64,000 nt of DNA from Streptococcus hyointestinalis. Lineage in GTDB: Bacteria > Bacillota > Bacilli > Lactobacillales > Streptococcaceae. The position numbers were made by a program, and so were the translations under genes. The stretch covers positions 1,054,001 through 1,118,000 of the forward strand of contig NZ_UHFN01000007.1 of NCBI RefSeq assembly GCF_900459405.1, in the 5' to 3' direction. This document shows, piece by piece, positions 1 to 64,000 of this stretch; position 1 is the first letter of the stretch; the number at the start of each line of letters is the position of its first letter. The notes beneath the pieces are model-generated. The model searched no databases. It worked only from the letters and a program-made list of their open reading frames with translations, and was not told the DNA's origin.

Positions 1-2913
1 ACTACAGCTAGTTCAGCTACGACAAGTACTACAACGCAAGCACAGCCTACAGCAACAACGGCACCCGTTGCAGAAAGTGCAACAACCTCAACAACTGTTG
101 CACCAACTCAACCGACAACTACAGCAGATAACACCGCTCAATCACAATCAGTAACACCAACTACAGATGCCCAGACAGCGCCATCAACTACAGAAAGTAC
201 AACCTCAACACAGCCACAAACCTCAGCTGTGTCTGAAAGTGCGACATCTGCAAGCTCATCTACCGATGTAACCAAGACAGTTGTCGTTACTTACCCAGAT
301 GGTTCAACAGATGAAGTGCAAGTTCACTATACTGTTGCTAAGGAAACTGACGCTGATAAGAACGAACCAACTGTTCGCACCCAAACCGTCCGTCAAGGAC
401 AAACACCAACGGCAGACTCCTTTATTACCAATAAAGACAGCCTTCCAGCAGGTACAACCTATAGTTTCAAAGATGATTCTGCTCCAAAGACAGAAACACC
501 TACGACTACACCTACAAGCACAAAACCAAGCACATCTGATACTGTTGCAGAACCTGCAAAACCAACAGAAACACCAGTAACTACTCCAACAACTACTAAA
601 CCAAGCGATTCTGAAACAGTAAAAACACCTGAAAAGGCTGAGACCCCAACTGCAACGACTAAAGATGATACTTCTAAGGAAGAAAGCGAACCAGCTAAAG
701 ACAAAGTCGTTAAAGAAGTTATCACTGGCCCAGAATTGCCAGCTCGAGGTCGCTACACTTTCACTGAAAAAACAGCCGTTTACACCACACCAAGTACCAA
801 CAGTAGCGTCTCTTTCTACTTTAACAAAGGTAACCAAGTTAACTATGATAAAGTCTTAGACGCTGAAAATGCTCGCTGGATTTCTTACGTCAGCTACAGT
901 GGTATTCGCCGCTATGCTAAGGTAGGAGAACTAACTAAAGTGCTTGAAGAAGTGACAGAACCTGAAAGCACTGAAGATAAGAAAAATGCCCCAGCTCTCG
1001 TAGCTAGAGGTACTTACACCTTCACTGGTAGAGCAGAAGTGCGCAACGAAGCCAAGCTTTCAAGTCCAGTGCAGTTTGAGTTTAGAAAAGGCGAAAGTGT
1101 TAACTATGATAAAGTATTGACAGCAGATGACTACAACTGGATTTCTTATGTTAGCTATAGTGGTATCCGTCGTTATGTGGCACTTAACAAAGTAGAAAAG
1201 GCAACAGTTGATACTACAAAGACTCAAACTACACAAAAAGAAGAAAGCAAACCAGCAACTACTGTCAAGTCAGAAGCATCGACTTTGCCTGCAAATGGCA
1301 CTTATATTTTCACTGATAAAGCTGATGTACGTAATGATGCTAAGATTTCAAGCCCAGTACAGTTTGAATTCCGAAAAGGTGATCGAGTCTACTATGACAA
1401 AGTTTTAACTTCAGATGATTACAACTGGATTTCTTATGTTAGCTACAGTGGAACTCGCCGTTATGTTGCTCTCAACAAAGTCGAAAAAGCTTCCGCTGAA
1501 ACACCTCAAAAAGAAGAGACAAAATCAACCACTTCAACGAGGGAAGTTAAACCAAGTCTCCCAGCAAGTGGCAAATATACTTTCACAAATACTGTAGAAG
1601 TACACAACGAAGCTAAACTTTCAAGTCCAGTACAATTTGAGTTTAAAAAAGGTGAAAGTGTCAACTATGATAAAGCCTTAGTTGCTGATGATTACAACTG
1701 GATTTCTTACGTTAGCTACAGCGGTATTCGCCGCTATGTAGCGCTTAACAAAGTGGAACAAGACACACCTAAAGCAGAAACAACGACATCTAAACCTAGT
1801 GTTGTAACAGGAAACATCAAGGTGGAAAATGTGACTGCTAAAGGCTTTGATGTTGTCGTCAGCAATGTCTCTGACACACAAGGAGTCAAAGCAGTGAAAG
1901 TGCCTGTTTGGTCAAGCCAAGGTGGACAAGATGACATCATCTGGTATGATGCAACTAAGCAAAACTCTGGTGATTACAAAGTGGCGGTTAAGATTAGCGA
2001 CCACAAAAATAACACTGGTGAATACAATGCTCACTTGTATTATGTCCAAAACGATGGTAGTTTGAAAGGTATCGCTGCGACAACGACTACAGTTGCAGGA
2101 GAACCTACAACTGAAACGACTTCAAATAAAGTAACATCTAATGGCTCTTACTATAGCATTAAGGGAAAATACGACGATATTATCATCGCCAACAAGAAGT
2201 ACCCATTGTCTCCATCTTACAATCCTGGGGAAGACGCCACAGCTAAAGCTGCCTTTATCCGTCTGCGCAATGACATGATTAACCAAGGACTTAATGTTGG
2301 CTATGCTTACAGCGGTTTTAGAAGTTATGATACTCAAAAAACGCTCTATCAAAATTATGCCAATAGAGACGGCTACGCTGCAGCAGATCGCTATTCTGCA
2401 CGAGCTGGCTACAGCGAACACCAAACAGGTCTTGCTTACGACTTGACCGACAAGTCTGGTAATCTCCTCGAGGATAAAACAGCGACTGATTGGCTCAACA
2501 ATAACGCCTACAAATACGGTTTTGTTGTGAGATACCAACCAGGGAAAGAGTCCGTGACTGGTTACATGCCAGAGGCATGGCATATCCGCTATATCGGAAA
2601 AGAAGCCAAAGAAGTCTATGAGTCTGGTAAGAGCTTAGAAGAATACTTCGGCTTTGACGGTGGCGATTATGCCAATACAACATCATCTAGCACAGCAAGT
2701 ACCAGCACTACTACTAGCCTTGCACAACGAGGTACTTATCGCTTCACAAGTCGTTCTGCTATCAAGGCAGAGCCTAAGGTTTCCAGTCCAGAGCTTGCTT
2801 ACTACGATGCAGGAAATTCCGTCAATTATGACAAAGTCCTCACCGCGGATGGACATCAATGGATTTCTTACATCGCTTATAGTGGTAGCAGAAGATACAT
2901 TGCCGTCAGCTAA
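1..2913 (+). CDS. Secreted SH3b-repeat protein with VanY D,D-carboxypeptidase domain (5' end outside window)
   Basis: The reading frame is open from the first base, so the N-terminus and signal peptide lie upstream; an internal ATG at 229 is not a credible start. The order is a Thr/Ser/Pro-rich linker (about 1-730), four bacterial SH3-type repeats (about 740-930, 1005-1185, 1290-1475, 1560-1745; each with YTFT, NYDKVL and WISYVSYSGIRRY blocks), a GBS Bsp-like repeat (1800-2090), a VanY-type LD/DD-carboxypeptidase domain (2150-2620, with SEHQTGLAYD and EAWHIRY zinc-site motifs), then a fifth SH3 repeat. There is no LPXTG, so wall attachment is probably by the SH3 repeats. Inferred role: trimming peptidoglycan stem peptides at the cell surface. 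Domain calls are from motif recognition. Confidence 0.88.
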   Translation, partial: TTASSATTSTTTQAQPTATTAPVAESATTSTTVAPTQPTTTADNTAQSQSVTPTTDAQTAPSTTESTTSTQPQTSAVSESATSASSSTDVTKTVVVTYPDGSTDEVQVHYTVAKETDADKNEPTVRTQTVRQGQTPTADSFITNKDSLPAGTTYSFKDDSAPKTETPTTTPTSTKPSTSDTVAEPAKPTETPVTTPTTTKPSDSETVKTPEKAETPTATTKDDTSKEESEPAKDKVVKEVITGPELPARGRYTFTEKTAVYTTPSTNSSVSFYFNKGNQVNYDKVLDAENARWISYVSYSGIRRYAKVGELTKVLEEVTEPESTEDKKNAPALVARGTYTFTGRAEVRNEAKLSSPVQFEFRKGESVNYDKVLTADDYNWISYVSYSGIRRYVALNKVEKATVDTTKTQTTQKEESKPATTVKSEASTLPANGTYIFTDKADVRNDAKISSPVQFEFRKGDRVYYDKVLTSDDYNWISYVSYSGTRRYVALNKVEKASAETPQKEETKSTTSTREVKPSLPASGKYTFTNTVEVHNEAKLSSPVQFEFKKGESVNYDKALVADDYNWISYVSYSGIRRYVALNKVEQDTPKAETTTSKPSVVTGNIKVENVTAKGFDVVVSNVSDTQGVKAVKVPVWSSQGGQDDIIWYDATKQNSGDYKVAVKISDHKNNTGEYNAHLYYVQNDGSLKGIAATTTTVAGEPTTETTSNKVTSNGSYYSIKGKYDDIIIANKKYPLSPSYNPGEDATAKAAFIRLRNDMINQGLNVGYAYSGFRSYDTQKTLYQNYANRDGYAAADRYSARAGYSEHQTGLAYDLTDKSGNLLEDKTATDWLNNNAYKYGFVVRYQPGKESVTGYMPEAWHIRYIGKEAKEVYESGKSLEEYFGFDGGDYANTTSSSTASTSTTTSLAQRGTYRFTSRSAIKAEPKVSSPELAYYDAGNSVNYDKVLTADGHQWISYIAYSGSRRYIAVS

Positions 2914-2927
2914 GTTTTAATGATTAT

Positions 2928-2979
2928 AAAAAAAGAGTGATACCTTACGTGTGTTCATCACTTGGGTATTGCTCTTTTT
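2928..2979 (+). terminator. Rho-independent terminator
   Basis: Arms AAAAAGAGTGATACC and GGGTATTGCTCTTTTT can pair with two mismatches and end in a T run, just after the VanY-domain gene. Confidence 0.8.
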
Positions 2980-3018
2980 AATATCAAATAGTTATTACTG
3001 TTAAAATGTAATTTATAG

Positions 3019-3519
3019 TTATTTAGTTTTAAAATAGTATTCCAAAGCAGACTGAACAGAACGACCTGTTCTTAACAATTCAGTCACCTTTCTTTTTAGA
3101 GTAGCCCAAAACTGTTCGATGGGATTGAGTTCAGGGGAATAAGGTGGAAGCGGAAGAAAATAGTGTCCCTTAGCCACTGCAAGCTCATCTAGTTGTTTCT
3201 TGGGGTGAAAAGCTGCATTATCCATAATGATGACATGGGGTTCTGTCAAGGATGGCAATAGCTGCTCCTGATACCACTTGATAAATAATTCCGCTGTCAT
3301 CGTTCCATGATAAAGCAAGGGGGCTATAATTTTAGAACCAATTTGACCAGCTACTACCGAAATTCTTTCGAATCTGCGTCCACTTACCTTGTCGTATACT
3401 TTCTCCCCTCGAGGTGCTCTAGCTTTGTGACGATAAAGATAAGTATCAATGCCAGTCTCATCAATATAAACAATAGGGGTGTTTGGAAAGCAGGCTAAAA
3501 CATCAAGATAGCGTCTCAC
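3019..3519 (-). CDS. IS630 transposase, C-terminal DDE part
   Basis: 166 aa from a GTG; the frame is open further upstream to the poly-A run, where TTYKEQDSEKV joins on from the first half. It contains the DDE catalytic core: YIDETGID, IIMDNAAFHPKK and PPYSPELNPIEQFWATLK. Translation probably needs a +1 (or -2) shift from the upstream frame. If not recoded, the element is inactive. Confidence 0.85.
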   Translation of the reverse strand: MRRYLDVLACFPNTPIVYIDETGIDTYLYRHKARAPRGEKVYDKVSGRRFERISVVAGQIGSKIIAPLLYHGTMTAELFIKWYQEQLLPSLTEPHVIIMDNAAFHPKKQLDELAVAKGHYFLPLPPYSPELNPIEQFWATLKRKVTELLRTGRSVQSALEYYFKTK

Positions 3520-3538
3520 CTTTTCGCTATCTTGTTCT

Positions 3539-3886
3539 TTATAGGTTGTGGTCTTTTTTTAAAGTGATGTTCAGTTTTTTTAAGGCAGCCCAAACTGAGG
3601 GAATACTACAGTCAAAATGCTCTGCAATTTCCCTTAAGAAAGCATCTGGATGTTCCTTGACATAGGCTTCTAACTTATCCAATGGCAATTTGCGAGGGCT
3701 TGGTTTTCTTTTTTGGCGCTCCAAATGACCTAGTTCTTTGAGTTGTTTCTCCCACAGATACAGTGTATTAGTGCTAATTCCAAATAACTGACACGTTTCT
3801 TTTTTGGAATGACCAGCCTCTACATAATTAATAACTCGTTTTCTAAAATCTATTCCGTAACTTTTCATAAGTATAGTATAACACAT
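3539..3886 (-). CDS. IS630 transposase, N-terminal part (helix-turn-helix)
   Basis: 115 aa, beginning MKSYGIDFRKRV after a short upstream extension, with two helix-turn-helix blocks (SKKETCQLFGISTNTLYLWEK and REIAEHFDCSIPSVWAALK). The frame ends just after a run of seven A (minus strand, 3553-3559); the catalytic half continues in the +1 frame. Both copies of the element have the same break, so it is either a recoding site or a mutation older than the duplication. Confidence 0.85.
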   Translation of the reverse strand: MCYTILMKSYGIDFRKRVINYVEAGHSKKETCQLFGISTNTLYLWEKQLKELGHLERQKRKPSPRKLPLDKLEAYVKEHPDAFLREIAEHFDCSIPSVWAALKKLNITLKKDHNL

Positions 3887-3911
3887 ACTATATAGAAACT
3901 AACAAACTATA

Positions 3912-4127
3912 AATATGTTAAAACTTATAATTTAAATCAACTAGACTTGCTAAAACTATAGATATTTCGTGTGTGGTGAGTTGGAACACTATAGAGGCTA
4001 ATTAGATGATGTTGAACGTATGTTGGTGATAACCTCATCATCATTAGGTTTAGCTAGAAACGTTGATAGTTTGCTTGATGAGTAGCGTCTGGTTAGCAGT
4101 AAGTTATTTAAATTTGAGTAAAGAACC
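3912..4127 (+). pseudogene. Degraded coding remnant, unidentified
   Basis: One plus-strand frame reads like protein, with ELEHYRG, a stop, then LDDVERMLVITSSSLGL followed by ARNVDSLLDE, another stop, and RLVSSKLFKFE. This looks like the decayed end of a gene cut by the adjacent IS630. I do not recognise the family. Confidence 0.35.
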
Positions 4128-4175
4128 GTGGTCAGTATAAAACAAATCAAAAAGACATTAAAAGAAAGGTTTTTT

Positions 4176-4730
4176 ATGGTAGAAGATAGTAAATATTTGC
4201 AAACACTTATAAAAAATGTGTTGGATAATTCCGAATCAAAAACTTGGGAATTGGCTGTTACGGAGTGGGAGATTTCTGATGTAGAAGAAGATGAAAATTT
4301 AGAAGAATCATGTATATGTGGTAAAGAGCACCTCCGTTATCTCTTTACAATTAAAAATAAATTGAATGGTAATACACTATACCCAATTGGTAGTTCTTGT
4401 ATTAAGAAATTTGAACGTGATGATTTGAAATATGAAGTTGATGTTAAAGAGCAATTGTTTAAGCTGCTACATGCAGTAGAAGAAAATCAATTTCTTCAAT
4501 TATCATCAGAATATTTTAGTCGCAAACTTTTACTTTACTTGTATAAAATTGGAGCATTTAAACCTACCAAATGGAATAAAAATGATCCTAAAAATGACTA
4601 TCAATTCATGCTTAATATGTTTAATAAAAGAAAGAGAAGTGAAAATCAAGATAAGAAGGTAACAGCTATTATACTTGATTCAATAAAACCATTTCTCCAA
4701 AAAGAATTAGCTGGTAAAGTAAAAAAATAG
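4176..4730 (+). CDS. Hypothetical protein with CxCG...C putative zinc motif
   Basis: 184 aa from the ATG at 4176, which has an AAAGAAAGG ribosome site at good distance; a GTG at 4128 would add 16 residues without a site. A CICG pair, then a conserved-looking LFTIKNKLNG block and PIGSSCIKKF, suggest a small metal-binding fold in the first half. The C-terminal half is charged and helical. No function assigned. It is isolated between an IS element and the blp exporter and ends at its own terminator. Confidence 0.75.
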   Translation: MVEDSKYLQTLIKNVLDNSESKTWELAVTEWEISDVEEDENLEESCICGKEHLRYLFTIKNKLNGNTLYPIGSSCIKKFERDDLKYEVDVKEQLFKLLHAVEENQFLQLSSEYFSRKLLLYLYKIGAFKPTKWNKNDPKNDYQFMLNMFNKRKRSENQDKKVTAIILDSIKPFLQKELAGKVKK

Positions 4731-4732
4731 CT

Positions 4733-4760
4733 CAAGGCAGGTATTGCACCTGCCTTTTGG
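4733..4760 (+). terminator. Rho-independent terminator
   Basis: AAGGCAGGT and ACCTGCCTT form a perfect 9-bp stem around ATTGC, followed by TTTT. Confidence 0.85.
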
Positions 4761-4767
4761 ATTTATT

Positions 4768-4803
4768 GCTTAAAATGTTTTTTTGGATAGAGTAAAACAT
4801 TTA
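4768..4803 (-). terminator. Terminator of the exporter operon
   Basis: On the minus strand TAAATGTTTTA pairs with the facing AAAACATTTTA across a short loop, just after the HlyD-type gene. Imperfect but AT-rich with a T tail. Confidence 0.55.
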
Positions 4804-4813
4804 TTATAAAGAT

Positions 4814-6178
4814 TTAATTGTTATTCAATAGTTTATCTTTAAAGTAGTTGAAGAAAGTCTTTTTAACGATAACACTCACTACTTTTCCCTGCATACCATA
4901 GGTAAGATGTTCTCTATCTTGTGATGTTACATTGACTTTAGCGGTAACTTTGAAGAAGTTACCGTTTTTTGTTTCTGTTGCAACTTTATCTAGTGAGACA
5001 ATCTTGCCTTCTATAACTGTAGGAGTTTTTCCAACAGTATCTAATGTAAATCTTACGGTTTGTTGTTTTTTCAATTGATTGATATAGTTTGAGTTGACAT
5101 AGTATGTTATGGTTACAGTTTTAGCTTTAGAAAGATTAGGATAAATTTGTCCAATAACAGTTCCTTGTGGAATGTAAGATTCGCCCTTGATTTGATTATT
5201 GAGATGTAGGACACCATTTGAGTTGGCGTGCAGACTAGTTGCTTCTTTTCCGATATTAGCTTGTTCAAGTTGGGCTTGAAGACTTTCTTTGTCTTTATTG
5301 ACCTGATTAAGCTGTTCTTGAGCTTGTGATACTTGCTGATTTCGCAGTGTCTCTATTTGTGAAGAAGCGCTATTATCGTAAGTTCCAGTGGATACGTTAC
5401 TAGACAGCTTCAGATTAAGATCGTCAATGGACGATTGTAGGCTGTTGATGTTTGATAGGATTTCGGATAAGTATTGTGTTTTGACTTGTTCGCCAGCTCC
5501 ATCACTTTGTACCAACTGGCTAAGGTAATTATTAAGTATAGAGGTTAAAGGATTATTTTTAGATAGACTTGTTTGCCCCTGATTAATGGCTGATTGTAGT
5601 TCTTGATATTGACTGACCTGTGTTTGTAGTTCTGTTATTTGTTTAGAAATACCAGAATTAGCCTTATTGACACTTTCCTCTTGCTTTGCAACTGTAGCAT
5701 TGGCTTGATTAACTTGACTAGTAATAGTACTCGCTTGGTTTAAAAAGGTACTGATTGTGCTAGAATAGCCAAATTCATCATCATCTCCGAAAAGATTCGT
5801 CCCTTTTTTTAAACTGTTAATTAATGTCTCTAAAGCAGCAGCTTGTCTATCGTCTCTATCTATTTGCTGCTGAATGCCATTACTCTGGGAAGATTCGAGC
5901 TTATCAGAGTATTTAATGAGAAGGTCACCTTTTTTTACTGTCTTATTATCTTTAAGATTGTTAGTTGAGATAATATTGTTGCTAGTAGATTGAATAACCT
6001 CAATCACTTTTGTTGGTGTAATTTCTCCAGTACTTGTTACCGTTACTTCTGTTTGAGCAAACAAAGAAAATAATACAATGAATAGGACCAGTAGTGTCAA
6101 AGGTAGCACGAGTATAGTAGCAAAGTTATGATAACGACGTTGGTAGAACTCCGCTGATTGAAATAAGTGGTTGTTCAT
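4814..6178 (-). CDS. blpB: Bacteriocin secretion accessory protein (HlyD/ComB/BlpB family)
   Basis: 454 aa, the usual size for ComB/BlpB. A short cytoplasmic N-terminus is followed by one membrane helix (about residues 19-43), a beta lipoyl-like segment (ITPTKVIEVIQSTS), a long Gln/Asn-rich coiled coil (about 95-310) and a second beta domain with VIGQIYPNLSKAKTVTITYY. It is the membrane-fusion partner that works with the C39 ABC exporter encoded 10 bases upstream to process and export double-glycine peptides. Both genes are read from the operator promoter at 8362-8429. The frame is intact. Confidence 0.92.
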   Translation of the reverse strand: MNNHLFQSAEFYQRRYHNFATILVLPLTLLVLFIVLFSLFAQTEVTVTSTGEITPTKVIEVIQSTSNNIISTNNLKDNKTVKKGDLLIKYSDKLESSQSNGIQQQIDRDDRQAAALETLINSLKKGTNLFGDDDEFGYSSTISTFLNQASTITSQVNQANATVAKQEESVNKANSGISKQITELQTQVSQYQELQSAINQGQTSLSKNNPLTSILNNYLSQLVQSDGAGEQVKTQYLSEILSNINSLQSSIDDLNLKLSSNVSTGTYDNSASSQIETLRNQQVSQAQEQLNQVNKDKESLQAQLEQANIGKEATSLHANSNGVLHLNNQIKGESYIPQGTVIGQIYPNLSKAKTVTITYYVNSNYINQLKKQQTVRFTLDTVGKTPTVIEGKIVSLDKVATETKNGNFFKVTAKVNVTSQDREHLTYGMQGKVVSVIVKKTFFNYFKDKLLNNN

Positions 6179-6188
6179 AAAACTCTCC

Positions 6189-8327
6189 TTACTTGAATAA
6201 ATGGTAGTAGAACCCTTGTTTATTGATCAATTCTTGGTGACTACCTTCTTCAATTAATTTTCCTTTGTCAAGGACAAGAACACGGTCAACCTGCTTAGCG
6301 ATACTAAGTCTATGTGCGACAAAAATAATTGTTTTATCTGTTAGCTGCATTAGATTATTGATGACTTTTTTCTCTGTTAAAACATCTAGACCGCTTGTAG
6401 CCTCATCAAGAATCAAAATAGGAGCTTGGGTTAGTAAAGCACGTGCTAAAGCTAAGCGTTGTTTCTGTCCACCTGATAAGCCAGCTCCATCAGATAGTTC
6501 TGTCTGGTAACCAAGGGGCATAGCTTCAATATCTGCTCGCATTTCAGCAATTTGACAAGCCATAATGATATCTTCTTGAGTAATGTCTGGACTTGCTCCT
6601 AAGGTAAGATTGTCTAAAATAGATCCTGAAAAAATATATGATTGTTGTGGAAGGTAGTTAATGTACTGACGGAGTTGCTTTTTATCAATCATTTTCAAAT
6701 CCATATTACCCAGTCGAATATTACCTTGATTAGGCTCATAAAAGTTTACAATCATCTTTGCAAGTGTGGTTTTACCAGAGCCGCTGATTCCAACTAAACT
6801 GACTTTTTCTCCTTGCTTTATAGTTAAATTGAGGTCGCTTAGAGTGTAGCTTCCAAATCCATATCTGTAAGACACATCATGAAAAGTGATGTCACCAGAA
6901 AGATTTGATGTCATACTAGTTGTTCCTTCAAATTCAGAAGCAACGAGATAAACTTCATTAAGACGTTTATTGGCAACCTTAGCAGATTGCAACTTTGTTT
7001 GAAGATTAATAATATTTTCAATAGGATTTGTAAAATAAGATAGCAAAGTATTGTAAGTGATGAGTTGACCGATTGAGATTTTATTATCCATTACTAATCT
7101 AGCCCCAAACCATAAAATAGCAACATTTAAAATGAGTTGAGCACCGTGCTTTAATGAAGTTTGGACATTTTCATATTTGCTTAGTTTAAAAGATTTATCG
7201 AGATAATCAACAAACTCGCTATCAATTTTTTGGTAACGCAATTCCTCACTAGTTAGCGATTTAATCGTTTCAATACCATTGATATCTTCGATAATAGCTG
7301 AGCTAACCATGGCATTACTTTGCATCACATCATGGTTCATCTTTTCAAAAGGCTTGAGAAATGCAAAAATAATGACTGTATAAATCGGTAAAGCTACGAG
7401 TGTTAAAAGAAATAGCTGTATATTTTGAAGTACTAGTACACTACCGACAATAAAGACAATGCTAACGTCTAGAAATAGAGAGAGGATAGTTGAAGCCAAA
7501 GCATCTATAATGGAGTTAGCATCTGTAAAACGAGAGATAATCTCCCCGGTTCTCCTCGTTGCAAAGAAAGACATGGGCAGTGTAAAGATATGGCGGATGT
7601 AGGATAAAATCACATCAATTGTCAAGCGCCGGCTAAGTACAGTCAGTAGATAAGATTGAGAGAAAGCCATAAGTTGCTGCAGGATATAGGTGATGACAAG
7701 TCCTAATGAAATAATGCCTAGAGTTGATTTCATATTATTAGGAATGTATTCATCCAAAATTCCCTGTAAGTAGTAAGAACCAACAATATTGACCAAGGTG
7801 ACAAGCAAACTAGCTAAAACAATGTAAGTAATTAGTGTTTTTTGCTTTAGGATTAAAGGGAGAAAGCTGAAAAGACCATTTTTCTTATCTTTGTGAGGCT
7901 TGTAACTAGGAGCTGGCGCTAAGAAAATAGCAACACCTGTCCATTCCTGCTTGAAGCGCTCTTTAGACATTTTAGTAACTTTTACACTTGGGTCTGGATC
8001 ACCAATAATCAGATAATCTTTCTTAGCTTTATAAACAACATAAAAATGTTGCAACTTCCCTTCTTTATTGACATGAACAATGAACGGATAAGGAATATCC
8101 GTCATATCAAACAGATCCATGTTTGCTTTAATTGCCTTGGTTTCAAACCCCATTTTTTTAGCTGCTTCAACGATACCTAGGGCAGTAGTACCCTCTTTTG
8201 TCGTTTTTGCGAGTTCACGAAGATGAGCTAATGAGAAATCAGAACCGTAGTGTTTGGCAATGGATGCAAGGGCAGCGACACCACAATCACGCATATCCAT
8301 TTGAGCAACATAAGCATACCGTTTCAT
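6189..8327 (-). CDS. blpA: Peptide-cleaving ABC exporter (ComA/BlpA family)
   Basis: 712 aa, full length. The N-terminal C39 peptidase has Cys15 (DMRDCGVAAL), His94 (LQHFYVV) and Asp110 (GDPDPS). The membrane domain has six predicted helices (about 160-440). The ATPase has Walker A GISGSGKTTL, signature LSGGQKQR and Walker B LILDEATS. It removes the leader after Gly-Gly and exports the pheromone and the bacteriocins of this locus. blpA is often broken in streptococci; no frameshift is seen here, so the system is probably self-sufficient for signalling. Confidence 0.95.
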   Translation of the reverse strand: MKRYAYVAQMDMRDCGVAALASIAKHYGSDFSLAHLRELAKTTKEGTTALGIVEAAKKMGFETKAIKANMDLFDMTDIPYPFIVHVNKEGKLQHFYVVYKAKKDYLIIGDPDPSVKVTKMSKERFKQEWTGVAIFLAPAPSYKPHKDKKNGLFSFLPLILKQKTLITYIVLASLLVTLVNIVGSYYLQGILDEYIPNNMKSTLGIISLGLVITYILQQLMAFSQSYLLTVLSRRLTIDVILSYIRHIFTLPMSFFATRRTGEIISRFTDANSIIDALASTILSLFLDVSIVFIVGSVLVLQNIQLFLLTLVALPIYTVIIFAFLKPFEKMNHDVMQSNAMVSSAIIEDINGIETIKSLTSEELRYQKIDSEFVDYLDKSFKLSKYENVQTSLKHGAQLILNVAILWFGARLVMDNKISIGQLITYNTLLSYFTNPIENIINLQTKLQSAKVANKRLNEVYLVASEFEGTTSMTSNLSGDITFHDVSYRYGFGSYTLSDLNLTIKQGEKVSLVGISGSGKTTLAKMIVNFYEPNQGNIRLGNMDLKMIDKKQLRQYINYLPQQSYIFSGSILDNLTLGASPDITQEDIIMACQIAEMRADIEAMPLGYQTELSDGAGLSGGQKQRLALARALLTQAPILILDEATSGLDVLTEKKVINNLMQLTDKTIIFVAHRLSIAKQVDRVLVLDKGKLIEEGSHQELINKQGFYYHLFK

Positions 8328-8361
8328 ACATTATTTTCCTTTCATGTAATAATCTAACTCT

Positions 8362-8429
8362 ATTATGACATAAAAATGACGTGTTTAGGAGCCTATTTCC
8401 TAAATGGTCACTTTTCCGCCCTAAAAGGT
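8362..8429 (-). promoter_or_regulatory. BlpR operator and promoter for blpAB
   Basis: Minus-strand operator 8429-8399 reads ACCTTTTAGG, 11 bases, ACCATTTAGG. A CATAAT -10 begins 32 bases further (8367). The operator is identical over 31 bases to the one at 19731-19761 upstream of the LPXTG gene. Confidence 0.85.
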
Positions 8430-8438
8430 CAAAAAGAT

Positions 8439-8506
8439 GTCAATTAAGACGTAATCATGACCATATAGGAAAAAGCATTAAAATGAGATAAAACTTGTGC
8501 TATACT
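8439..8506 (+). promoter_or_regulatory. BlpR-type operator and promoter for the first bacteriocin
   Basis: A weaker copy of the operator (8439-8469; second half ACCATATAGG) with TATACT at 8501-8506, again 31 bases after the operator. It is divergent from the blpAB operator, with nine bases between them. Confidence 0.75.
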
Positions 8507-8573
8507 ATCTTAGTCTTGGGATAATGACTGTTATTTCGAGGTTAGAATAATAATTTATATGGAGGTATTTAAA

Positions 8574-8804
8574 ATGAATATTGATTCATTTGAGGTAATG
8601 AGTGAGCAAGAAATGGGTATTGTAGAAGGTGGGGGATACTCTAGGGTAGCTCCGGGTATATACTGTAAAGATGTGCACGGGCGAGCAAAGTGTACTACTA
8701 ATCAAAAAGAATTATGGGGATATACAGGTAGAGTGATTGTTAATGGTTGGATAAATTACGGTCCATGGGCAAAGAGACCAGGAATAGGAGTCATTATTCC
8801 TTAA
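8574..8804 (+). CDS. Double-glycine class II bacteriocin, pediocin-like features
   Basis: 76 aa from the ATG at 8574, with GGAGG eight bases before it. The leader ends EQEMGIVEGG. The mature peptide begins GYSRVAPGIYC and contains two cysteines (GIYCKDVHGRAKCTT) and a hydrophobic GRVIVNGWINYGPW end. The YC...KC block and the G..IVNGW motif recall class IIa peptides, but the cysteines are eight residues apart instead of four and there is no YGNGV. The EntA-type immunity gene directly behind supports the assignment. Confidence 0.85.
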   Translation: MNIDSFEVMSEQEMGIVEGGGYSRVAPGIYCKDVHGRAKCTTNQKELWGYTGRVIVNGWINYGPWAKRPGIGVIIP

Positions 8805-9121
8805 TGAAAGAAAAAGAAACGGCTCTGTTAATGTTAGATAATCTTCTTGCAGACCAAACAATACAAGATAATCCTACTTTGTATCAGTTATTTGAATTGG
8901 GACGTAAAAGAGTACAGAATGTTCAGAAAGAGCCAGAATTAAATATGGTACTAGCATCAATTAGTAGTGATTTGTCACGTTACCTTATGTTACATAAATA
9001 TAAAGCACCACAAAGTGCTATAAGTTTTGGGTATTGGGTATCGAAATATCCTCATAAGTGGCAAGGTTTCTTTCCAACTTTACAAATGTTAGCAATGTCT
9101 TTATTAGGAATGTTCAAATAA
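8804..9121 (+). CDS. Bacteriocin immunity protein (enterocin A immunity-like)
   Basis: 105 aa. The ATG overlaps the bacteriocin stop (TAATG), indicating translational coupling. It is predicted all-helical and soluble, with SISSDLSRYLMLHKYKAP resembling the conserved core of the class IIa immunity four-helix bundle. Expected to protect the producer from the peptide at 8574. Its terminator has been split by an IS element. Confidence 0.82.
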   Translation: MKEKETALLMLDNLLADQTIQDNPTLYQLFELGRKRVQNVQKEPELNMVLASISSDLSRYLMLHKYKAPQSAISFGYWVSKYPHKWQGFFPTLQMLAMSLLGMFK

Positions 9122-9143
9122 AACACTAAAAACAAGGCTATAC
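9121..9143 (+). terminator. Left arm of immunity-gene terminator, split by an IS
   Basis: 9121-9140 is the exact reverse complement of 10828-10847 (20 bp: AAACACTAAAAA plus CAAGGCTA). Removing the IS at 9144-10823 and one TAC duplicate restores a perfect hairpin with loop TACT that overlaps the immunity stop codon. The right arm lies beyond the IS. Confidence 0.85.
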
Positions 9144-9185
9144 TGAACAGCTCCCTGTCAAGTAGACAGTGAAATAATAAAATGA

Positions 9186-10070
9186 TTAAATAGCCTGATT
9201 CCTGAATTCAAAAGGAGTCAGGTTGTTTAATTTTGCTTGATACCGTTGTGTATTGTAGAAATCGATGTAGGCTTCTACATCTGTGACTAACTCATCATAG
9301 GTCTTATAGTTTTTGAGATGGTAAGACTCTGTCTTGAAATGACCAAAGAAACTTTCAATCGGTGCATTGTCAATACATTTTCCCACACGTGACATAGACA
9401 AGGTCAGCCCAGCTTGGTGTGTGATATAACGATATTCCTTCGAGGTGTACTGACTCCCTCGGTCACTATGAATAATTGGTGTAGCACCTGGATTGAGCTC
9501 TAAAGCTTTCTTAATCGTCTTCATAACCAATGGATTGTCATTGTTATGACTAATCTCGAAAGCGATGATAGAGCCGTCATACAAGTCTTTGATAGCGCTA
9601 AGGTAAGCTTTAGAATTTAGTCCATACTGAAGATAAGTCACATCCGTGCACCATTTCTGATTAGGAGCTGTTGCGGTGAAATCACGATTAAGGATATTTT
9701 CTTCGTGAAATCTTTCTCCAACTTTGGTGCAGGACTGTCTAACACGGCGAATAACAGAACGGATACCTAGTATTTTAATCAATCGACGAATACGTTTCTT
9801 GTTATAATTTGTGCCAAGCTGGCGATTGACAAAGTTTGTCATACGGCGATAGCCTAGAATGCCATTGTAGTTCCTATGGAATTCCTTGATTTTCTTCATG
9901 AGCTTCTTATTCTCTGTCTCAGAAACTGTTTCTATATGATTATGCCATTTATAGTAACCAGACCGTGACACCTTTAAGAGCTGACATAAGGTTTGAATGG
10001 GAATATCTGGTTCTTTATCGTGATAATCTTTGATGACTTGGAAGTCATCTAAATACTTACCTAACCTCAC
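9186..10070 (-). CDS. IS150-group transposase OrfB (DDE domain)
   Basis: 294 aa. It contains an HTH_21-type segment (QLLKVSRSGYYKW) and an rve integrase core with WCTDVTYL (Asp), HSDRGSQY (Asp) and NAPIESFFGHFKTE (Glu). The frame is open upstream of its GTG through a minus-strand A6G heptamer (10106-10100), so an OrfAB fusion made by -1 frameshifting is likely. Confidence 0.93.
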   Translation of the reverse strand: MRLGKYLDDFQVIKDYHDKEPDIPIQTLCQLLKVSRSGYYKWHNHIETVSETENKKLMKKIKEFHRNYNGILGYRRMTNFVNRQLGTNYNKKRIRRLIKILGIRSVIRRVRQSCTKVGERFHEENILNRDFTATAPNQKWCTDVTYLQYGLNSKAYLSAIKDLYDGSIIAFEISHNNDNPLVMKTIKKALELNPGATPIIHSDRGSQYTSKEYRYITHQAGLTLSMSRVGKCIDNAPIESFFGHFKTESYHLKNYKTYDELVTDVEAYIDFYNTQRYQAKLNNLTPFEFRNQAI

Positions 10071-10798
10071 CGACGGTTGCGCCGCTTGACCTCTTCTAAC
10101 TTTTTTAGCAGGTCAAGCTCAATTTCTAGGAGACGATTACGTTCTTCCAATTGTTTCACTTTGAGTTGAAGTTGTTCAGCTTCGGTAAGATTGGGTTTAC
10201 TCTCTAATCCTTTTCCACGTCTATCAAGGAGACCTTGAGAGCCATCTTTTTCAAACTTACGCACCCAAGAATAAACCTGCTGGTAAGAGACACCAAACTT
10301 CTCAACAGCAGCTTGGTAGTCTTTAGCGTGAGCAATGGTGTAGTTGACAATCTCAATACGTTCTTCGAATGTTGTTGGTCTTCCTTGTTTCATACGGCTG
10401 TATCCTTTACTAGTAGCTTTTAAGTCTTTACCACTAGTATATCGTTTTATCCAGCTTCTGAGAACATAAGTATCAGAAATATCATAGCGTTGACAAACAT
10501 CTATCAACGCCCCTTTTTCATCTAGATAATCTAGGACTGCCTGTTCTTTCAACTCTTGACTATATTTCTTCCAAGTTCGCCTTTCCTTTAGACCATCCAC
10601 GCCATCTTTCTCATACTTGAGTTTCCAAGATAATATCGTTGACTTACTTACCTTGAATTGCTTACTGAGTTGTGAAATGGACTTCTTATGACTAAAGAGT
10701 AATTGAACTATCTCTAGTTTCTCTTCTTCTGATTTTTGACTTCTTTTGGACATATGAAAACTCCCCTTATAGTTTCTAGTGAATTTTTGTTTTTTCAC
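10067..10798 (-). CDS. IS150-group OrfA (helix-turn-helix)
   Basis: 243 aa with two insertion-element HTH domains (KSISQLSKQFKVSKSTILSW and QAAVEKFGVSYQQVYSWVRK) and a C-terminal leucine-zipper-like segment (LKVKQLEERNRLLEIELDL) followed by the LLKKLEE frameshift site. It binds the IS ends. The last four bases overlap OrfB. Confidence 0.92.
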   Translation of the reverse strand: MKKQKFTRNYKGSFHMSKRSQKSEEEKLEIVQLLFSHKKSISQLSKQFKVSKSTILSWKLKYEKDGVDGLKERRTWKKYSQELKEQAVLDYLDEKGALIDVCQRYDISDTYVLRSWIKRYTSGKDLKATSKGYSRMKQGRPTTFEERIEIVNYTIAHAKDYQAAVEKFGVSYQQVYSWVRKFEKDGSQGLLDRRGKGLESKPNLTEAEQLQLKVKQLEERNRLLEIELDLLKKLEEVKRRNRR

Positions 10799-10923
10799 TG
10801 TCTACTATAGGGGGAGTATATCATACTTAGCCTTGTTTTTAGTGTTTATTATTTATAAAGTACGTAATATGCTATAATTAGTACTCAAATAGTTAAATTT
10901 TATACATGAATGGTAAAGCTAAT

Positions 10924-10991
10924 GCTTTTTAGGACATATTTATGACTATTTAGGGAAATACATCAAAATGTAGCCCTTTTACTGATATACT
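10924..10991 (+). promoter_or_regulatory. BlpR-type operator and promoter
   Basis: GCTTTTTAGG, 11 bases, GACTATTTAGG end (10924-10954), then 31 bases to TATACT (10986-10991). Drives the small peptide gene at 11041. Confidence 0.8.
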
Positions 10992-11040
10992 AGAGATATC
11001 TCGAGACATTCATTATATAACATATAAGGAGAAGTGACTT

Positions 11041-11217
11041 ATGCATATATTGAAAGAAAATAAAGATGAGAAGATTACTTTATTAAACGAAGAAGATTTA
11101 CTAAAAGTGAGCGGTGGAGTTATTATTTTTAAACCGTTGATAAATTGGGTAAAAAATGGTCTCTTTAAAAAAGATAATAATGGAATCAGAGGAGGCGGAG
11201 GTGGGGGTGCTTTCTAA
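11041..11217 (+). CDS. Small double-glycine peptide with Gly-rich tail
   Basis: 58 aa; AAGGAGAAG precedes the ATG. The leader ends EDLLKVSGG; the predicted mature peptide begins VIIFKPLINWVKNGLFKK and ends IRGGGGGGAF. It has its own blp-type promoter and its own terminator and no immunity gene. It could be a bacteriocin or a second signalling peptide; the hexaglycine tail is unlike the GxxxG helices of its neighbours. I do not recognise a named homologue. Confidence 0.7.
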   Translation: MHILKENKDEKITLLNEEDLLKVSGGVIIFKPLINWVKNGLFKKDNNGIRGGGGGGAF

Positions 11218-11271
11218 CTTTATTGAAGATTAGGCATTGCCCTATCTTTACAAGCTATACTAGTTAAATTT

Positions 11272-11305
11272 AAGACAAGACTATATTTTAGTCTTGTCTT
11301 TTTTA
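11272..11305 (+). terminator. Rho-independent terminator
   Basis: AAGACAAGACTA and TAGTCTTGTCTT pair perfectly, followed by T6. Confidence 0.9.
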
Positions 11306-11384
11306 TTATTCATTATCTAATAAAGTTTATATATAATAAACGAACATCAATAGACGTATTTTATGCATGAATGGTAAAGTTAAT

Positions 11385-11452
11385 ACCTTTTAGGGCGTAT
11401 TTTAGGTCATTTAGGGAAAAGCTCTTTAATGTAAACGTTTTTGTGATATATT
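11385..11452 (+). promoter_or_regulatory. BlpR-type operator and promoter
   Basis: ACCTTTTAGG, 11 bases, GTCATTTAGG (11385-11415), then 31 bases to TATATT (11447-11452). The upstream CATGAATGGTAAAG and downstream AAGTGTCTCGAGATA are shared with the promoter at 14960. Confidence 0.85.
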
Positions 11453-11497
11453 ATAAGTGTCTCGAGATAAGAATAATTTATTTGGGAGGTATGTGTT

Positions 11498-11728
11498 ATG
11501 AACACAGTGTTGAATCAATTTGAAGTTATGGATGATATTAAGCTTTCTTCTGTTACAGGTGGAGGATGTAACTGGGCAGGAGCTGCTGCAACAGTTGGAG
11601 TAGGTGTAGTGGGAGGTGCCATTAAGGGATTTGTTAAATCACATACTTGGCAAGGTGCGGTCTTAAAGGGTATTGGTTATGGAATTAAGTCAGGTGTCGC
11701 TTATGGGGCAACATGCAAATGGACTTAA
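11498..11728 (+). CDS. Double-glycine bacteriocin with GxxxG motifs
   Basis: 76 aa; GGGAGG precedes the ATG. The leader MNTVLNQFEVMDDIKLSSVTGG is followed by a mature peptide starting GCNWAGAAATVGVGVVGG and ending YGATCKWT. Repeated GxxxG spacing (VGVGVVGGAIKG, GIGYGIKSG) is typical of membrane-inserting class IIb peptides. One cysteine lies near each end, so a disulfide made by the thioredoxin-like protein at 19951 is possible. An overlapping small membrane gene is the immunity candidate. Confidence 0.85.
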   Translation: MNTVLNQFEVMDDIKLSSVTGGGCNWAGAAATVGVGVVGGAIKGFVKSHTWQGAVLKGIGYGIKSGVAYGATCKWT

Positions 11729-11894
11729 AAAATACATTATTGAGTTACTATTTAGTCTAATATTGTTCACTTTGGTTAATTTTTTATGGTTAGAAGATAA
11801 AAACTGGCTCTTTTATGTTTTATCTATCTATTTTTCTTTATCTTTATCTGATGATTTAACGAATTTAATATGGGTTTTAATTAAGAGAGATTAA
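11703..11894 (+). CDS. Putative bacteriocin immunity protein (small membrane protein)
   Basis: 63 aa if started at the ATG at 11703, inside the end of the bacteriocin gene; no clear ribosome site, so coupling to the upstream gene is likely. Two hydrophobic segments (about residues 10-30 and 33-56, the second with NWLFYVLSIYFSLSL) and a basic tail. Position and topology fit the small Blp-type immunity proteins; identity is inferred. Confidence 0.6.
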   Translation: MGQHANGLKKYIIELLFSLILFTLVNFLWLEDKNWLFYVLSIYFSLSLSDDLTNLIWVLIKRD

Positions 11895-12032
11895 ATATTA
11901 GAATGATGATAAACTCAATATATAAGATAGTTGCAATTATTTTTAAATTTCAAAAGATATAAAGTCATACAAAGTGAACTTATCTAAGTTCTCATTTTGT
12001 GTGACTTCTACTTATACATGATAGTCAAGTTA

Positions 12033-12103
12033 ATACTTTTAGGGCATATTGAGACCACATAGGCAAAAATACTTCAGTGAAATAAGCGTTTCTGGGATAT
12101 ATT
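12033..12103 (+). promoter_or_regulatory. Diverged BlpR-type operator and promoter
   Basis: ATACTTTTAGGGC then ACCACATAGG (ends 12063) with TATATT at 12098-12103. The gap to the -10 is 34 bases instead of 31, so this is the least conserved of the set. Confidence 0.6.
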
Positions 12104-12157
12104 AGGTATGTCAAAAGTTGCAACGAGACAAACGAAAATGAAAAGGAGATATTGACT

Positions 12158-12337
12158 ATGATGACAGCTGTGGAACAATTTGAAGCATTAAATGAAGATA
12201 AGCTTGAATTGATTGAAGGAGGTGACTGGGCAAAATGTGTCCTAGGTACAACTAGTATAGCCAGATTAAGATACTTATCTGGTGGAGTAGTTGGCGGTTG
12301 GTCTGGCGTACTAGAGGGAGTTCGCTACTTTTGTTAA
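12158..12337 (+). CDS. Double-glycine bacteriocin, two cysteines
   Basis: 59 aa from the ATG at 12158, ten bases after AAAAGGAG. The leader ends EDKLELIEGG. The mature peptide (37 aa) starts DWAKCVLGTTS and ends EGVRYFC, with GGVVGGWSG in the middle. The cysteines, near the start and at the very end, could close nearly the whole peptide by a disulfide. Immunity gene not obvious. Confidence 0.78.
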   Translation: MMTAVEQFEALNEDKLELIEGGDWAKCVLGTTSIARLRYLSGGVVGGWSGVLEGVRYFC

Positions 12338-12504
12338 GTTTTACAACAAGTAAAAATAGTAAATATAATTGGCTTATTGGTACTTATCTTAAGAGCTACT
12401 AGAATATTTAATAAACATAGATATGAATTTTATATTCCGAGATATAGTGCCAATTGTGATAATTATCCTATTGATGGTCAAAAAAGTAATGGTAGACTTC
12501 TGTA
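12338..12504 (+). pseudogene. Possible relic of a small immunity gene
   Basis: After the bacteriocin stop the same frame stays open for about 55 codons, with one hydrophobic stretch (VNIIGLLVLILRATRIF), but has no ATG or ribosome site and runs into the terminator. Probably a decayed membrane protein gene or a chance frame. Confidence 0.3.
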
Positions 12505-12528
12505 ATTTCAAATACCATTACTTTTTTA
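12478..12528 (+). terminator. Rho-independent terminator
   Basis: AAAAAAGTAATGGTA and TACCATTACTTTTTT are perfect complements around a loop of about 18 bases. Confidence 0.85.
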
Positions 12529-12557
12529 TTAGCTAGTTAAATAGATGATAAAGTATT

Positions 12558-13160
12558 GGCTCTTTGTCAACTGTAGTGGGTTGATGAAAAGCTAAGTGCG
12601 AGAGAGAATCATATTGGTTCTCTCTCTTTTGATATTCAAAGTGACGAGAGTCTTTGTTCTAAAGTTCTTGAAATTACGAAATCCAAACGCCTATCGTTTG
12701 ATGTCCTTGTTTTGGAGACTTGTAGAAATGCTTCTTGATGGTCATTTGCCGATTGTTATTTAGAAGAGCAATGATTTTCTTTGTCTCAAAATCTTGCGCA
12801 ATGAAAGCCAGTTTTCCCTTGTTTCTGGCGAATTCATCCCAGCTCAAGATCTCAGGCAAGTTCTCAAAATTCTCTTTCAAATTGAAAGCATTTAGCTGTC
12901 TTTGCACGGTAGAAACAGAGACATGGAGGCGGTTTGCGATGTCTGAGTTGGTCTGTTTCTCGATGAGAAGCTGGGTGATTTTTGCCCAGGCAGGTTGTGA
13001 GATTGTGAGACTTGTGCTTGAGAACAAGTGCTATTTTGATGTTTAAGTCTTTGATTCCAACGAGTTTTGTGGTATGCTTAATATGTTCCATGAGTACTTC
13101 CTAATGATGGTGTGGTTGCTTTTCATTGTAAGTCTTATGGGACTTTTTTCTACCATTTGT
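12558..13160 (-). pseudogene. ISL3-family insertion sequence remnant
   Basis: The left end (GGCTCTTTGTCAACTGTAG, then TGGGTTGA) matches the ends of streptococcal ISL3 elements. Minus-strand pieces of the transposase remain: MEHIKHTTKLVGIKDLNIKI (13091 region) in one frame and, in another, a helix-turn-helix (SDIANRLHVSVSTVQRQLNAF) followed by the family's LPEILSWDEFARNKGKLAFI block. The zinc-finger part and most of the catalytic half are missing, so it is inactive. Confidence 0.8.
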
Positions 13161-13324
13161 CAAGCCCATCAAGGTATTTGACGAAAAATATTTTGAGTCT
13201 CGTAATCCAAATATGGAAATTATTTTATTTTGGACTAAAGTTTAGTGTAAAAAGTGTATACAAAAGCAACACCTTATGTTGAAATTTTTTGATAAGGTGT
13301 TACAATGATAGTGCATAAACAATT
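13161..13324 (+). other. Gap with one hairpin
   Basis: No gene seen. AACACCTTAT at about 13269 pairs with ATAAGGTGTT ending at 13304 (10-bp stem). This may be the 3' end of the IS110 element next to it or a terminator for it. Confidence 0.4.
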
Positions 13325-14527
13325 TTACTGATTTTGGGTTAAAGTGTAATCATAAAGTTTGTTATGCGTAATGAGGTAATACATTGTCCGAATGAGACGG
13401 TGTATGGAGGCAATCGTGTGTGGCTTGGTTGAAGTCGTTTGCGATTGCCTTTTTCGTTTCTCATAAAAGTCTGCGATATGGCAAGGGTTGGTATGACTGG
13501 CTGAAGCGATATTGTGAATGCATTTGAACAGAATCTTTCTAGCGTAGGGATTGCCACGCTTGGTAATGTGTTCCTTAGCGAGGAAGTTGCCAGATTCATA
13601 GTGTCTCAGATCAATACCGATAAAGGCATTGATTTGATTGGCAGACTGAAAACGGCGAATATCTCCCAGTTCACCAATAATACTTGTTGCAGTAGTCTCA
13701 GCTATTCCAGGAATAGAAAGTAGAATGTCATACTCTGGTAAAGGCTTAGCTAGAGTAACCATTTTGTCTAAGACAGTTTGTCTCTGTTCAGAAAGTCTAA
13801 GCAATTCTTTTGCATAGTAACGCACCTCTTCCATGATTGGAGAGGTTTTCTTGACGGCACAATAAGATTGATTGGCTAGTGCTGTCAGCTTCTCTGCTAA
13901 GTAAGCCACACGCTTGTCAGAAATCCGTTTTGAAGTGGACAGACGGATGCTCTTTGAGAGTTCATCCTTGCTTAACTCAAGCACCAAGTCCTTGCAAGGA
14001 AACGCAGTAACTAAGTTCCAGTATTGTTCCCCAGTTGGTGTTGACAAGATAGTTTCCAATTCAGGGAAAGTGACCTGTAAGACCTTGTGCAGACGGTTTT
14101 TAGCCCGAACGATGTCCTCGGTTAAGTTCTGATAGAATCGACTGAGATCCCGCAAGTTTTGGTAGACTTCTTCTTGGACATAGGTTGGTTTACGATTCAG
14201 CACAAATTGAGATTGAGCCAGTTTTTCAGCGTCAATCTTATCTGTTTTCCGCACACGCAAGCTGTCCAGTTGCTTCTTAGCTTCTAAGGGATTAAGCCGT
14301 GTATAAGCGTAGCCATGTTCATCCAGAAAAGCTTGAAGACGACGAGAATAGACGCCTGTTGCTTCAAAGATGATTTCTGGCTTGTGGACGGTTTTCAAAT
14401 CACCAAGTAGCCGAGAAAAGCCAATGGCGTCATTGGCCATGGTATAGCCATGAACCTTCTCGCCATTGACTAGAATGGCCACTTCTGAACTTACCTTACT
14501 CACGTCAATTCCCAATACTACTCGCAT
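13325..14527 (-). CDS. IS110-family recombinase, type a
   Basis: 400 aa from the ATG at 14527 (AAAGAGG in front); the longer frame upstream is the element's leader. N-terminal RuvC-like DEDD domain: VLGIDVSKVSSEVAI (Asp), IIFEATGVYSRRL (Glu) and KTDKIDAEKLAQSQ (Asp-x-x-Asp). C-terminal Transposase_20 domain: LLSIPGIAETTATSIIGELG, AFIGIDLR and KRGNPYARKIL with the putative catalytic serine region. IS110 enzymes work with a guide (bridge) RNA. A partial, chimeric copy is at 60880-61600. Confidence 0.9.
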   Translation of the reverse strand: MRVVLGIDVSKVSSEVAILVNGEKVHGYTMANDAIGFSRLLGDLKTVHKPEIIFEATGVYSRRLQAFLDEHGYAYTRLNPLEAKKQLDSLRVRKTDKIDAEKLAQSQFVLNRKPTYVQEEVYQNLRDLSRFYQNLTEDIVRAKNRLHKVLQVTFPELETILSTPTGEQYWNLVTAFPCKDLVLELSKDELSKSIRLSTSKRISDKRVAYLAEKLTALANQSYCAVKKTSPIMEEVRYYAKELLRLSEQRQTVLDKMVTLAKPLPEYDILLSIPGIAETTATSIIGELGDIRRFQSANQINAFIGIDLRHYESGNFLAKEHITKRGNPYARKILFKCIHNIASASHTNPCHIADFYEKRKRQSQTTSTKPHTIASIHRLIRTMYYLITHNKLYDYTLTQNQ

Positions 14528-14813
14528 GATATTACCTCTTTGTCTTGAATGATTCCTTGTTTTAGTGATGTCATTTTCAATACTCGACGTCTGGCGTCCC
14601 ACATACTTTGATAACATTCTTCCTAAAACAGATGTCTTGCCAGTTTTTCTTGCGACGTCTAGCGTCAAAAAGTCCCACGACTTAACAAGACACCTCTACT
14701 TTATCATCTTGAGAATGAAAAAAGTAGTGAGTACTCTCTCCCGTCGGAGATTTCCTCACTACTAATCTTAGTATGTTTTTATGCATTCAAGAAGCCCTAT
14801 AATATTTGCGGTG
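14528..14813 (-). ncRNA. Candidate bridge-RNA leader of IS110 type a
   Basis: Non-coding leader upstream of the recombinase, also kept next to the fragment at 61292-61600. It can fold into GTAGTGAG...CTCACTAC (about 14725-14763) and CTATAATATTTG...CAGATATTATAG (about 14797-14832). IS110-group elements transcribe their bridge RNA from this position. Guides were not assigned because the element's ends are uncertain. Confidence 0.45.
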
Positions 14814-14959
14814 GAGTTACCCACTACAGATATTATAGAGTTAAAGTATTCTTATCTTATTTCTATGGCAGTAAAAAATAATTTGGTAATATTAAGTAGG
14901 ATAACCTTCATATAAAGTGATTGAATAGCAGATATTTATACATGAATGGTAAAGTCAAT

Positions 14960-15027
14960 ACCTTTTAGGGTGTATTTTATGTCATTTAGGGAAAAGCACT
15001 TTAATGTAAACGTTTTTATGATATACT
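14960..15027 (+). promoter_or_regulatory. BlpR-type operator and promoter, cut off from its gene
   Basis: ACCTTTTAGG, 11 bases, GTCATTTAGG (14960-14990), then 31 bases to TATACT (15022-15027). The expected ribosome site TTTAGGAGG (15057-15064) follows, but an IS110 element separates it from the bacteriocin ATG at 16632. Confidence 0.85.
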
Positions 15028-15195
15028 ATAAGTGTCTCGAGATAAAGCAATTTTATTTAGGAGGCATTCTATATAAAAAGTCAAGAATAATTTTTAAAAA
15101 TATTAACTATTTTTAAAAGCTATTTAGAAAATTGATTGCATGTGAAAAAGACCTGCTAAAAGCAAGTTTTTAAAATGATTCATGACTTTATAGTT

Positions 15196-16353
15196 TTACC
15201 TTAGCTTAGTTTCATCAAACAGTTGATTGGTTTTAAGAAGATGATAAATTACACGAATGAGCTTTTTAGCAACATGTGTCACAGCTACATTGTAATGCTT
15301 TCCTTGACTGATTTTTAGTCTTAAATAGGCTTTAAAATGTGGGGAATAAATGGCTATAAGCTTAGCAGCCTGTATTAGAGCGTACCTTAGATAAGAGGAG
15401 CCTCGTTTTACCATATGACCGGTATTATCCATCTGTCCTGATTGGTAAATGGCAGGGTCTAATCCTGCAAAGGCCTGGAGCTGATTTGGATTCTTGAAAT
15501 TATGAATATTCTTAATTTCAGCTAGAATAATAGCACCAAGACGACTTCCAATTCCAGGAATAGAAGTAATAGGAGAGTTCAACTCAATCATCAAGAGGTT
15601 AATTTCCTCTTGGACTTGGTTAATTTGCTTATCGTAGTGTTTAATGCTTTCAATTAATTGAACTAACTCCAAGGATAAAACAGGTGAAGCATTACCAATA
15701 GTCTGTTTGGCTGTTTCTTGTATCTGATGCGCCTTATCAGCGGTTAGTCGCTTAATTTTAAGCAATGATGAGAACCGAGCACGAGCTATTCTTTGTGGAG
15801 AAGGATAGTTTGTTAGTAAGTCATAGATAAACTGATTATAGAGATTATTAACGATTCTGTGGAGTTCAGGGAAGATAATATCAAGTAATCTGATGTATAA
15901 ATTCTTGCATCTAGATCGTGATTGAATTAGGCGATTTTGATAACGTGTCAGCTCTTTTAACTCGTCTAATACCCTATCTGTTTGATAACGTTCAGGGGTT
16001 ACGTCAGAGCGTAGCTTACGAGCAATTAAAAGGGCATCTTTCCTATCAGTTTTAGTTTTTCTAAGCGATTGTGATTTAGCAAATTCTTTGATAATGAGCG
16101 GGTTGTAGGCAAATACATTGTAGCCTAAGTCTCTTAAAAAGGTCACTATATTGTAGTTATAGTGTCCTGTGCTTTCAAGTGCTATCTGGACATCTTGTGT
16201 GATAGGAGATAGCTGTTCTAGCTTTAGTTTCAGCTGATGAAAACCTTGACAAGAATTGGCAAATCTGAAGTTGGTTATCACTGTTTCTCCAGTTTCGTTG
16301 ATACAGGCTAAATCGTGTTTGTTTTTGGCAATATCAATACCAACATAAAACAT
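15196..16353 (-). CDS. IS110-family recombinase, type b, copy A
   Basis: 385 aa from ATG 16353 (AAAGGA in front); a GTG 16 codons upstream is less likely. RuvC-like residues in MFYVGIDIAKNKHD, ALESTGHYNYN and KTDRKDALLIARK. C-terminal domain with SITSIPGIGSRLGAIILAEI, FAGLDPAIYQSGQ and KRGSSYLRYAL. Catalyses RNA-guided recombination in the IS110 family. Nearly identical proteins at 24571 and 41236. Confidence 0.92.
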   Translation of the reverse strand: MFYVGIDIAKNKHDLACINETGETVITNFRFANSCQGFHQLKLKLEQLSPITQDVQIALESTGHYNYNIVTFLRDLGYNVFAYNPLIIKEFAKSQSLRKTKTDRKDALLIARKLRSDVTPERYQTDRVLDELKELTRYQNRLIQSRSRCKNLYIRLLDIIFPELHRIVNNLYNQFIYDLLTNYPSPQRIARARFSSLLKIKRLTADKAHQIQETAKQTIGNASPVLSLELVQLIESIKHYDKQINQVQEEINLLMIELNSPITSIPGIGSRLGAIILAEIKNIHNFKNPNQLQAFAGLDPAIYQSGQMDNTGHMVKRGSSYLRYALIQAAKLIAIYSPHFKAYLRLKISQGKHYNVAVTHVAKKLIRVIYHLLKTNQLFDETKLR

Positions 16354-16399
16354 AAGTTTCTGGTTCCTTTCGAGATTATTAGCGACTGTTGTTCGTTCC

Positions 16400-16612
16400 A
16401 CGCACTCTTTGTCTTGTATCCTTACACGAGATAAAACGTCTGGGCGTTATCATTCTCATTACCAATTAAACAAAGAGCTGTGGTTAGAGCCTCCTAGAAA
16501 TCGTCAAAGCGATTGGTGTAAGATACTAATCCACAGCGCTGAACTAAGTATAAAACAAATCTAAAAAATAATTAAAGAAAGGGTTTATACTAGCGGGAGC
16601 TACCCGCTAATA
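16400..16612 (-). ncRNA. Candidate bridge RNA of IS110 type b, copy A
   Basis: Minus-strand leader with several hairpins, including AATCG-CTTTGA-CGATT (16514-16499) and a GCGGGTAGCTCCCGC hairpin at the element tip. That first hairpin is flanked 5' by TTACACC (16521-16515) and 3' by TAGGAGG after TC (16496-16490). In element orientation the targets read ...ACCTCCTA..., so the 5' segment resembles the left half and the 3' segment is the exact complement of the right half CCTCCTA. Confidence 0.6.
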
Positions 16613-16631
16613 TAAATATAAGGTATTCGTT

Positions 16632-16865
16632 ATGAATGCAACAATGAAACAATTTGAAGTGATGAATGAGCAACAATTAGTTGCTGTTGAAGGTGGAAAA
16701 GTTAATTGGGGAAGAATTGGTATGTGTGCTTTAAGTGTTGCAGCTGGAGCAGGTCAAGCATATATGTCCACAGCAGGAGGGACAGCATTTTTAGGTCCTT
16801 ACGCTATTGGTACTGGAGCTATTGGAGCAATTATTGGGGGTGCAGGAGCCGCTGTAAATTGTTAA
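16632..16865 (+). CDS. Double-glycine class IIb-type bacteriocin (BlpM/N-like), promoter displaced
   Basis: 77 aa. The leader MNATMKQFEVMNEQQLVAVEGG is followed by a mature peptide KVNWGRIGMCALSVAAGAGQ..., rich in Gly/Ala with many GxxxG steps and ending GGAGAAVNC. Such peptides insert into membranes, usually in pairs. Its blp promoter and full ribosome site lie beyond the IS110 insertion; only AAGGT remains ten bases upstream. Expression is probably lost or reduced unless the IS supplies a promoter. Confidence 0.85.
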   Translation: MNATMKQFEVMNEQQLVAVEGGKVNWGRIGMCALSVAAGAGQAYMSTAGGTAFLGPYAIGTGAIGAIIGGAGAAVNC

Positions 16866-16898
16866 TTTCTATTTCTGGTCATACTTGGGAGGTGAATA

Positions 16899-17303
16899 AT
16901 GAAACATCTACATTATTTAAGAAGTATGCGTTTTTTAACAGGACAATTGCCAGTTGTTGGTTTACTTAGTGTACTTCTATCTGGAGATATTTTTAATAGC
17001 CCACTTTCCGTAAAATTATTGTTTGCTTTGCTCACTTTAAGTACGGTATCTAGTAATTTCTACTTTATTAAAGAAATTAAAGAGGAAAAAGCTAAGGATA
17101 ATTATAAGCCTAATATAATGCTAAATCAAATAGGTCTCATCATTATATCAGTAGTTCTTGGAGTGATTTGTATATTTCGTGGCATGAGCAATATACAATC
17201 CTATCAGCAAATAATTGCATTTATTTGTGCAACATTATGTTTTATTATTTGTGCTTTATTAGTGTGGGGTTGTAAGTATATAAACAATATTTCAAGGAAA
17301 TAA
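16899..17303 (+). CDS. Putative bacteriocin immunity membrane protein
   Basis: 134 aa; GGGAGGTGAATA precedes the ATG. Four hydrophobic helices (about residues 15-30, 38-57, 77-97 and 105-125) and a basic end. It follows the bacteriocin at 16632 by 33 bases in the same transcription unit, so immunity to that peptide is the likely role. No family-defining motif. Confidence 0.65.
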   Translation: MKHLHYLRSMRFLTGQLPVVGLLSVLLSGDIFNSPLSVKLLFALLTLSTVSSNFYFIKEIKEEKAKDNYKPNIMLNQIGLIIISVVLGVICIFRGMSNIQSYQQIIAFICATLCFIICALLVWGCKYINNISRK

Positions 17304-17315
17304 TAATGGAAGAAT

Positions 17316-17373
17316 AAAAAAGAACTTCTTGTGAAGGAGTTAAGACTTCCTTTTGCAAGAGAGTTCTTTTTTA
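17316..17373 (+). terminator. Rho-independent terminator
   Basis: AAAAAAGAACT and AGTTCTTTTTT pair, with an inner AAGGAG/CTTCCTT stem, ending in a T run. Confidence 0.75.
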
Positions 17374-17793
17374 TATCATTGTTAACTTATTTAGCGTTAT
17401 TCTATTCATAAGTGAAAAGTAGAGGAGGCTTTGGAAAATGGTAAAGCTACTCCACAACCTGGCTGGGTTAGACAAGCTATACCAAACACTTATGTGTTGG
17501 ATAGGTAATCATGTTCGAATTTTAATGGCTGGGCTTACTCCCTCTGTTACTGTAAATCACAAATAGAGACTACGGGAACACTGAGAGGAGGCCTTTGCAG
17601 GATACGGTATGTATATAATTGGATACCTAGGTGCTTATCTTGATATAAGCAGCCATCGTGTTATATCAACTAAGCAATTTTATAAGGAATGTGACATTAT
17701 TAAAGAAAGCGCATAAAATGTTATAGGCATAAAGAACACAATCTTTTTATTCAGTGTTGTGCCTTGAGTGAAACGAAAGGAATGAATTGTATT
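17374..17793 (+). other. Gene-poor stretch with decayed coding traces
   Basis: No intact gene. About 17415-17508 one frame reads KVEEALENGKATPQPGWVRQ and then AIPNTYVLDR before a stop, and about 17510-17640 another reads SCSNFNGWAYSLCYCKSQ. These look like fragments of a broken small gene. No BlpR operator was seen in front of the peptide pair at 17794. Confidence 0.3.
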
Positions 17794-17994
17794 ATGAAAC
17801 ACGAAGATGTAATTTTGAAATTTGAAACACTTTCTGATTCACAAATGACAGAGATTAATGGTGGAGTTGTGCTAACTACGATTGTTGTAGGAGGTACAAC
17901 AATTGCTGTAACTGGCAAAATGGCTGTTGGAGCGATTGCGACAGCTTATGGGGCAGGTTATGCAATTGGACGTGGATTAGGGTACTTTAAATAA
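17794..17994 (+). CDS. Double-glycine bacteriocin peptide, first of a likely pair
   Basis: 66 aa from ATG 17794 (AAAGG 13 bases upstream; the ATG at 17782 is too close to it). The leader ends DSQMTEINGG. The mature peptide VVLTTIVVGGTTIAVTG...AIGRGLGYFK is hydrophobic with GxxxG motifs and a basic end. The next gene, 34 bases on, encodes a similar peptide, so a two-peptide class IIb bacteriocin is likely. Confidence 0.8.
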   Translation: MKHEDVILKFETLSDSQMTEINGGVVLTTIVVGGTTIAVTGKMAVGAIATAYGAGYAIGRGLGYFK

Positions 17995-18028
17995 TTAAGA
18001 GAATTAATGAAAATAAAAAGGAGAAAAG

Positions 18029-18241
18029 ATGATTAAACTTGAAACATTAAAAAATGATAATTTTACAGTACTTTCAGAACAAAGTTTAGTGGAAGTTAAT
18101 GGAGGGCTTGCAATCACTATTTTAGGAGTTACATATGTGGGGGCAAAAGCAGCTGCAATTTTAGCTGGAGGAGGAGCTATCTTAGGTGGAGCTGCTGGAT
18201 GGGGAGCTTGGGTTGGATACAACGAATCTAAACGTCAATAG
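18029..18241 (+). CDS. Double-glycine bacteriocin peptide, second of a likely pair
   Basis: 70 aa; AAAAGGAG precedes the ATG. The leader ends EQSLVEVNGG. The mature peptide LAITILGVTYVGAKAAAILAG... contains AGGGAILGG and GAAGWGAWVG helices and ends YNESKRQ. It forms a probable transmembrane helix pair with the product at 17794. Confidence 0.82.
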   Translation: MIKLETLKNDNFTVLSEQSLVEVNGGLAITILGVTYVGAKAAAILAGGGAILGGAAGWGAWVGYNESKRQ

Positions 18242-18276
18242 TATTTACAGCATTATGTAATTAAGGAGTAGAGGTT

Positions 18277-18441
18277 ATGGTTAGTGAAATGAATGGGAAT
18301 AAAGCCGTAATGAACTTTATAAGGTGGATTATTTATCTATCTATGTTTGCAGTTTGTAGTATGGATTTGATTATGGAACATAGATTAAATTTTATGTATA
18401 TTTTATGGAATGTCGCTTTATTGTATTTTATTAGTGACTAA
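18277..18441 (+). CDS. Small membrane protein, immunity candidate
   Basis: 54 aa, MVSEMNGNKAVMNFIRW..., preceded by AAGGAGTAGAGG. Two hydrophobic segments (IIYLSMFAVCSMDLIM and FMYILWNVALLYFI). It follows the two-peptide pair by 35 bases; role in immunity is inferred from position only. Confidence 0.6.
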   Translation: MVSEMNGNKAVMNFIRWIIYLSMFAVCSMDLIMEHRLNFMYILWNVALLYFISD

Positions 18442-18597
18442 GAAGTTAACTATAAAGTATTTTAAGAGAGACGATGTGTAATCATTGTTACTGATGGACT
18501 GATTGTGCTTGACCCAGAATTTGGTGGTGATTTAGGGTTCTATTTTGGACTTAAATAACAAGCTTCTTGACTGAATATAACCTGATTTCTATGGGAA
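18442..18597 (+). pseudogene. Short coding fragment
   Basis: From about 18488 a frame reads VTDGLIVLDPEFGGDLGF then YFGLK and a stop at 18558, without a start or ribosome site. It looks like the 3' end of a lost gene cut off by ISL3 activity. Confidence 0.25.
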
Positions 18598-18672
18598 CAT
18601 TGTCAACTATAGTGGGTTGATGAAAAGCTATGTATGAGAGAGGACGAAATTCGTTCTCTCTTTGTGTGTTCA
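18598..18672 (+). mobile_element. ISL3-type terminal remnant
   Basis: ATTGTCAACTATAGTGGG, TTGATGAAAAGC and the following GAGAGAGGACGAAATTCG/TTCTCTC hairpin match the element end at 12558-12640 with some changes. Only this solo end remains. Confidence 0.65.
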
Positions 18673-18774
18673 AGTAGGAATGATTCTATCGTTAAGTCGT
18701 CTCATTTCTCCAAAGCATTCTATATTTAATAGGTTGAGAGGTGTAAAGTAAAGCTATATCTAAAAACTATTTTA

Positions 18775-18810
18775 AGAAGAGCGAAGCTAGTCTGCTTTGC
18801 TCTTTTTAGT
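18775..18810 (+). terminator. Rho-independent terminator
   Basis: AAGAGCGAAGC and GCTTTGCTCTT pair with one mismatch, followed by T5. Confidence 0.75.
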
Positions 18811-18868
18811 ATGTATGATAGTTATATATTAGACTTGTTCGGTAACTCAAAAGTGGTATACTAAAGGT

Positions 18869-19294
18869 ATGGAAACAACATACGAAAAAGCCTTAAAATT
18901 AAACTCAGAGAATTTCAAATTGTTGATAGGTGTTAAAAAAGCGACGTTTCATCTGATGCTTGATTGTCTCACTGACGCTTATCAAGAGCAACACCGAAAA
19001 GGAGGACGCCCACGTCGTCTAAGCATGGAAGACCAACTTATCATGACCTTGCGCTACTTACGTTATTACCCCACTCAACGCTTGTTGGCATTTGATTTTG
19101 GTGTAGGTGTGGCAACTGTCAATGAGACCATTACATGGGTAGAGGACACCCTTCGTTCTTCGGGCCTCTTTGATTTAGACCACTTGGAAGCACCTAGCGC
19201 CACTGTTGCCATTGATGTCACTGAAAGTCCTATTCAACGCCCTAAAAAAACCAAAGCAAGAATTATTCTGGTAAAAAGAAAAGACATACCATAA
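18869..19294 (+). CDS. ISL2-group transposase, N-terminal part
   Basis: 141 aa with the DUF4096-type N-terminus (KGGRPRRLSMEDQLIMTLRY) and the first catalytic Asp in VAIDVTESPIQRPKK. The conserved KNYSGKKKRHTIKTQ block continues in the -1 frame after a run of seven A at about 19244-19250, so a -1 frameshift would produce the full transposase. Confidence 0.85.
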   Translation: METTYEKALKLNSENFKLLIGVKKATFHLMLDCLTDAYQEQHRKGGRPRRLSMEDQLIMTLRYLRYYPTQRLLAFDFGVGVATVNETITWVEDTLRSSGLFDLDHLEAPSATVAIDVTESPIQRPKKTKARIILVKRKDIP

Positions 19295-19305
19295 AAACTC
19301 AAATC

Positions 19306-19683
19306 ATGCTTGATTTGACTAGCCATCGTGCTTGTCAATTGGCTTTTTCAGATGGCCATACGCATGATTTTACCCTTTTTAAGGAGAGTATTGGCTATAG
19401 TTTGCCCCAAAGTACCCTTGTTTTCGTAGATTTAGGGTATTTAGGCATCTTGAAATTTCACGAAAATACCTTTATTCCTGCTAAGCGTTCTAAACATCAC
19501 CTCTTAACCCAAGAGGATAAGCAGTTGAATCGCGAGATAGCTAAAATGCGTATTGAAGTTGAGCGCTATAATGCCAAATTTAAAACCTTTCAAATCATGG
19601 CACAGCCCTATCGTAATCGTAGAAAACGGTTTGAATTAAGAGCTGAGTTGATTTGTGGCATCATCAACCACGAGATGATGTAG
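19306..19683 (+). CDS. ISL2-group transposase, C-terminal part
   Basis: 125 aa from ATG 19306, though the frame is open back to the poly-A site. Contains SDGHTHDFTLFKES, FVDLGYLGI (second Asp) and an ELICGIINHE end with RIEVERYNAKFKTF (Glu region). Read as the second half of the frameshifted transposase. Confidence 0.83.
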   Translation: MLDLTSHRACQLAFSDGHTHDFTLFKESIGYSLPQSTLVFVDLGYLGILKFHENTFIPAKRSKHHLLTQEDKQLNREIAKMRIEVERYNAKFKTFQIMAQPYRNRRKRFELRAELICGIINHEMM

Positions 19684-19730
19684 TTACCGAACAAGTCTAT
19701 TTAAAATTAACAAATATTGTTCAAAATGAT

Positions 19731-19798
19731 ACCTTTTAGGGCGGAAAAGTGACCATTTAGGACATAAGGCTAAATTGTGTTACTTTTTGTGGTATAGT
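19731..19798 (+). promoter_or_regulatory. BlpR operator and promoter of the LPXTG-blpSRH unit
   Basis: ACCTTTTAGG, 11 bases, ACCATTTAGG (19731-19761), then 31 bases to TATAGT (19793-19798). Identical operator to that of blpAB, so blpSRH can be autoinduced by readthrough. Confidence 0.85.
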
Positions 19799-19880
19799 AA
19801 AGGTATGAAATGTTGATTGACTTTTGCTGAGGTCAACATGGGAAGATTACAGAGTTTTTTTGGATTAGGAGGGAAGCAGT

Positions 19881-19892
19881 ATGTCAATATGA
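19881..19892 (+). other. Three-codon minicistron behind a strong ribosome site
   Basis: TAGGAGGGAAGC leads to ATG TCA ATA TGA. The real gene begins 58 bases later with a weak site. This may be a leader minicistron or a mutated original start. Confidence 0.4.
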
Positions 19893-19950
19893 AATAAAAA
19901 ATAAAACAGCAAATAAGTTGAAATTATTAGAAAATAATAAGAGAATAATT

Positions 19951-20946
19951 ATGGAAAACAAACAATTAAAATTCGTGACATTGTTATCAAGTGTTTTGCT
20001 TATGGCTAACTTTTCTAACGTCTTGGCAGATGATACTGCTTCTACGGGACAAGAAGCTACAGTTGTAGCGGAGAGTACAGCCAGTCAAGAAACTCCGACT
20101 ACTGAAGTGACATCAGACAATACAGAACTTACAGATAGTTCTACAGAAGCACCTGCAGTTTCTTCCGAAGAAGCACCAAATACCAGCAAGGAAACGTCTG
20201 TTAATGAGGAATCTGAGGAGGTATCTGATGTAGCAACTGAAACTCCAGCTCCAGAAATTACACAAGAGCAATATCAAGAAAATGTAGCGGATTTAACTAA
20301 AGTTTCTATCAATGAAGTATATCAAATGTTTACTTCTGATGAGAACAAGCACCTTCTCTATGTTGGACGTCCAACTTGTTATTACTGTCGCCAATTTTCA
20401 CCAGAGCTGAAAAAATTGAATGAATTAAAACCAGTTGAGTACTACAATACAGATGGAGATGACTTTGATGAGAATGCAAAGAATTTCCTTTTTGGTACTG
20501 TTGGTATCCCTGGAACTCCAACTCTGATTCGTCTTGAGAATGGAGAAGTTATCTCTGCTTGGGTTGGTGGAGGAGACGCCAATGATATCTACCACTATAT
20601 GTTTAAAAACATAGAAAGCAGTAGTATTGAGCAAACTTCATCAGAAGATGAAGATACTATAGAAAATAATGATCAAGAAAATCAATCACTATCAAACGAA
20701 CAGGGGAAAGATGAAGTCGTTAATAAAGAGACAAACACTCCATACACTACTTTATCAGTGACACCTACAACATCAAATAAAGAGGCAACTGGTAAGGTAA
20801 GCGACACTGTAGTGGCTCAGGCAACTAACACTACTCTTCCTAAAACAGGAGAAAAGAAAGATTCTTTGATAATTTTGGGAACATTGGTATCGCTTTTTGC
20901 CTATGGATTTTTTAGAAAAACAGATAAAAAGCGTGACAACTACTAA
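19951..20946 (+). CDS. LPXTG-anchored thioredoxin-like protein (BlpG-type thiol oxidoreductase)
   Basis: 331 aa from ATG 19951. The signal peptide [20 protein letters not shown]...NVLA is followed by a Thr/Ser/Glu-rich spacer, a thioredoxin-like domain with the CxxC motif [10 protein letters not shown] and cis-proline region [11 protein letters not shown], a second acidic spacer, then LPKTGEKKD, a membrane helix and a basic tail. Sortase should fix it to the wall. In S. thermophilus a blp-locus thiol-disulfide oxidase (BlpG) supports bacteriocin activity. Here three candidate peptides carry two cysteines each, fitting a disulfide-forming role outside the cell. Confidence 0.85.
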
Positions 20947-20975
20947 ATAAATAGTGTTTTTTAAAGGGAGGTAAA

Positions 20976-21290
20976 ATGCAGTATTTATCACTTAAGGCAC
21001 ATTCAAAAGTGTATCAATTTGTTCTTGAAGATATTTATTATATCAAAACAACTAGTCAACATAAGGTTGAAGTCGTAACTCTCGGTTATTCTTATGCTTT
21101 TTCAGCTAACCTAACAGAAATAGAAGCAGAGATGCCCCAGCTATTTCGTTGTCATCGCAATTGTTTAGTGAATCCTAATCAAATAAGAATTGTAGATAAG
21201 AAAGCAAGACTTATCCACTTTAGGCGTTCCGAAATTCCGCCAATTGTCTGTGCTAGAGCTAAACTAAAAGCATTGTTAACATTGCTATAA
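20976..21290 (+). CDS. blpS: Stand-alone LytTR DNA-binding protein (BlpS-like)
   Basis: 104 aa; AAAGGGAGG precedes the ATG. The whole protein is one LytTR domain (EDIYYIKTTSQHKVEVVT, FRCHRNCLVNPNQI) without a receiver domain, and resembles the C-terminal half of BlpR next door. Pneumococcal blp loci carry the same arrangement, BlpS before BlpR. It may compete with or modulate BlpR at the tandem operators. Confidence 0.82.
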   Translation: MQYLSLKAHSKVYQFVLEDIYYIKTTSQHKVEVVTLGYSYAFSANLTEIEAEMPQLFRCHRNCLVNPNQIRIVDKKARLIHFRRSEIPPIVCARAKLKALLTLL

Positions 21291-21301
21291 AAGGAGATTT
21301 T

Positions 21302-22060
21302 ATGTATCCAATTTACATTTTAGAAGATGATGTCATTCAACAAAACCGTCTTAAGGAAGCGATTGACCGCTATGCTGTCAGCAAGCAGTGGGGAGATTAT
21401 CAGTGTAAGGTGTTTGACGATGGACAAGAGCTTTTGACAGCTTTTGAAAAGAGTGGTGAAAAAGCGCTTTTCTTCCTAGATTTAGAGATTAAAGGTGTTA
21501 AGCGACTGGGACTAGAGGTTGCTAAGGTTATCTATAAGACCTCGCCTTTCTCTCTTATCGTTTTTGTCTCAACCCACTCAGAGTACATGCCCCACACCTA
21601 TAAGTCTATGGTTCGGGCAATGGACTTTATCATCAAAGATGAGTCTGAAGAGGAGTATAACGACCGTGTCGCTAGTTGCCTAGACTATGTTTCAGAGTTG
21701 GATAAGCAAGACGTTGAGAAAGAAACCTTTCTGTTTAGAAATAGTGAAGGGTCAGATATCTTTTTGAAGTTTGACGAGATTTTCTTTGTCGAGACCGATC
21801 CACAGCACTCTCATAAGCTTATTCTCTACTCACTTTACTCCCGTATCGAGTTTCGTGCGACCTTGTCAGAGGTGTTAAAAAGCGAGCCACGCTTCTTTAA
21901 ATGTCATCGGTCCTTTCTCATTAATCCTAAAAACGTCACTCTAATCAACAGACGTGAAAAAATGCTTTACTTTAGGGATGGATTAAGTTGCCCAATCTCA
22001 CGTCGTCATATCAACCCTCTTATCAAACGAATAGAAGGAGGAGAATTACGTGTCATTTAA
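21302..22060 (+). CDS. blpR: Response regulator BlpR
   Basis: 252 aa; AAAGGAG precedes the ATG. N-terminal receiver with acidic pair LEDD and phospho-acceptor Asp60 (ALFFLDLEIKG); C-terminal LytTR domain (DEIFFVETDPQHSHKLILY, FFKCHRSFLINPKN). AlgR/AgrA/LytR-type regulators bind tandem repeats about 21 bp apart, which is what the seven blp promoters here show. Phosphorylated by BlpH; the genes overlap by 11 bases. Confidence 0.93.
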   Translation: MYPIYILEDDVIQQNRLKEAIDRYAVSKQWGDYQCKVFDDGQELLTAFEKSGEKALFFLDLEIKGVKRLGLEVAKVIYKTSPFSLIVFVSTHSEYMPHTYKSMVRAMDFIIKDESEEEYNDRVASCLDYVSELDKQDVEKETFLFRNSEGSDIFLKFDEIFFVETDPQHSHKLILYSLYSRIEFRATLSEVLKSEPRFFKCHRSFLINPKNVTLINRREKMLYFRDGLSCPISRRHINPLIKRIEGGELRVI

Positions 22061-23363
22061 CTATTTGATGCAGACCCTATTTATTTTTCCTTTTATATTG
22101 TTAGTCTATCATCAAGTTAGCGCTATCACACTTAAATGGTATGAATATCTTATTATAATAAGTGTCTTTGTGTTTACAGATTTGTCTTGGTTTTATTTCA
22201 TCTTTCTAGAGTTTGCAGTCCTAATAGCTTTTTCTTATCTTAAAGACAAAACAAAACCTATAGCGTTACATTTTTTCTACGGTCTCTATCCTTGGGTTAT
22301 TGATAGCCTTCTTAGACGGTTTGTTCTTTTTTATGTTCTTCCTATATTTGGCATAACAGATTTTCGATTATTTTTAGAAAATATATCTGTCCTTGCTTTA
22401 ACAGAACTATTTATTTACATTATTTATTTCATTGCAACTTACCGATTACGTTTTGATTTCAATGTTTTAATTGAGTTAGTTAGCACACAGACTTTGCGTA
22501 TAAGACTATTAGCTATTGACATTGGGATGCTCGTTTATTTTATTGCTATGGAGTTCTTTTCTGGAGCTGAATATTACGGTCATGTAGATACGCTTCTCAT
22601 TCGTCAGCTACTAACGATTGTTTACGTCATTGTCTTTATCGGATCCCTTATTTATCTTAATTCTGCCTATAAAAAACACCTTGAGGAGGAGCTGGTCAAG
22701 GTGCGTTTGTCTGAGTTGAATACTTTGGTGACTTATACTAAGCAAATAGAAGAGCTTTATGCGGATATTAGAGCCTTTAGACACGACTATGCTAATATTA
22801 TATCAACTCTAAGCGAAGGAATTGCTCACAATGATATGGACATTATCAAAAAGGTTTATGCAAACGTGATAAAAGAGTCTGGAGATATCTTGGAATCTTC
22901 TAAGTATGACTTTGAAGGGTTGGCTTACATAAAAGATGATGCCTTAAAAAGTCTAATAGCAACGAAGGTGTTCGATGCTAAGAAACGAGGTATAGATGTT
23001 CAGCTGGACATTCCAGATACAATAGATAAGCCTGACAACATGGCTTTACTCGATGTTATCAGGCTCATCTCTATCTTGATAGATAATGCTATTGAGGCAG
23101 CTCTCAAAGCGGAGCATCCTCAGGTGATGATCAATATCCATGAGGACGATAATGACTACATTATTACTGTTAGCAATAGTACCAAAGAAGAGAAAACCCC
23201 GATAGCCTATCTTAGCGGCAATGGCTATACCAGTAAAAAAACTGGTGAGCATGGTATTGGTCTTGTGACTATCAAACGTTTCCAAGACCAATATCCTCAG
23301 TTAAGTGTTGAAGCGACTAGTGGTCAGTATAGAGTAATGCAGAAAGTAGTGCTAAAAGGTTAG
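22050..23363 (+). CDS. blpH: Pheromone-sensing histidine kinase BlpH
   Basis: 437 aa from a GTG preceded by AAGGAGGAG inside the blpR end. Six or seven membrane helices fill about residues 1-215; a coiled linker leads to the phospho-acceptor His near residue 244 (FRHDYANIIS) and an HPK10-type ATPase (LIDNAIEAAL; GEHGIGLVTIK). It should detect the secreted BlpC peptide encoded on the opposite strand just after it. Confidence 0.93.
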   Translation: MSFNYLMQTLFIFPFILLVYHQVSAITLKWYEYLIIISVFVFTDLSWFYFIFLEFAVLIAFSYLKDKTKPIALHFFYGLYPWVIDSLLRRFVLFYVLPIFGITDFRLFLENISVLALTELFIYIIYFIATYRLRFDFNVLIELVSTQTLRIRLLAIDIGMLVYFIAMEFFSGAEYYGHVDTLLIRQLLTIVYVIVFIGSLIYLNSAYKKHLEEELVKVRLSELNTLVTYTKQIEELYADIRAFRHDYANIISTLSEGIAHNDMDIIKKVYANVIKESGDILESSKYDFEGLAYIKDDALKSLIATKVFDAKKRGIDVQLDIPDTIDKPDNMALLDVIRLISILIDNAIEAALKAEHPQVMINIHEDDNDYIITVSNSTKEEKTPIAYLSGNGYTSKKTGEHGIGLVTIKRFQDQYPQLSVEATSGQYRVMQKVVLKG

Positions 23364-23372
23364 ATGATGTAA

Positions 23373-23522
23373 TTACCCTATTTTTCCCTTGAGTCTATTC
23401 CCAAACCAATCTGACCACTTAGTAGTTAGGTAAGTTTGTCCACCACTGATTTGTTGTAATTCGCCTTGAGATAAGCTCTCAAGTTCCTTATGAGTATTAA
23501 GTGTTTCAATTGATTTTAACAT
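23373..23522 (-). CDS. blpC: BlpC-type pheromone precursor
   Basis: 49 aa, minus strand; TAGGAGG lies upstream of the ATG. The leader MLKSIETLNTHKELE... ends ELQQISGG. The predicted mature 21-residue pheromone starts QTYLTTKWSD, continues WFGNRL and ends KGKIG, so it is basic and amphipathic. It is convergent with blpH, with nine bases between the stops. No tandem BlpR operator is seen upstream; a TATACT box (minus, 23549-23544) suggests basal expression. Confidence 0.85.
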   Translation of the reverse strand: MLKSIETLNTHKELESLSQGELQQISGGQTYLTTKWSDWFGNRLKGKIG

Positions 23523-23637
23523 AAAATGTACCTCCTATATATTAGTATAGCACATTATAGGTAAATAATAGCGGTGTTGCACGATTTTGTTATGCCAATA
23601 TAGCATAGTGTTCTTTGATAGTTTAAGGAGAGATAAT

Positions 23638-23877
23638 ATGTATGTAAGAATTAGAGATTTAAGACAGAAAAGAAACTATTCGCAAGGAAAAATAGCACAC
23701 TATTTATCTTGCAGTCAGTCTTCTTATTCAAGAATTGAAAGTGGTGCAAGAGAGCTCCCAGTAGATATTTTAATTAAGTTAGCTGAGCTTTATAATGTGA
23801 ATGTAGATTATATCCTTGGGTTAACAGAATTTCCTTACAGTTTAAAAAATAAGTCTGAAACGGAGAATTTGGAATAG
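23638..23877 (+). CDS. XRE-family regulator
   Basis: 79 aa from ATG 23638 (AAGGAGAG upstream). Nearly all of it is one Cro/C1 helix-turn-helix domain (RQKRNYSQGKIAHYLSCSQS, ELPVDILIKLAELYNVNVDYI). Similar to the product at 24163, so the two are paralogues. Targets unknown. Confidence 0.85.
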   Translation: MYVRIRDLRQKRNYSQGKIAHYLSCSQSSYSRIESGARELPVDILIKLAELYNVNVDYILGLTEFPYSLKNKSETENLE

Positions 23878-23936
23878 CTCTCTAAATGAGAGTTGAAGCT
23901 TGAGCGAAGCTCGAAGATAAATTAAGAGAGCTATCC
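23874..23936 (+). terminator. Hairpin terminator
   Basis: ATAGCTCTCT pairs with AGAGAGCTAT across a loop containing a GAGCTTCG-type sub-hairpin (GCTTGAGCGAAGC). Confidence 0.6.
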
Positions 23937-23983
23937 AATCTTTTGATGATGTAGTTAGTGTTATCCTATAAAAAATTAGTCAG

Positions 23984-24025
23984 ATGAAAAGTCGTGGTTT
24001 CTATAGAAATCATGGCTTTTAGTTT
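23984..24025 (+). terminator. Rho-independent terminator-like hairpin
   Basis: AAAAGTCGTGGTTTCTA and TAGAAATCATGGCTTTT pair with G-T pairs, followed by a T-rich tail. Confidence 0.6.
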
Positions 24026-24090
24026 ACTTTTTTCATTAGTAAATTAGTAGTTTTTAGAATGGTGACTTAATCAACTCGTTTTAAAAATAT

Positions 24091-24111
24091 TTTATGCATA
24101 TTCTGCATAAA
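24091..24111 (+). promoter_or_regulatory. Inverted repeat, possible operator
   Basis: TTTATGCA and TGCATAAA flank TATTC, 52 bases before the XRE gene at 24163. Likely an autoregulatory site. Confidence 0.45.
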
Positions 24112-24162
24112 ATGACGATTTTGACTTTCTTCGTTTTACAATATCAGTAAAGAGGATTGTTA

Positions 24163-24363
24163 ATGTACATCAGGTTAAAAAACTTAAGAGAGGACAGAGA
24201 CTTAACACAAGAACAAATCGCAAAATATCTTCATTGTTCGCAATCTGCGTATTCTAGAATAGAAAGTGGGAAACAAGATATTCCAACATCGTTTTTGAAA
24301 AAATTAGCAAAATTGTATGGCGTAACAACGGACTATATATTGGAAATGGATAAAGAACAATAG
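24163..24363 (+). CDS. XRE-family regulator
   Basis: 66 aa from ATG 24163 (AGAGGA upstream), a single Cro/C1 domain (LREDRDLTQEQIAKYLHCSQS, LAKLYGVTTDYILEM). Paralogue of 23638. Followed by a GTCACACTTT/AAAGTGTGAC hairpin (about 24409-24432) and the IS110 insertion site. Confidence 0.85.
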   Translation: MYIRLKNLREDRDLTQEQIAKYLHCSQSAYSRIESGKQDIPTSFLKKLAKLYGVTTDYILEMDKEQ

Positions 24364-24570
24364 TTGATATTCTCGAAATTTCTAGGGTAATATGAAAATG
24401 AATAGGAGTGTCACACTTTAAAAAGTGTGACATAGGAGGCATTCTATATAAAAAGTCAAGAATAATTTTTAAAAATATTAACTATTTTTAAAAGCTATTT
24501 AGAAAATTGATTGCATGTGAAAAAGACCTGCTAAAAGCAAGTTTTTAAAATGATTCATGACTTTATAGTT

Positions 24571-25728
24571 TTACCTTAGCTTAGCTTCATCAAACAGTTG
24601 ATTGGTTTTAAGAAGATGATAAATTACACGAATGAGCTTTTTAGCAACATGTGTCACAGCTACATTGTAATGCTTTCCTTGACTGATTTTTAGTCTTAAA
24701 TAGGCTTTAAAATGTGGGGAATAAATGGCTATAAGCTTAGCAGCCTGTATTAGAGCGTACCTTAGATAAGAGGAGCCTCGTTTTACCATATGACCGGTAT
24801 TATCCATCTGTCCTGATTGGTAAATGGCAGGGTCTAATCCTGCAAAGGCCTGGAGCTGATTTGGATTCTTGAAATTATGAATATTCTTAATTTCAGCTAG
24901 AATAATAGCACCAAGACGACTTCCAATTCCAGGAATAGAAGTAATAGGAGAGTTCAACTCAATCATCAAGAGGTTAATTTCCTCTTGGACTTGGTTAATT
25001 TGCTTATCGTAGTGTTTAATGCTTTCAATTAATTGAACTAACTCCAAGGATAAAACAGGTGAAGCATTACCAATAGTCTGTTTGGCTGTTTCTTGTATCT
25101 GATGCGCCTTATCAGCGGTTAGTCGCTTAATTTTAAGCAATGATGAGAACCGAGCACGAGCTATTCTTTGTGGAGAAGGATAGTTTGTTAGTAAGTCATA
25201 GATAAACTGATTATAGAGATTATTAACGATTCTGTGGAGTTCAGGGAAGATAATATCAAGTAATCTGATGTATAAATTCTTGCATCTAGATCGTGATTGA
25301 ATTAGGCGATTTTGATAACGTGTCAGCTCTTTTAACTCGTCTAATACCCTATCTGTTTGATAACGTTCAGGGGTTACGTCAGAGCGTAGCTTACGAGCAA
25401 TTAAAAGGGCATCTTTCCTATCAGTTTTAGTTTTTCTAAGCGATTGTGATTTAGCAAATTCTTTGATAATGAGCGGGTTGTAGGCAAATACATTGTAGCC
25501 TAAGTCTCTTAAAAAGGTCACTATATTGTAGTTATAGTGTCCTGTGCTTTCAAGTGCTATCTGGACATCTTGTGTGATAGGAGATAGCTGTTCTAGCTTT
25601 AGTTTCAGCTGATGAAAACCTTGACAAGAATTGGCAAATCTGAAGTTGGTTATCACTGTTTCTCCAGTTTCGTTGATACAGGCTAAATCGTGTTTGTTTT
25701 TGGCAATATCAATACCAACATAAAACAT
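24571..25728 (-). CDS. IS110-family recombinase, type b, copy B
   Basis: 385 aa from ATG 25728. Identical to copy A except Ala for Thr near the C-terminus (LFDEAKLR). All catalytic motifs intact. Confidence 0.92.
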   Translation of the reverse strand: MFYVGIDIAKNKHDLACINETGETVITNFRFANSCQGFHQLKLKLEQLSPITQDVQIALESTGHYNYNIVTFLRDLGYNVFAYNPLIIKEFAKSQSLRKTKTDRKDALLIARKLRSDVTPERYQTDRVLDELKELTRYQNRLIQSRSRCKNLYIRLLDIIFPELHRIVNNLYNQFIYDLLTNYPSPQRIARARFSSLLKIKRLTADKAHQIQETAKQTIGNASPVLSLELVQLIESIKHYDKQINQVQEEINLLMIELNSPITSIPGIGSRLGAIILAEIKNIHNFKNPNQLQAFAGLDPAIYQSGQMDNTGHMVKRGSSYLRYALIQAAKLIAIYSPHFKAYLRLKISQGKHYNVAVTHVAKKLIRVIYHLLKTNQLFDEAKLR

Positions 25729-25774
25729 AAGTTTCTGGTTCCTTTCGAGATTATTAGCGACTGTTGTTCGTTCC

Positions 25775-25987
25775 ACGCACTCTTTGTCTTGTATCCTTAC
25801 ACGAGATAAAACGTCTGGGCGTTATCATTCTCATTACCAATTAAACAAAGAGCTGTGGTTAGAGCCTCCTAGAAATCGTCAAAGCGATTGGTGTAAGATA
25901 CTAATCCACAGCGCTGAACTAAGTATAAAACAAATCTAAAAAATAATTAAAGAAAGGGTTTATACTAGCGGGAGCTACCCGCTAATA
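25775..25987 (-). ncRNA. Candidate bridge RNA of IS110 type b, copy B
   Basis: Same leader as copy A, with TTACACC at 25896-25890 and TAGGAGG at 25871-25865 (minus strand). The target here, element orientation, is AAACACCTCCTATG, which matches ACACC and complements TAGGAGG fully. Confidence 0.6.
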
Positions 25988-26006
25988 TAAATATAAGGTG
26001 TTTCCT

Positions 26007-26135
26007 ATGAAAGAAGACTTGATACAATACAATTTACAATTATCTATGTTGAGATTCCTTTATTCAAAGAATATGCTGACAAAAAAGGAATTTGAAAAAA
26101 TAAAAATGAAATTGCGCATTAGGTACACAAAATAG
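26007..26135 (+). CDS. SHOCT-like small protein paired with serine recombinase
   Basis: 42 aa, MKEDLIQYNLQLSMLRFLYS and then KNMLTKKEFEKIKMKL. The (I/L)-LTKKEFEKIK end is the SHOCT-type motif seen in tiny genes that precede large serine recombinases of integrative elements. The IS110 in its ribosome site leaves AAGGTG eight bases upstream, so some translation may remain. Confidence 0.7.
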   Translation: MKEDLIQYNLQLSMLRFLYSKNMLTKKEFEKIKMKLRIRYTK

Positions 26136-26193
26136 CGGACTTTTTTGATTGAACGCGGTAACATATGATTCATCAAGAAAAGGAGTTGCTGAT

Positions 26194-27999
26194 ATGAAAG
26201 ATAATAATGTAGAAATTATTAAAGCAGATTCCATAGTTCGAAGACGTGGAATGGGTGTAGAAAAGCAATATAAAAAAGTTGCTGCTTATTGCCGTGTAAG
26301 TACAGATAACGAAGACCAGAAAAATAGCTATGATTCCCAAGTGAGACACTATAGAGACTATATTTCGCAACGACCAGATTGGCAATTAGTTGATATTTAC
26401 GCTGATGAGGGTATTTCGGGAACGCAAGCCGATAAAAGACAAGATTTTCAACGATTGATTAATGATTGTAAAAATGGAGAGATTGATTATATTGTTACTA
26501 AAGCCATTGCACGATTTGCAAGGAATACTTTAGATACTTTGAAATATGTTAGAATGCTAAAGGACATGCAGGTTGGTGTGTATTTTGAAGAAGAAAATAT
26601 TGATACATTAACTATGGATGGGGAGCTACTTTTAACAATCTTAAGTTCAGTTGCACAGCAGGAAGTAGAGAACACATCAGCCCATGTCAAAAAAGGATTG
26701 AAAATGAAAATGCAGCGAGGAGAATTAGTTGGCTTTCAAGGTTGTCTTGGATATGACTATGATGTTGAAACAAAGTCATTGTCTATTAATGAAGGAGAAG
26801 CAAAGATCGTTCGATATATTTTTAAGAGATATTTAGAAGGAATAGGAGGAAAGGTAATTGCTAGAGAATTAGAAGAACTAGGTTATAAATCACCAAGGGG
26901 CTTGGACCATTGGAATGATACAACTGTATTAGGTATTATAAAGAATGAGAAATACAAAGGTGATGTTTTAATGGGAAAAACTTTTACTGTTGATCCTATA
27001 AGTAAGCGTCGGTTGAGTAATTTGGGAGAAGAAGATAAATACTATATCAAAGATGACCATGCACCGATTATCTCTCCAGAAGATTTTGACAAAGCGCAAG
27101 AAATTCGACTAAGGCGTGCTGGCAATAAAAAGACTGTTGCTAATGTCAATGGTAAGAGAGAGCGCTATTCTAAAATGTATGCTTTCAGTAGTATGCTTGA
27201 ATGTGGTTTCTGTGGATCGGTCCTTTCACGAAGGAGCTGGCATTCTCGTTCAGATTATAGAAAAGTTGTGTGGCACTGTGTTACTTCTATCAAAAAAGGG
27301 AAAAAGTATTGCAAACACAGCAAGGGTTTAGAAGAGTTTGCTATTGAAGGTGCCTTCATGGAAGCATACAGACAGCTTTATTATTCAAATGAATCGGCAA
27401 TACCTAATCTTTTAGAAGTTATTGAAGAAGAATTGAGCGATAACAGTCTAAATAAAGAATTAAAGAAGATAACTAAAAAACTTCGTAACTTATTGAAAAA
27501 AGAAGAAAATCTTGTTAATCTAAAGTTGAATAATCAGATTAGTGAGACTCTTTATAATGAGAAGTACAATGAAATCTTATCTGAAAGGGAAATGTTATCT
27601 GAAGAAAAAATAAATGTTGAGACGACTTTAAAATCAGATGTAACTGTAAAAAATAGGTTAGTAGAATTTCAAAAATTATTGACTTCAAACAAACTACTGA
27701 CTGAGTTTGATCGAACATTTTTTGAAAGTGTTGTTGAAAAAATTATTGTCGGAGGGATAAATAGCGAAGGTGAAATTGACCCAGCAATGCTGACTATTAT
27801 ATTTAAAACAGGAGATAAGCAATACAAGAACGGAAAACAATTCAAAAGAAGACGTAAAAACGCTAAACAAAAATTGGATAAATTGTGTTCTCAGAACCGT
27901 GATGAGTACGAAAAAATGTGTCTACAAGAAACAGTCGACACACGTGGAGTGTGTTGCTCTGCTGGTAAAAGCCTAGAAATCTTTGAACGAAAGGGATAA
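26194..27999 (+). CDS. Large serine recombinase
   Basis: 601 aa from ATG 26194 (AAAAGGAG upstream). Catalytic resolvase domain with AAYCRVSTDNEDQKNSYDSQ (Ser36), Recombinase domain (about 175-290; GFQGCLGYDYD, GLDHWNDTTVLGIIKNEKYKG), zinc ribbon (MLECGFCGSVLSRR...HCVTSIKKGKKYC) and a coiled coil (about 410-490). It would integrate or excise a mobile element; the attachment sites are not identified. It may have delivered the island that follows. Confidence 0.9.
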   Translation: MKDNNVEIIKADSIVRRRGMGVEKQYKKVAAYCRVSTDNEDQKNSYDSQVRHYRDYISQRPDWQLVDIYADEGISGTQADKRQDFQRLINDCKNGEIDYIVTKAIARFARNTLDTLKYVRMLKDMQVGVYFEEENIDTLTMDGELLLTILSSVAQQEVENTSAHVKKGLKMKMQRGELVGFQGCLGYDYDVETKSLSINEGEAKIVRYIFKRYLEGIGGKVIARELEELGYKSPRGLDHWNDTTVLGIIKNEKYKGDVLMGKTFTVDPISKRRLSNLGEEDKYYIKDDHAPIISPEDFDKAQEIRLRRAGNKKTVANVNGKRERYSKMYAFSSMLECGFCGSVLSRRSWHSRSDYRKVVWHCVTSIKKGKKYCKHSKGLEEFAIEGAFMEAYRQLYYSNESAIPNLLEVIEEELSDNSLNKELKKITKKLRNLLKKEENLVNLKLNNQISETLYNEKYNEILSEREMLSEEKINVETTLKSDVTVKNRLVEFQKLLTSNKLLTEFDRTFFESVVEKIIVGGINSEGEIDPAMLTIIFKTGDKQYKNGKQFKRRRKNAKQKLDKLCSQNRDEYEKMCLQETVDTRGVCCSAGKSLEIFERKG

Positions 28000-28164
28000 T
28001 GAAAACCCTTAATTGCAAGGCTTTTTCTTATGTGGTGGGGAAGTATCAGAGTGGGAAATTTTTAGAAGGAGTAGAAGTGATAGCTAGAAATTATCAAAAT
28101 CTATTTCCATTTACCCATTTTTCAAAATCGCCTAAATGGTTGCTTCTGTAAATAGTGATAACAA
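28000..28164 (+). other. Gap without genes
   Basis: AT-rich, no convincing reading frame. GTGGTGGGGAAGTATCAGAG at 28033 could be part of a recombination site, but no partner copy was found. Confidence 0.4.
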
Positions 28165-28194
28165 TTGAATACAAACTGTTAAAGGTGTTATAAT
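28165..28194 (+). promoter_or_regulatory. Promoter of the WYL regulator
   Basis: TTGAAT (28165-28170), 18 bases, TATAAT (28189-28194). The -10 covers the ATG at 28193, which argues for the downstream start at 28217. Confidence 0.65.
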
Positions 28195-28216
28195 GTTTTT
28201 AAGAATTGAGGTAAAT

Positions 28217-29167
28217 ATGAACGATCAAGAACGCTTACTAACGATTTTTCTGCATTTGCAATCAGGTGCCCATCTTGCAAAAGCACAGTTAGCAGATGAG
28301 TTTGGAGTTAGTGAAAAAACAATACAGAGAGATTTTTCTCTATTAGGTCATTACTTGGAATCTCAGCCTATAGTTGCAGCGGAGCTTGCCTATGATGCAA
28401 AATACCATACACGTTATCTAAAAGGTAAATCCTTATTCAATAAAAAGGATATTTTGGTCATATCAAAGATTTTATTAGAAAACCGTTCTTTGAACAAAGA
28501 GGAAAATAAGTCTCTAATCGATAGTTTGTTAGCTTTAATTTCTAAAGAGGAACAAAAAGAGGTTTCTCAAATTATTGCGAGCGAACTACTAAATTATGCG
28601 CCATTGTCAGATACTCAAAATCGAATTGATAAAATCTGGGAATGGTCAGAAATGATTCGAAAAGAGCAAGTTCTAGATATTCGATATCAATCGCCATATA
28701 ATACTGAAAAACAACATACGATTCTGCCCGCCTCCCTTTATTATGATGCACATTATTTTTATGTTGTGGCATTTAACTTAACGTTTGAGTCGTATATGAC
28801 CCTAAAATTGGATAGAATAATAGATTGGAAAGTATCAAAAGAAAAGAAACCACAGATTTCTTACGGGAAGAAATTTCGTGATGGAGAAGTACGGAATAAA
28901 CGCGTTGATCCATTTATGGGACGAGAGTTGACGATTAGAGTTCAATTTGCCTATGACCCAACCATTGTAACGGATCAATTTCCAACTGCTAGGATTATTG
29001 AACATACCCCTGACGGAGCTGTGATTGAATTTATCAGTCAAGACACACCAGGATTGAAACGATGGTTGCTGAGTCAAGCAGATGCTTTGACAGCGCTTTC
29101 TCCTGCAACGTTAGTAGATGATATGAAGAATTTTCTGATAAGAATGCAGCAAAATTATGACAAATAG
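28217..29167 (+). CDS. WYL-domain transcriptional regulator (YafY-like)
   Basis: 316 aa from ATG 28217 (TTGAGG upstream). N-terminal DeoR-type helix-turn-helix (AHLAKAQLADEFGVSEKTIQRDF), a middle helical part, then a WYL domain (about 140-230: LDIRYQSPY, HTILPASLYYDAHYFYVVAF, YMTLKLDRI) and a WCX-like C-terminus. WYL proteins often control defence or mobile-element genes in response to a nucleic-acid-type ligand. Likely acts on the palindrome at 29175-29191. Confidence 0.88.
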   Translation: MNDQERLLTIFLHLQSGAHLAKAQLADEFGVSEKTIQRDFSLLGHYLESQPIVAAELAYDAKYHTRYLKGKSLFNKKDILVISKILLENRSLNKEENKSLIDSLLALISKEEQKEVSQIIASELLNYAPLSDTQNRIDKIWEWSEMIRKEQVLDIRYQSPYNTEKQHTILPASLYYDAHYFYVVAFNLTFESYMTLKLDRIIDWKVSKEKKPQISYGKKFRDGEVRNKRVDPFMGRELTIRVQFAYDPTIVTDQFPTARIIEHTPDGAVIEFISQDTPGLKRWLLSQADALTALSPATLVDDMKNFLIRMQQNYDK

Positions 29168-29174
29168 ATCTGGT

Positions 29175-29207
29175 TGGACAAATATTGTCCATGGAGTCTT
29201 TTATAAT
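29175..29207 (+). promoter_or_regulatory. Palindromic operator and -10 before the DnaA-like gene
   Basis: TGGACAAATATTGTCCA (29175-29191; 7-bp arms) lies 10 bases before TATAAT (29202-29207), between the WYL gene and the DnaA-like gene. It covers the -35 region, fitting a repressor site. Confidence 0.55.
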
Positions 29208-29239
29208 AAACCTATCAAGTTATAAGTGAGGTACAAAAG

Positions 29240-29701
29240 ATGAAACCAGTCAATAAAAATCAAACATTTGAGAATTTTTCGGTCAATGATGGAAATGCTT
29301 GGGCTTTAGCTGCATTAAAGACAGTTATTAAGGATAAGAGTTACTACAATCCGGTTTATATATACGGTAAAGAAGGAGTTGGGAAGTCGCACTTGCTAAA
29401 TGCTACCATTAACGCAATTGTTGAACGAAATAAGGTAGTATTTCTATCAGCAAAAGAACTGTCAGATGAAATTATAGAAAATGTTATGTTGGCAGATGAT
29501 GACTATGTTCTCATCGATGACTTACAATTACTGCCTAAAGATAAAGCTCTGGAAGAAAAAATCGCAATGCTGATTGAAGCAAACAAGAAACAGTTGATTA
29601 TTTCTTCGACTGTTGCCCCAAATAGCATGGAAGTTTCTAGTAAATTACAGGAACGATTACAATGGGGATTAACAACAAATATGACATCCCAGAATCAATG
29701 A
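29240..29701 (+). CDS. Miniature DnaA-like AAA+ ATPase
   Basis: 153 aa; AAGTGAGGT precedes the ATG. It aligns with the start of DnaA domain III: QTFENFSVNDGNAWALAA, YNPVYIYGKEGVGKSHLL (Walker A), DDDYVLIDDLQLL (Walker B), IISSTVAPNSMEVSSKLQER (sensor 1 and box VII-like Arg) and LQWGLTTNM. The lid, sensor 2 and DNA-binding domain IV are absent and there is no domain I. It could regulate replication or serve as an ATPase for an island function. Unlike the housekeeping gene in size; a truncation cannot be excluded. Confidence 0.82.
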   Translation: MKPVNKNQTFENFSVNDGNAWALAALKTVIKDKSYYNPVYIYGKEGVGKSHLLNATINAIVERNKVVFLSAKELSDEIIENVMLADDDYVLIDDLQLLPKDKALEEKIAMLIEANKKQLIISSTVAPNSMEVSSKLQERLQWGLTTNMTSQNQ

Positions 29702-29734
29702 TTAGTAAACTTAGATAGGAAGGAGAAACCTAAC

Positions 29735-29857
29735 ATGCAAGAATGGATTGTTGTCGATCAGTTCGGGAATGTGATTGCACAAGGTTTTTATGATAAACAA
29801 TCAGCAGAGTTTTATGCGAAAACTATTCCAAACGCTAGTGTTGAAAAGAAAAGCTAG
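29735..29857 (+). CDS. Small hypothetical protein
   Basis: 40 aa, MQEWIVVDQFGNVIAQGFYD then KQSAEFYAKTIPNASVEKKS; AGGAAGGAG precedes the ATG, 33 bases after the DnaA-like gene. Predicted single beta-alpha fold, soluble. Function unknown; probably co-transcribed with the DnaA-like gene. Confidence 0.6.
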   Translation: MQEWIVVDQFGNVIAQGFYDKQSAEFYAKTIPNASVEKKS

Positions 29858-30016
29858 TAAGATTACAACTATACAATTGACATACCTTACTTAGTGTTCG
29901 TTTTCGGATGTCATGTTCATATTATTTTTGTGTTCTCTGATTACTAATTGCGGACTTTTGAAAGGTTTGTATGTGCTATAATGAAGGAGTTAGATTTTAA
30001 TAAGGAGGGATGTATT

Positions 30017-31329
30017 TTGACGTTAATTCAAGACGAATTAAAAATCATCAGCGTAAATGAGTTAATGAATATCAATTTAAAGATTCCAGATTATCAACGT
30101 CCATATCGTTGGTCATCTAGTTCAACCAATACCCTTTTTGCAGATACCTATGGAGCTTATAAGTTAGGAATTGATGAGTATAGATTAGGTTCGGTCATTT
30201 TGCATAGGGTGAATTATAACAACCAACATTACGATTATAATCTAGTTGATGGACAGCAACGGACTACAACCTTATCCATTTTACTCTATGTGCTTGGTGA
30301 AAAAGCCAAAAACTTCTGAGTGAAAATTATAAACCTTCATCTCGTGATGCAATTTACAATAATTATAAATTGCTCCAAAAGAGAGTGAATGAACTTACCA
30401 AGGAAGAACAAAGAAAGTACAAATAGTTTCTTGAAAAAAATTGTACTGTTGTAAAGATTGTGACAGACAGTGAGCAGGATGCCTTTCAATTCTTTGATTC
30501 ACAAAATTCACGTGGAAAAGCACTCAAGCCTCATGATTTATTGAAATCGTACCACTTGAGAGAAATGGTTCGAGATCCTGAGCAGTTAAAAATCAGATTG
30601 ATTTCTGATTGGGAAGATATGGATCAAAATGCTCTTAAGGATTTGTTTAGAAATTATTTGTATCCAGTCATTCGTTGGGTTAAAAACAGGGATGGGTTAC
30701 ATTATTCATCGGATAAAATCCAATATTTTAAGGGAATAAAGCAATCTAATACCTTTAACTATTCAATTTATCATAAGGCTAGTAATATTTTTATTGAACA
30801 ATTCAATACGAGTGGTTCAAGCGAATTGCTCAGTTCTGGGGAATTAAACCAATTTCAGCTGACACAACCAATTATTGCCGGGAAACGCTTTTTTGCTTGG
30901 ACCTTGCATTATTCAGTTTTGTTGGAACAAGTCAAAAGCAAGATTGATGATTTCCATACCAAAAAAGAGGTGCCAGGAAAGCGAACTGGTGATATTTACA
31001 TAAAACAACTTTATGAAGCTACATTACTTTTTTATGCTGATAGGTTTGGTTTTGAAACAATCGATGAATCGGTCATGCATCAGCTATACACTTGGTGTTA
31101 TTCATTAAGATTACGAATGAAGGCTATTTATCCACAAACTATAAATAAGTATGCAATTGGTCAACATGATCGGATCAATCTGGGTAAAGATTTGTTTTCA
31201 ATAATGAGTGAAATGAATGACCCGCAAGAATTGAAATCCATATTCTTAGAAAGTGTAGAAGAGAGCGACCTTCAAAGCAGTAGCTACAAAGCAATTTACG
31301 AATTAATGAAACAATGGAATGGGTGGTAA
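30017..31329 (+). pseudogene. DUF262 (GmrS/ParB-like NTPase) protein, broken by a frameshift and a stop
   Basis: A TTG at 30017 follows GGAGGG at good distance. The first frame has the DUF262 signatures IPDYQRPYRWS and LVDGQQRTTTLS, then stops at 30319. The protein continues in another frame from about 30310 (LLSENYKPSSRDAIYNNYK), meets an in-frame TAG at 30424 and resumes with FFDSQNSRGKALKPHDLLKSYH to 31329. Two independent lesions make it nonfunctional as read. DUF262 proteins act in nucleotide-dependent anti-phage restriction; it is the upstream partner of the intact gene at 31332. Confidence 0.82.
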
Positions 31330-31331
31330 TT

Positions 31332-33119
31332 ATGGACAATCATTTAATAATGATTCCAGTTTCAAGAATATTTTCTAATGTTCATTATGAGGTTCCAATT
31401 TATCAACGAAATTACGCATGGGGATCTGACCAAATTGAACAGTTAATCGAAGATATTATAAGCACCAAAGATGATTATTTTTTGGGCAATCTAATCGTTA
31501 ATCAAAAGGATAATAATGTTTATGAAGTTATTGATGGACAACAGCGCTTGACAACATTATTTTTACTGGAAAGATATTTGGGTATTGCGTTTGCTAATGA
31601 TGCATTACGTTTTGAAGCTAGAGATAAGGCGAATAGAACACTTGCAACATTACCCGATACAAAGCAATTAACTGATGAGTTGCAGTCATCAGAAATTAAA
31701 GAGGGATATAAAATTATTGATGATTATTTTGAGAAGACAGGTTTGAGCTCAGAAAAAGAAAAGATCATCAAACGTTTGGATAAGGTGAATCTTATCCGAG
31801 TTCAAGTACCTGCAAAAATCGACTTGAACCATTATTTTGAAATTATGAATACGCGTGGCGAGCAACTCGAATTGCATGAAATTGCTAAAGCAAACATTTT
31901 ATCAAAAGTTTCATCACCAGAAGCTAAGAAAATCGCAAGTGATATCTGGGAATATTGCTCCAATATGGACTCTTATATTCAAATGAATTATCCTAAAAAG
32001 CAACGGGATATGATTTTTAGCAATGATTGGAGTAGCTTGTCCGAGCAAATAGTTGACTTTGATTCATTAATCGGTTGCTATCAAAATGAAGCAGTAATGG
32101 AAGAAAGATTCACTCTTGAAGAAATACTTCAAGGTAAGAGAGTGATGAGTAGTGAATCAACATCAAGTGATGAGCTAGAGAATGAACGTTTTGAGTCGAT
32201 TATTTCTTTCCCAAACTTCTTGTTGCAAGTCAATGAAGCAATTACGAGATCAAGTGCGGATGATGATTCAAGTTTGGATGATAAGAATTTTTTAATTAAT
32301 CTTCGGAACAATTGGGCAGATGAACGGTCGGCTAAGCACTTTCTATTCATGATGTTAAAAGCACGCGTATTGTTCGACAAATTTGTGTTAAAGCGTGAAT
32401 TTGCACGTGATTACAAAGAAACAGGAAAGTGGTCGTTACAAAGGCTCGAAAAATATCGTGATGCTAGAACAGATAAACCAAAATATATCGGAACTTTTGG
32501 TGGAGATGAAGATAATAAAAATAGACAGATTCGAACCTTACAATCTGCCTTACGTATAACATACACTTCTCCAAAAACAATGCACTGGATTTCATTGGTC
32601 TTATCGTGTTATTTTAATGATGAAAATGCAGATGTATTAGAGATTCTTGAAAATTATGCTCAATCAAAAGTTGATGCAACTAGATTTGAAACAGCTTCTG
32701 GATTTGGATTTGAACGGATCGTATTTAGTTATTTAGATTATTTGCTTTACCGAGATGGCTACTCATTCAATGGTCATGAAATAATACATCCACTATCGAA
32801 TGACTGGCAATTTCAGTTTAGAAGTTCAATTGAACATTTCTACCCTCAACATCCAACTGAATTGTCCCCTTGGGCTGATGCAGATCTGAATTGCTTTGGA
32901 AATTTGGCTTTAATAACGGTCTCAGGGAATTCAATTTTTAATAATGCATCGCCAGACGGAAAAGCAAGCACAAACCCAGGGATTATTGCGCAGAGTTTGA
33001 AGTTGAAAATCATGGCTGAAATGATGGGACAAAATAATAATGTTTGGGATGAAAAATTGGCGCACATCCATCAGGACGAAATGTTTAATATTCTTAAATT
33101 TAGAGGGGAAATAGAGTAG
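31332..33119 (+). CDS. DUF262 and DUF1524 protein (GmrSD-type restriction factor)
   Basis: 595 aa from ATG 31332; an in-frame ATG at 31314 would overlap the gene before. N-terminal DUF262: VPIYQRNYAWGSDQIEQL, VIDGQQRLTTLFLLERY and MNTRGEQLELHEIAKANI. The C-terminal DUF1524 HNH-like nuclease region includes SSIEHFYPQHPTE and CFGNLALITVSGNSIFNNA. Such proteins couple NTP hydrolysis to cleavage of modified or foreign DNA. The pair of adjacent DUF262 genes suggests a two-gene defence module, now possibly crippled by the break in the first. Confidence 0.85.
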   Translation: MDNHLIMIPVSRIFSNVHYEVPIYQRNYAWGSDQIEQLIEDIISTKDDYFLGNLIVNQKDNNVYEVIDGQQRLTTLFLLERYLGIAFANDALRFEARDKANRTLATLPDTKQLTDELQSSEIKEGYKIIDDYFEKTGLSSEKEKIIKRLDKVNLIRVQVPAKIDLNHYFEIMNTRGEQLELHEIAKANILSKVSSPEAKKIASDIWEYCSNMDSYIQMNYPKKQRDMIFSNDWSSLSEQIVDFDSLIGCYQNEAVMEERFTLEEILQGKRVMSSESTSSDELENERFESIISFPNFLLQVNEAITRSSADDDSSLDDKNFLINLRNNWADERSAKHFLFMMLKARVLFDKFVLKREFARDYKETGKWSLQRLEKYRDARTDKPKYIGTFGGDEDNKNRQIRTLQSALRITYTSPKTMHWISLVLSCYFNDENADVLEILENYAQSKVDATRFETASGFGFERIVFSYLDYLLYRDGYSFNGHEIIHPLSNDWQFQFRSSIEHFYPQHPTELSPWADADLNCFGNLALITVSGNSIFNNASPDGKASTNPGIIAQSLKLKIMAEMMGQNNNVWDEKLAHIHQDEMFNILKFRGEIE

Positions 33120-33224
33120 GTAACTCTTAATCAAACAAGCTGTTTCAAAGGTCTATTGGTAGCTTAAACCCAAGAAATACGTTAGGGGTTTAGAAATAGC
33201 TAATGAATAAAGGAAGGCAGTCTT

Positions 33225-33749
33225 ATGAGTATTTGGGATGATTTAAAATTGGTTCATTTAGCCAGCCAAGCTTCGTTTAGTAGAGGATTGGGTTATTATC
33301 AAAGTAAATGTACCTTGAATAGTGAAGAAGTTGGAGAGGGGATTTATAAGGGGCAGGTTAGTGGCTCTCAGGATAAGATTTACGATGTTGTCATAGACAT
33401 CTATCATCCTAGAAAATCAATCTGTACCTGTCCATTTGCGACTGGAAGACGAGTAATTTGTAAACACATGGTTGCATTATATTTTTCCCATTTTCCAGAG
33501 CAAGCTGAAGCTGTAATTGCAGAATGGGAAGAGCAAGAACGTGAAAAAGAAAAACGTCACCAAGAATGGCAAGCTGAATATTCTGCTTTTCGACAGCAAA
33601 GGCTTGAGGAAGTTACGGCTTATGTTTGGAGCTTAAATAATGAACAAATCAGAGAAGAATTAATTAAATCTCTGATGAAAGAATTCGATAATAACTATCC
33701 AGATGATGATGAATATTTTTATGAAGATGAAGAGGATTACTATTTTTGA
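33225..33749 (+). CDS. SWIM zinc-finger protein
   Basis: 174 aa; AAAGGAAGG precedes the ATG. The SWIM motif CTCPFATGRRVICKH (CxCx9-10CxH) lies near residues 65-80, followed by a long basic/acidic coiled coil (EWEEQEREKEKRHQEWQAE) and a very acidic Tyr-rich tail. SWIM domains bind DNA or protein; they are found with SNF2 helicases and in defence loci. Role here unknown. Confidence 0.8.
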   Translation: MSIWDDLKLVHLASQASFSRGLGYYQSKCTLNSEEVGEGIYKGQVSGSQDKIYDVVIDIYHPRKSICTCPFATGRRVICKHMVALYFSHFPEQAEAVIAEWEEQEREKEKRHQEWQAEYSAFRQQRLEEVTAYVWSLNNEQIREELIKSLMKEFDNNYPDDDEYFYEDEEDYYF

Positions 33750-33789
33750 TGGAAAGTTATTATTTATATAAAAATTAGGTTTGTGAAAA

Positions 33790-33951
33790 GTATTAATATC
33801 GATTGATATAATTAAATATTTTAGAGTTTTATTTCAAAATGAATTGGTTAAGTATTTGATTGCTGGTGTTTTGACTACACTTGTTTACTTTATTGTTCGA
33901 ATATCATTATTTTATTTATTAGCTGTGTTGTTTCGAATGATTCCGAAATAG
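33790..33951 (+). pseudogene. Fragment of a GtrA-family membrane protein
   Basis: An open stretch without start codon reads LFQNELVKYLIAGVLTTLVY then FIVRISLFYLLAV before TAG. This resembles the first two helices of GtrA-type flippases. No ribosome site; the rest of the gene is absent. Confidence 0.45.
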
Positions 33952-34119
33952 TGGAACTTCGATATAATAAGGAATTTTAAATTTACAGGAGTGATAGTTA
34001 CACCAGATGAGGCGGTATTACTAAAAGAAGAGTATCAGATAGAACTTTAAGAAAAAGGCTGACAAAAAATAATGAACGCGGTAAAATGAAGTCAAGAAAT
34101 CATCAAAGGAGAATTGATT

Positions 34120-34383
34120 ATGACCCAGACAGTAGAAGAATTGAGATACCAACTAGAAGAATGGCTAGCACTAGGTTTTATAAGCCCTGAAGATAGAGCT
34201 AACTATCAAGCCTTAAAGGAACAGTATGAGGATGAAACCCTTGATTACAGCTTTTCAAAGCGAGAAATTATTGGTCAATTAGAAGTTATCATCACCACTC
34301 GTGAGAATGACTTTCCAGACTTAGATGAGGTCACCAAAGAAGAGTATCTTGACCTAGTTGCCCAACTGGGGAATATGTCATAA
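34120..34383 (+). CDS. Conserved small hypothetical protein of a plasmid/ICE module
   Basis: 87 aa from ATG 34120 (AAAGGAG upstream), MTQTVEELRYQLEEWLALGF..., acidic and helical. First gene of a replication-type block with the genes at 34526, 34696, 36389 and 36773. No function known. Confidence 0.65.
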   Translation: MTQTVEELRYQLEEWLALGFISPEDRANYQALKEQYEDETLDYSFSKREIIGQLEVIITTRENDFPDLDEVTKEEYLDLVAQLGNMS

Positions 34384-34525
34384 TAATGATAGGTGCTAAT
34401 ACGCTGTTAAATCAAAGATTTGAGCGTTCTACAACTTATCAGTAAAGGAGGACATATTTATTTTTATAGTTTCTAAGTAAGAACATTTCAAGGTGTTCTT
34501 ATTTTTTTATTCTCAAGGAGGAAGT

Positions 34526-34693
34526 ATGCAGAAAAAAGAACAATCATCACGTCAAGTTGTGATGTGCTATCTCATGAATACTATGGGTGTTGATTTAGAT
34601 AAGGCTAGACAATTAATCTCAGATTTAGAAGATTCTGGTCTGGTACGATTTGATAAAAAGGGCAGTATAAACGTATTACTTTTGGAGGGCTAG
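34526..34693 (+). CDS. Small hypothetical protein
   Basis: 55 aa from ATG 34526 (AAGGAGG upstream), MQKKEQSSRQVVMCYLMNTM..., ending VRFDKKGSINVLLLEG. Likely a small helical regulator; the repA start lies two bases after its stop, so the two are translationally linked. Confidence 0.6.
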   Translation: MQKKEQSSRQVVMCYLMNTMGVDLDKARQLISDLEDSGLVRFDKKGSINVLLLEG

Positions 34694-34731
34694 TCATGAA
34701 ACGCATAACAGCTAATAGACTTGTTCGGTAA

Positions 34732-35109
34732 CTACATCATCTCGTGGTTGATGATGCCACAAATCAACTCAGCTCTTAATTCAAACCGTTTTCTACGATT
34801 ACGATAGGGCTGTGCCATGATTTGAAAGGTTTTAAATTTGGCATTATAGCGCTCAACTTCAATACGCATTTTAGCTATCTCGCGATTCAACTGCTTATCC
34901 TCTTGGGTTAAGAGGTGATGTTTAGAACGCTTAGCAGGAATAAAGGTATTTTCGTGAAATTTCAAGATGCCTAAATACCCTAAATCTACGAAAACAAGGG
35001 TACTTTGGGGCAAACTATAGCCAATACTCTCCTTAAAAAGGGTAAAATCATGCGTATGGCCATCTGAAAAAGCCAATTGACAAGCACGATGGCTAGTCAA
35101 ATCAAGCAT
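34732..35109 (-). CDS. ISL2-group transposase, C-terminal part (copy 2)
   Basis: Protein identical to that at 19306-19683; second catalytic Asp in FVDLGYLGI. Needs the -1 shift to join the upstream half. Confidence 0.83.
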   Translation of the reverse strand: MLDLTSHRACQLAFSDGHTHDFTLFKESIGYSLPQSTLVFVDLGYLGILKFHENTFIPAKRSKHHLLTQEDKQLNREIAKMRIEVERYNAKFKTFQIMAQPYRNRRKRFELRAELICGIINHEMM

Positions 35110-35120
35110 GATTTGAGTTT

Positions 35121-35546
35121 TTATGGTATGTCTTTTCTTTTTACCAGAATAATTCTTGCTTTGGTTTTTTTAGGGCGTTGAATAGGACTTTCAGTGACAT
35201 CAATGGCAACAGTGGCGCTAGGTGCTTCCAAGTGGTCTAAATCAAAGAGGCCCGAAGAACGAAGGGTGTCCTCTACCCATGTAATGGTCTCATTGACAGT
35301 TGCCACACCTACACCAAAATCAAATGCCAACAAGCGTTGAGTGGGGTAATAACGTAAGTAGCGCAAGGTCATGATAAGTTGGTCTTCCATGCTTAGACGA
35401 CGTGGGCGTCCTCCTTTTCGGTGTTGCTCTTGATAAGCGTCAGTGAGACAATCAAGCATCAGATGAAACGTCGCTTTTTTAACACCTATCAACAATTTGA
35501 AATTCTCTGAGTTTAATTTTAAGGCTTTTTCGTATGTTGTTTCCAT
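35121..35546 (-). CDS. ISL2-group transposase, N-terminal part (copy 2)
   Basis: Protein identical to that at 18869-19294; ends in the alternative frame after the same poly-A run. Confidence 0.84.
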   Translation of the reverse strand: METTYEKALKLNSENFKLLIGVKKATFHLMLDCLTDAYQEQHRKGGRPRRLSMEDQLIMTLRYLRYYPTQRLLAFDFGVGVATVNETITWVEDTLRSSGLFDLDHLEAPSATVAIDVTESPIQRPKKTKARIILVKRKDIP

Positions 35547-36388
35547 ACCTTTAGTATACCACTTTTGAGTTACCGAACAAGTCTAATCAATATCAAACAT
35601 CAGAACGCTACTATAAGCTCCCAAAGCTCTTGTTTGAGAGTGAGCGCTATAAGGATATGAAACTAGAAGTTAAGGTTGCTTATTCCGTGCTGAAAGACCG
35701 ACTAGAGTTGTCTTTGAGTCACGGTTGGATTGATGATGAGGGAGCTGTCTATCTCATTTACTCTAACGCCAAACTAATGGCTCTGCTCGGATGTTCCAAG
35801 TCTAAATTATTGTCCATTAAGAAAACCTTGCACGCTTATGGGCTTATTGAGGAAGTGCAACAATCCTCCAGTGAAAAAGGGCGAATGGCTAATAAGATTT
35901 ACCTAGGAGAGCTGGAGCATGATACACTCCCAGTGTCAAAATTAGACGGGGGTAGTGTTTCTAAAAGACAGGGGCAGTCTGAAACTGAAACGGGGCTAGT
36001 GTCAAATTCGACCCCTAGTGAGACTGAAGGAAGTGAGACTAATATCAGTGAAACTAAGGGGAGTGATTATTCTGTTGAGGATGAGGAGGAAAGAAATCAT
36101 CATGTCTCAAAGAAAAAAGAAAATACTTTATCACGAAAGGTGGACAAGGCGACTTGTTACGACAAAGATTACATTTGGCACTTGGTCTATGATAGGCTGG
36201 CACAAGACTTTCCTAAGCCCTCCATACGGGACAGTATGATGTTAACTTTTGATGAACGATACGCCTACGCACTAGCTAATATGCATTATGCTAAAGACGC
36301 CGAGACGATTGCGGAGTATGTTTACAATGGTATTTTGGCAACGTGGAACAAGCGTATTCGGCAACACTATCACAAGGAGTGAGTGCCT

Positions 36389-36763
36389 ATGTTAACGATT
36401 TATTTTGGTAATAGCTCAAAAGAACAGGAGAAGTACGAGCAATTTTTTGATGCACACCATATTGAGTATCAAAAACGTCTCGCAGACAAGATGGGCAGAA
36501 GGCAGTTGATGGCGTTATTAGCACAAACTCCAGACTGCTTTGAGATACTGTCACCAGCACTACTGAAATATAAACGCTCCAGACGTTTTCATTTCAATCA
36601 ATTACTTGATTTAATCTTAGTGCGTCCCAGTCGTTATCTACGCTTGCCTATTGTCATTGCAAATGATATGGTCTATGCAGGTGTGACACTAGAAGACCTA
36701 CGCATATTTTTGCCAAGAGACGAAAAAAGGAGACACTATCAGGAACTATTAAGCAAAGAATAG
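36389..36763 (+). CDS. Spx/ArsC-family thioredoxin-fold protein
   Basis: 124 aa from ATG 36389 (AAGGAG upstream). The size and fold pattern fit Spx-like proteins: MLTIYFGNSSKEQEKYEQFF, HHIEYQKRL, ILVRPSRYLRLPIVI. The CxxC of Spx is replaced (FGNSSKE), so any role is redox-independent, such as RNA polymerase or repressor binding. Sits between repA and a small gene, typical of ICE replication modules. Confidence 0.65.
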   Translation: MLTIYFGNSSKEQEKYEQFFDAHHIEYQKRLADKMGRRQLMALLAQTPDCFEILSPALLKYKRSRRFHFNQLLDLILVRPSRYLRLPIVIANDMVYAGVTLEDLRIFLPRDEKRRHYQELLSKE

Positions 36764-36772
36764 GAGACTATT

Positions 36773-37009
36773 ATGGGTAGTTTATTTTGGGATAATGTCG
36801 TATTGTTGTTAGCTGAGCGAGAAATGACTTTTGCGGAGCTCGTTAGGCAGATGTTTGTAGGAGAGTACCATTACCCAAGCGAATTTTGGCGCTTGTATCG
36901 CAAACTGTATCATTACAAAAAAGAGCACTTTCTACCACAAGAACGTTGGGTGGACAGAATGGTTGTTGTTCTTGGTGTTGACTATGCAGAGTTCTTTAGA
37001 CGAGATTAA
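36773..37009 (+). CDS. Conserved hypothetical protein of ICE/plasmid module
   Basis: 78 aa; TAGGAG precedes the ATG. MGSLFWDNVVLLLAEREMTF... resembles a small helix-turn-helix-like fold (MTFAELVRQMFVGEYHYPSEF). Function unknown; last gene of the repA block. Confidence 0.6.
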   Translation: MGSLFWDNVVLLLAEREMTFAELVRQMFVGEYHYPSEFWRLYRKLYHYKKEHFLPQERWVDRMVVVLGVDYAEFFRRD

Positions 37010-37131
37010 AGGTTGACATTTATTTGGTTGTTCTTCTTAGACCCTCTGCCGTATCTCTATTCAGCCTTGGTTGGAATATTTGTAGGCACCTACAGATAAC
37101 CATTTTCAATGACCAACAAGCAGTTCTATTG

Positions 37132-37191
37132 TTCCGCAAATCAAGTTATGTCATTCCGCAAATAGACGTATCGTTCCGCAAATGATATAAT
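37132..37191 (+). repeat. Three iteron-like repeats and promoter before the Fic gene
   Basis: TTCCGCAAAT occurs at 37132-37141, 37154-37163 and 37174-37183 (22 and 20 bases apart, about two helical turns). The last ends three bases before TATAAT (37186-37191). They may bind the Fic protein's own helix-turn-helix or a replication protein. Confidence 0.7.
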
Positions 37192-37217
37192 GCTAAGTGG
37201 AAAAGAGGTAGACTATA

Positions 37218-38108
37218 ATGTTTATGACCGTAAAAGAAGCTGCTATTAAGTGGAGAATATCTGAAAGACGCATTCGTACTCTTTGTTCTCAAGGCAAAAT
37301 TGATGGGGCGTTTCAAGATGGTAAGCTTTGGAAAATACCTGCTGGCGCAAAGAAGCCAGCTGATGGAAGATTAAAAAAAGGTTCTAATCTTTTAAAGACC
37401 ATAGAGGAAAAGAAAACAGAGCTATCTAAAAGAAGACCAATGACTGAAGGTGAAGTTGAACGTCTTAATGAGCAGTTCTTAGTAGAGTTCACCTATAATT
37501 CGAACGCCATTGAAGGTAATACCTTGACTTTAAGAGAGACTGATATGGTATTAAGAGGGCTAACCATTGATCAGAAACCCTTAAAAGACCATTTAGAAGC
37601 CGTTGGTCACAAGGAAGCATTCCAATATGTACAAACCCTAGTCTCTGAAAATCTCCCTTTGACGGAAAAAATAATAAAGGATATTCATTATCTTGTATTA
37701 TCTGACAAAAAGGATGATAGAGGTGTCTATCGAAAGGTTCCTGTTCGAATCATGGGCGCTTCTAATGAACCAGCTCAGCCATACATGATTAGACCCAAAA
37801 TGGAACAACTACTCATAGAGTATCACGAGAATACAGAGGATATCATTACCAAACTAGCAAAGTTCCATATTGAATTTGAGAGTATTCATCCATTCATTGA
37901 TGGCAATGGAAGAACAGGGCGATTATTAGTGAATTTAGAACTAATGAAAGCTGGTTATCCACCGATAGATATTAAGTTCACAGATCGCTTGTCTTACTAT
38001 AAAGCATTTGATGACTTTCATTCCAAAGGTCAGCTGGCTCCAATGGTAAACTTATTTGCCAAATATGTGAATGAACGATTAGATGATTATTTGTCTATTC
38101 TTGATTGA
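37218..38108 (+). CDS. Fic-domain protein with N-terminal DNA-binding domain
   Basis: 296 aa; AGAGGTAG precedes the ATG. An excisionase/MerR-like helix-turn-helix (VKEAAIKWRISERRIRTLCS, about 5-45) leads to an inhibitory helix motif SNAIEGN (about 95) and a Fic core with ESIHPFIDGNGRTGRLLVN (catalytic His near 223). Fic proteins transfer AMP to target proteins; class II enzymes are held in check by the S/T-x-x-x-E-G motif in front, present here. The DNA-binding part suggests autoregulation at the repeats at 37132-37183. Confidence 0.88.
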   Translation: MFMTVKEAAIKWRISERRIRTLCSQGKIDGAFQDGKLWKIPAGAKKPADGRLKKGSNLLKTIEEKKTELSKRRPMTEGEVERLNEQFLVEFTYNSNAIEGNTLTLRETDMVLRGLTIDQKPLKDHLEAVGHKEAFQYVQTLVSENLPLTEKIIKDIHYLVLSDKKDDRGVYRKVPVRIMGASNEPAQPYMIRPKMEQLLIEYHENTEDIITKLAKFHIEFESIHPFIDGNGRTGRLLVNLELMKAGYPPIDIKFTDRLSYYKAFDDFHSKGQLAPMVNLFAKYVNERLDDYLSILD

Positions 38109-38189
38109 GACAAAATTACTCAGTATCGTTCACTGCACAGCCCAATTGCTTATATACCTTTATCCTCTTTTGCTAGAAAACAACTGCTT

Positions 38190-38201
38190 AAACGTACCAA
38201 A
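38190..38201 (+). terminator. Left arm of a terminator hairpin split by an IS
   Basis: AAACGTACCAAA (38190-38201) pairs with TTTGGTGCGTTT (39885-39896) apart from one T-G pair; the right arm is followed by TTGTTTTTT. With the IS and one AAA duplicate removed it is a terminator after the Fic gene. Confidence 0.7.
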
Positions 38202-38243
38202 TGAACAGCTCCCTGTCAAGTAGACAGTGAAATAATAAAATGA

Positions 38244-39128
38244 TTAAATAGCCTGATTCCTGAATTCAAAAGGAGTCAGGTTGTTTAATTTTGCTTGATA
38301 CCGTTGTGTATTGTAGAAATCGATGTAGGCTTCTACATCTGTGACTAACTCATCATAGGTCTTATAGTTTTTGAGATGGTAAGACTCTGTCTTGAAATGA
38401 CCAAAGAAACTTTCAATCGGTGCATTGTCAATACATTTTCCCACACGTGACATAGACAAGGTCAGCCCAGCTTGGTGTGTGATATAACGATATTCCTTCG
38501 AGGTGTACTGACTCCCTCGGTCACTATGAATAATTGGTGTAGCACCTGGATTGAGCTCTAAAGCTTTCTTAATCGTCTTCATAACCAATGGATTGTCATT
38601 GTTATGACTAATCTCGAAAGCGATGATAGAGCCGTCATACAAGTCTTTGATAGCGCTAAGGTAAGCTTTAGAATTTAGTCCATACTGAAGATAAGTCACA
38701 TCCGTGCACCATTTCTGATTAGGAGCTGTTGCGGTGAAATCACGATTAAGGATATTTTCTTCGTGAAATCTTTCTCCAACTTTGGTGCAGGACTGTCTAA
38801 CACGGCGAATAACAGAACGGATACCTAGTATTTTAATCAATCGACGAATACGTTTCTTGTTATAATTTGTGCCAAGCTGGCGATTGACAAAGTTTGTCAT
38901 ACGGCGATAGCCTAGAATGCCATTGTAGTTCCTATGGAATTCCTTGATTTTCTTCATGAGCTTCTTATTCTCTGTCTCAGAAACTGTTTCTATATGATTA
39001 TGCCATTTATAGTAACCAGACCGTGACACCTTTAAGAGCTGACATAAGGTTTGAATGGGAATATCTGGTTCTTTATCGTGATAATCTTTGATGACTTGGA
39101 AGTCATCTAAATACTTACCTAACCTCAC
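38244..39128 (-). CDS. IS150-group transposase OrfB (copy 2)
   Basis: 294 aa, identical to the product at 9186-10070, with intact DDE motifs. Confidence 0.93.
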   Translation of the reverse strand: MRLGKYLDDFQVIKDYHDKEPDIPIQTLCQLLKVSRSGYYKWHNHIETVSETENKKLMKKIKEFHRNYNGILGYRRMTNFVNRQLGTNYNKKRIRRLIKILGIRSVIRRVRQSCTKVGERFHEENILNRDFTATAPNQKWCTDVTYLQYGLNSKAYLSAIKDLYDGSIIAFEISHNNDNPLVMKTIKKALELNPGATPIIHSDRGSQYTSKEYRYITHQAGLTLSMSRVGKCIDNAPIESFFGHFKTESYHLKNYKTYDELVTDVEAYIDFYNTQRYQAKLNNLTPFEFRNQAI

Positions 39129-39856
39129 CGACGGTTGCGCCGCTTGACCTCTTCTAACTTTTTTAGCAGGTCAAGCTCAATTTCTAGGAGACGATTACGT
39201 TCTTCCAATTGTTTCACTTTGAGTTGAAGTTGTTCAGCTTCGGTAAGATTGGGTTTACTCTCTAATCCTTTTCCACGTCTATCAAGGAGACCTTGAGAGC
39301 CATCTTTTTCAAACTTACGCACCCAAGAATAAACCTGCTGGTAAGAGACACCAAACTTCTCAACAGCAGCTTGGTAGTCTTTAGCGTGAGCAATGGTGTA
39401 GTTGACAATCTCAATACGTTCTTCGAATGTTGTTGGTCTTCCTTGTTTCATACGGCTGTATCCTTTACTAGTAGCTTTTAAGTCTTTACCACTAGTATAT
39501 CGTTTTATCCAGCTTCTGAGAACATAAGTATCAGAAATATCATAGCGTTGACAAACATCTATCAACGCCCCTTTTTCATCTAGATAATCTAGGACTGCCT
39601 GTTCTTTCAACTCTTGACTATATTTCTTCCAAGTTCGCCTTTCCTTTAGACCATCCACGCCATCTTTCTCATACTTGAGTTTCCAAGATAATATCGTTGA
39701 CTTACTTACCTTGAATTGCTTACTGAGTTGTGAAATGGACTTCTTATGACTAAAGAGTAATTGAACTATCTCTAGTTTCTCTTCTTCTGATTTTTGACTT
39801 CTTTTGGACATATGAAAACTCCCCTTATAGTTTCTAGTGAATTTTTGTTTTTTCAC
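39125..39856 (-). CDS. IS150-group OrfA (copy 2)
   Basis: 243 aa, identical to the product at 10067-10798. The A6G slip site is at 39164-39158. Confidence 0.92.
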   Translation of the reverse strand: MKKQKFTRNYKGSFHMSKRSQKSEEEKLEIVQLLFSHKKSISQLSKQFKVSKSTILSWKLKYEKDGVDGLKERRTWKKYSQELKEQAVLDYLDEKGALIDVCQRYDISDTYVLRSWIKRYTSGKDLKATSKGYSRMKQGRPTTFEERIEIVNYTIAHAKDYQAAVEKFGVSYQQVYSWVRKFEKDGSQGLLDRRGKGLESKPNLTEAEQLQLKVKQLEERNRLLEIELDLLKKLEEVKRRNRR

Positions 39857-39984
39857 TGTCTACTATAGGGGGAGTATATCAAAATTTGGTGCGTTTTTGT
39901 TTTTTATGGTATAATAAAAGAGAATGGAGTCTAGTGGTAAAAAGTCAAGAGAAAGTTGAGTAAACTTTAGTTGATTTTCTAGAC

Positions 39985-41147
39985 CCCACTTGTCAAGTCA
40001 AGTGCAACAAGTTCATTGATAACTAGAGCTCCAGAGGTTAAGCTGTTTGGGCTAGCCCAAACAAAATATTTGCGGTTTTATACTTGTGAAGTCGTCTAGG
40101 TCTGTCATTGATAGCAGAGACGTAGTGATTGAGTTCTTCTGTCGTTAGTGAGTTAAGAGAGACACCTTTTGGGAGAAACTCTCTCAAGAGACCATTGAAA
40201 TTTTCATTTGTTCCTCTTTCATGAGAAGCATAAGGATGGGCAAAATAGACTTCCACACCTTTTAAGTCTGACAAGCTACTGAACTCTGAGCCATTGTCCG
40301 ATGTGATGGAGCGAATAGGGTACTGCGATAGTAAGCTCTTAACAGCCCTATTGATGGTTTCTGCTTGTTTATTAGCCAATTTTACAGCGATGGCAAATCG
40401 TGTTTGACGCTCTACTAAGGTCAAAATAACAGCTTCACCTTTGGTTTTCTTGCCAAGAACCAAATCAATCTTCCAATGCCCAAATTCAGAACGGTCATTG
40501 ATACACTCTGGACGTTCTTCAATGGATTTTCCTAAGATTTTCGTCGTGGCCTTAGGCCTTACTTTAGACCGTTTTCGGATGCTCACCATCTTAGGTAAAT
40601 CAATCGGTTTAACCCTCAACAGTCCGTCTTTGATGTAACGATACACTGTCTTGGTGGAAGGGATAACTTCCAGTGGATGTTTTTCTCGGTAAGTTTGAAC
40701 AAAGCTATCGACACTGTGACAGCGAGGTTTCGTTTTCAGGGCTTTCTCAAGTTCCTTGAAGAAGGTCTGGGAGCAGTACGATAGTTTATGATAAGCACTT
40801 TTTCGACGATTGGTTTCATAAACACGTTGACCACTATCTGGAAAGTAAACCGTTGAGTAGATTCGTTTCCCGTTCTTATCTTGAACCTGAGAAACACTTC
40901 CTCGTTTGATTTCACGACTGATGGTTGAGCGATGACGCCCAAGCAGACGAGCAATCTCAGAGGGGTTCTTACCCATCCTGAGATAGGCGCTGATTTCTCC
41001 GCGTTCAGAGGCTGAAAGGTGTGAGTATAACGATTTTTTGGTAGAATGATTAGTGGACATGTTCATCTGCTTTCTATACTGAGTTGGGGAATTCTAGTAT
41101 ATCAGACGAGCATGTCTTTTTTGTTGCACTTCATTTTACAACACGGG
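39985..41147 (-). mobile_element. IS30-family element
   Basis: About 1.16 kb with imperfect inverted ends sharing AAGTGCAACAA (40000-40010 and the complement at 41121-41131) and an outer TTGT block. The right end abuts a 5'-truncated IS110 copy, so this insertion or a linked deletion removed 44 bases of it. Confidence 0.85.
40038..41066 (-). CDS. IS30-family transposase
   Basis: 342 aa, full length. N-terminal helix-turn-helix (LSASERGEISAYLRMGKNPS, EIARLLGRHRSTISREIKRG) and a DDE core: FGHWKIDLVLG, SITSDNGSEFSSL and HERGTNENFNGLLREFLPKG. Intact and probably active; a mutated piece of a relative is at 60880-60995. Confidence 0.93.
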   Translation of the reverse strand: MNMSTNHSTKKSLYSHLSASERGEISAYLRMGKNPSEIARLLGRHRSTISREIKRGSVSQVQDKNGKRIYSTVYFPDSGQRVYETNRRKSAYHKLSYCSQTFFKELEKALKTKPRCHSVDSFVQTYREKHPLEVIPSTKTVYRYIKDGLLRVKPIDLPKMVSIRKRSKVRPKATTKILGKSIEERPECINDRSEFGHWKIDLVLGKKTKGEAVILTLVERQTRFAIAVKLANKQAETINRAVKSLLSQYPIRSITSDNGSEFSSLSDLKGVEVYFAHPYASHERGTNENFNGLLREFLPKGVSLNSLTTEELNHYVSAINDRPRRLHKYKTANILFGLAQTA

Positions 41148-41235
41148 TATTTTTAAAAGCTATTTAGAAAATTGATTGCATGTGAAAAAGACCTGCTAAA
41201 AGCAAGTTTTTAAAATGATTCATGACTTTATAGTT

Positions 41236-42393
41236 TTACCTTAGCTTAGTTTCATCAAACAGTTGATTGGTTTTAAGAAGATGATAAATTACACGAATGA
41301 GCTTTTTAGCAACATGTGTCACAGCTACATTGTAATGCTTTCCTTGACTGATTTTTAGTCTTAAATAGGCTTTAAAATGTGGGGAATAAATGGCTATAAG
41401 CTTAGCAGCCTGTATTAGAGCGTACCTTAGATAAGAGGAGCCTCGTTTTACCATATGACCGGTATTATCCATCTGTCCTGATTGGTAAATGGCAGGGTCT
41501 AATCCTGCAAAGGCCTGGAGCTGATTTAGATTCTTGAAATTATGAATATTCTTAATTTCAGCTAGAATAATAGCACCAAGACGACTTCCAATTCCAGGAA
41601 TAGAAGTAATAGGAGAGTTCAACTCAATCATCAAGAGGTTAATTTCCTCTTGGACTTGGTTAATTTGCTTATCGTAGTGTTTAATGCTTTCAATTAATTG
41701 AACTAACTCCAAGGATAAAACAGGTGAAGCATTACCAATAGTCTGTTTGGCTGTTTCTTGTATCTGATGCGCCTTATCAGCGGTTAGTCGCTTAATTTTA
41801 AGCAATGATGAGAACCGAGCACGAGCTATTCTTTGTGGAGAAGGATAGTTTGTTAGTAAGTCATAGATAAACTGATTATAGAGATTATTAACGATTCTGT
41901 GGAGTTCAGGGAAGATAATATCAAGTAATCTGATGTATAAATTCTTGCATCTAGATCGTGATTGAATTAGGCGATTTTGATAACGTGTCAGCTCTTTTAA
42001 CTCGTCTAATACCCTATCTGTTTGATAACGTTCAGGGGTTACGTCAGAGCGTAGCTTACGAGCAATTAAAAGGGCATCTTTCCTATCAGTTTTAGTTTTT
42101 CTAAGCGATTGTGATTTAGCAAATTCTTTGATAATGAGCGGGTTGTAGGCAAATACATTGTAGCCTAAGTCTCTTAAAAAGGTCACTATATTGTAGTTAT
42201 AGTGTCCTGTTCTTTCAAGTGCTATCTGGACATCTTGTGTGATAGGAGATAGCTGTTCTAGCTTTAGTTTCAGCTGATGAAAACCTTGACAAGAATTGGC
42301 AAATCTGAAGTTGGTTATCACTGTTTCTCCAGTTTCGTTGATACAGGCTAAATCGTGTTTGTTTTTGGCAATATCAATACCAACATAAAACAT
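41236..42393 (-). CDS. IS110-family recombinase, type b, copy C
   Basis: 385 aa from ATG 42393. Differs from copy A by Arg for Ser in the ERTGHYN motif, next to a catalytic Glu, and Leu for Pro in NLNQLQAF. The first change may impair activity. Confidence 0.9.
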   Translation of the reverse strand: MFYVGIDIAKNKHDLACINETGETVITNFRFANSCQGFHQLKLKLEQLSPITQDVQIALERTGHYNYNIVTFLRDLGYNVFAYNPLIIKEFAKSQSLRKTKTDRKDALLIARKLRSDVTPERYQTDRVLDELKELTRYQNRLIQSRSRCKNLYIRLLDIIFPELHRIVNNLYNQFIYDLLTNYPSPQRIARARFSSLLKIKRLTADKAHQIQETAKQTIGNASPVLSLELVQLIESIKHYDKQINQVQEEINLLMIELNSPITSIPGIGSRLGAIILAEIKNIHNFKNLNQLQAFAGLDPAIYQSGQMDNTGHMVKRGSSYLRYALIQAAKLIAIYSPHFKAYLRLKISQGKHYNVAVTHVAKKLIRVIYHLLKTNQLFDETKLR

Positions 42394-42439
42394 AAGTTTC
42401 TGGTTCCTTTCGAGATTATTAGCGACTGTTGTTCGTTCC

Positions 42440-42652
42440 ACGCACTCTTTGTCTTGTATCCTTACACGAGATAAAACGTCTGGGCGTTATCATTCTCATT
42501 ACCAATTAAACAAAGAGCTGTGGTTAGAGCCTCCTAGAAATCGTCAAAGCGATTGGTGGAAGATACTAATCCACAGCGCTGAACTAAGTATAAAACAAAT
42601 CTAAAAAATAATTAAAGAAAGGGTTTATACTAGCGGGAGCTACCCGCTAATA
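42440..42652 (-). ncRNA. Candidate bridge RNA of IS110 type b, copy C
   Basis: Same leader; TAGGAGG retained (42536-42530, minus strand) but the left candidate guide reads TTCCACC (42561-42555) instead of TTACACC, the only base change noticed between leaders. Confidence 0.5.
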
Positions 42653-42660
42653 TAAATATA

Positions 42661-42785
42661 AAGTTGGAAACATTTGTCAAGATTCTTAATACTAATAAAC
42701 AGACAGAACACGAATTTCAAGGAGATATTGCCCTAGAATAAACAAAAACAGTCTATTGACCGGTCAAAAAAAGATGATATTGAAG
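42661..42785 (+). other. Gap without genes
   Basis: AT-rich, with no reading frame or clear regulatory site; includes CTATTGACCGGTCAA, a short palindrome at about 42753-42767. Confidence 0.3.
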
Positions 42786-43490
42786 TTATAGTAATTGGTA
42801 GATTAGTTCTTTTAAGTCTTTAGCAGTTTGAACTTCATGAATTTTAGTATCAATAGGTAGTTTGCGTTTCCTGTGATTAAACCAAATGGGTTTCCAACCA
42901 GCATTTAAGCTTCCTTCAATATCATTTTCAAAGTTATCACCAATATAAAGTGTTTGATTGGGGAGAAAATTGAAATTCTTAGAAGCGAGATCAAAAATTT
43001 CAATTTGAGGTTTTTGGAAACCTGTTGCTTGGCTAATGATAATTTTCTCTTTATCAAAGTATTTTAGAACGTCTAATTGTGATAATTTTTTTAATTGATG
43101 TTTAACTGGACCATTCGTTATGATTCCAATGGGAATCCTTGTTGCTGAACAGTATTCAAGAATCTCTTTTAATTCCGGAAACAAGGTAATTGAACTGAGT
43201 TCTTTTTCGTATGTTTTTTGGAAAGAAAGTGCCAAATCATCAGAAATGTCAAAAGTTCCAAATTCACTTATTATTTGCTTACAACGAAAAATTCGCAAGT
43301 CTTCGATTGAAATTTGTTTATTTGTATATTTTGGAAAAGCAACATCAGACCAATACCTGAATCGTTTATAGATAAGTTCGATTTCAGAAATATCAAGTTC
43401 AGGGAAACATTGTATGATACTATTTTTGAATGGTAAAAGATGATCATATAAGGTATCATCAAGATCAAAAACGATATTTTTATAAGTCAT
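42786..43490 (-). CDS. HAD-superfamily phosphatase (YjjG-like)
   Basis: 234 aa. HAD motifs in order: FDLDDTLYD (nucleophile Asp), GIITNGP (motif II), KPQIEIF (Lys) and YIGDNFENDI (motif IV). The helical cap between them fits the YjjG/PynA subfamily, which removes phosphate from pyrimidine nucleotides. Eight bases after lacR on the same strand, so co-transcribed; a link to sugar phosphates is possible. Confidence 0.85.
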   Translation of the reverse strand: MTYKNIVFDLDDTLYDHLLPFKNSIIQCFPELDISEIELIYKRFRYWSDVAFPKYTNKQISIEDLRIFRCKQIISEFGTFDISDDLALSFQKTYEKELSSITLFPELKEILEYCSATRIPIGIITNGPVKHQLKKLSQLDVLKYFDKEKIIISQATGFQKPQIEIFDLASKNFNFLPNQTLYIGDNFENDIEGSLNAGWKPIWFNHRKRKLPIDTKIHEVQTAKDLKELIYQLL

Positions 43491-43498
43491 AAGTTAGT

Positions 43499-44260
43499 TT
43501 AATTAGCTTGTATAATAGTTGTTAGTCGACCAAACTCATTTAATTGGTCTTGGGATATTTGATTATCGGTGATGATGGTATCAATTTGTTCTAGGGTATA
43601 GAAATTAAAGAAATCATAACGATTGAATTTGGTACTATCAACCAACAAGATTTTTTCAACAGCATTGTCTAGTGCTAATTGTTGAATTTCTCCTTCAACG
43701 TCGCTGTAAGTTGCGATAGCGTTATCTGATACAGCGTTAGCACTTACAAATGCTTTGGAAAAGCGTAAGGTTTTTAGGTTAGTTGTAGCCATTGAACCAA
43801 CGAACGCCCCTGTAATTTCTCTGTACTCTCCGCCAATCAATAATAAGTCAACAGTCCTACTCTTATTCAGTATAAGGAAAACAGGAAGACTGTTTGTAAT
43901 TACACGAATATTACGAGTTTTTAACTCAACTGCTAGATGTTCTAACGTTGTTCCAGGACCAATAAAAACAGTTTCACCATCTTTGATGATCGAATTGGCT
44001 TTTTGTGCAATAAGTTTCTTCTCTTTAGTTTGAAGTACCTTTTTTTCAATATGAGTTTTTTTGTGCGGTTCTTCATCTTTATAGAGTCGTTGTGCTCCTC
44101 CATGTATACGAGTCAGGAATCCTGCTTTAGCAAGTGCGTCTAAATCTCTTCTTGCAGTCATATCAGAGATATTTAGCTCTTTCATCATATCTTTGATAGT
44201 AATAACACCTTCAATGTTTAACATATCTAAGATACGTTCGTGCCTTTCTTTCTTTATCAT
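43499..44260 (-). CDS. lacR: Lactose PTS regulon repressor LacR (DeoR family)
   Basis: 253 aa. DeoR helix-turn-helix (GVITIKDMMKELNISDMTARRDL, HGGAQRL) and a sugar-phosphate sensor domain (VFIGPGTTLEHLA, LLIGGEYREITGAFVG, LVDSTKF). LacR represses the lac genes until tagatose-6-phosphate accumulates. Divergent from the operon it controls; AT-rich intergenic region 44261-44440 holds the likely operators. Confidence 0.92.
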   Translation of the reverse strand: MIKKERHERILDMLNIEGVITIKDMMKELNISDMTARRDLDALAKAGFLTRIHGGAQRLYKDEEPHKKTHIEKKVLQTKEKKLIAQKANSIIKDGETVFIGPGTTLEHLAVELKTRNIRVITNSLPVFLILNKSRTVDLLLIGGEYREITGAFVGSMATTNLKTLRFSKAFVSANAVSDNAIATYSDVEGEIQQLALDNAVEKILLVDSTKFNRYDFFNFYTLEQIDTIITDNQISQDQLNEFGRLTTIIQAN

Positions 44261-44364
44261 AACTATATTTCCTTTCTGTACTTACAAAATAACTATCTGT
44301 TAGTATTTTATCATAATAAAAATATAAAAACAAACAAAATAGAACATAATAAATATAAAAACAG

Positions 44365-44414
44365 TTGACAATATAACAAAACATGATTATATTATATGTT
44401 TGTAAACGTCATTG
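44365..44414 (+). promoter_or_regulatory. Promoter and cre-like site before the glucokinase gene
   Basis: TTGACA (44365-44370), 17 bases, TATATT (44388-44393). TTGTAAACGTCATTG (44400-44414) resembles a CcpA cre box just after the -10. Confidence 0.7.
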
Positions 44415-44440
44415 AAAGTGTAACAGAGGAGGAATAAGTC

Positions 44441-45391
44441 ATGACGAAAAAAATAATAGGCGTTGATTTAGGCGGAACATCAGTAAAATTAGCCATTTTA
44501 GATGTTTTAGGAAATATAGAAGCTCAATGGTCAATCCCAACAGATATAAGTGATAATGGCAAAAATATTGTATCTGACATTATCAGTTCCATTCAAGAAT
44601 ATCTATTAGAAAATAGCTTATCTTTAGGCGATATTAAGGGCATAGGCATGGGAAGTCCTGGCAAGATTGATTTTGAAAAAGGAACAGTAACAGGAGCTTA
44701 TAACTTAGGGTGGTCGAAAGAACAAAATATCAGAGAACAATTTGAAGAAGCATTTGGTCGTCCTTTTTATATAGATAATGATGCTAATGTTGCGGCGCTT
44801 GGTGAACGATGGAAGGGGGCTGGAGATAACGCACCTGATGTTATTTTTGTAACACTTGGAACAGGTGTAGGTGGAGGAATTATTGCTCAAGGCCAATTAC
44901 TTCATGGTATTAATGGAAGTGCTGGTGAGATTGGTCATATGGTTGTTGATGAAGATGGATTTCCATGTACTTGTGGGAATATTGGGTGTTTGGAGACTGT
45001 TGCTAGCGCCACAGGGATTGTCAATATTGCAAAAAGCTTTGCTAGTCAATTTGATGAGCCAAGTGAATTAAGGAGGTTAATTTTAGAACATCAAGTAACT
45101 GCAAAGGATGTTTTTGATTACGCTAAGAAAAACGATTCTCTTGGCCAAAAAATTGTATGGCAATTTGCCAATTACTTAGGTAAATCATTGAGTCAATTGG
45201 CTAATGCACTTAATCCCAATTATATTGTTATTGGTGGTGGTGTTTCTGCTGCAGGAGATTTTCTTTTAGATAAAGTAAAAGAAGAGTTTGATAGATTTGC
45301 TTTTCCAACAGTTAGGAATTCTACTAAACTAGCTTTAGCTACTTTAGGGAATGATGCTGGAGTGATTGGAGCTGCAAGCCTAGTTTTATAA
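44441..45391 (+). CDS. ROK-family glucokinase
   Basis: 316 aa; GAGGAGG precedes the ATG. ROK motifs: GVDLGGTSVKLAI (phosphate binding), FVTLGTGVGGGII, GEIGHMVVDEDG and the zinc motif CTCGNIGCLE, IDNDANVAALGE. Phosphorylates glucose set free from lactose-6-phosphate cleavage, which suits its place beside the lac operon. Probably a second glucokinase besides the housekeeping glcK; this placement is unusual for lac operons. Confidence 0.88.
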   Translation: MTKKIIGVDLGGTSVKLAILDVLGNIEAQWSIPTDISDNGKNIVSDIISSIQEYLLENSLSLGDIKGIGMGSPGKIDFEKGTVTGAYNLGWSKEQNIREQFEEAFGRPFYIDNDANVAALGERWKGAGDNAPDVIFVTLGTGVGGGIIAQGQLLHGINGSAGEIGHMVVDEDGFPCTCGNIGCLETVASATGIVNIAKSFASQFDEPSELRRLILEHQVTAKDVFDYAKKNDSLGQKIVWQFANYLGKSLSQLANALNPNYIVIGGGVSAAGDFLLDKVKEEFDRFAFPTVRNSTKLALATLGNDAGVIGAASLVL

Positions 45392-45394
45392 TAG

Positions 45395-45435
45395 TTATAC
45401 CAACAAATATTAAGTTTGTTGGTGTTTTTATTTTT
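45395..45435 (+). terminator. Rho-independent terminator
   Basis: ACCAACAAA and TTTGTTGGT pair perfectly, followed by a T-rich tail. Confidence 0.85.
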
Positions 45436-45496
45436 TTGAAAAACAAACAAAACAAACACCATTAGTTTAAAACACAAAAAAAAGAACATAAAACTG

Positions 45497-45557
45497 TTGA
45501 CTTTTGTTTTTAAAGGTGGTATTATAATGGTGTAGAAATAATGAAAGCGTTATTTCA
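45497..45557 (+). promoter_or_regulatory. lacA promoter with cre site
   Basis: TTGACT (45497-45502), 20 bases, TATAAT (45523-45528). TGAAAGCGTTATTTCA (45542-45557) matches the cre consensus downstream of the -10, implying CcpA repression. The preceding AACAAACAAAACAAAC tract may contain LacR sites. Confidence 0.75.
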
Positions 45558-45628
45558 AACAGTTTTGCAAAAATTTATCGTCGATGTAGCTACATTCAAT
45601 TATTTTCTAATGTAACAGGAGAAAGAAA

Positions 45629-46054
45629 ATGGCAGTAATTATTGGTGCTGATAAAGCAGGTACAGAACTTAAAGAGACAGTTAAATCATACTTGATTGAA
45701 CTTGGTAAAGAAGTTGTTGATGTGAGTAAAGATGGTCAAGACTTCGTAGATGTAACTTTAGCAGTTGCTAAAGAAGTGACTTCTAACGATTCAAACTTAG
45801 GAATCGTAGTTGATGCGTATGGTGTTGGACCTTTCATGACAGCAACTAAAATCAAAGGGATGATTGCTGCGGAAGTTTCAGATGAACGCTCTGCTTATAT
45901 GACACGTGGTCACAATAACTCACGTATCATTACTATTGGTTCTGAAATTGTAGGACCTGGTGTTGCCAAAAATATCGCTAAAGGATTTGTTGAAGGTGAA
46001 TATGATGGAGGTCGCCACCAAATTCGTGTTGATATGTTGAATAAAATGTGCTAA
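45629..46054 (+). CDS. lacA: Galactose-6-phosphate isomerase subunit LacA
   Basis: 141 aa; AGGAGAAAG precedes the ATG. RpiB/LacAB fold ([56 protein letters not shown]). With LacB it converts galactose-6-phosphate to tagatose-6-phosphate. First gene of the operon. Confidence 0.95.
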
Positions 46055-46087
46055 AAAATCAAAAGTTAAAATTAGAGGAGAAAACAA

Positions 46088-46603
46088 ATGAAAATTGCAG
46101 TAGGCTGTGACCACATTGTAACTAACGATAAAATTGCGGTAGTAGACTATTTGAAAACTCAAGGTTATGAAGTGATTGACTGTGGTACTTACGATAACAT
46201 TCGTACGCATTACCCAATCTTTGGTAAAAAAGTAGGTGAGGCAGTAGCGAGTGGTGAGGCCGATCTTGGTGTATGTATCTGTGGGACTGGTGTTGGAATT
46301 AACAATGCTGTCAATAAAGTTCCTGGTATTCGCTCTGCTCTTGTTCGTGATATGACATCAGCTATCTACGCCAAAGAAGAATTGAATGCCAATGTAATTG
46401 GTTTTGGTGGTAAAATTACAGGTGGCTTATTGATGACAGATATTATTGAAGCATTTATCCATGCAGAATATAAACCAACAGAAGAAAATAAAAAATTGAT
46501 CGAAAAAATTCAACATGTTGAAACACTCAATCAAGGACAAGCTGATCCACACTTCTTTGATGAATTCCTAGAAAAATGGGATCGTGGTGAATATCACGAC
46601 TAA
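46088..46603 (+). CDS. lacB: Galactose-6-phosphate isomerase subunit LacB
   Basis: 171 aa; AGAGGAG precedes the ATG. RpiB fold with catalytic [20 protein letters not shown] and [10 protein letters not shown] start. Partner of LacA; the long C-terminal tail is typical of LacB. Confidence 0.95.
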
Positions 46604-46614
46604 GGGGTAAGGTT

Positions 46615-47547
46615 ATGATTCTGACAATAACAATGAATCCGTCAGTTGACATTTCTTATCCGCTTGAACAATTCAAATTAGATACCGTGAATCGTGTTGC
46701 TAAAACGCATAAAACTCCTGGTGGAAAGGGTTTGAATGTTACTCGAGTTCTTTCCCAACTGGGAGATGATGTGATTGCAAGTGGTTTGTTAGGCGGTAAA
46801 ATTGGAGAATTCATAGAGAGTGAACTAGATAAGTCAAGTGTGAAACACTCCTTTTATAAGATTGCTGGAGAAACGAGAAACTGTATTGCCATTTTGCATG
46901 ATGGAAATCAAACAGAGATTCTTGAACAAGGTCCTACGATTAGTGAAGAAGAAGCAACAGGGTTCTTAAACTATTTTGAAAAACTGGTTCCAGATTTAGG
47001 GATTGTAGCTATCTCAGGTAGTCTCCCAAAAGGTCTTGATACAAACTTTTATTCTCGTATGGTGGGAATTTGTAATAAATATAATATCCCAGTTGTATTA
47101 GATTGTTCAGGAGAGGCCCTTCTAAATGTACTTGATGGACAAGAAAAACCAACAGTTATTAAACCAAATACTGAGGAACTTTCTCAACTAGTAGGAACGG
47201 AAGTGACTGAAGATATTGATAGTTTGAAATCAGTTCTTCACAATTCTCTTTTCGATGGGATTGAATGGGTGATTGTTTCACTTGGTTCAAAAGGAGCCTT
47301 TGCAAAACATCATGATGTTTTCTATAAGGTATCTATCCCTAAAATTGAAGTGGTCAATCCTGTTGGCTCAGGAGACTCAACGGTAGCTGGTATTACATCT
47401 GCTTTAGTTCATAACGATAGTGATGAGAATTTATTGAAAAAAGCAAATGTACTTGGTATGTTGAATGCTCAAGAAGCGCTAACAGGTCATGTCAATCTTA
47501 ACAATTACGATAATTTATTTAATCAAATAGAAGTAACAGAGGTATAA
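46615..47547 (+). CDS. lacC: Tagatose-6-phosphate kinase
   Basis: 310 aa. PfkB family: start [36 protein letters not shown] and [13 protein letters not shown] with the catalytic Asp. Makes tagatose-1,6-bisphosphate. ATP-dependent; 11 bases after lacB. Confidence 0.95.
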
Positions 47548-47549
47548 TA

Positions 47550-48530
47550 ATGGTATTAACAGCACAAAAACGTTCATTGATGGAAAAAGTCAGCGATAAA
47601 AATGGTGTTATCTCAGCTTTGGCTTTTGACCAACGTGGGGCACTCAAAAAAATGATGGCGAAACATCAAACAGAAGAGCCAACAGTTGAACAAATTGAAA
47701 CATTGAAAACAATTGTTTCAGAAGAATTGACAAAATATGCATCTTCTATTCTTCTTGATCCAGAATACGGTTTGCCAGCATCTAAAGCTCGAGCGGACGA
47801 AGCAGGGCTATTACTTGCCTACGAAAAAACAGGATACGATGCAAGTACAACAAGCCGCTTACCAGATTGTTTGGATGATTGGTCAGTCAAACGCCTTAAA
47901 GAACAGGGTGCCGATACACTGAAATTTTTGCTATACTATGATGTAGATGGTGATGAGCAAGTAAACCGTCAGAAACAAGCATATATTGAACGTATTGGTT
48001 CTGAATGTAAGGCAGAAGATATTCCGTTCTTCCTTGAAATTCTGTCTTATGACGAAGGTATTGCAGACAACACAGGTGTTGAGTTCGCCAAAGTAAAACC
48101 TCGTAAAGTGAGTGAAGCGATGAAAGTCTTCTCAGATGAGCGTTTCGGCATTGATGTTCTTAAGGTTGAAGTTCCAGTCAATATGAATTTCGTTGAAGGT
48201 TTTGGTGATGGTGAAGTTGTCTACACTAAGGAAGAAGCAGCACAACACTTCCGTGACCAGGAGGCTTCAACACACCTACCTTATATCTATTTAAGTGCGG
48301 GTGTTTCTGCTAAATTATTCCAAGATACCTTAGTATTTGCGGCAGAATCAGGTGCTAAGTTCAATGGTGTTCTTTGTGGCCGTGCAACGTGGGCTGGCTC
48401 AGTTCAAGTCTTTATTGAACAAGGGGAAGAAGCTGCTCGTGAATGGTTGCGTACAACTGGATTCCAAAATATTGATGAATTGAACAAGGTTTTGGAAAAA
48501 ACTGCTAGTCCATGGACTGAAAAAGTATAA
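47550..48530 (+). CDS. lacD: Tagatose-1,6-bisphosphate aldolase
   Basis: 326 aa; AGAGGTATAATA leads into the ATG two bases after lacC. Class I LacD family: [42 protein letters not shown] and [10 protein letters not shown] (Schiff-base Lys). Splits the bisphosphate into glyceraldehyde-3-phosphate and dihydroxyacetone phosphate. Confidence 0.95.
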
Positions 48531-48557
48531 TCATAAAAATTTTTGGAGGAAATAATC

Positions 48558-48875
48558 ATGAATAGAGAAGAAATCACTCTTTTAGGATTTGAAATTGTTG
48601 CTTATGCTGGAGATGCACGCTCTAAGTTTTTAGAGGCTCTCAAAGCAGCTCAAGCAGGCGACTATGCTAAAGCTGAAGAATTGATTGCAGCTGGTGGTGA
48701 GTGTTTAAATGATGCACACAATGCTCAGACAAGTCTTCTACAAAAAGAAGCAGCTGGTGAGGATCTTGCCTTTAGTGTTACCTTAATGCATGGTCAAGAT
48801 CACTTGATGACTACAATCTTACTTCAAGACCTAGTGGAACATATGATTGAGTTGTATAAGAGAGGAGCGAAATAA
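48558..48875 (+). CDS. lacF: Lactose PTS enzyme IIA
   Basis: 105 aa from ATG 48558 (TTTGGAGGA upstream). All-helical IIA-Lac domain with phospho-His78 ([13 protein letters not shown]) and trimer metal-site Asp nearby. Passes phosphate from HPr to LacE. Its stop overlaps the lacE ATG (TAATG). Confidence 0.94.
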
Positions 48876-50578
48876 TGAAAGGGTTGATTGCTCAAATTGA
48901 GAAAGGGAAACCTTTCTTTGAGAAGATTTCTCGGAATATTTACCTCCGTGCTATTCGTGATGGCTTTATCGCTGGCATGCCGGTCATTCTTTTCTCAAGT
49001 ATTTTCATCTTAATTGCTTATGTTCCTAATGCTTGGGGATTCAAATGGAGTGCTGATATTGAAACACTTTTGATGACTCCATACAATTATTCAATGGGAA
49101 TTCTTGGATTGTTTGTTGCTGGTACAACTGCAAAAGCATTAACCGATTCCATGAACCGCTCATTGCCTAGCACAAATCAAATTAACTTCATTTCTACAAT
49201 GCTTGCAGCAATTGTTGGATTCCTGTTGATGGCTGCTAATCCGGCAAAAGATGGTGGTTTCTTAACTGGATTTATGGGTACTAAAGGTTTGCTTACAGCC
49301 TTCATTGCAGCCTTTATTACGGTTAATGTTTACAAGGTTTGTGTGAAAAACAATGTCACTATTCGTATGCCAGAAGAGGTTCCACCGAATATTTCACAAG
49401 TATTTAAAGACTTGATTCCATTTACTGCCTCAGTCGTATTGCTTTACGCTATTGAACTTCTTGTACATAATGCACTAGGTGTAAATGTTGCGGAATCAAT
49501 TGGTACACTATTAGCTCCATTATTCCAAGCAGCAGATGGTTATGGTGGTATTACCATTATCTTTGGTGCCTTTGCTTTCTTCTGGTTTGTTGGTATCCAC
49601 GGCCCTTCAATTGTTGAACCTGCAATTGCAGCTATCACTTATGCTAATGCAGAAACAAACCTGCAATTGCTTCAAGCTGGGGAGCACGCTGATAAGATTT
49701 TGACATCGGGTACTCAAATGTTCATCGTTACGATGGGTGGTACTGGTGCAACATTGGTTGTTCCGTTCATGTTCATGTGGTTGACGAAATCGAAACGTAA
49801 TAAAGCGATTGGTCGTGCGTCCGTTGTTCCTACTTTCTTTGGAGTTAACGAACCAATTTTGTTCGGTGCTCCACTGGTATTGAACCCAATTTTCTTCATT
49901 CCATTTATCTTAACCCCAATTGTTAACGTTTGGATTTTTAAATTCTTTATCGAGACATTGGGAATGAATAGTTTTACTGCAAATCTTCCTTGGGTAACCC
50001 CAGCTCCCCTAGGACTTGTTCTAGGTACTAACTTCCAAGTACTATCATTCATCTTAGCTGCTGTTTTGATAGTTGTCGATGTTGCCATTTATTATCCATT
50101 TTTGAAAGTTTATGATGAACAAATGCTGGAAGAAGAACGCACTGGTAAATCTTCAGATGAGTTGAAAGAAAAAGTAGCCGCAAACTTCAATACAGCAAAA
50201 GCTGATGCCATTCTTGAAAAAGCAGGAGCAACTGAAACTGTGGAATCAAAAGAAATTACTGAACAAACAAATGTTTTGGTTCTCTGTGCAGGTGGAGGAA
50301 CAAGTGGTCTTCTTGCAAATGCTTTGACAAAAGCAGCTAAAGAATATGGTGCTCCAGTTACTGCAGCAGCAGGAAGCTATGGTGGTCACCGTGAAATCTT
50401 GCCGCAATATCAGCTCGTTATCCTTGCTCCTCAAGTAGCGTCAAACTATGAAGACTTGAAAGTAGAAACAGATAAACTTGGTATCAAATTAGCTAAGACA
50501 GAAGGTGCACAATACATCAAATTGACTCGTGATGGACAAGGCGCTTTGGACTTTGTTAAACAACAAATGGAAAATTAA
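48875..50578 (+). CDS. lacE: Lactose PTS enzyme IICB
   Basis: 567 aa. The N-terminal IIC permease has about ten membrane helices ([54 protein letters not shown] substrate motifs); a charged linker (about 420-460) leads to the IIB domain with phospho-Cys in [18 protein letters not shown]. Imports lactose as lactose-6-phosphate. Confidence 0.95.
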
Positions 50579-50593
50579 AATAGACAACATTAG

Positions 50594-52051
<1,458 letters not shown>

Positions 52052-52083
52052 ATAATATTCTTCTTAAAAATTTCTAACGCAAG

Positions 52084-52120
52084 ATAAGAGTGTGGGTGTT
52101 GTGCTGACGCTCTTGTTTTG
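52084..52120 (+). terminator. Weak intercistronic hairpin
   Basis: AAGAGTG and CGCTCTT can pair, followed by GTTTTG; may cause partial termination before lacX. Confidence 0.4.
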
Positions 52121-52138
52121 TATAACGGAGGGAAAAAT

Positions 52139-53035
52139 ATGGTTATTGAATTAAGAAATGAACAGTTAACAGTACAGTTTTCGGAGTTTGGTGGTGCTTT
52201 ATCTTCTATTAAAGATAAAGATGGAGTTGAATACCTTTGGCAAGGTAATCCAGAATATTGGAGTGGACAAGCGCCAGTTTTATTTCCGATTTGTGGAAGT
52301 TTGAGGAATGATTGGGCAATATACAGACCAGCAAAAAGACCTCATTTTACTGGGATTATTCCACGACATGGATTAGTTAGAAAGGAAAATTTTGATTATT
52401 GTAAGATAGATGACAGCACAGTGTCCTTTAGTTTTAAGGCTAATGAAAAAACACTTAAAGAATATCCTTATCATTTTGTGTTGAATATTATATATAAATT
52501 ACATGGTTCAACGATAACAACGGAATATCAGGTGACAAGCAGTGAAATTGAACGTTCTATTCCTTACTTTATTGGAGGTCACCCAGGATTTAATTGCCCT
52601 TTAGAAGATGACGAGAAATACGAAGATTATTATTTAGAATTTTCTGAATATGAATCATGTAGCATTCCAAAGAGTTTCCCAGATACTGGATTACTTGATT
52701 TACAAGATAGAACCCCTTTTCTTGAAAATCAAAATAAATTAGATTTGGATTATTCTTTGTTTTCACACGATGCTATTACCCTAGATCAACTAAAGTCACG
52801 TAGTGTCAGTTTGAAGTCTAAAAAAAGTAATAAGGGAATTAAGGTGGATTTTAAAGATTTTCCACATTTAATTATTTGGTCCACCACTAATCAAAGTCCA
52901 TTTATAGCCTTAGAGCCATGGAGTGGATTATCAACATCATTAGAGGAATCAGATATATTGGAAGAGAAGCAGGGGGTTACATTTGTAGAACCAAGTCAAA
53001 CTAGTATTAAATCATTTGATATTACTATTTTGTAA
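52139..53035 (+). CDS. lacX: LacX, aldose 1-epimerase-like protein
   Basis: 298 aa from ATG 52139 (GGAGGGAAA upstream). Galactose mutarotase fold: LYWQG-type start (YLWQGNPEYWSGQAPVLFP), PRHGLVRK (catalytic His), GGHPGFNCPL (second His) and FIALEPWSGLS (Glu). LacX usually ends streptococcal and lactococcal lac operons; its exact sugar substrate is not settled. IS630 copy 2 starts 61 bases after it. Confidence 0.9.
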   Translation: MVIELRNEQLTVQFSEFGGALSSIKDKDGVEYLWQGNPEYWSGQAPVLFPICGSLRNDWAIYRPAKRPHFTGIIPRHGLVRKENFDYCKIDDSTVSFSFKANEKTLKEYPYHFVLNIIYKLHGSTITTEYQVTSSEIERSIPYFIGGHPGFNCPLEDDEKYEDYYLEFSEYESCSIPKSFPDTGLLDLQDRTPFLENQNKLDLDYSLFSHDAITLDQLKSRSVSLKSKKSNKGIKVDFKDFPHLIIWSTTNQSPFIALEPWSGLSTSLEESDILEEKQGVTFVEPSQTSIKSFDITIL

Positions 53036-53101
53036 ATTAAAGTAATCTGAACGGAATCTAAAGATAGGGACTTTAGAAATTTACAAAAATCCAATATATA
53101 G

Positions 53102-53602
53102 TTATTTAGTTTTAAAATAGTATTCCAAAGCAGACTGAACAGAACGACCTGTTCTTAACAATTCAGTCACCTTTCTTTTTAGAGTAGCCCAAAACTGTTC
53201 GATGGGATTGAGTTCAGGGGAATAAGGTGGAAGCGGAAGAAAATAGTGTCCCTTAGCCACTGCAAGCTCATCTAGTTGTTTCTTGGGGTGAAAAGCTGCA
53301 TTATCCATAATGATGACATGGGGTTCTGTCAAGGATGGCAATAGCTGCTCCTGATACCACTTGATAAATAATTCCGCTGTCATCGTTCCATGATAAAGCA
53401 AGGGGGCTATAATTTTAGAACCAATTTGACCAGCTACTACCGAAATTCTTTCGAATCTGCGTCCACTTACCTTGTCGTATACTTTCTCCCCTCGAGGTGC
53501 TCTAGCTTTGTGACGATAAAGATAAGTATCAATGCCAGTCTCATCAATATAAACAATAGGGGTGTTTGGAAAGCAGGCTAAAACATCAAGATAGCGTCTC
53601 AC
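53102..53602 (-). CDS. IS630 transposase, C-terminal DDE part (copy 2)
   Basis: 166 aa, identical to the product at 3019-3519, including GTG start and DDE residues. Confidence 0.85.
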   Translation of the reverse strand: MRRYLDVLACFPNTPIVYIDETGIDTYLYRHKARAPRGEKVYDKVSGRRFERISVVAGQIGSKIIAPLLYHGTMTAELFIKWYQEQLLPSLTEPHVIIMDNAAFHPKKQLDELAVAKGHYFLPLPPYSPELNPIEQFWATLKRKVTELLRTGRSVQSALEYYFKTK

Positions 53603-53621
53603 CTTTTCGCTATCTTGTTCT

Positions 53622-53969
53622 TTATAGGTTGTGGTCTTTTTTTAAAGTGATGTTCAGTTTTTTTAAGGCAGCCCAAACTGAGGGAATACTACAGTCAAAA
53701 TGCTCTGCAATTTCCCTTAAGAAAGCATCTGGATGTTCCTTGACATAGGCTTCTAACTTATCCAATGGCAATTTGCGAGGGCTTGGTTTTCTTTTTTGGC
53801 GCTCCAAATGACCTAGTTCTTTGAGTTGTTTCTCCCACAGATACAGTGTATTAGTGCTAATTCCAAATAACTGACACGTTTCTTTTTTGGAATGACCAGC
53901 CTCTACATAATTAATAACTCGTTTTCTAAAATCTATTCCGTAACTTTTCATAAGTATAGTATAACACAT
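53622..53969 (-). CDS. IS630 transposase, N-terminal part (copy 2)
   Basis: 115 aa, identical to the product at 3539-3886 with the same frame end after the A7 run. Confidence 0.85.
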   Translation of the reverse strand: MCYTILMKSYGIDFRKRVINYVEAGHSKKETCQLFGISTNTLYLWEKQLKELGHLERQKRKPSPRKLPLDKLEAYVKEHPDAFLREIAEHFDCSIPSVWAALKKLNITLKKDHNL

Positions 53970-53994
53970 ACTATATAGAAACTAACAAACTATA

Positions 53995-54255
53995 CTATGC
54001 CACATTTTCAAAATCAAAAAAACACAGAAACATTTTTCTGTGAATAGATAAGTAAACTTCAAATATGTATTCGATATACCAATTCTGTAGAAAGGAATTA
54101 GGATGACTTGAAAAGTAAAAGATGACTATTTGAAAATCAATCTGCTTAACGAATCATTTGATGGGAAAACTAGCTCATTAAGAGCTAAAAGATGATTAAG
54201 CAGAGTTTCCCATTTTATCGCTAATGTGGAATAGTAAAGAAGTCTGTGGAATAAG
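53995..54255 (+). other. Gap without genes
   Basis: AT-rich. A CACAGAAACATTTTTCTGTG hairpin at about 54024-54043 and AGCTCATTAAGAGCT at about 54173; no convincing gene. Confidence 0.4.
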
Positions 54256-54292
54256 TAAAGGGCAGGAAATTTCGATATTTTCTGCCTATTTT
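54256..54292 (+). terminator. Rho-independent terminator
   Basis: GGGCAGGAAAT and ATTTTCTGCCT pair around TTCGAT with a T-rich tail. Confidence 0.75.
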
Positions 54293-54319
54293 TATTTATT
54301 CTACTGATGTTATTATTGA

Positions 54320-54500
54320 GATAATCTCATTTTTGATGAGATACGTGTTTAGCGTGAGTAAACTATCGTTACTCATCGCTAAACACGTAGGCTTGCAGCC
54401 CAAAAAGAAAGCACCATGCTTTCTTTTTTCCTTGCAGTCGGTTCTAACGAACCGATGTTTTGCGAATCTCGCAAAACCTGCTCGCGAAGAGTGCTCGCAA
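54320..54500 (+). repeat. Array of consecutive hairpins
   Basis: In order: ATCTCAT/ATGAGAT; a long near-perfect one, ACGTGTTTAGCGTGAGTAA/TTACTCA-T-CGCTAAACACGT (54343-54388); GAAAGC/GCTTTC plus T6; CGGTTC/GAACCG; GTTTTGCGA/TCGCAAAAC; GCTCGCG/TGCTCGC. Could be a plasmid origin, a mobilisation region or a structured RNA; not identified. Confidence 0.6.
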
Positions 54501-54540
54501 AAATTTATGCTATAATTAGTCTAAATTTGAGGGATTACTC

Positions 54541-54642
54541 ATGACTAAATGTAAAAACTATGAAAATATATTGAAAAATGCATGTAATAAGAAAATGGTT
54601 ACATGCATTTTCTTCATGCGTTTGTCATGCGGCGTGGGTTGA
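54541..54642 (+). CDS. Possible small ORF, likely truncated gene
   Basis: 33 aa, MTKCKNYENILKNACNKKMV..., with TGAGGG ten bases before the ATG and TATAAT at 54511-54516. It probably is the head of a gene lost from the hairpin-rich region. Codes overlap a GCATGTAA/TTACATGC inverted repeat. Confidence 0.3.
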   Translation: MTKCKNYENILKNACNKKMVTCIFFMRLSCGVG

Positions 54643-54707
54643 AAATTTGACAAAATGATGGGGGGGTACAATGGAAGTATTAGTATCTGAAAATAGAAGG
54701 ATAAAAA

Positions 54708-55718
54708 ATGAAGAAAATATTAATTACGGGTGGTTGTGGTTATATTGGTTCTCATACTTGCATAGCGTTACTTGAAGCAGGCTACGATGTTGTTGTGATT
54801 GATAACTTGATTAACTCCAGAAAGAAAAGTTTAGAGGCTATCGAAACAGTCACAGGAAAATCTTTAACATTTTACCAAGGTGATATTCGTGATAAGGAAT
54901 TGTTGGAGAATATTTTCAAACAAGAACAGATAGAAGCTGTTATACATTTTGCAGGGCTTAAGGCTGTTGGAGAATCAGTTGAAATACCTTTGGAATATTA
55001 TCAAAATAATGTGGCAGGAACGTTGACATTACTCGAGGTAATGCGACAGTACAATTGTAAAAAGATAATATTTAGTTCTTCAGCCACGGTGTATGGAGAT
55101 CCCGAGATAAATCCAATTCCAGAAGATGCAAAACTTTCTGTAACCAATCCATACGGTAGAACAAAATTGATGCTTGAGAATATTTTGCGTGATTTATACC
55201 ACTCAGATCAGACTTGGAAGATAACCCTATTAAGGTATTTTAATCCTATAGGTGCTCACCAGTCGGGATTACTAGGAGAAAGTCCACAAGACATCCCTAA
55301 TAATTTGCTTCCCTATATCACACAGGTCGCTATTGGTCAACTTCCGTATATTCGTGTTTTTGGCCAAGACTATCCGACCAAGGATGGTACAGGAGTTAGA
55401 GACTATATCCATGTGATGGACTTGGCTACGGGACATTTAGCAGCTTTAGAACATTTAGAAAATCAACAAAGTTTAGAAGTTTATAATTTGGGAACAGGTC
55501 AGGGTTACTCTGTATTAGAGCTAATCCAGATGATGTCTGAAGTTGTTGGACATCCTATCCCTTATAAGGTTTTGGAAAGACGTCCTGGTGATATTGCAAC
55601 TTGTTTTGCAAATGCAACAAAAGCTGAACAAGAATTGGGTTGGAAAGCTCAGTTCGATATTAAAGATATGTGTCGAGATTCTTGGAGATGGCAACAAAAT
55701 TATCCCAAAGGTTTCTAA
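54708..55718 (+). CDS. galE: UDP-glucose 4-epimerase
   Basis: 336 aa; AGAAGGATAAA precedes the ATG. Extended SDR: ILITGGCGYIGSHTCIALLE (NAD site), FSSSATVYG and NPYGRTK (catalytic Tyr-x-x-x-Lys), RYFNPIGAH. Interconverts UDP-glucose and UDP-galactose, supplying sugar for the polysaccharide cluster that follows or the Leloir pathway. Confidence 0.95.
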   Translation: MKKILITGGCGYIGSHTCIALLEAGYDVVVIDNLINSRKKSLEAIETVTGKSLTFYQGDIRDKELLENIFKQEQIEAVIHFAGLKAVGESVEIPLEYYQNNVAGTLTLLEVMRQYNCKKIIFSSSATVYGDPEINPIPEDAKLSVTNPYGRTKLMLENILRDLYHSDQTWKITLLRYFNPIGAHQSGLLGESPQDIPNNLLPYITQVAIGQLPYIRVFGQDYPTKDGTGVRDYIHVMDLATGHLAALEHLENQQSLEVYNLGTGQGYSVLELIQMMSEVVGHPIPYKVLERRPGDIATCFANATKAEQELGWKAQFDIKDMCRDSWRWQQNYPKGF

Positions 55719-55898
55719 TATAAAATTTTGCTACAAAGTAATTGTTCTGATGAGATGCCTCGAATGTCTATCAATTTTTGTACTATTCTAAAATACGAGA
55801 TGCTTTGTAGGACTGAGATCACGATTTTGAAAGATGGTCTATTATTAGGAATGCTGTCTTTAAGTTAATTAAAAGTTATAAAAAGGAATGATACTTCG

Positions 55899-56641
55899 AA
55901 TGGAAGAGAAAAAAATGAACAGATTGACTTGCTATCTGTTGTGAGTTTCTTCAAAGCTCATGTTTTTAAAATAATATTTTTTGCATCAGTCGGAGCTATT
56001 CTAATGCTATGCTATGCAATGTTTTTTGTGACACCGAAATATAAGTCATCAGTACAATTACTAGTAACACGGAACGAAAATATCGAACGTCAAAGTTATC
56101 AAAATGAGACAAAGACTAATATTGATATGATTCCAACATATAAAGAAATTGTAATGAGTGAGCCTGTTTTGGAAAAAGTAAAAGAAACTACTGGAGAGCA
56201 GGTTGGGGTTGCTCAATTAAAAAAAATATGACGGTTGAGCAAACTGATGAAAAATCTCAGACTTTTGGTCTTACTCTAAAATGGGATGATCCAAAAGATG
56301 CTCAAGAGATTTTAACAAATATTACAGATAGTTTCACCCAAGTAGTACAAGAAGTCTATGGAGACAGTGTTTCAAAAGTAGTCGTATTATCAAAAGCTTC
56401 GTATAATCCAGGAAAAGTAGAACCAAATCTAAAAAAATATGTCTTAATAGGAACTATTGTAGGCAGTATTATCGCAATTGCGCAATCACTTTATGTTGTT
56501 TTATCTGATAATACAGTGAACGATGCTGAGTTTTTAGAAAGCATGAACTTGATCGTGTTGGGAGAGTTGTATGAAATGTCATCAGAGGATGAAAAAGAAA
56601 GTAGATACACGGGTCTGAGTTCCTTTGGTCGTAGAAAATAG
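55899..56641 (+). pseudogene. cpsC: Capsular polysaccharide chain-length regulator CpsC (Wzz-type), two frameshifts
   Basis: ATG 55899 (AAAGGAATG upstream) starts MEEKK, but with seven A at 55908-55914 the frame is lost; one more A would give MEEKKNEQIDLLSVVSFFKA. The second frame (55929-56231) holds TM1 and SSVQLLVTRNENIE, then shifts at eight A (56219-56226); the third (56228-56641) has VEQTDEKSQTFGL, the proline motif NPGKVEPN and TM2. CpsC anchors and activates the kinase CpsD and sets chain length. Probably inactive, or phase-variable through the A tracts. Confidence 0.85.
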
Positions 56642-56655
56642 GAGAGGGATACAAT

Positions 56656-57378
56656 ATGCTTTTTAATAAGAGACGTTCGAAAATAGAAAAAATAGCTCAC
56701 GAGCAAAGGAAAGGGGCACCTCTATTTACTTATACAAAGCCAGAAGCAAATAATTCTGAGCGTATACGAATGTTAAGGACAAATCTTGAGTACGTTCATG
56801 TAGGAGAAGAATTAACATCTATCGCAGTTACTTCATCTATTCCAGGTGAAGGCAAGTCTACTGTGTCAGCTAATTTAGCAGTTAGTTTAGGAGCAACAGG
56901 TAAAAAAGTTTTGCTAATTGATACTGATTTAAGGAGACCAACTGTTCATAAAACATTCCAAGTGTCAAATGTTCCAGGGATTTCTGATTTAATCTTAAAT
57001 CCCTCTCTCCCTCTATCAGATTTGATGTGTTACAAAGAAGATTTAAAAATATATATCTTACCTGCTGGAGTGCTTCCACCAAATCCATCAGAGTTATTAG
57101 CATCAGTGAATATGAAGAAAATTATGGGGGAACTTGAAAAGCATTTTGATTATATCATTTATGATGTTCCGCCGATTAATAGTGTTACAGACCCTCAAAT
57201 TATAGCGAGCCGTGTTGATGGAGTTATCCTTGTCGTACGCTCTGGCTATGTGCAAAAAGATGAGGTGAGAAAGAGTCGTACAGCTTTGGAAAATGTCGAG
57301 GCACGTATTTTAGGTTGTGTGTTAAACGATGTGCCAATGGACCAGGATGATAAATACTATTATTACAAAAAAGAGTGA
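56656..57378 (+). CDS. cpsD: Tyrosine-protein kinase CpsD (BY-kinase)
   Basis: 240 aa; AGGAGAGGG precedes the ATG. P-loop kinase of the MinD-like class: SIPGEGKSTVSANLAVSLG (Walker A), VLLIDTDLRRPT (Walker A'), YIIYDVPPIN (Walker B) and a C-terminal tyrosine cluster KYYYYKKE that is autophosphorylated. Works with CpsC to control polysaccharide synthesis; 14 bases after the broken cpsC. Confidence 0.92.
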   Translation: MLFNKRRSKIEKIAHEQRKGAPLFTYTKPEANNSERIRMLRTNLEYVHVGEELTSIAVTSSIPGEGKSTVSANLAVSLGATGKKVLLIDTDLRRPTVHKTFQVSNVPGISDLILNPSLPLSDLMCYKEDLKIYILPAGVLPPNPSELLASVNMKKIMGELEKHFDYIIYDVPPINSVTDPQIIASRVDGVILVVRSGYVQKDEVRKSRTALENVEARILGCVLNDVPMDQDDKYYYYKKE

Positions 57379-57395
57379 AAATTTAAGAGAGAAGA

Positions 57396-59192
57396 ATGTC
57401 TAGAAGTTTAAAGATCCTTATATTAATTGCCGTGGATTTGGTAATGATAGCTGTTTCGATGTATGCAAGTATGCAATTTCTAGACATTATTTTTTCGATG
57501 CCTTGGTCCACTTTTTGGCTTAGCTACGCCCCTATTGGTGCGGTCTATGTGTTTTTTTCTAGAAAACAGAGGCTTTTTTCAAGAGTAACACACTTTACTG
57601 ATCAAGATACATTGTTGAGACTGACTTTTAGTTTAGTACTTGCTTATGTCATCGGTTTTCTGTTTTCTGCGCTTGTCTTACATTTTGTTAGTTTTCGTTT
57701 TTCTCTTATCTCCCTCGTTTTTTCAATCGTATTATTAACATTTCCACGTTTGGCTTGGAGGAGCTATTATCAGATCCATAATCGAAAAGTAGGGGCATCA
57801 AATCAGTCTCTATCTACATTAGTGGTCGGTGCAGGTGAAGGGGCACATTTGTTTATAAAAACAATCGGCGAAGAAAAACTTCCTTATCGTATTGTCGGTA
57901 TTGTTGATGATGATGTAAAGAAGAAGGGAACTGATATTGGTGGTGTGGGTGTTTTGGGAACGAGCCGAGATATTCTAGATATTATCCTTCAACAAGATGT
58001 GAAACAAGTTGTCATTGCGATTCCTTCGTTATCAGGTAAAGAACGTGAGCGCATTGTTGAAATTTGTCAGCAAGCACATGTTCCAGTATTCAATATGCCG
58101 AACATCGAGGATGTTCTATCTGGGAAGTTATCTGTCAGTGCACTGAGGGAAATTGATATTGCTGATTTGCTCGGTAGACCTGAGGTGGTTTTGCAACAAG
58201 AACGATTGAGTGAGTATTTTGCACAAAAAACAGTTTTGGTTACTGGTGCTGGTGGCTCAATCGGTTCGGAGATTTGTCGACAGGTTGCGCGTTTTTCACC
58301 CAAGCGATTACTGTTGTTGGGGCATGGTGAAAATTCTATTTACCTCATTCATAGAGAATTGCAGGCTAGCTATAAGGGTGTGATTGACATTGTTCCAATC
58401 ATTGCCGACATCCAAGATAGAGAGCGCTTATTTCAGATTCTTGCTGACTATCGTCCCAATATCGTTTATCATGCAGCAGCACATAAACATGTTCCTTTGA
58501 TGGAATACAATCCACATGAAGCAGTAAAAAATAATATTTTCGGTACAAAAAATATCGCCGAAGCAGCTAAGGCGAATCAGGTTGAGAAGTTTGTCATGGT
58601 TTCGACAGACAAAGCTGTCAATCCACCTAACGTTATGGGAGCAACAAAACGTGTTGCAGAAATGATTGTCACAAACTTAAATGAAAAAGATAGTACGCAA
58701 TTTGTTGCTGTACGCTTTGGTAATGTACTAGGCAGTCGAGGAAGTGTTGTTCCACTCTTTAAAGAACAGATAAAGAATGGAGGTCCTGTCACAGTGACCG
58801 ACTTCCGTATGACTCGTTACTTCATGACGATTCCTAAAGCTAGTCGATTAGTGATACAGTCGGGGTATCTAGCCAAGGGTGGAGAGGTATTTGTTTTGGA
58901 TATGGGAGAACCCGTTAAGATTTTGGACTTGGCACGTAAAGTCATCAAACTCAGTGGACAAACTGAGGAAGAGATTGGTATTGTTGAATCAGGTATTCGC
59001 CCAGGTGAAAAATTGTACGAAGAATTGCTCTCTACTGATGAACGAGTCAGCGAACAAATCTATGACAAAATTTTTGTTGGTCGAGTGCAAAATTATGACA
59101 AAGAAACGGTCGAACAATTTATCCAAAGTTTAGCCGCAAAATCTACTGAAGCCTTGAAAAATGCCTTAATTGACTTTGCAAAACAGGAATAG
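57396..59192 (+). CDS. Membrane nucleotide-sugar 4,6-dehydratase (CapD/EpsC-like)
   Basis: 598 aa; AGAGAGAAG precedes the ATG. Four membrane helices (about 5-115), a CoA-binding-like Rossmann domain (LVVGAGEGAHLFIK, about 145-260), then an SDR dehydratase: VLVTGAGGSIGSEICRQ, MVSTDKAVNPPNVMGATKR (the MxxTK form of the catalytic site) and RFGNVLGSRGSVVPLF. Likely makes UDP-4-keto-6-deoxy-GlcNAc for an amino sugar such as diacetyl-bacillosamine-type or FucNAc precursors. Confidence 0.9.
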   Translation: MSRSLKILILIAVDLVMIAVSMYASMQFLDIIFSMPWSTFWLSYAPIGAVYVFFSRKQRLFSRVTHFTDQDTLLRLTFSLVLAYVIGFLFSALVLHFVSFRFSLISLVFSIVLLTFPRLAWRSYYQIHNRKVGASNQSLSTLVVGAGEGAHLFIKTIGEEKLPYRIVGIVDDDVKKKGTDIGGVGVLGTSRDILDIILQQDVKQVVIAIPSLSGKERERIVEICQQAHVPVFNMPNIEDVLSGKLSVSALREIDIADLLGRPEVVLQQERLSEYFAQKTVLVTGAGGSIGSEICRQVARFSPKRLLLLGHGENSIYLIHRELQASYKGVIDIVPIIADIQDRERLFQILADYRPNIVYHAAAHKHVPLMEYNPHEAVKNNIFGTKNIAEAAKANQVEKFVMVSTDKAVNPPNVMGATKRVAEMIVTNLNEKDSTQFVAVRFGNVLGSRGSVVPLFKEQIKNGGPVTVTDFRMTRYFMTIPKASRLVIQSGYLAKGGEVFVLDMGEPVKILDLARKVIKLSGQTEEEIGIVESGIRPGEKLYEELLSTDERVSEQIYDKIFVGRVQNYDKETVEQFIQSLAAKSTEALKNALIDFAKQE

Positions 59193-59193
59193 A

Positions 59194-59252
59194 GAAAGTA
59201 AAATTTTTTACTTTCCTAGAGTGTAAAAAATATCTTTACATTCTAGGAAGAC
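59194..59252 (+). terminator. Tandem hairpins
   Basis: GAAAGTAAAA/TTTTACTTTC (59194-59215) and CCTAGAGTGTAAA/TTTACATTCTAGG (59214-59247). Probably terminates the dehydratase transcript or attenuates the next gene. Confidence 0.65.
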
Positions 59253-59327
59253 TAGAAAAAGTAATGGTACAGGATGGTGTATCAGAGTATTCTCCCTGTC
59301 TTAGAATGAAATAGTTAGGAGTAAGAT

Positions 59328-60578
59328 ATGGCGTTTGAACGTTCAAGGAACTTTTTCCCTTTTGAAAATAAAGTTTGGCTCTCATCTCCCACAATGCATG
59401 GAGATGAAATGACCTATATGCAAGAAGCATATAATAGCAATTGGATGACAACAGCAGGTTCTAATATCAATGCTCTAGAAGAATTGATCCAAGATTATAC
59501 AAAGAGCGAACGTGCGGTGGCTTTATCATCTGGTACAGCTGCTTTGCATCTGGCTATCAAATTGGCAGGAGTGGAGACAGGTGATTATGTTTTTTGTTCC
59601 GACATGACATTTTCAGCGACAGTCAATCCTGTGACATATGAAGGTGGGATTCCAATCTTTATTGACTCAGAAGCAGATACCTGGAACATGGATCCTAAAG
59701 CATTGGAAAAAGCTTTTGAGTTGTATCCAGATGTGAAGGTAGTGGTACTGGTTCATCTGTATGGCGTTCCAGCAAAACTTGACGAAATCCAAGAAATCTG
59801 TGAAAAGCATGGTGCGATTTTGATCGAAGATGCAGCAGAGTCATTAGGGGCAACCTATAAAGAAAAGCAGACAGGGACATTTGGTCGCTATTCCATCATC
59901 TCCTTTAATGGGAATAAGATTATTACCGGTTCAAGTGGCGGTGCATTACTAACTTCTGACTTACATGCAGCCAATAAGACGAGGAAATGGTCAACACAGG
60001 CGCGTGAGCAAGCTGCTTGGTATCAACATGAGGAAATCGGCTATAATTATCGTATGAGTAATGTGATAGCTGGAGTGGTGCGTGGACAGATGCCTTATCT
60101 TGAGCAGCACATTGCACAGAAAAAAGCTATCTATGAACGCTATCAGGAAGGTCTGAAAGATTTGCCTATTCAGATGAATCCTTTTGATGAGGAAAATAGT
60201 TCACCAAACTACTGGTTGTCCTGTCTGACTATCAATCCAGAAGCAATGACCAAGCAAGTTCGTTCGGATAATGATGTGCTTTATACGAAGGAAAAAGGAA
60301 AGACTTGTCCGTCAGAAATTTTAGATGCCCTGAACTCAATCAATGCTGAAGGTCGTCCTATCTGGAAGCCCATGCATTTGCAACCCATTTTTAGGTTAAA
60401 TCCTTTTGTAACTGCAAGGGGAGATGGCCGTGCACAAACAAATGCCTACATTGTAGAAGAAACCGCTGAAGTAGGGACAGATATCTTTGAAAGAGGTTTG
60501 TGCCTACCGAGTGATAATAAAATGACAGTGGAAGAGCAAAATCGCATTATCGAAGTAATTAGAGCATGTTTTGAGTAG
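59328..60578 (+). CDS. DegT/DnrJ/EryC1-family sugar aminotransferase
   Basis: 416 aa; TAGGAGTAAG precedes the ATG. PLP fold type I: SSGTAALHLAIKLAG, DMTFSATVNPVTYEG, LIEDAAESLGATYK and the Schiff-base Lys in SFNGNKIITGSSGGAL. The natural partner of the 4-keto product made by the dehydratase before it (PglE-type step). The substrate is inferred from this pairing. Confidence 0.9.
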   Translation: MAFERSRNFFPFENKVWLSSPTMHGDEMTYMQEAYNSNWMTTAGSNINALEELIQDYTKSERAVALSSGTAALHLAIKLAGVETGDYVFCSDMTFSATVNPVTYEGGIPIFIDSEADTWNMDPKALEKAFELYPDVKVVVLVHLYGVPAKLDEIQEICEKHGAILIEDAAESLGATYKEKQTGTFGRYSIISFNGNKIITGSSGGALLTSDLHAANKTRKWSTQAREQAAWYQHEEIGYNYRMSNVIAGVVRGQMPYLEQHIAQKKAIYERYQEGLKDLPIQMNPFDEENSSPNYWLSCLTINPEAMTKQVRSDNDVLYTKEKGKTCPSEILDALNSINAEGRPIWKPMHLQPIFRLNPFVTARGDGRAQTNAYIVEETAEVGTDIFERGLCLPSDNKMTVEEQNRIIEVIRACFE

Positions 60579-60591
60579 GAAAGAAGGAGTA

Positions 60592-60888
60592 ATGACAAGA
60601 AAACAAGGGATTTATGAAAGCTATTTAAAACGTACACTTGACGTTGTGCTATCATTCTTAGCGCTAATCGTATTATCACCAGTTATCTTAATAGTAGCTA
60701 TTCTAGTGCGTTTGAAACTTGGAACACCGATCTTTTTCACGCAAGAACGACCAGGAAAAGACGAGAAGATTTTTAAAATGTACAAGTTTAGAACGATGAC
60801 GGATGAACAAGATGCAAATGGCCATTTATTGCCAGATAGTGTACGTCTAACCTCCTTTGGAAAGTTTTTACGTTCTACCAGCTACTGA
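60592..60888 (+). pseudogene. Undecaprenyl-phosphate sugar transferase, truncated
   Basis: From ATG 60592 (GAAGGAG inside the previous gene's end). Homologous to PglC-type bacterial sugar transferases: membrane helix (VVLSFLALIVLSPVILIVAI), KLGTPIFFTQERPGKDEKIF and MYKFRTMTDEQDANG. It should continue into the LDELPQ catalytic part but is cut at about 60880 by an IS relic, stopping at 60888. Priming of this polysaccharide is therefore lost here. Confidence 0.88.
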
Positions 60889-61291
60889 ACTCTGAGCCAT
60901 TGTCCGATGTGATAGAGCGAATAGGGTACTGTGATAGTAGGCTCTTAACAGCCCTATTGATAGTTTCTGCTTGTTTATTAGCCAGTTTTACAGCGTCAAT
61001 TTGATCTGTTTTTCGCACCCGCAAGCTATCCAGTTGCTTCTTGGCTTCTAAGGGATTGAGTCGCGTATAAGCGTAGCTATGTTCATCCAGAAAAGCTTGA
61101 AGACGACGAGAATAGACGCCTGTTGCTTCAAAGATGATTTCTGGCTTGTGGACGGTTTTCAAATCACCAAGTAGCCGAGAAAAGCCAATGGCATCATTGG
61201 ACATGGTGTAGCTATGAACCTTCTCGCCATTGACTAGAATGGCCACTTCTGAACTTACCTTACTCACGTCAATTCCCAATACTACTCGCAT
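60875..61291 (-). pseudogene. Chimeric IS110::IS30 transposase relic
   Basis: One reading frame of 138 aa: residues from MRVVLGIDVSKVSSE to RVRKTDQIDAVK come from IS110 type a (compare 14527-14233), then KLANKQAETINRAVKSLLSQ...SDNGSEFSS from the catalytic part of IS30 (compare 40388-40270). The join is at 60981-60995, where both parents have GCCAnTTTTnCAGCG. Non-functional, but an informative recombination scar. Confidence 0.85.
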
Positions 61292-61600
61292 GATATTACC
61301 TCTTTGTCTTGAATGATTCCTTGTTTTAGTGATGTCATTTTCAATACTTGACGTCTGGCGTCCCACATACTTTGATAACATTCTTCCTAAAACAGGTGTC
61401 TTACCAGTTTTTATTGCGACGTCTAGCGTCAAAAGAGTTCTCGACTTAACAAGACACCTCTACTTTAACATAAAGAAAAAGTAGTGACTACTCTCTCCCG
61501 TCGGAGATTTCTTCACTACTAATCTTAGTATGTTTTTCTACACTCAAAAAAGCTCCATAATCTCCATAGTGGTTTTACCCACTACAGAAATTATAGAGCC
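61292..61600 (-). mobile_element. Leader and end of IS110 type a (fragment)
   Basis: Matches 14528-14832 with scattered changes: the GAAAAAGTAGTGACTACTCT...TTCACTACT hairpin and ATAAT...ACCCACTACAGAAATTAT terminal hairpin are kept. No complete element remains. Confidence 0.75.
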
Positions 61601-61602
61601 TT

Positions 61603-61628
61603 AAAAAAAATCATACCAAGTATGAGTT
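61603..61628 (-). terminator. Terminator of the coaBC-panT operon
   Basis: On the minus strand CTCATAC-TTG-GTATGA forms a short stem followed by eight T. Confidence 0.8.
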
Positions 61629-61634
61629 TTTTGT

Positions 61635-62198
61635 CTAGCGTCGTTTTAAAACAGGGACAATCGCCACTGTCAAAATGACGGAAATGATAAGTTCAACCAA
61701 AGAGTTGGCAGAAAGAATGACCGCAAGGACATTTTTAAAGTCATTGCCATAAAAACTGCCAAAGAAAATGTAAATCCCAAGTAGAACAAAAATGGTATTG
61801 GTCGCAGAACCTACAGCACCAGCCAGTGCCAAGCCAAATTTACCATGAATCCATTTGGCGATATAGTAAGGAAATATACCGATGAGTATCCGAGGTAAAA
61901 AGGCGATAACAAGCGAAGCCAAGTTCCCATTTTCTACAAAAGGCGAGAAGAGATAGCTCGATGGCATGAGAACTGTGGTATTGACAATCAAGCTAAGAAG
62001 CCCCATAAGCCCACCCAAGGTCGCTCCAATGCGAGGACCATAGATGATAGAGGCAATGATAACTGGAATGTGGACGATGGTCGGTCTGATGGGCACTGGC
62101 CAGAGGTTAAAGACCAAGCTCGAGAGGAAATGAATGACGAGCATAATGGCAAAAAAGATAGCGATAATAGCAACGTCTGATGATTTTTTTCTTTTCAT
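61635..62198 (-). CDS. panT: ECF transporter S component, probable pantothenate transporter PanT
   Basis: 187 aa, six membrane helices. ECF S-component features include the VAIIAIFFAIMLVIHFLSS start and the VPIRPTIVHIPVIIASIIYGP segment. It follows coaB and coaC on one strand (8 bases after coaC), so pantothenate, the precursor of coenzyme A, is the likely substrate. Confidence 0.85.
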   Translation of the reverse strand: MKRKKSSDVAIIAIFFAIMLVIHFLSSLVFNLWPVPIRPTIVHIPVIIASIIYGPRIGATLGGLMGLLSLIVNTTVLMPSSYLFSPFVENGNLASLVIAFLPRILIGIFPYYIAKWIHGKFGLALAGAVGSATNTIFVLLGIYIFFGSFYGNDFKNVLAVILSANSLVELIISVILTVAIVPVLKRR

Positions 62199-62206
62199 AA
62201 AAACTC

Positions 62207-62758
62207 CTAAAGTGTGTGTAGTGTGTCGTTGACAGCTTGGACGATGACGTCCAGATTAGCCAGTGCGCCACGTCCAATATCTCCGCAAGCAAGTAGACTC
62301 TCACGAGGTTCAAGCTCATGAAAGCCAACCTGTTTGAGGAGAGAGAGATTGGCTTTGGTGATAGGGTTGTCATACATGTTGGTATTCATAGCAGGCGCTA
62401 TGAGTTTTGGGGTATCTTTTGGAAGAGCAAGGGCTGTGCTGGTTACGATATTGTCCGCCAAGCCATGTGCTAGATGAGCAATAGTATTTGCTGAAGCTGG
62501 CGCTAGTAAAAAGAGGTCGCAGGTCTTAGCCAGCTCGATGTGGTTAATCGCCTTGGGGTCACTCTCTTCCATGACGTCCAGATGAACCGTATTTTTCGAG
62601 AGGACTTGTAGTGTTAGGGGTGTGATAAACTGGCTAGCAGCCTGTGTCATGAGGACATGCACGTCATAGCCAGACTTTGTCAGTTGATTGGCGAGGTCAG
62701 CTGCTTTATAGGCAGAGATACTGCCTGAAACAGCTAAAAGAATCTTTTGTTTAGTCAT
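62207..62758 (-). CDS. coaC: Phosphopantothenoylcysteine decarboxylase
   Basis: 183 aa. Flavoprotein HFCD fold: ILLAVSGSISAYKAADLANQ, SASFP-like ASQFITPLTLQVLS, HIELAKTCDLFLLAPASANT and PAMNTNMYDNP (PXMNXXMW variant). Forms phosphopantetheine. Overlaps the end of coaB by eight bases. Confidence 0.93.
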   Translation of the reverse strand: MTKQKILLAVSGSISAYKAADLANQLTKSGYDVHVLMTQAASQFITPLTLQVLSKNTVHLDVMEESDPKAINHIELAKTCDLFLLAPASANTIAHLAHGLADNIVTSTALALPKDTPKLIAPAMNTNMYDNPITKANLSLLKQVGFHELEPRESLLACGDIGRGALANLDVIVQAVNDTLHTL

Positions 62759-63437
62759 GAGTCACCACTTTCTGATAAATAAGCTGCGCAATCTCCTCCT
62801 TGCTGTTTGCTTCAAAGGCACTATCCTCGGTGAGGAGATAAGCATGATGGCTTTTGGCGTCAATCTCAGTGAGGTCATTGGCTAGGATGTAGTCTGCTTG
62901 GTTACGCTTGAGACTGGCTCTAGCAACCGAAAACAGCTCATCTTTTGGCACATCGACCAAAAGCTTAAAGCCGACGAGGAGAATGTCTGGATTCCAAAGC
63001 TTGATATGCGAGATCAGTTTGGGTGTTTTCTTGAGAAACAGCACTTGATAGTCGCTGCTTGAAGCAATTTTAGCCTCTGTGTTTTCTTGGTTCAAGAAAA
63101 GAGCAAGGTCGCTAGAATTGCGAGCGGTTTCAAAATCTGTCATATAAATAGGGCTGTAGTCAGAAACTGCCATGCTATGAATGATGACATCATGCGTCTT
63201 GACCAGTGGCTCAAGCGTTTCCTTGAGACTAGCAACATCAGAAACAAGATAAATAGTAAGATTTTCATGGTCTGACGGCTTGATTGCCCGCGCTGTTGTG
63301 ACCAAGGTGACACGGTTTCCTTGGTCTAAGAAGATCTTAGCCATGATACTGCCAAGTTTACCTGTAGCGTGATTGGTAATACCACGCACACGGTCAATTT
63401 TTTCAGTTGTTCCGCCAGAAGTAATTAAAACGTTCAT
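62751..63437 (-). CDS. coaB: Phosphopantothenate--cysteine ligase
   Basis: 228 aa. CoaB Rossmann-like fold: NVLITSGGTTEKIDRVRGIT, NHATGKLGSIMAKIFLDQG, HSMAVSDYSP and a C-terminal KKNQADYILAND-like segment (LKRNQADYILANDLTEI). Streptococci keep coaB and coaC as separate genes, unlike the fused enzyme of most bacteria. Divergent from fhs. Confidence 0.93.
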   Translation of the reverse strand: MNVLITSGGTTEKIDRVRGITNHATGKLGSIMAKIFLDQGNRVTLVTTARAIKPSDHENLTIYLVSDVASLKETLEPLVKTHDVIIHSMAVSDYSPIYMTDFETARNSSDLALFLNQENTEAKIASSSDYQVLFLKKTPKLISHIKLWNPDILLVGFKLLVDVPKDELFSVARASLKRNQADYILANDLTEIDAKSHHAYLLTEDSAFEANSKEEIAQLIYQKVVTHD

Positions 63438-63572
63438 AGTCCTATTGTAACGAAAAAAGAGATATTCGTAAAGGTTAAAATCATTTGGTCACAAAAAGGA
63501 AGAGAAGTTGCGCTAAATGACGAACATTAAAATAACAAGTGTTAAAAACGTGCGTTTTTTAGAGATATTTGC

Positions 63573-63578
63573 TATAAT
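63573..63578 (+). promoter_or_regulatory. fhs promoter -10
   Basis: TATAAT after TTTGC (extended-type), 30 bases before the ATG; the -35 is unclear. AAAACGTGCGTTTT just upstream is a small inverted repeat. Confidence 0.55.
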
Positions 63579-63607
63579 GTTATTATAACGTAAAAGAGGG
63601 GTGCCAA

Positions 63608-64000
63608 ATGAAATCTGATATCGAAATTGCACAAAGTGTGACTCTAAAGCCTATCACTGAAGTGGTTGAGCAAGTAGGGATTGGCTTTGATGATTTGGAG
63701 CTTTACGGCAAATACAAAGCCAAATTGTCATTTGACAAAATCGAAGAAGTTAAGAACAACAAACCTGGTAAGCTTATCCTTGTGACTGCTATCAACCCAA
63801 CACCAGCAGGCGAAGGAAAGTCTACCATGTCCATCGGACTTGCGGATGCGCTCAATAAAATCGGTAAGAAAACCATGATTGCTCTACGTGAGCCGTCTCT
63901 TGGTCCTGTTATGGGGATTAAAGGCGGAGCAGCAGGAGGAGGTTATGCTCAAGTCCTTCCCATGGAAGATATCAACCTCCACTTCACAGGGGACATGCAC
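63608..64000 (+). CDS. fhs: Formate--tetrahydrofolate ligase (3' end outside window)
   Basis: First 131 codons; AGAGGGGTGCC precedes the ATG. Begins [19 protein letters not shown], with the FTHFS P-loop [20 protein letters not shown] and [20 protein letters not shown]. Makes 10-formyl-tetrahydrofolate for purine synthesis and formyl-Met-tRNA. Confidence 0.95.

Follow-up and report, generated by a model that had tools for sequence, protein, structure and literature searches.

Results

The element copies and their flanks

The window, by which we mean the whole 64,000-nt stretch of DNA analysed here, carries two copies of an IS110-family element on the minus strand, each inserted within a Shine-Dalgarno (SD) sequence in front of a short open reading frame (ORF). 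A second, different IS110 element lies nearby. In window positions, the features are as follows.

13325-14668: second IS110 element
15057..15064, plus strand: target 1, the portion of the interrupted SD left upstream of the element (TTAGGAGG)
15062-15063 and 16621-16622, plus strand: AG, the cores of copy 1
15064..16622, minus strand: element copy 1, 1,559 bp with a single CT core counted in
15196..16401, minus strand: recombinase ORF of copy 1, 401 aa as listed, GTG start
16632..16865, plus strand: 77-aa ORF behind target 1
24432..24439, plus strand: target 2, the SD portion likewise left upstream (ATAGGAGG), with the following ORF beginning at an ATG at 26007
24437-24438 and 25996-25997: cores of copy 2
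24439..25997, minus strand: element copy 2, 1,559 bp
24571..25776, minus strand: recombinase ORF of copy 2
26007..26135, plus strand: 42-aa ORF behind target 2, immediately 5' of a recombinase gene at 26149-27999

The boundaries were fixed from seven intact copies with differing flanks, whose junctions have in common only CT and one matching neighbour (CCT), consistent with scarless insertion at a dinucleotide core. As the CT core (AG on the plus strand) stands at both ends, one core copy must leave with the element, and excision of 15064-16620, as originally predicted, leaves AG twice. The two predicted copies are thus upheld, but their length is 1,559 bp, counting one CT core, rather than 1,557 bp. 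Copies 1 and 2 differ at a single base across element positions 1-1555. On the gene side of target 1, AGGT is retained at 16621-16624, followed by the ATG at 16632; the 77-aa ORF there appears bacteriocin-like in our own reading of the sequence.

The recombinase matches PF01548 (143.2 bits) and PF02371 (85.7 bits), both above cut-off, corresponding to an N-terminal DEDD RuvC-like domain and a C-terminal Tnp domain, and NF033542 at 245.9 bits against a cut-off of 140. Its GID, E(A/S)TG, KTD..DA and Y.SG motifs align with those of IS621, and the catalytic D, E, D, D and S are identical; we assigned to these motifs the residue numbers D11, E60, D102, D105 and S241 given for IS621 in passages of PMC11208158. 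In copy 1, an internal ATG at about 16353 suits the start of related proteins better than does the listed GTG. A scan of viral contigs with the recombinase found no relative.

Leader RNA and guides

Upstream of the recombinase gene, in the IS110-type arrangement (the IS1111 group has a downstream non-coding region), lies a leader; its features, and the boxes at the element ends, are as follows, all on the minus strand.

16410..16620: leader of copy 1, predicted to form a bridge RNA that has a 5' stem-loop, a target-binding loop and a donor-binding loop, from fold and a 35-leader alignment with covariation
16584..16616: leader 5' stem-loop, a 14-bp hairpin lying outermost in the left end
16515..16521: left target guide (LTG) TTACACC, copy 1, from sequence and covariation
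16490..16496: right target guide (RTG) TAGGAGG, copy 1, from sequence and covariation
16451..16456: left donor guide (LDG) AGAATG, matching the right end of the element letter for letter
16420..16424: right donor guide (RDG) TAAGG, complementary to CCTTA at the left end of the element, from sequence and a weak short-word test
25890..25896: LTG of copy 2, from sequence
25865..25871: RTG of copy 2, from sequence
15079..15084: right-end -35 box, TTGACT
16615..16620: left-end -10 box, TATATT

The minus-strand hairpin AATCG/CGATT flanked by TTACACC and TAGGAGG is as originally described, and the predicted fold sets LTG and RTG in a single internal loop, the arrangement whose absence was to have counted against that prediction. 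The predicted folding energy of the 229-nt leader is -63.6 kcal/mol, whereas shuffled versions average -46.8 (z -3.9). Across the 35-leader alignment, 96.2% of cells are paired in the 25 stem pairs, of which 13 carry two-sided changes, compared with 2-3 when slid. Together, predicted fold and covariation point to a leader with target- and donor-binding internal loops. An Rfam search of positions 12000-29000 brought none of the families to its gathering score. When the element ends are joined, promoter-like boxes stand 17 nt apart in 84 of 93 cases, a spacing that was tried first.

Target sites in the host genome

In element orientation the two empty sites read GAATAC[CT]CCTAAATA and AAACAC[CT]CCTATGTC. 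Removing the element rebuilds an SD before an ATG at both copies (sense strand TAGGAGGT, 7 nt, ATG), as had been claimed, and the LTG fits the left target half at five of five bases in site 2 (ACACC) and four of five in site 1 (ATACC). Genome-wide, an SD before an ATG is rebuilt at eight of nine insertion events: seven intact copies and one split copy, of which five intact copies and the split one lie beyond the two already noted, rebuild (A/T)GGAGGT and then ATG. The ninth event is rearranged and comprises locus L008 and a lone right end in L130, which a 2-bp overlap suggests are one event; it rebuilds ACCTCTTA with no ATG nearby. Insertions at sites lacking ACCTCCTA had been named as grounds for rejecting the prediction, and such sites do occur, literally, at the intact copy L007 and the rearranged event; the L007 target, ACCTCCAA, is nonetheless an SD before an ATG. 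An LTG variant in the same genome, TTCCACC, accounts for three SD sites: the targets at L006 and L012 end in CCACC, that at L007 in CTACC.

Guides covary with targets among relatives

Across 75 sites and 37 guide classes, LTG and target match at 5.88 of 8 positions against 4.08 when distinct guide classes, the shuffle unit in all guide-target tests, are shuffled, a value reached in none of 20,000 shuffles; in subgroups of 40, 24 and 11 sites it was reached in 0, 0 and 2 of 20,000. LTGs at 22 loci were read by eye. This test left out L008 and L137 (left end unmatched by the pattern), L128 (at the end of a contig), sites whose flanks were identical, and loci in which an LTG could not be read, including L009, L012, L034, L042, L043, L060, L061, L076, L080, L100 and L114. 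The RTG matches its target at 4.22 of 6 positions against 2.25 shuffled (45 sites, 26 classes; none of 20,000 shuffles). At the base immediately before the core the agreement does not exceed that of shuffled guides, 11,833 of 20,000 shuffles doing at least as well. On the donor side, 85 of 93 distinct sites have the left-half 6-mer in their leader (105 of 114 when repeat copies are included), against 28 of 930 comparisons with other elements' versions. The right donor test succeeded at 132 of 134 loci but carries little weight, being based on 4-letter words. The guides thus fit target halves (LTG over 75 sites, RTG over 45) and donor halves (LDG at 85 of 93).

The guides alone also write SDs, with a mean of -12.1 kcal/mol compared with -5.7 for shuffled letters, and 25 of the 31 guide pairs reach p<=0.05; this scoring covered relatives of at least 43% identity, leaving out the group below 40%. 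A start codon with an ORF follows at 53 of 75 sites, versus 15.4% of random positions, and an ATG at 80 of 109 sites, versus 22.3%.

Pairing on the gene side after insertion

Predicted anti-SD pairing was compared before and after insertion at the 93 sites with both flanks. It lies at or below the random 5th percentile at 76 sites before insertion and at 33 after. At 60% identity or more, mean gene-side pairing falls from -10.7 to -4.5 kcal/mol, and none of 21 sites remains at or below that percentile; at 40-45% identity it falls to -6.0, with none of nine still strong. At 45-60% identity the change is from -13.2 to -9.5, with strong pairing kept at 11 of 23 sites, and below 40% from -10.8 to -9.1, with it kept at 22 of 40, such that these two largest other groups combined keep strong gene-side pairing at 33 of 63 sites. 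The originally proposed translation-silencing transposon is only partly supported, by the strong predicted SD loss in the window lineage and not by the sites elsewhere that keep their pairing.

Exceptions and spread

At 17 of the 93 sites pairing is weaker than the random 5th percentile, and these include relatives plainly aimed elsewhere (L147/L148, guide CTTGTGTT). In a nine-copy relative, three of nine sites are SD-like with no close ATG (L016, L017 and L021). On a tree of 30 proteins and an outgroup, with near-copies merged and sequences excluded if interrupted by stops or shorter than 360 aa, an SD label (pairing at or below -8.5) falls on 20 of the 30 and is not clustered, requiring 8 changes against 8.6 shuffled. 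Different guides of related Bacillota elements fit different SD versions, so SD targeting would characterise a broad subclade of IS110, with exceptions.

Discussion

Covariation of LTG and RTG with their targets, identity of the LDG with the donor end and covariation of the leader stems support the predicted RNA-guided targeting of SDs, and with it an IS110 recombinase accompanied by a bridge-type leader whose target loop would encode the SD. We hold it highly probable that this is an IS110-family bridge-RNA element whose donor loop pairs with its own ends, and whose target loop pairs with both SD halves around the CT core. Boundaries, guides, covariation and target positions are read from the sequence; we infer a circle, RNA production, catalysis and an effect on the host gene. 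On excision, the circle would join the two ends and create a TTGACT-17-TATATT promoter from which the leader RNA may be transcribed. The donor loop would then pair with the element's own ends, while in the target loop LTG would pair with the left SD half and RTG with the right, around the shared CT core, at which the recombinase would insert the circle. Given an asymmetric target, the element would insert in antisense orientation relative to the gene behind it, its left end adjoining the start codon. The address would be DNA sequence, making the sensing of translation unnecessary.

If the recombinase itself recognised the target, guide matches would be coincidental or due to shared ancestry, and close relatives do have guides that are alike by descent. 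This is extremely improbable, as both the left and right sides of the target beat shuffles of guide classes, the donor side tracks too, and within the host genome the TTCCACC variant sits at CCACC targets in two of three cases. A more serious contender, to which we give an even chance, is that the element recognises a plain purine-rich DNA motif, with the SD position a by-product and insertions within genes lost to selection. Such motifs frequently sit in SDs: TAGGAGGT occurs 79 times in the host genome, 48 of them with an ATG 2-9 nt downstream (126 of 330 for AGGAGGT in the same count), so that the chance of eight out of eight is about 0.02 and that of at least eight out of nine about 0.08. 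Yet the guides of relatives differ, and 25 of 31 pairs nonetheless write an SD better than shuffled letters, which would not be expected from arbitrary motif choice; at least seven of the 31 written targets also hold an ATG directly after the SD. Most of the SD placement is explained by the exact guide motif, and location of SDs via sensing of translation was rejected on that account. Recognition of a plain motif refines the bridge-RNA interpretation and does not replace it.

Whether the element was selected for silencing or switching host translation, with insertion breaking the SD and scarless excision restoring it, is a separate matter. The drop to -4.5 kcal/mol in the closest relatives, and from 76 to 33 strongly pairing sites overall, would suit such a role, which we still consider unlikely, given that the two largest other groups drop less (to -9.5 and -9.1) and that a parasite's choice of target requires no benefit from silencing. 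Less likely again, and by a wide distance, is a further role for the leader RNA in trans, in which LTGs would pair with mRNA SDs and so affect translation. The LTG TATCACCTCC, found in L040 and L142, is among those that we take to resemble the end of 16S rRNA, but identical letters are already required for DNA targeting.

The bridge-RNA element favoured here shares with IS621 (PMC11208160 and PMC11208158) a DEDD and Tnp recombinase, a leader with target and donor loops, a CT core and the logic of LTG, RTG, LDG and RDG, and may share the junction promoter, although the IS621 recombinase is distant (phmmer 93.9 bits). IS621 targets REP elements (passages of PMC11208160), whereas the present guides write SDs, and REP-palindrome targeting does not apply, judging from the eight of nine own targets that are SDs before an ATG. 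With ISEc21, which targets a codon region of IS3 transposases, and other seekRNA IS110/IS1111 elements it has in common a predicted RNA-guided target choice and natural redirection between relatives, and with the seekRNA IS110 elements a non-coding region upstream of the gene (passages of PMC11187229). The second IS110 of the window belongs to the same family and has 18 long matches in the genome, nine of which run on into flanking sequence found elsewhere in element-free form as a dispersed repeat; unlike those of the studied element, eight of its left flanks, inspected by eye, do not read as SDs. The words 'Shine' and 'RBS' are absent from the main text of PMC11208160, as are 'Shine' and 'Streptococc' from that of PMC11187229, where 'ribosome binding site' is used for a cargo gene only. 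An SD-targeting IS110 element was found neither in the titles and abstract openings of the literature searched, a scope outside which lie bioRxiv and most subscription journals, nor in the passages of PMC8944449, PMC3196728, PMC8450116 and PMC3832669 that hold both terms. The mechanism is known; the target class is apparently undescribed.

Tentatively, a broad clade of RNA-guided transposons may have settled on the SD as a near-universal address, and the cut made by the window lineage could provide a reversible translation switch. SDs are maintained by the ribosome, recur before many genes and lie outside coding sequence, and so would offer landing sites in any new SD-using host. Guides would then drift among SD versions, some reading the start codon too; many lineages would cut at the 5' edge of the SD, leaving most of it on the gene side, and the window lineage 3 nt further in. 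The differing guides amount to a natural guide-target series (37 LTG classes) in which changes of bridge-RNA target can be studied, and insertion directly in front of genes can alter expression. If this scenario is correct, these elements exploit a target that would be hard for hosts to lose and is common across species, which would explain their spread without a species-specific repeat, such as the REPs for which bridge-RNA elements are known.

Element boundaries, recombinase and predicted leader RNA

The IS110-family element under study occurs twice in the window, where the following features are relevant:

13325-14668: second IS110 element
15064-16622, minus strand: first copy of the element
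16632-16865: small bacteriocin-like ORF immediately behind the first insertion
24439-25997, minus strand: second copy of the element

By direct reading, a CT core (AG on the plus strand) lies at both ends of both copies, which are antisense to the ORF downstream. The original prediction held that a 1557-bp element had entered a Shine-Dalgarno (SD) sequence before an ATG in both places; element and target stand, as each empty site, once one core is taken out, has TAGGAGGT followed after 7 nt by ATG on the plus strand, but 1,557 bp leaves out the core, with which the element measures 1,559 bp. PF01548 and PF02371 both match the recombinase, which scores 245.9 bits (cut-off 140) with the NCBIfam model of IS110 RNA-guided transposases, and matches the solved structures of ISCro4 and IS621; in alignment, the motifs bearing the five catalytic residues of IS621, as given in PMC11208158, have identical catalytic letters.

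The leader was expected to fold as a bridge RNA, and its predicted fold (z = -3.9) agrees. The consensus of 35 aligned leaders comprises two stem systems, one around the left target guide (LTG), hairpin and right target guide (RTG), and the other around the left and right donor guides (LDG and RDG); the small LTG-RTG hairpin, misaligned among groups, is itself absent from the consensus. Thirteen of 25 stem pairs are altered on both sides, against 2-3 when partners are slid by 1-3 columns, and in 500 column shuffles the number always stays below 13; the count of further pair types is unremarkable by itself (98/500).

Guides track targets and donor ends

That the leader guides match the target halves is borne out among relatives. 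The LTG comparison covers 75 distinct sites at which both LTG and left end could be read, in 37 guide classes, with 22 loci read by eye and the others by pattern. The 8-nt LTG agrees with its own target at 5.88 positions; shuffling the guides among classes gives 4.08 (sd 0.16), and none of 20,000 shuffles equals the observed 5.88. In subgroups of 40, 24 and 11 sites, 0, 0 and 2 of 20,000 were as good. Positions 4-8 from the core taken separately give 3.05 of 5 (1.80 shuffled; 0/20,000), and the RTG (45 sites, 26 classes) gives 4.22 of 6 (2.25 shuffled; 0/20,000), with no excess over shuffles in that set for the base directly before the core. Among host-genome copies that carry the LTG variant TTCCACC are two at targets ending CCACC (L006, L012) and one at a target ending CTACC (L007). 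For 85 of the 93 distinct sites, the leader contains the 6-mer of the same element's right end; other elements' versions of it turn up in 28 of 930 comparisons. Two of the eight failures are Streptococcus varani copies (L060 and L061) that occupy different SD sites and share one leader deletion taking out RTG and LDG; at least one may therefore have moved using guide RNA supplied in trans.

The guides themselves write an SD. We joined RTG and LTG as the sequence with which they would pair (31 distinct pairs, relatives of at least 43% identity); against a 16S tail that we take to be CACCUCCUUUCU, mean predicted pairing is -12.1 kcal/mol, versus -5.7 for shuffled letters, with p<=0.05 in 25 of 31 pairs. 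One relative's guides (L142) spell AGTGAAAGGAGGTGATA. Seven written targets (L062, L081, L093, L066, L134, L096, L043) have an ATG shortly beyond the SD, as if the start codon were read too.

Insertion sites in the host genome and among relatives

When the host genome, of 2.55 Mb in 7 contigs, was searched at the DNA level, seven copies matched over the full query; another was without its right end, a further one was in two parts, and one right end stood alone. Flank reading resolves these into nine insertion events. Eight (seven intact, one split) restore (A/T)GGAGGT with ATG 2-7 nt beyond; of the eight genes behind these rebuilt SDs, the one at L005 contains an interrupting stop. In the ninth event, L008 and the lone right end in L130 join at a 2-bp overlap, giving ACCTCTTA without an ATG close by. 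Copies L009/L012 and L008/L130 are broken at element positions 153-154 and 1512-1513 and overlap by 2 bp, the pattern expected if another element had inserted there; by eye, the L012 flank resembles an IS630-type transposase gene. At L010 the outer left end is present twice in tandem (about 1453-1500). Two more distant relatives in this genome, one with 2 copies at 74% DNA identity and the other with 9 at about 70%, also lie at SD-like sites; the second cuts 3 nt further 5' and has three of nine sites lacking an ATG close behind.

How far the motif itself accounts for this placement can be gauged from its genomic distribution. Of 330 occurrences of AGGAGGT, among which a few places appear twice, 126 have an ATG 2-9 nt downstream (29 in the reversed-pattern control). 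Of 79 occurrences of TAGGAGGT, 48 have an ATG (control 6), and 15 of these 48, by hand count, are one identical string, TAGGAGGTACTTATG, at least some within a dispersed repeat. Since, given the exact motif, the chance of an ATG at 8/8 sites is about 0.02, and at 8 or more of 9 about 0.08, the guide motif accounts for most of the placement at SDs. The second IS110 has 18 long matches in this genome (L184-L201), nine of which continue into flanking sequence that is present at other places as a dispersed repeat, and none of eight left flanks inspected by eye is SD-like; an IS110 here need not be located at SDs. TAGGAGGTACTTATG also occurs at coordinates overlapping this dispersed repeat.

The predicted preference recurs among relatives drawn from 284 genus, 395 order and 398 phylum genomes, together with genome contigs and plasmids, the sites analysed being a subset of the places found. 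An ATG lies 2-16 nt past the core at 80 of 109 distinct left-end sites (against 22.3% of random positions), and predicted anti-SD pairing is at least as strong as the random 5th percentile at 76 of 93 sites with both flanks. At L147 and L148, which are among the exceptions, guide and target agree with each other on non-SD sequence, a natural redirection inside the family. A tree of 30 proteins plus outgroup intersperses SD-type with weaker targets, without clustering, and therefore gives no evidence of a single origin. Many contig ends of S. gallolyticus BI02 (L062-L088) fall inside the element, suggesting more copies than the assembly resolves.

Predicted consequences of insertion

Table. SD-strong sites, and mean predicted gene-side anti-SD pairing before and after insertion (random, -3.1), by identity group; strong, at or below the random 5th percentile.
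Identity; SD-strong sites; pairing before, after; strong after insertion
>=60% (mixed registers); 17/21; -10.7, -4.5 (-8.9 remaining at upstream junction); 0/21
45-60%; 21/23; -13.2, -9.5; 11/23
40-45%; 6/9; -8.7, -6.0; 0/9
<40%; 32/40; -10.8, -9.1; 22/40

The proposal that insertion silences translation would best suit the window's own lineage; in the two largest other groups about half of the sites remain strong afterwards. Insertion would also cut the gene off from upstream sequence. When right end is joined to left end, 84 of 93 sites have a TTG-type box separated by 17 nt (the first spacing tried) from a TA...T box, most commonly TTGACT with TATATT (48); this arrangement, predicted here from sequence, agrees with the junction promoter of IS110 elements described in PMC11208160.

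The mechanism class is already known; the portions of the literature searched yielded no description of an IS110 with the SD as target class. Any cellular function or regulatory role of the element is putative, and sequence comparison lends good support to an RNA-guided IS110 element whose guides encode the SD.
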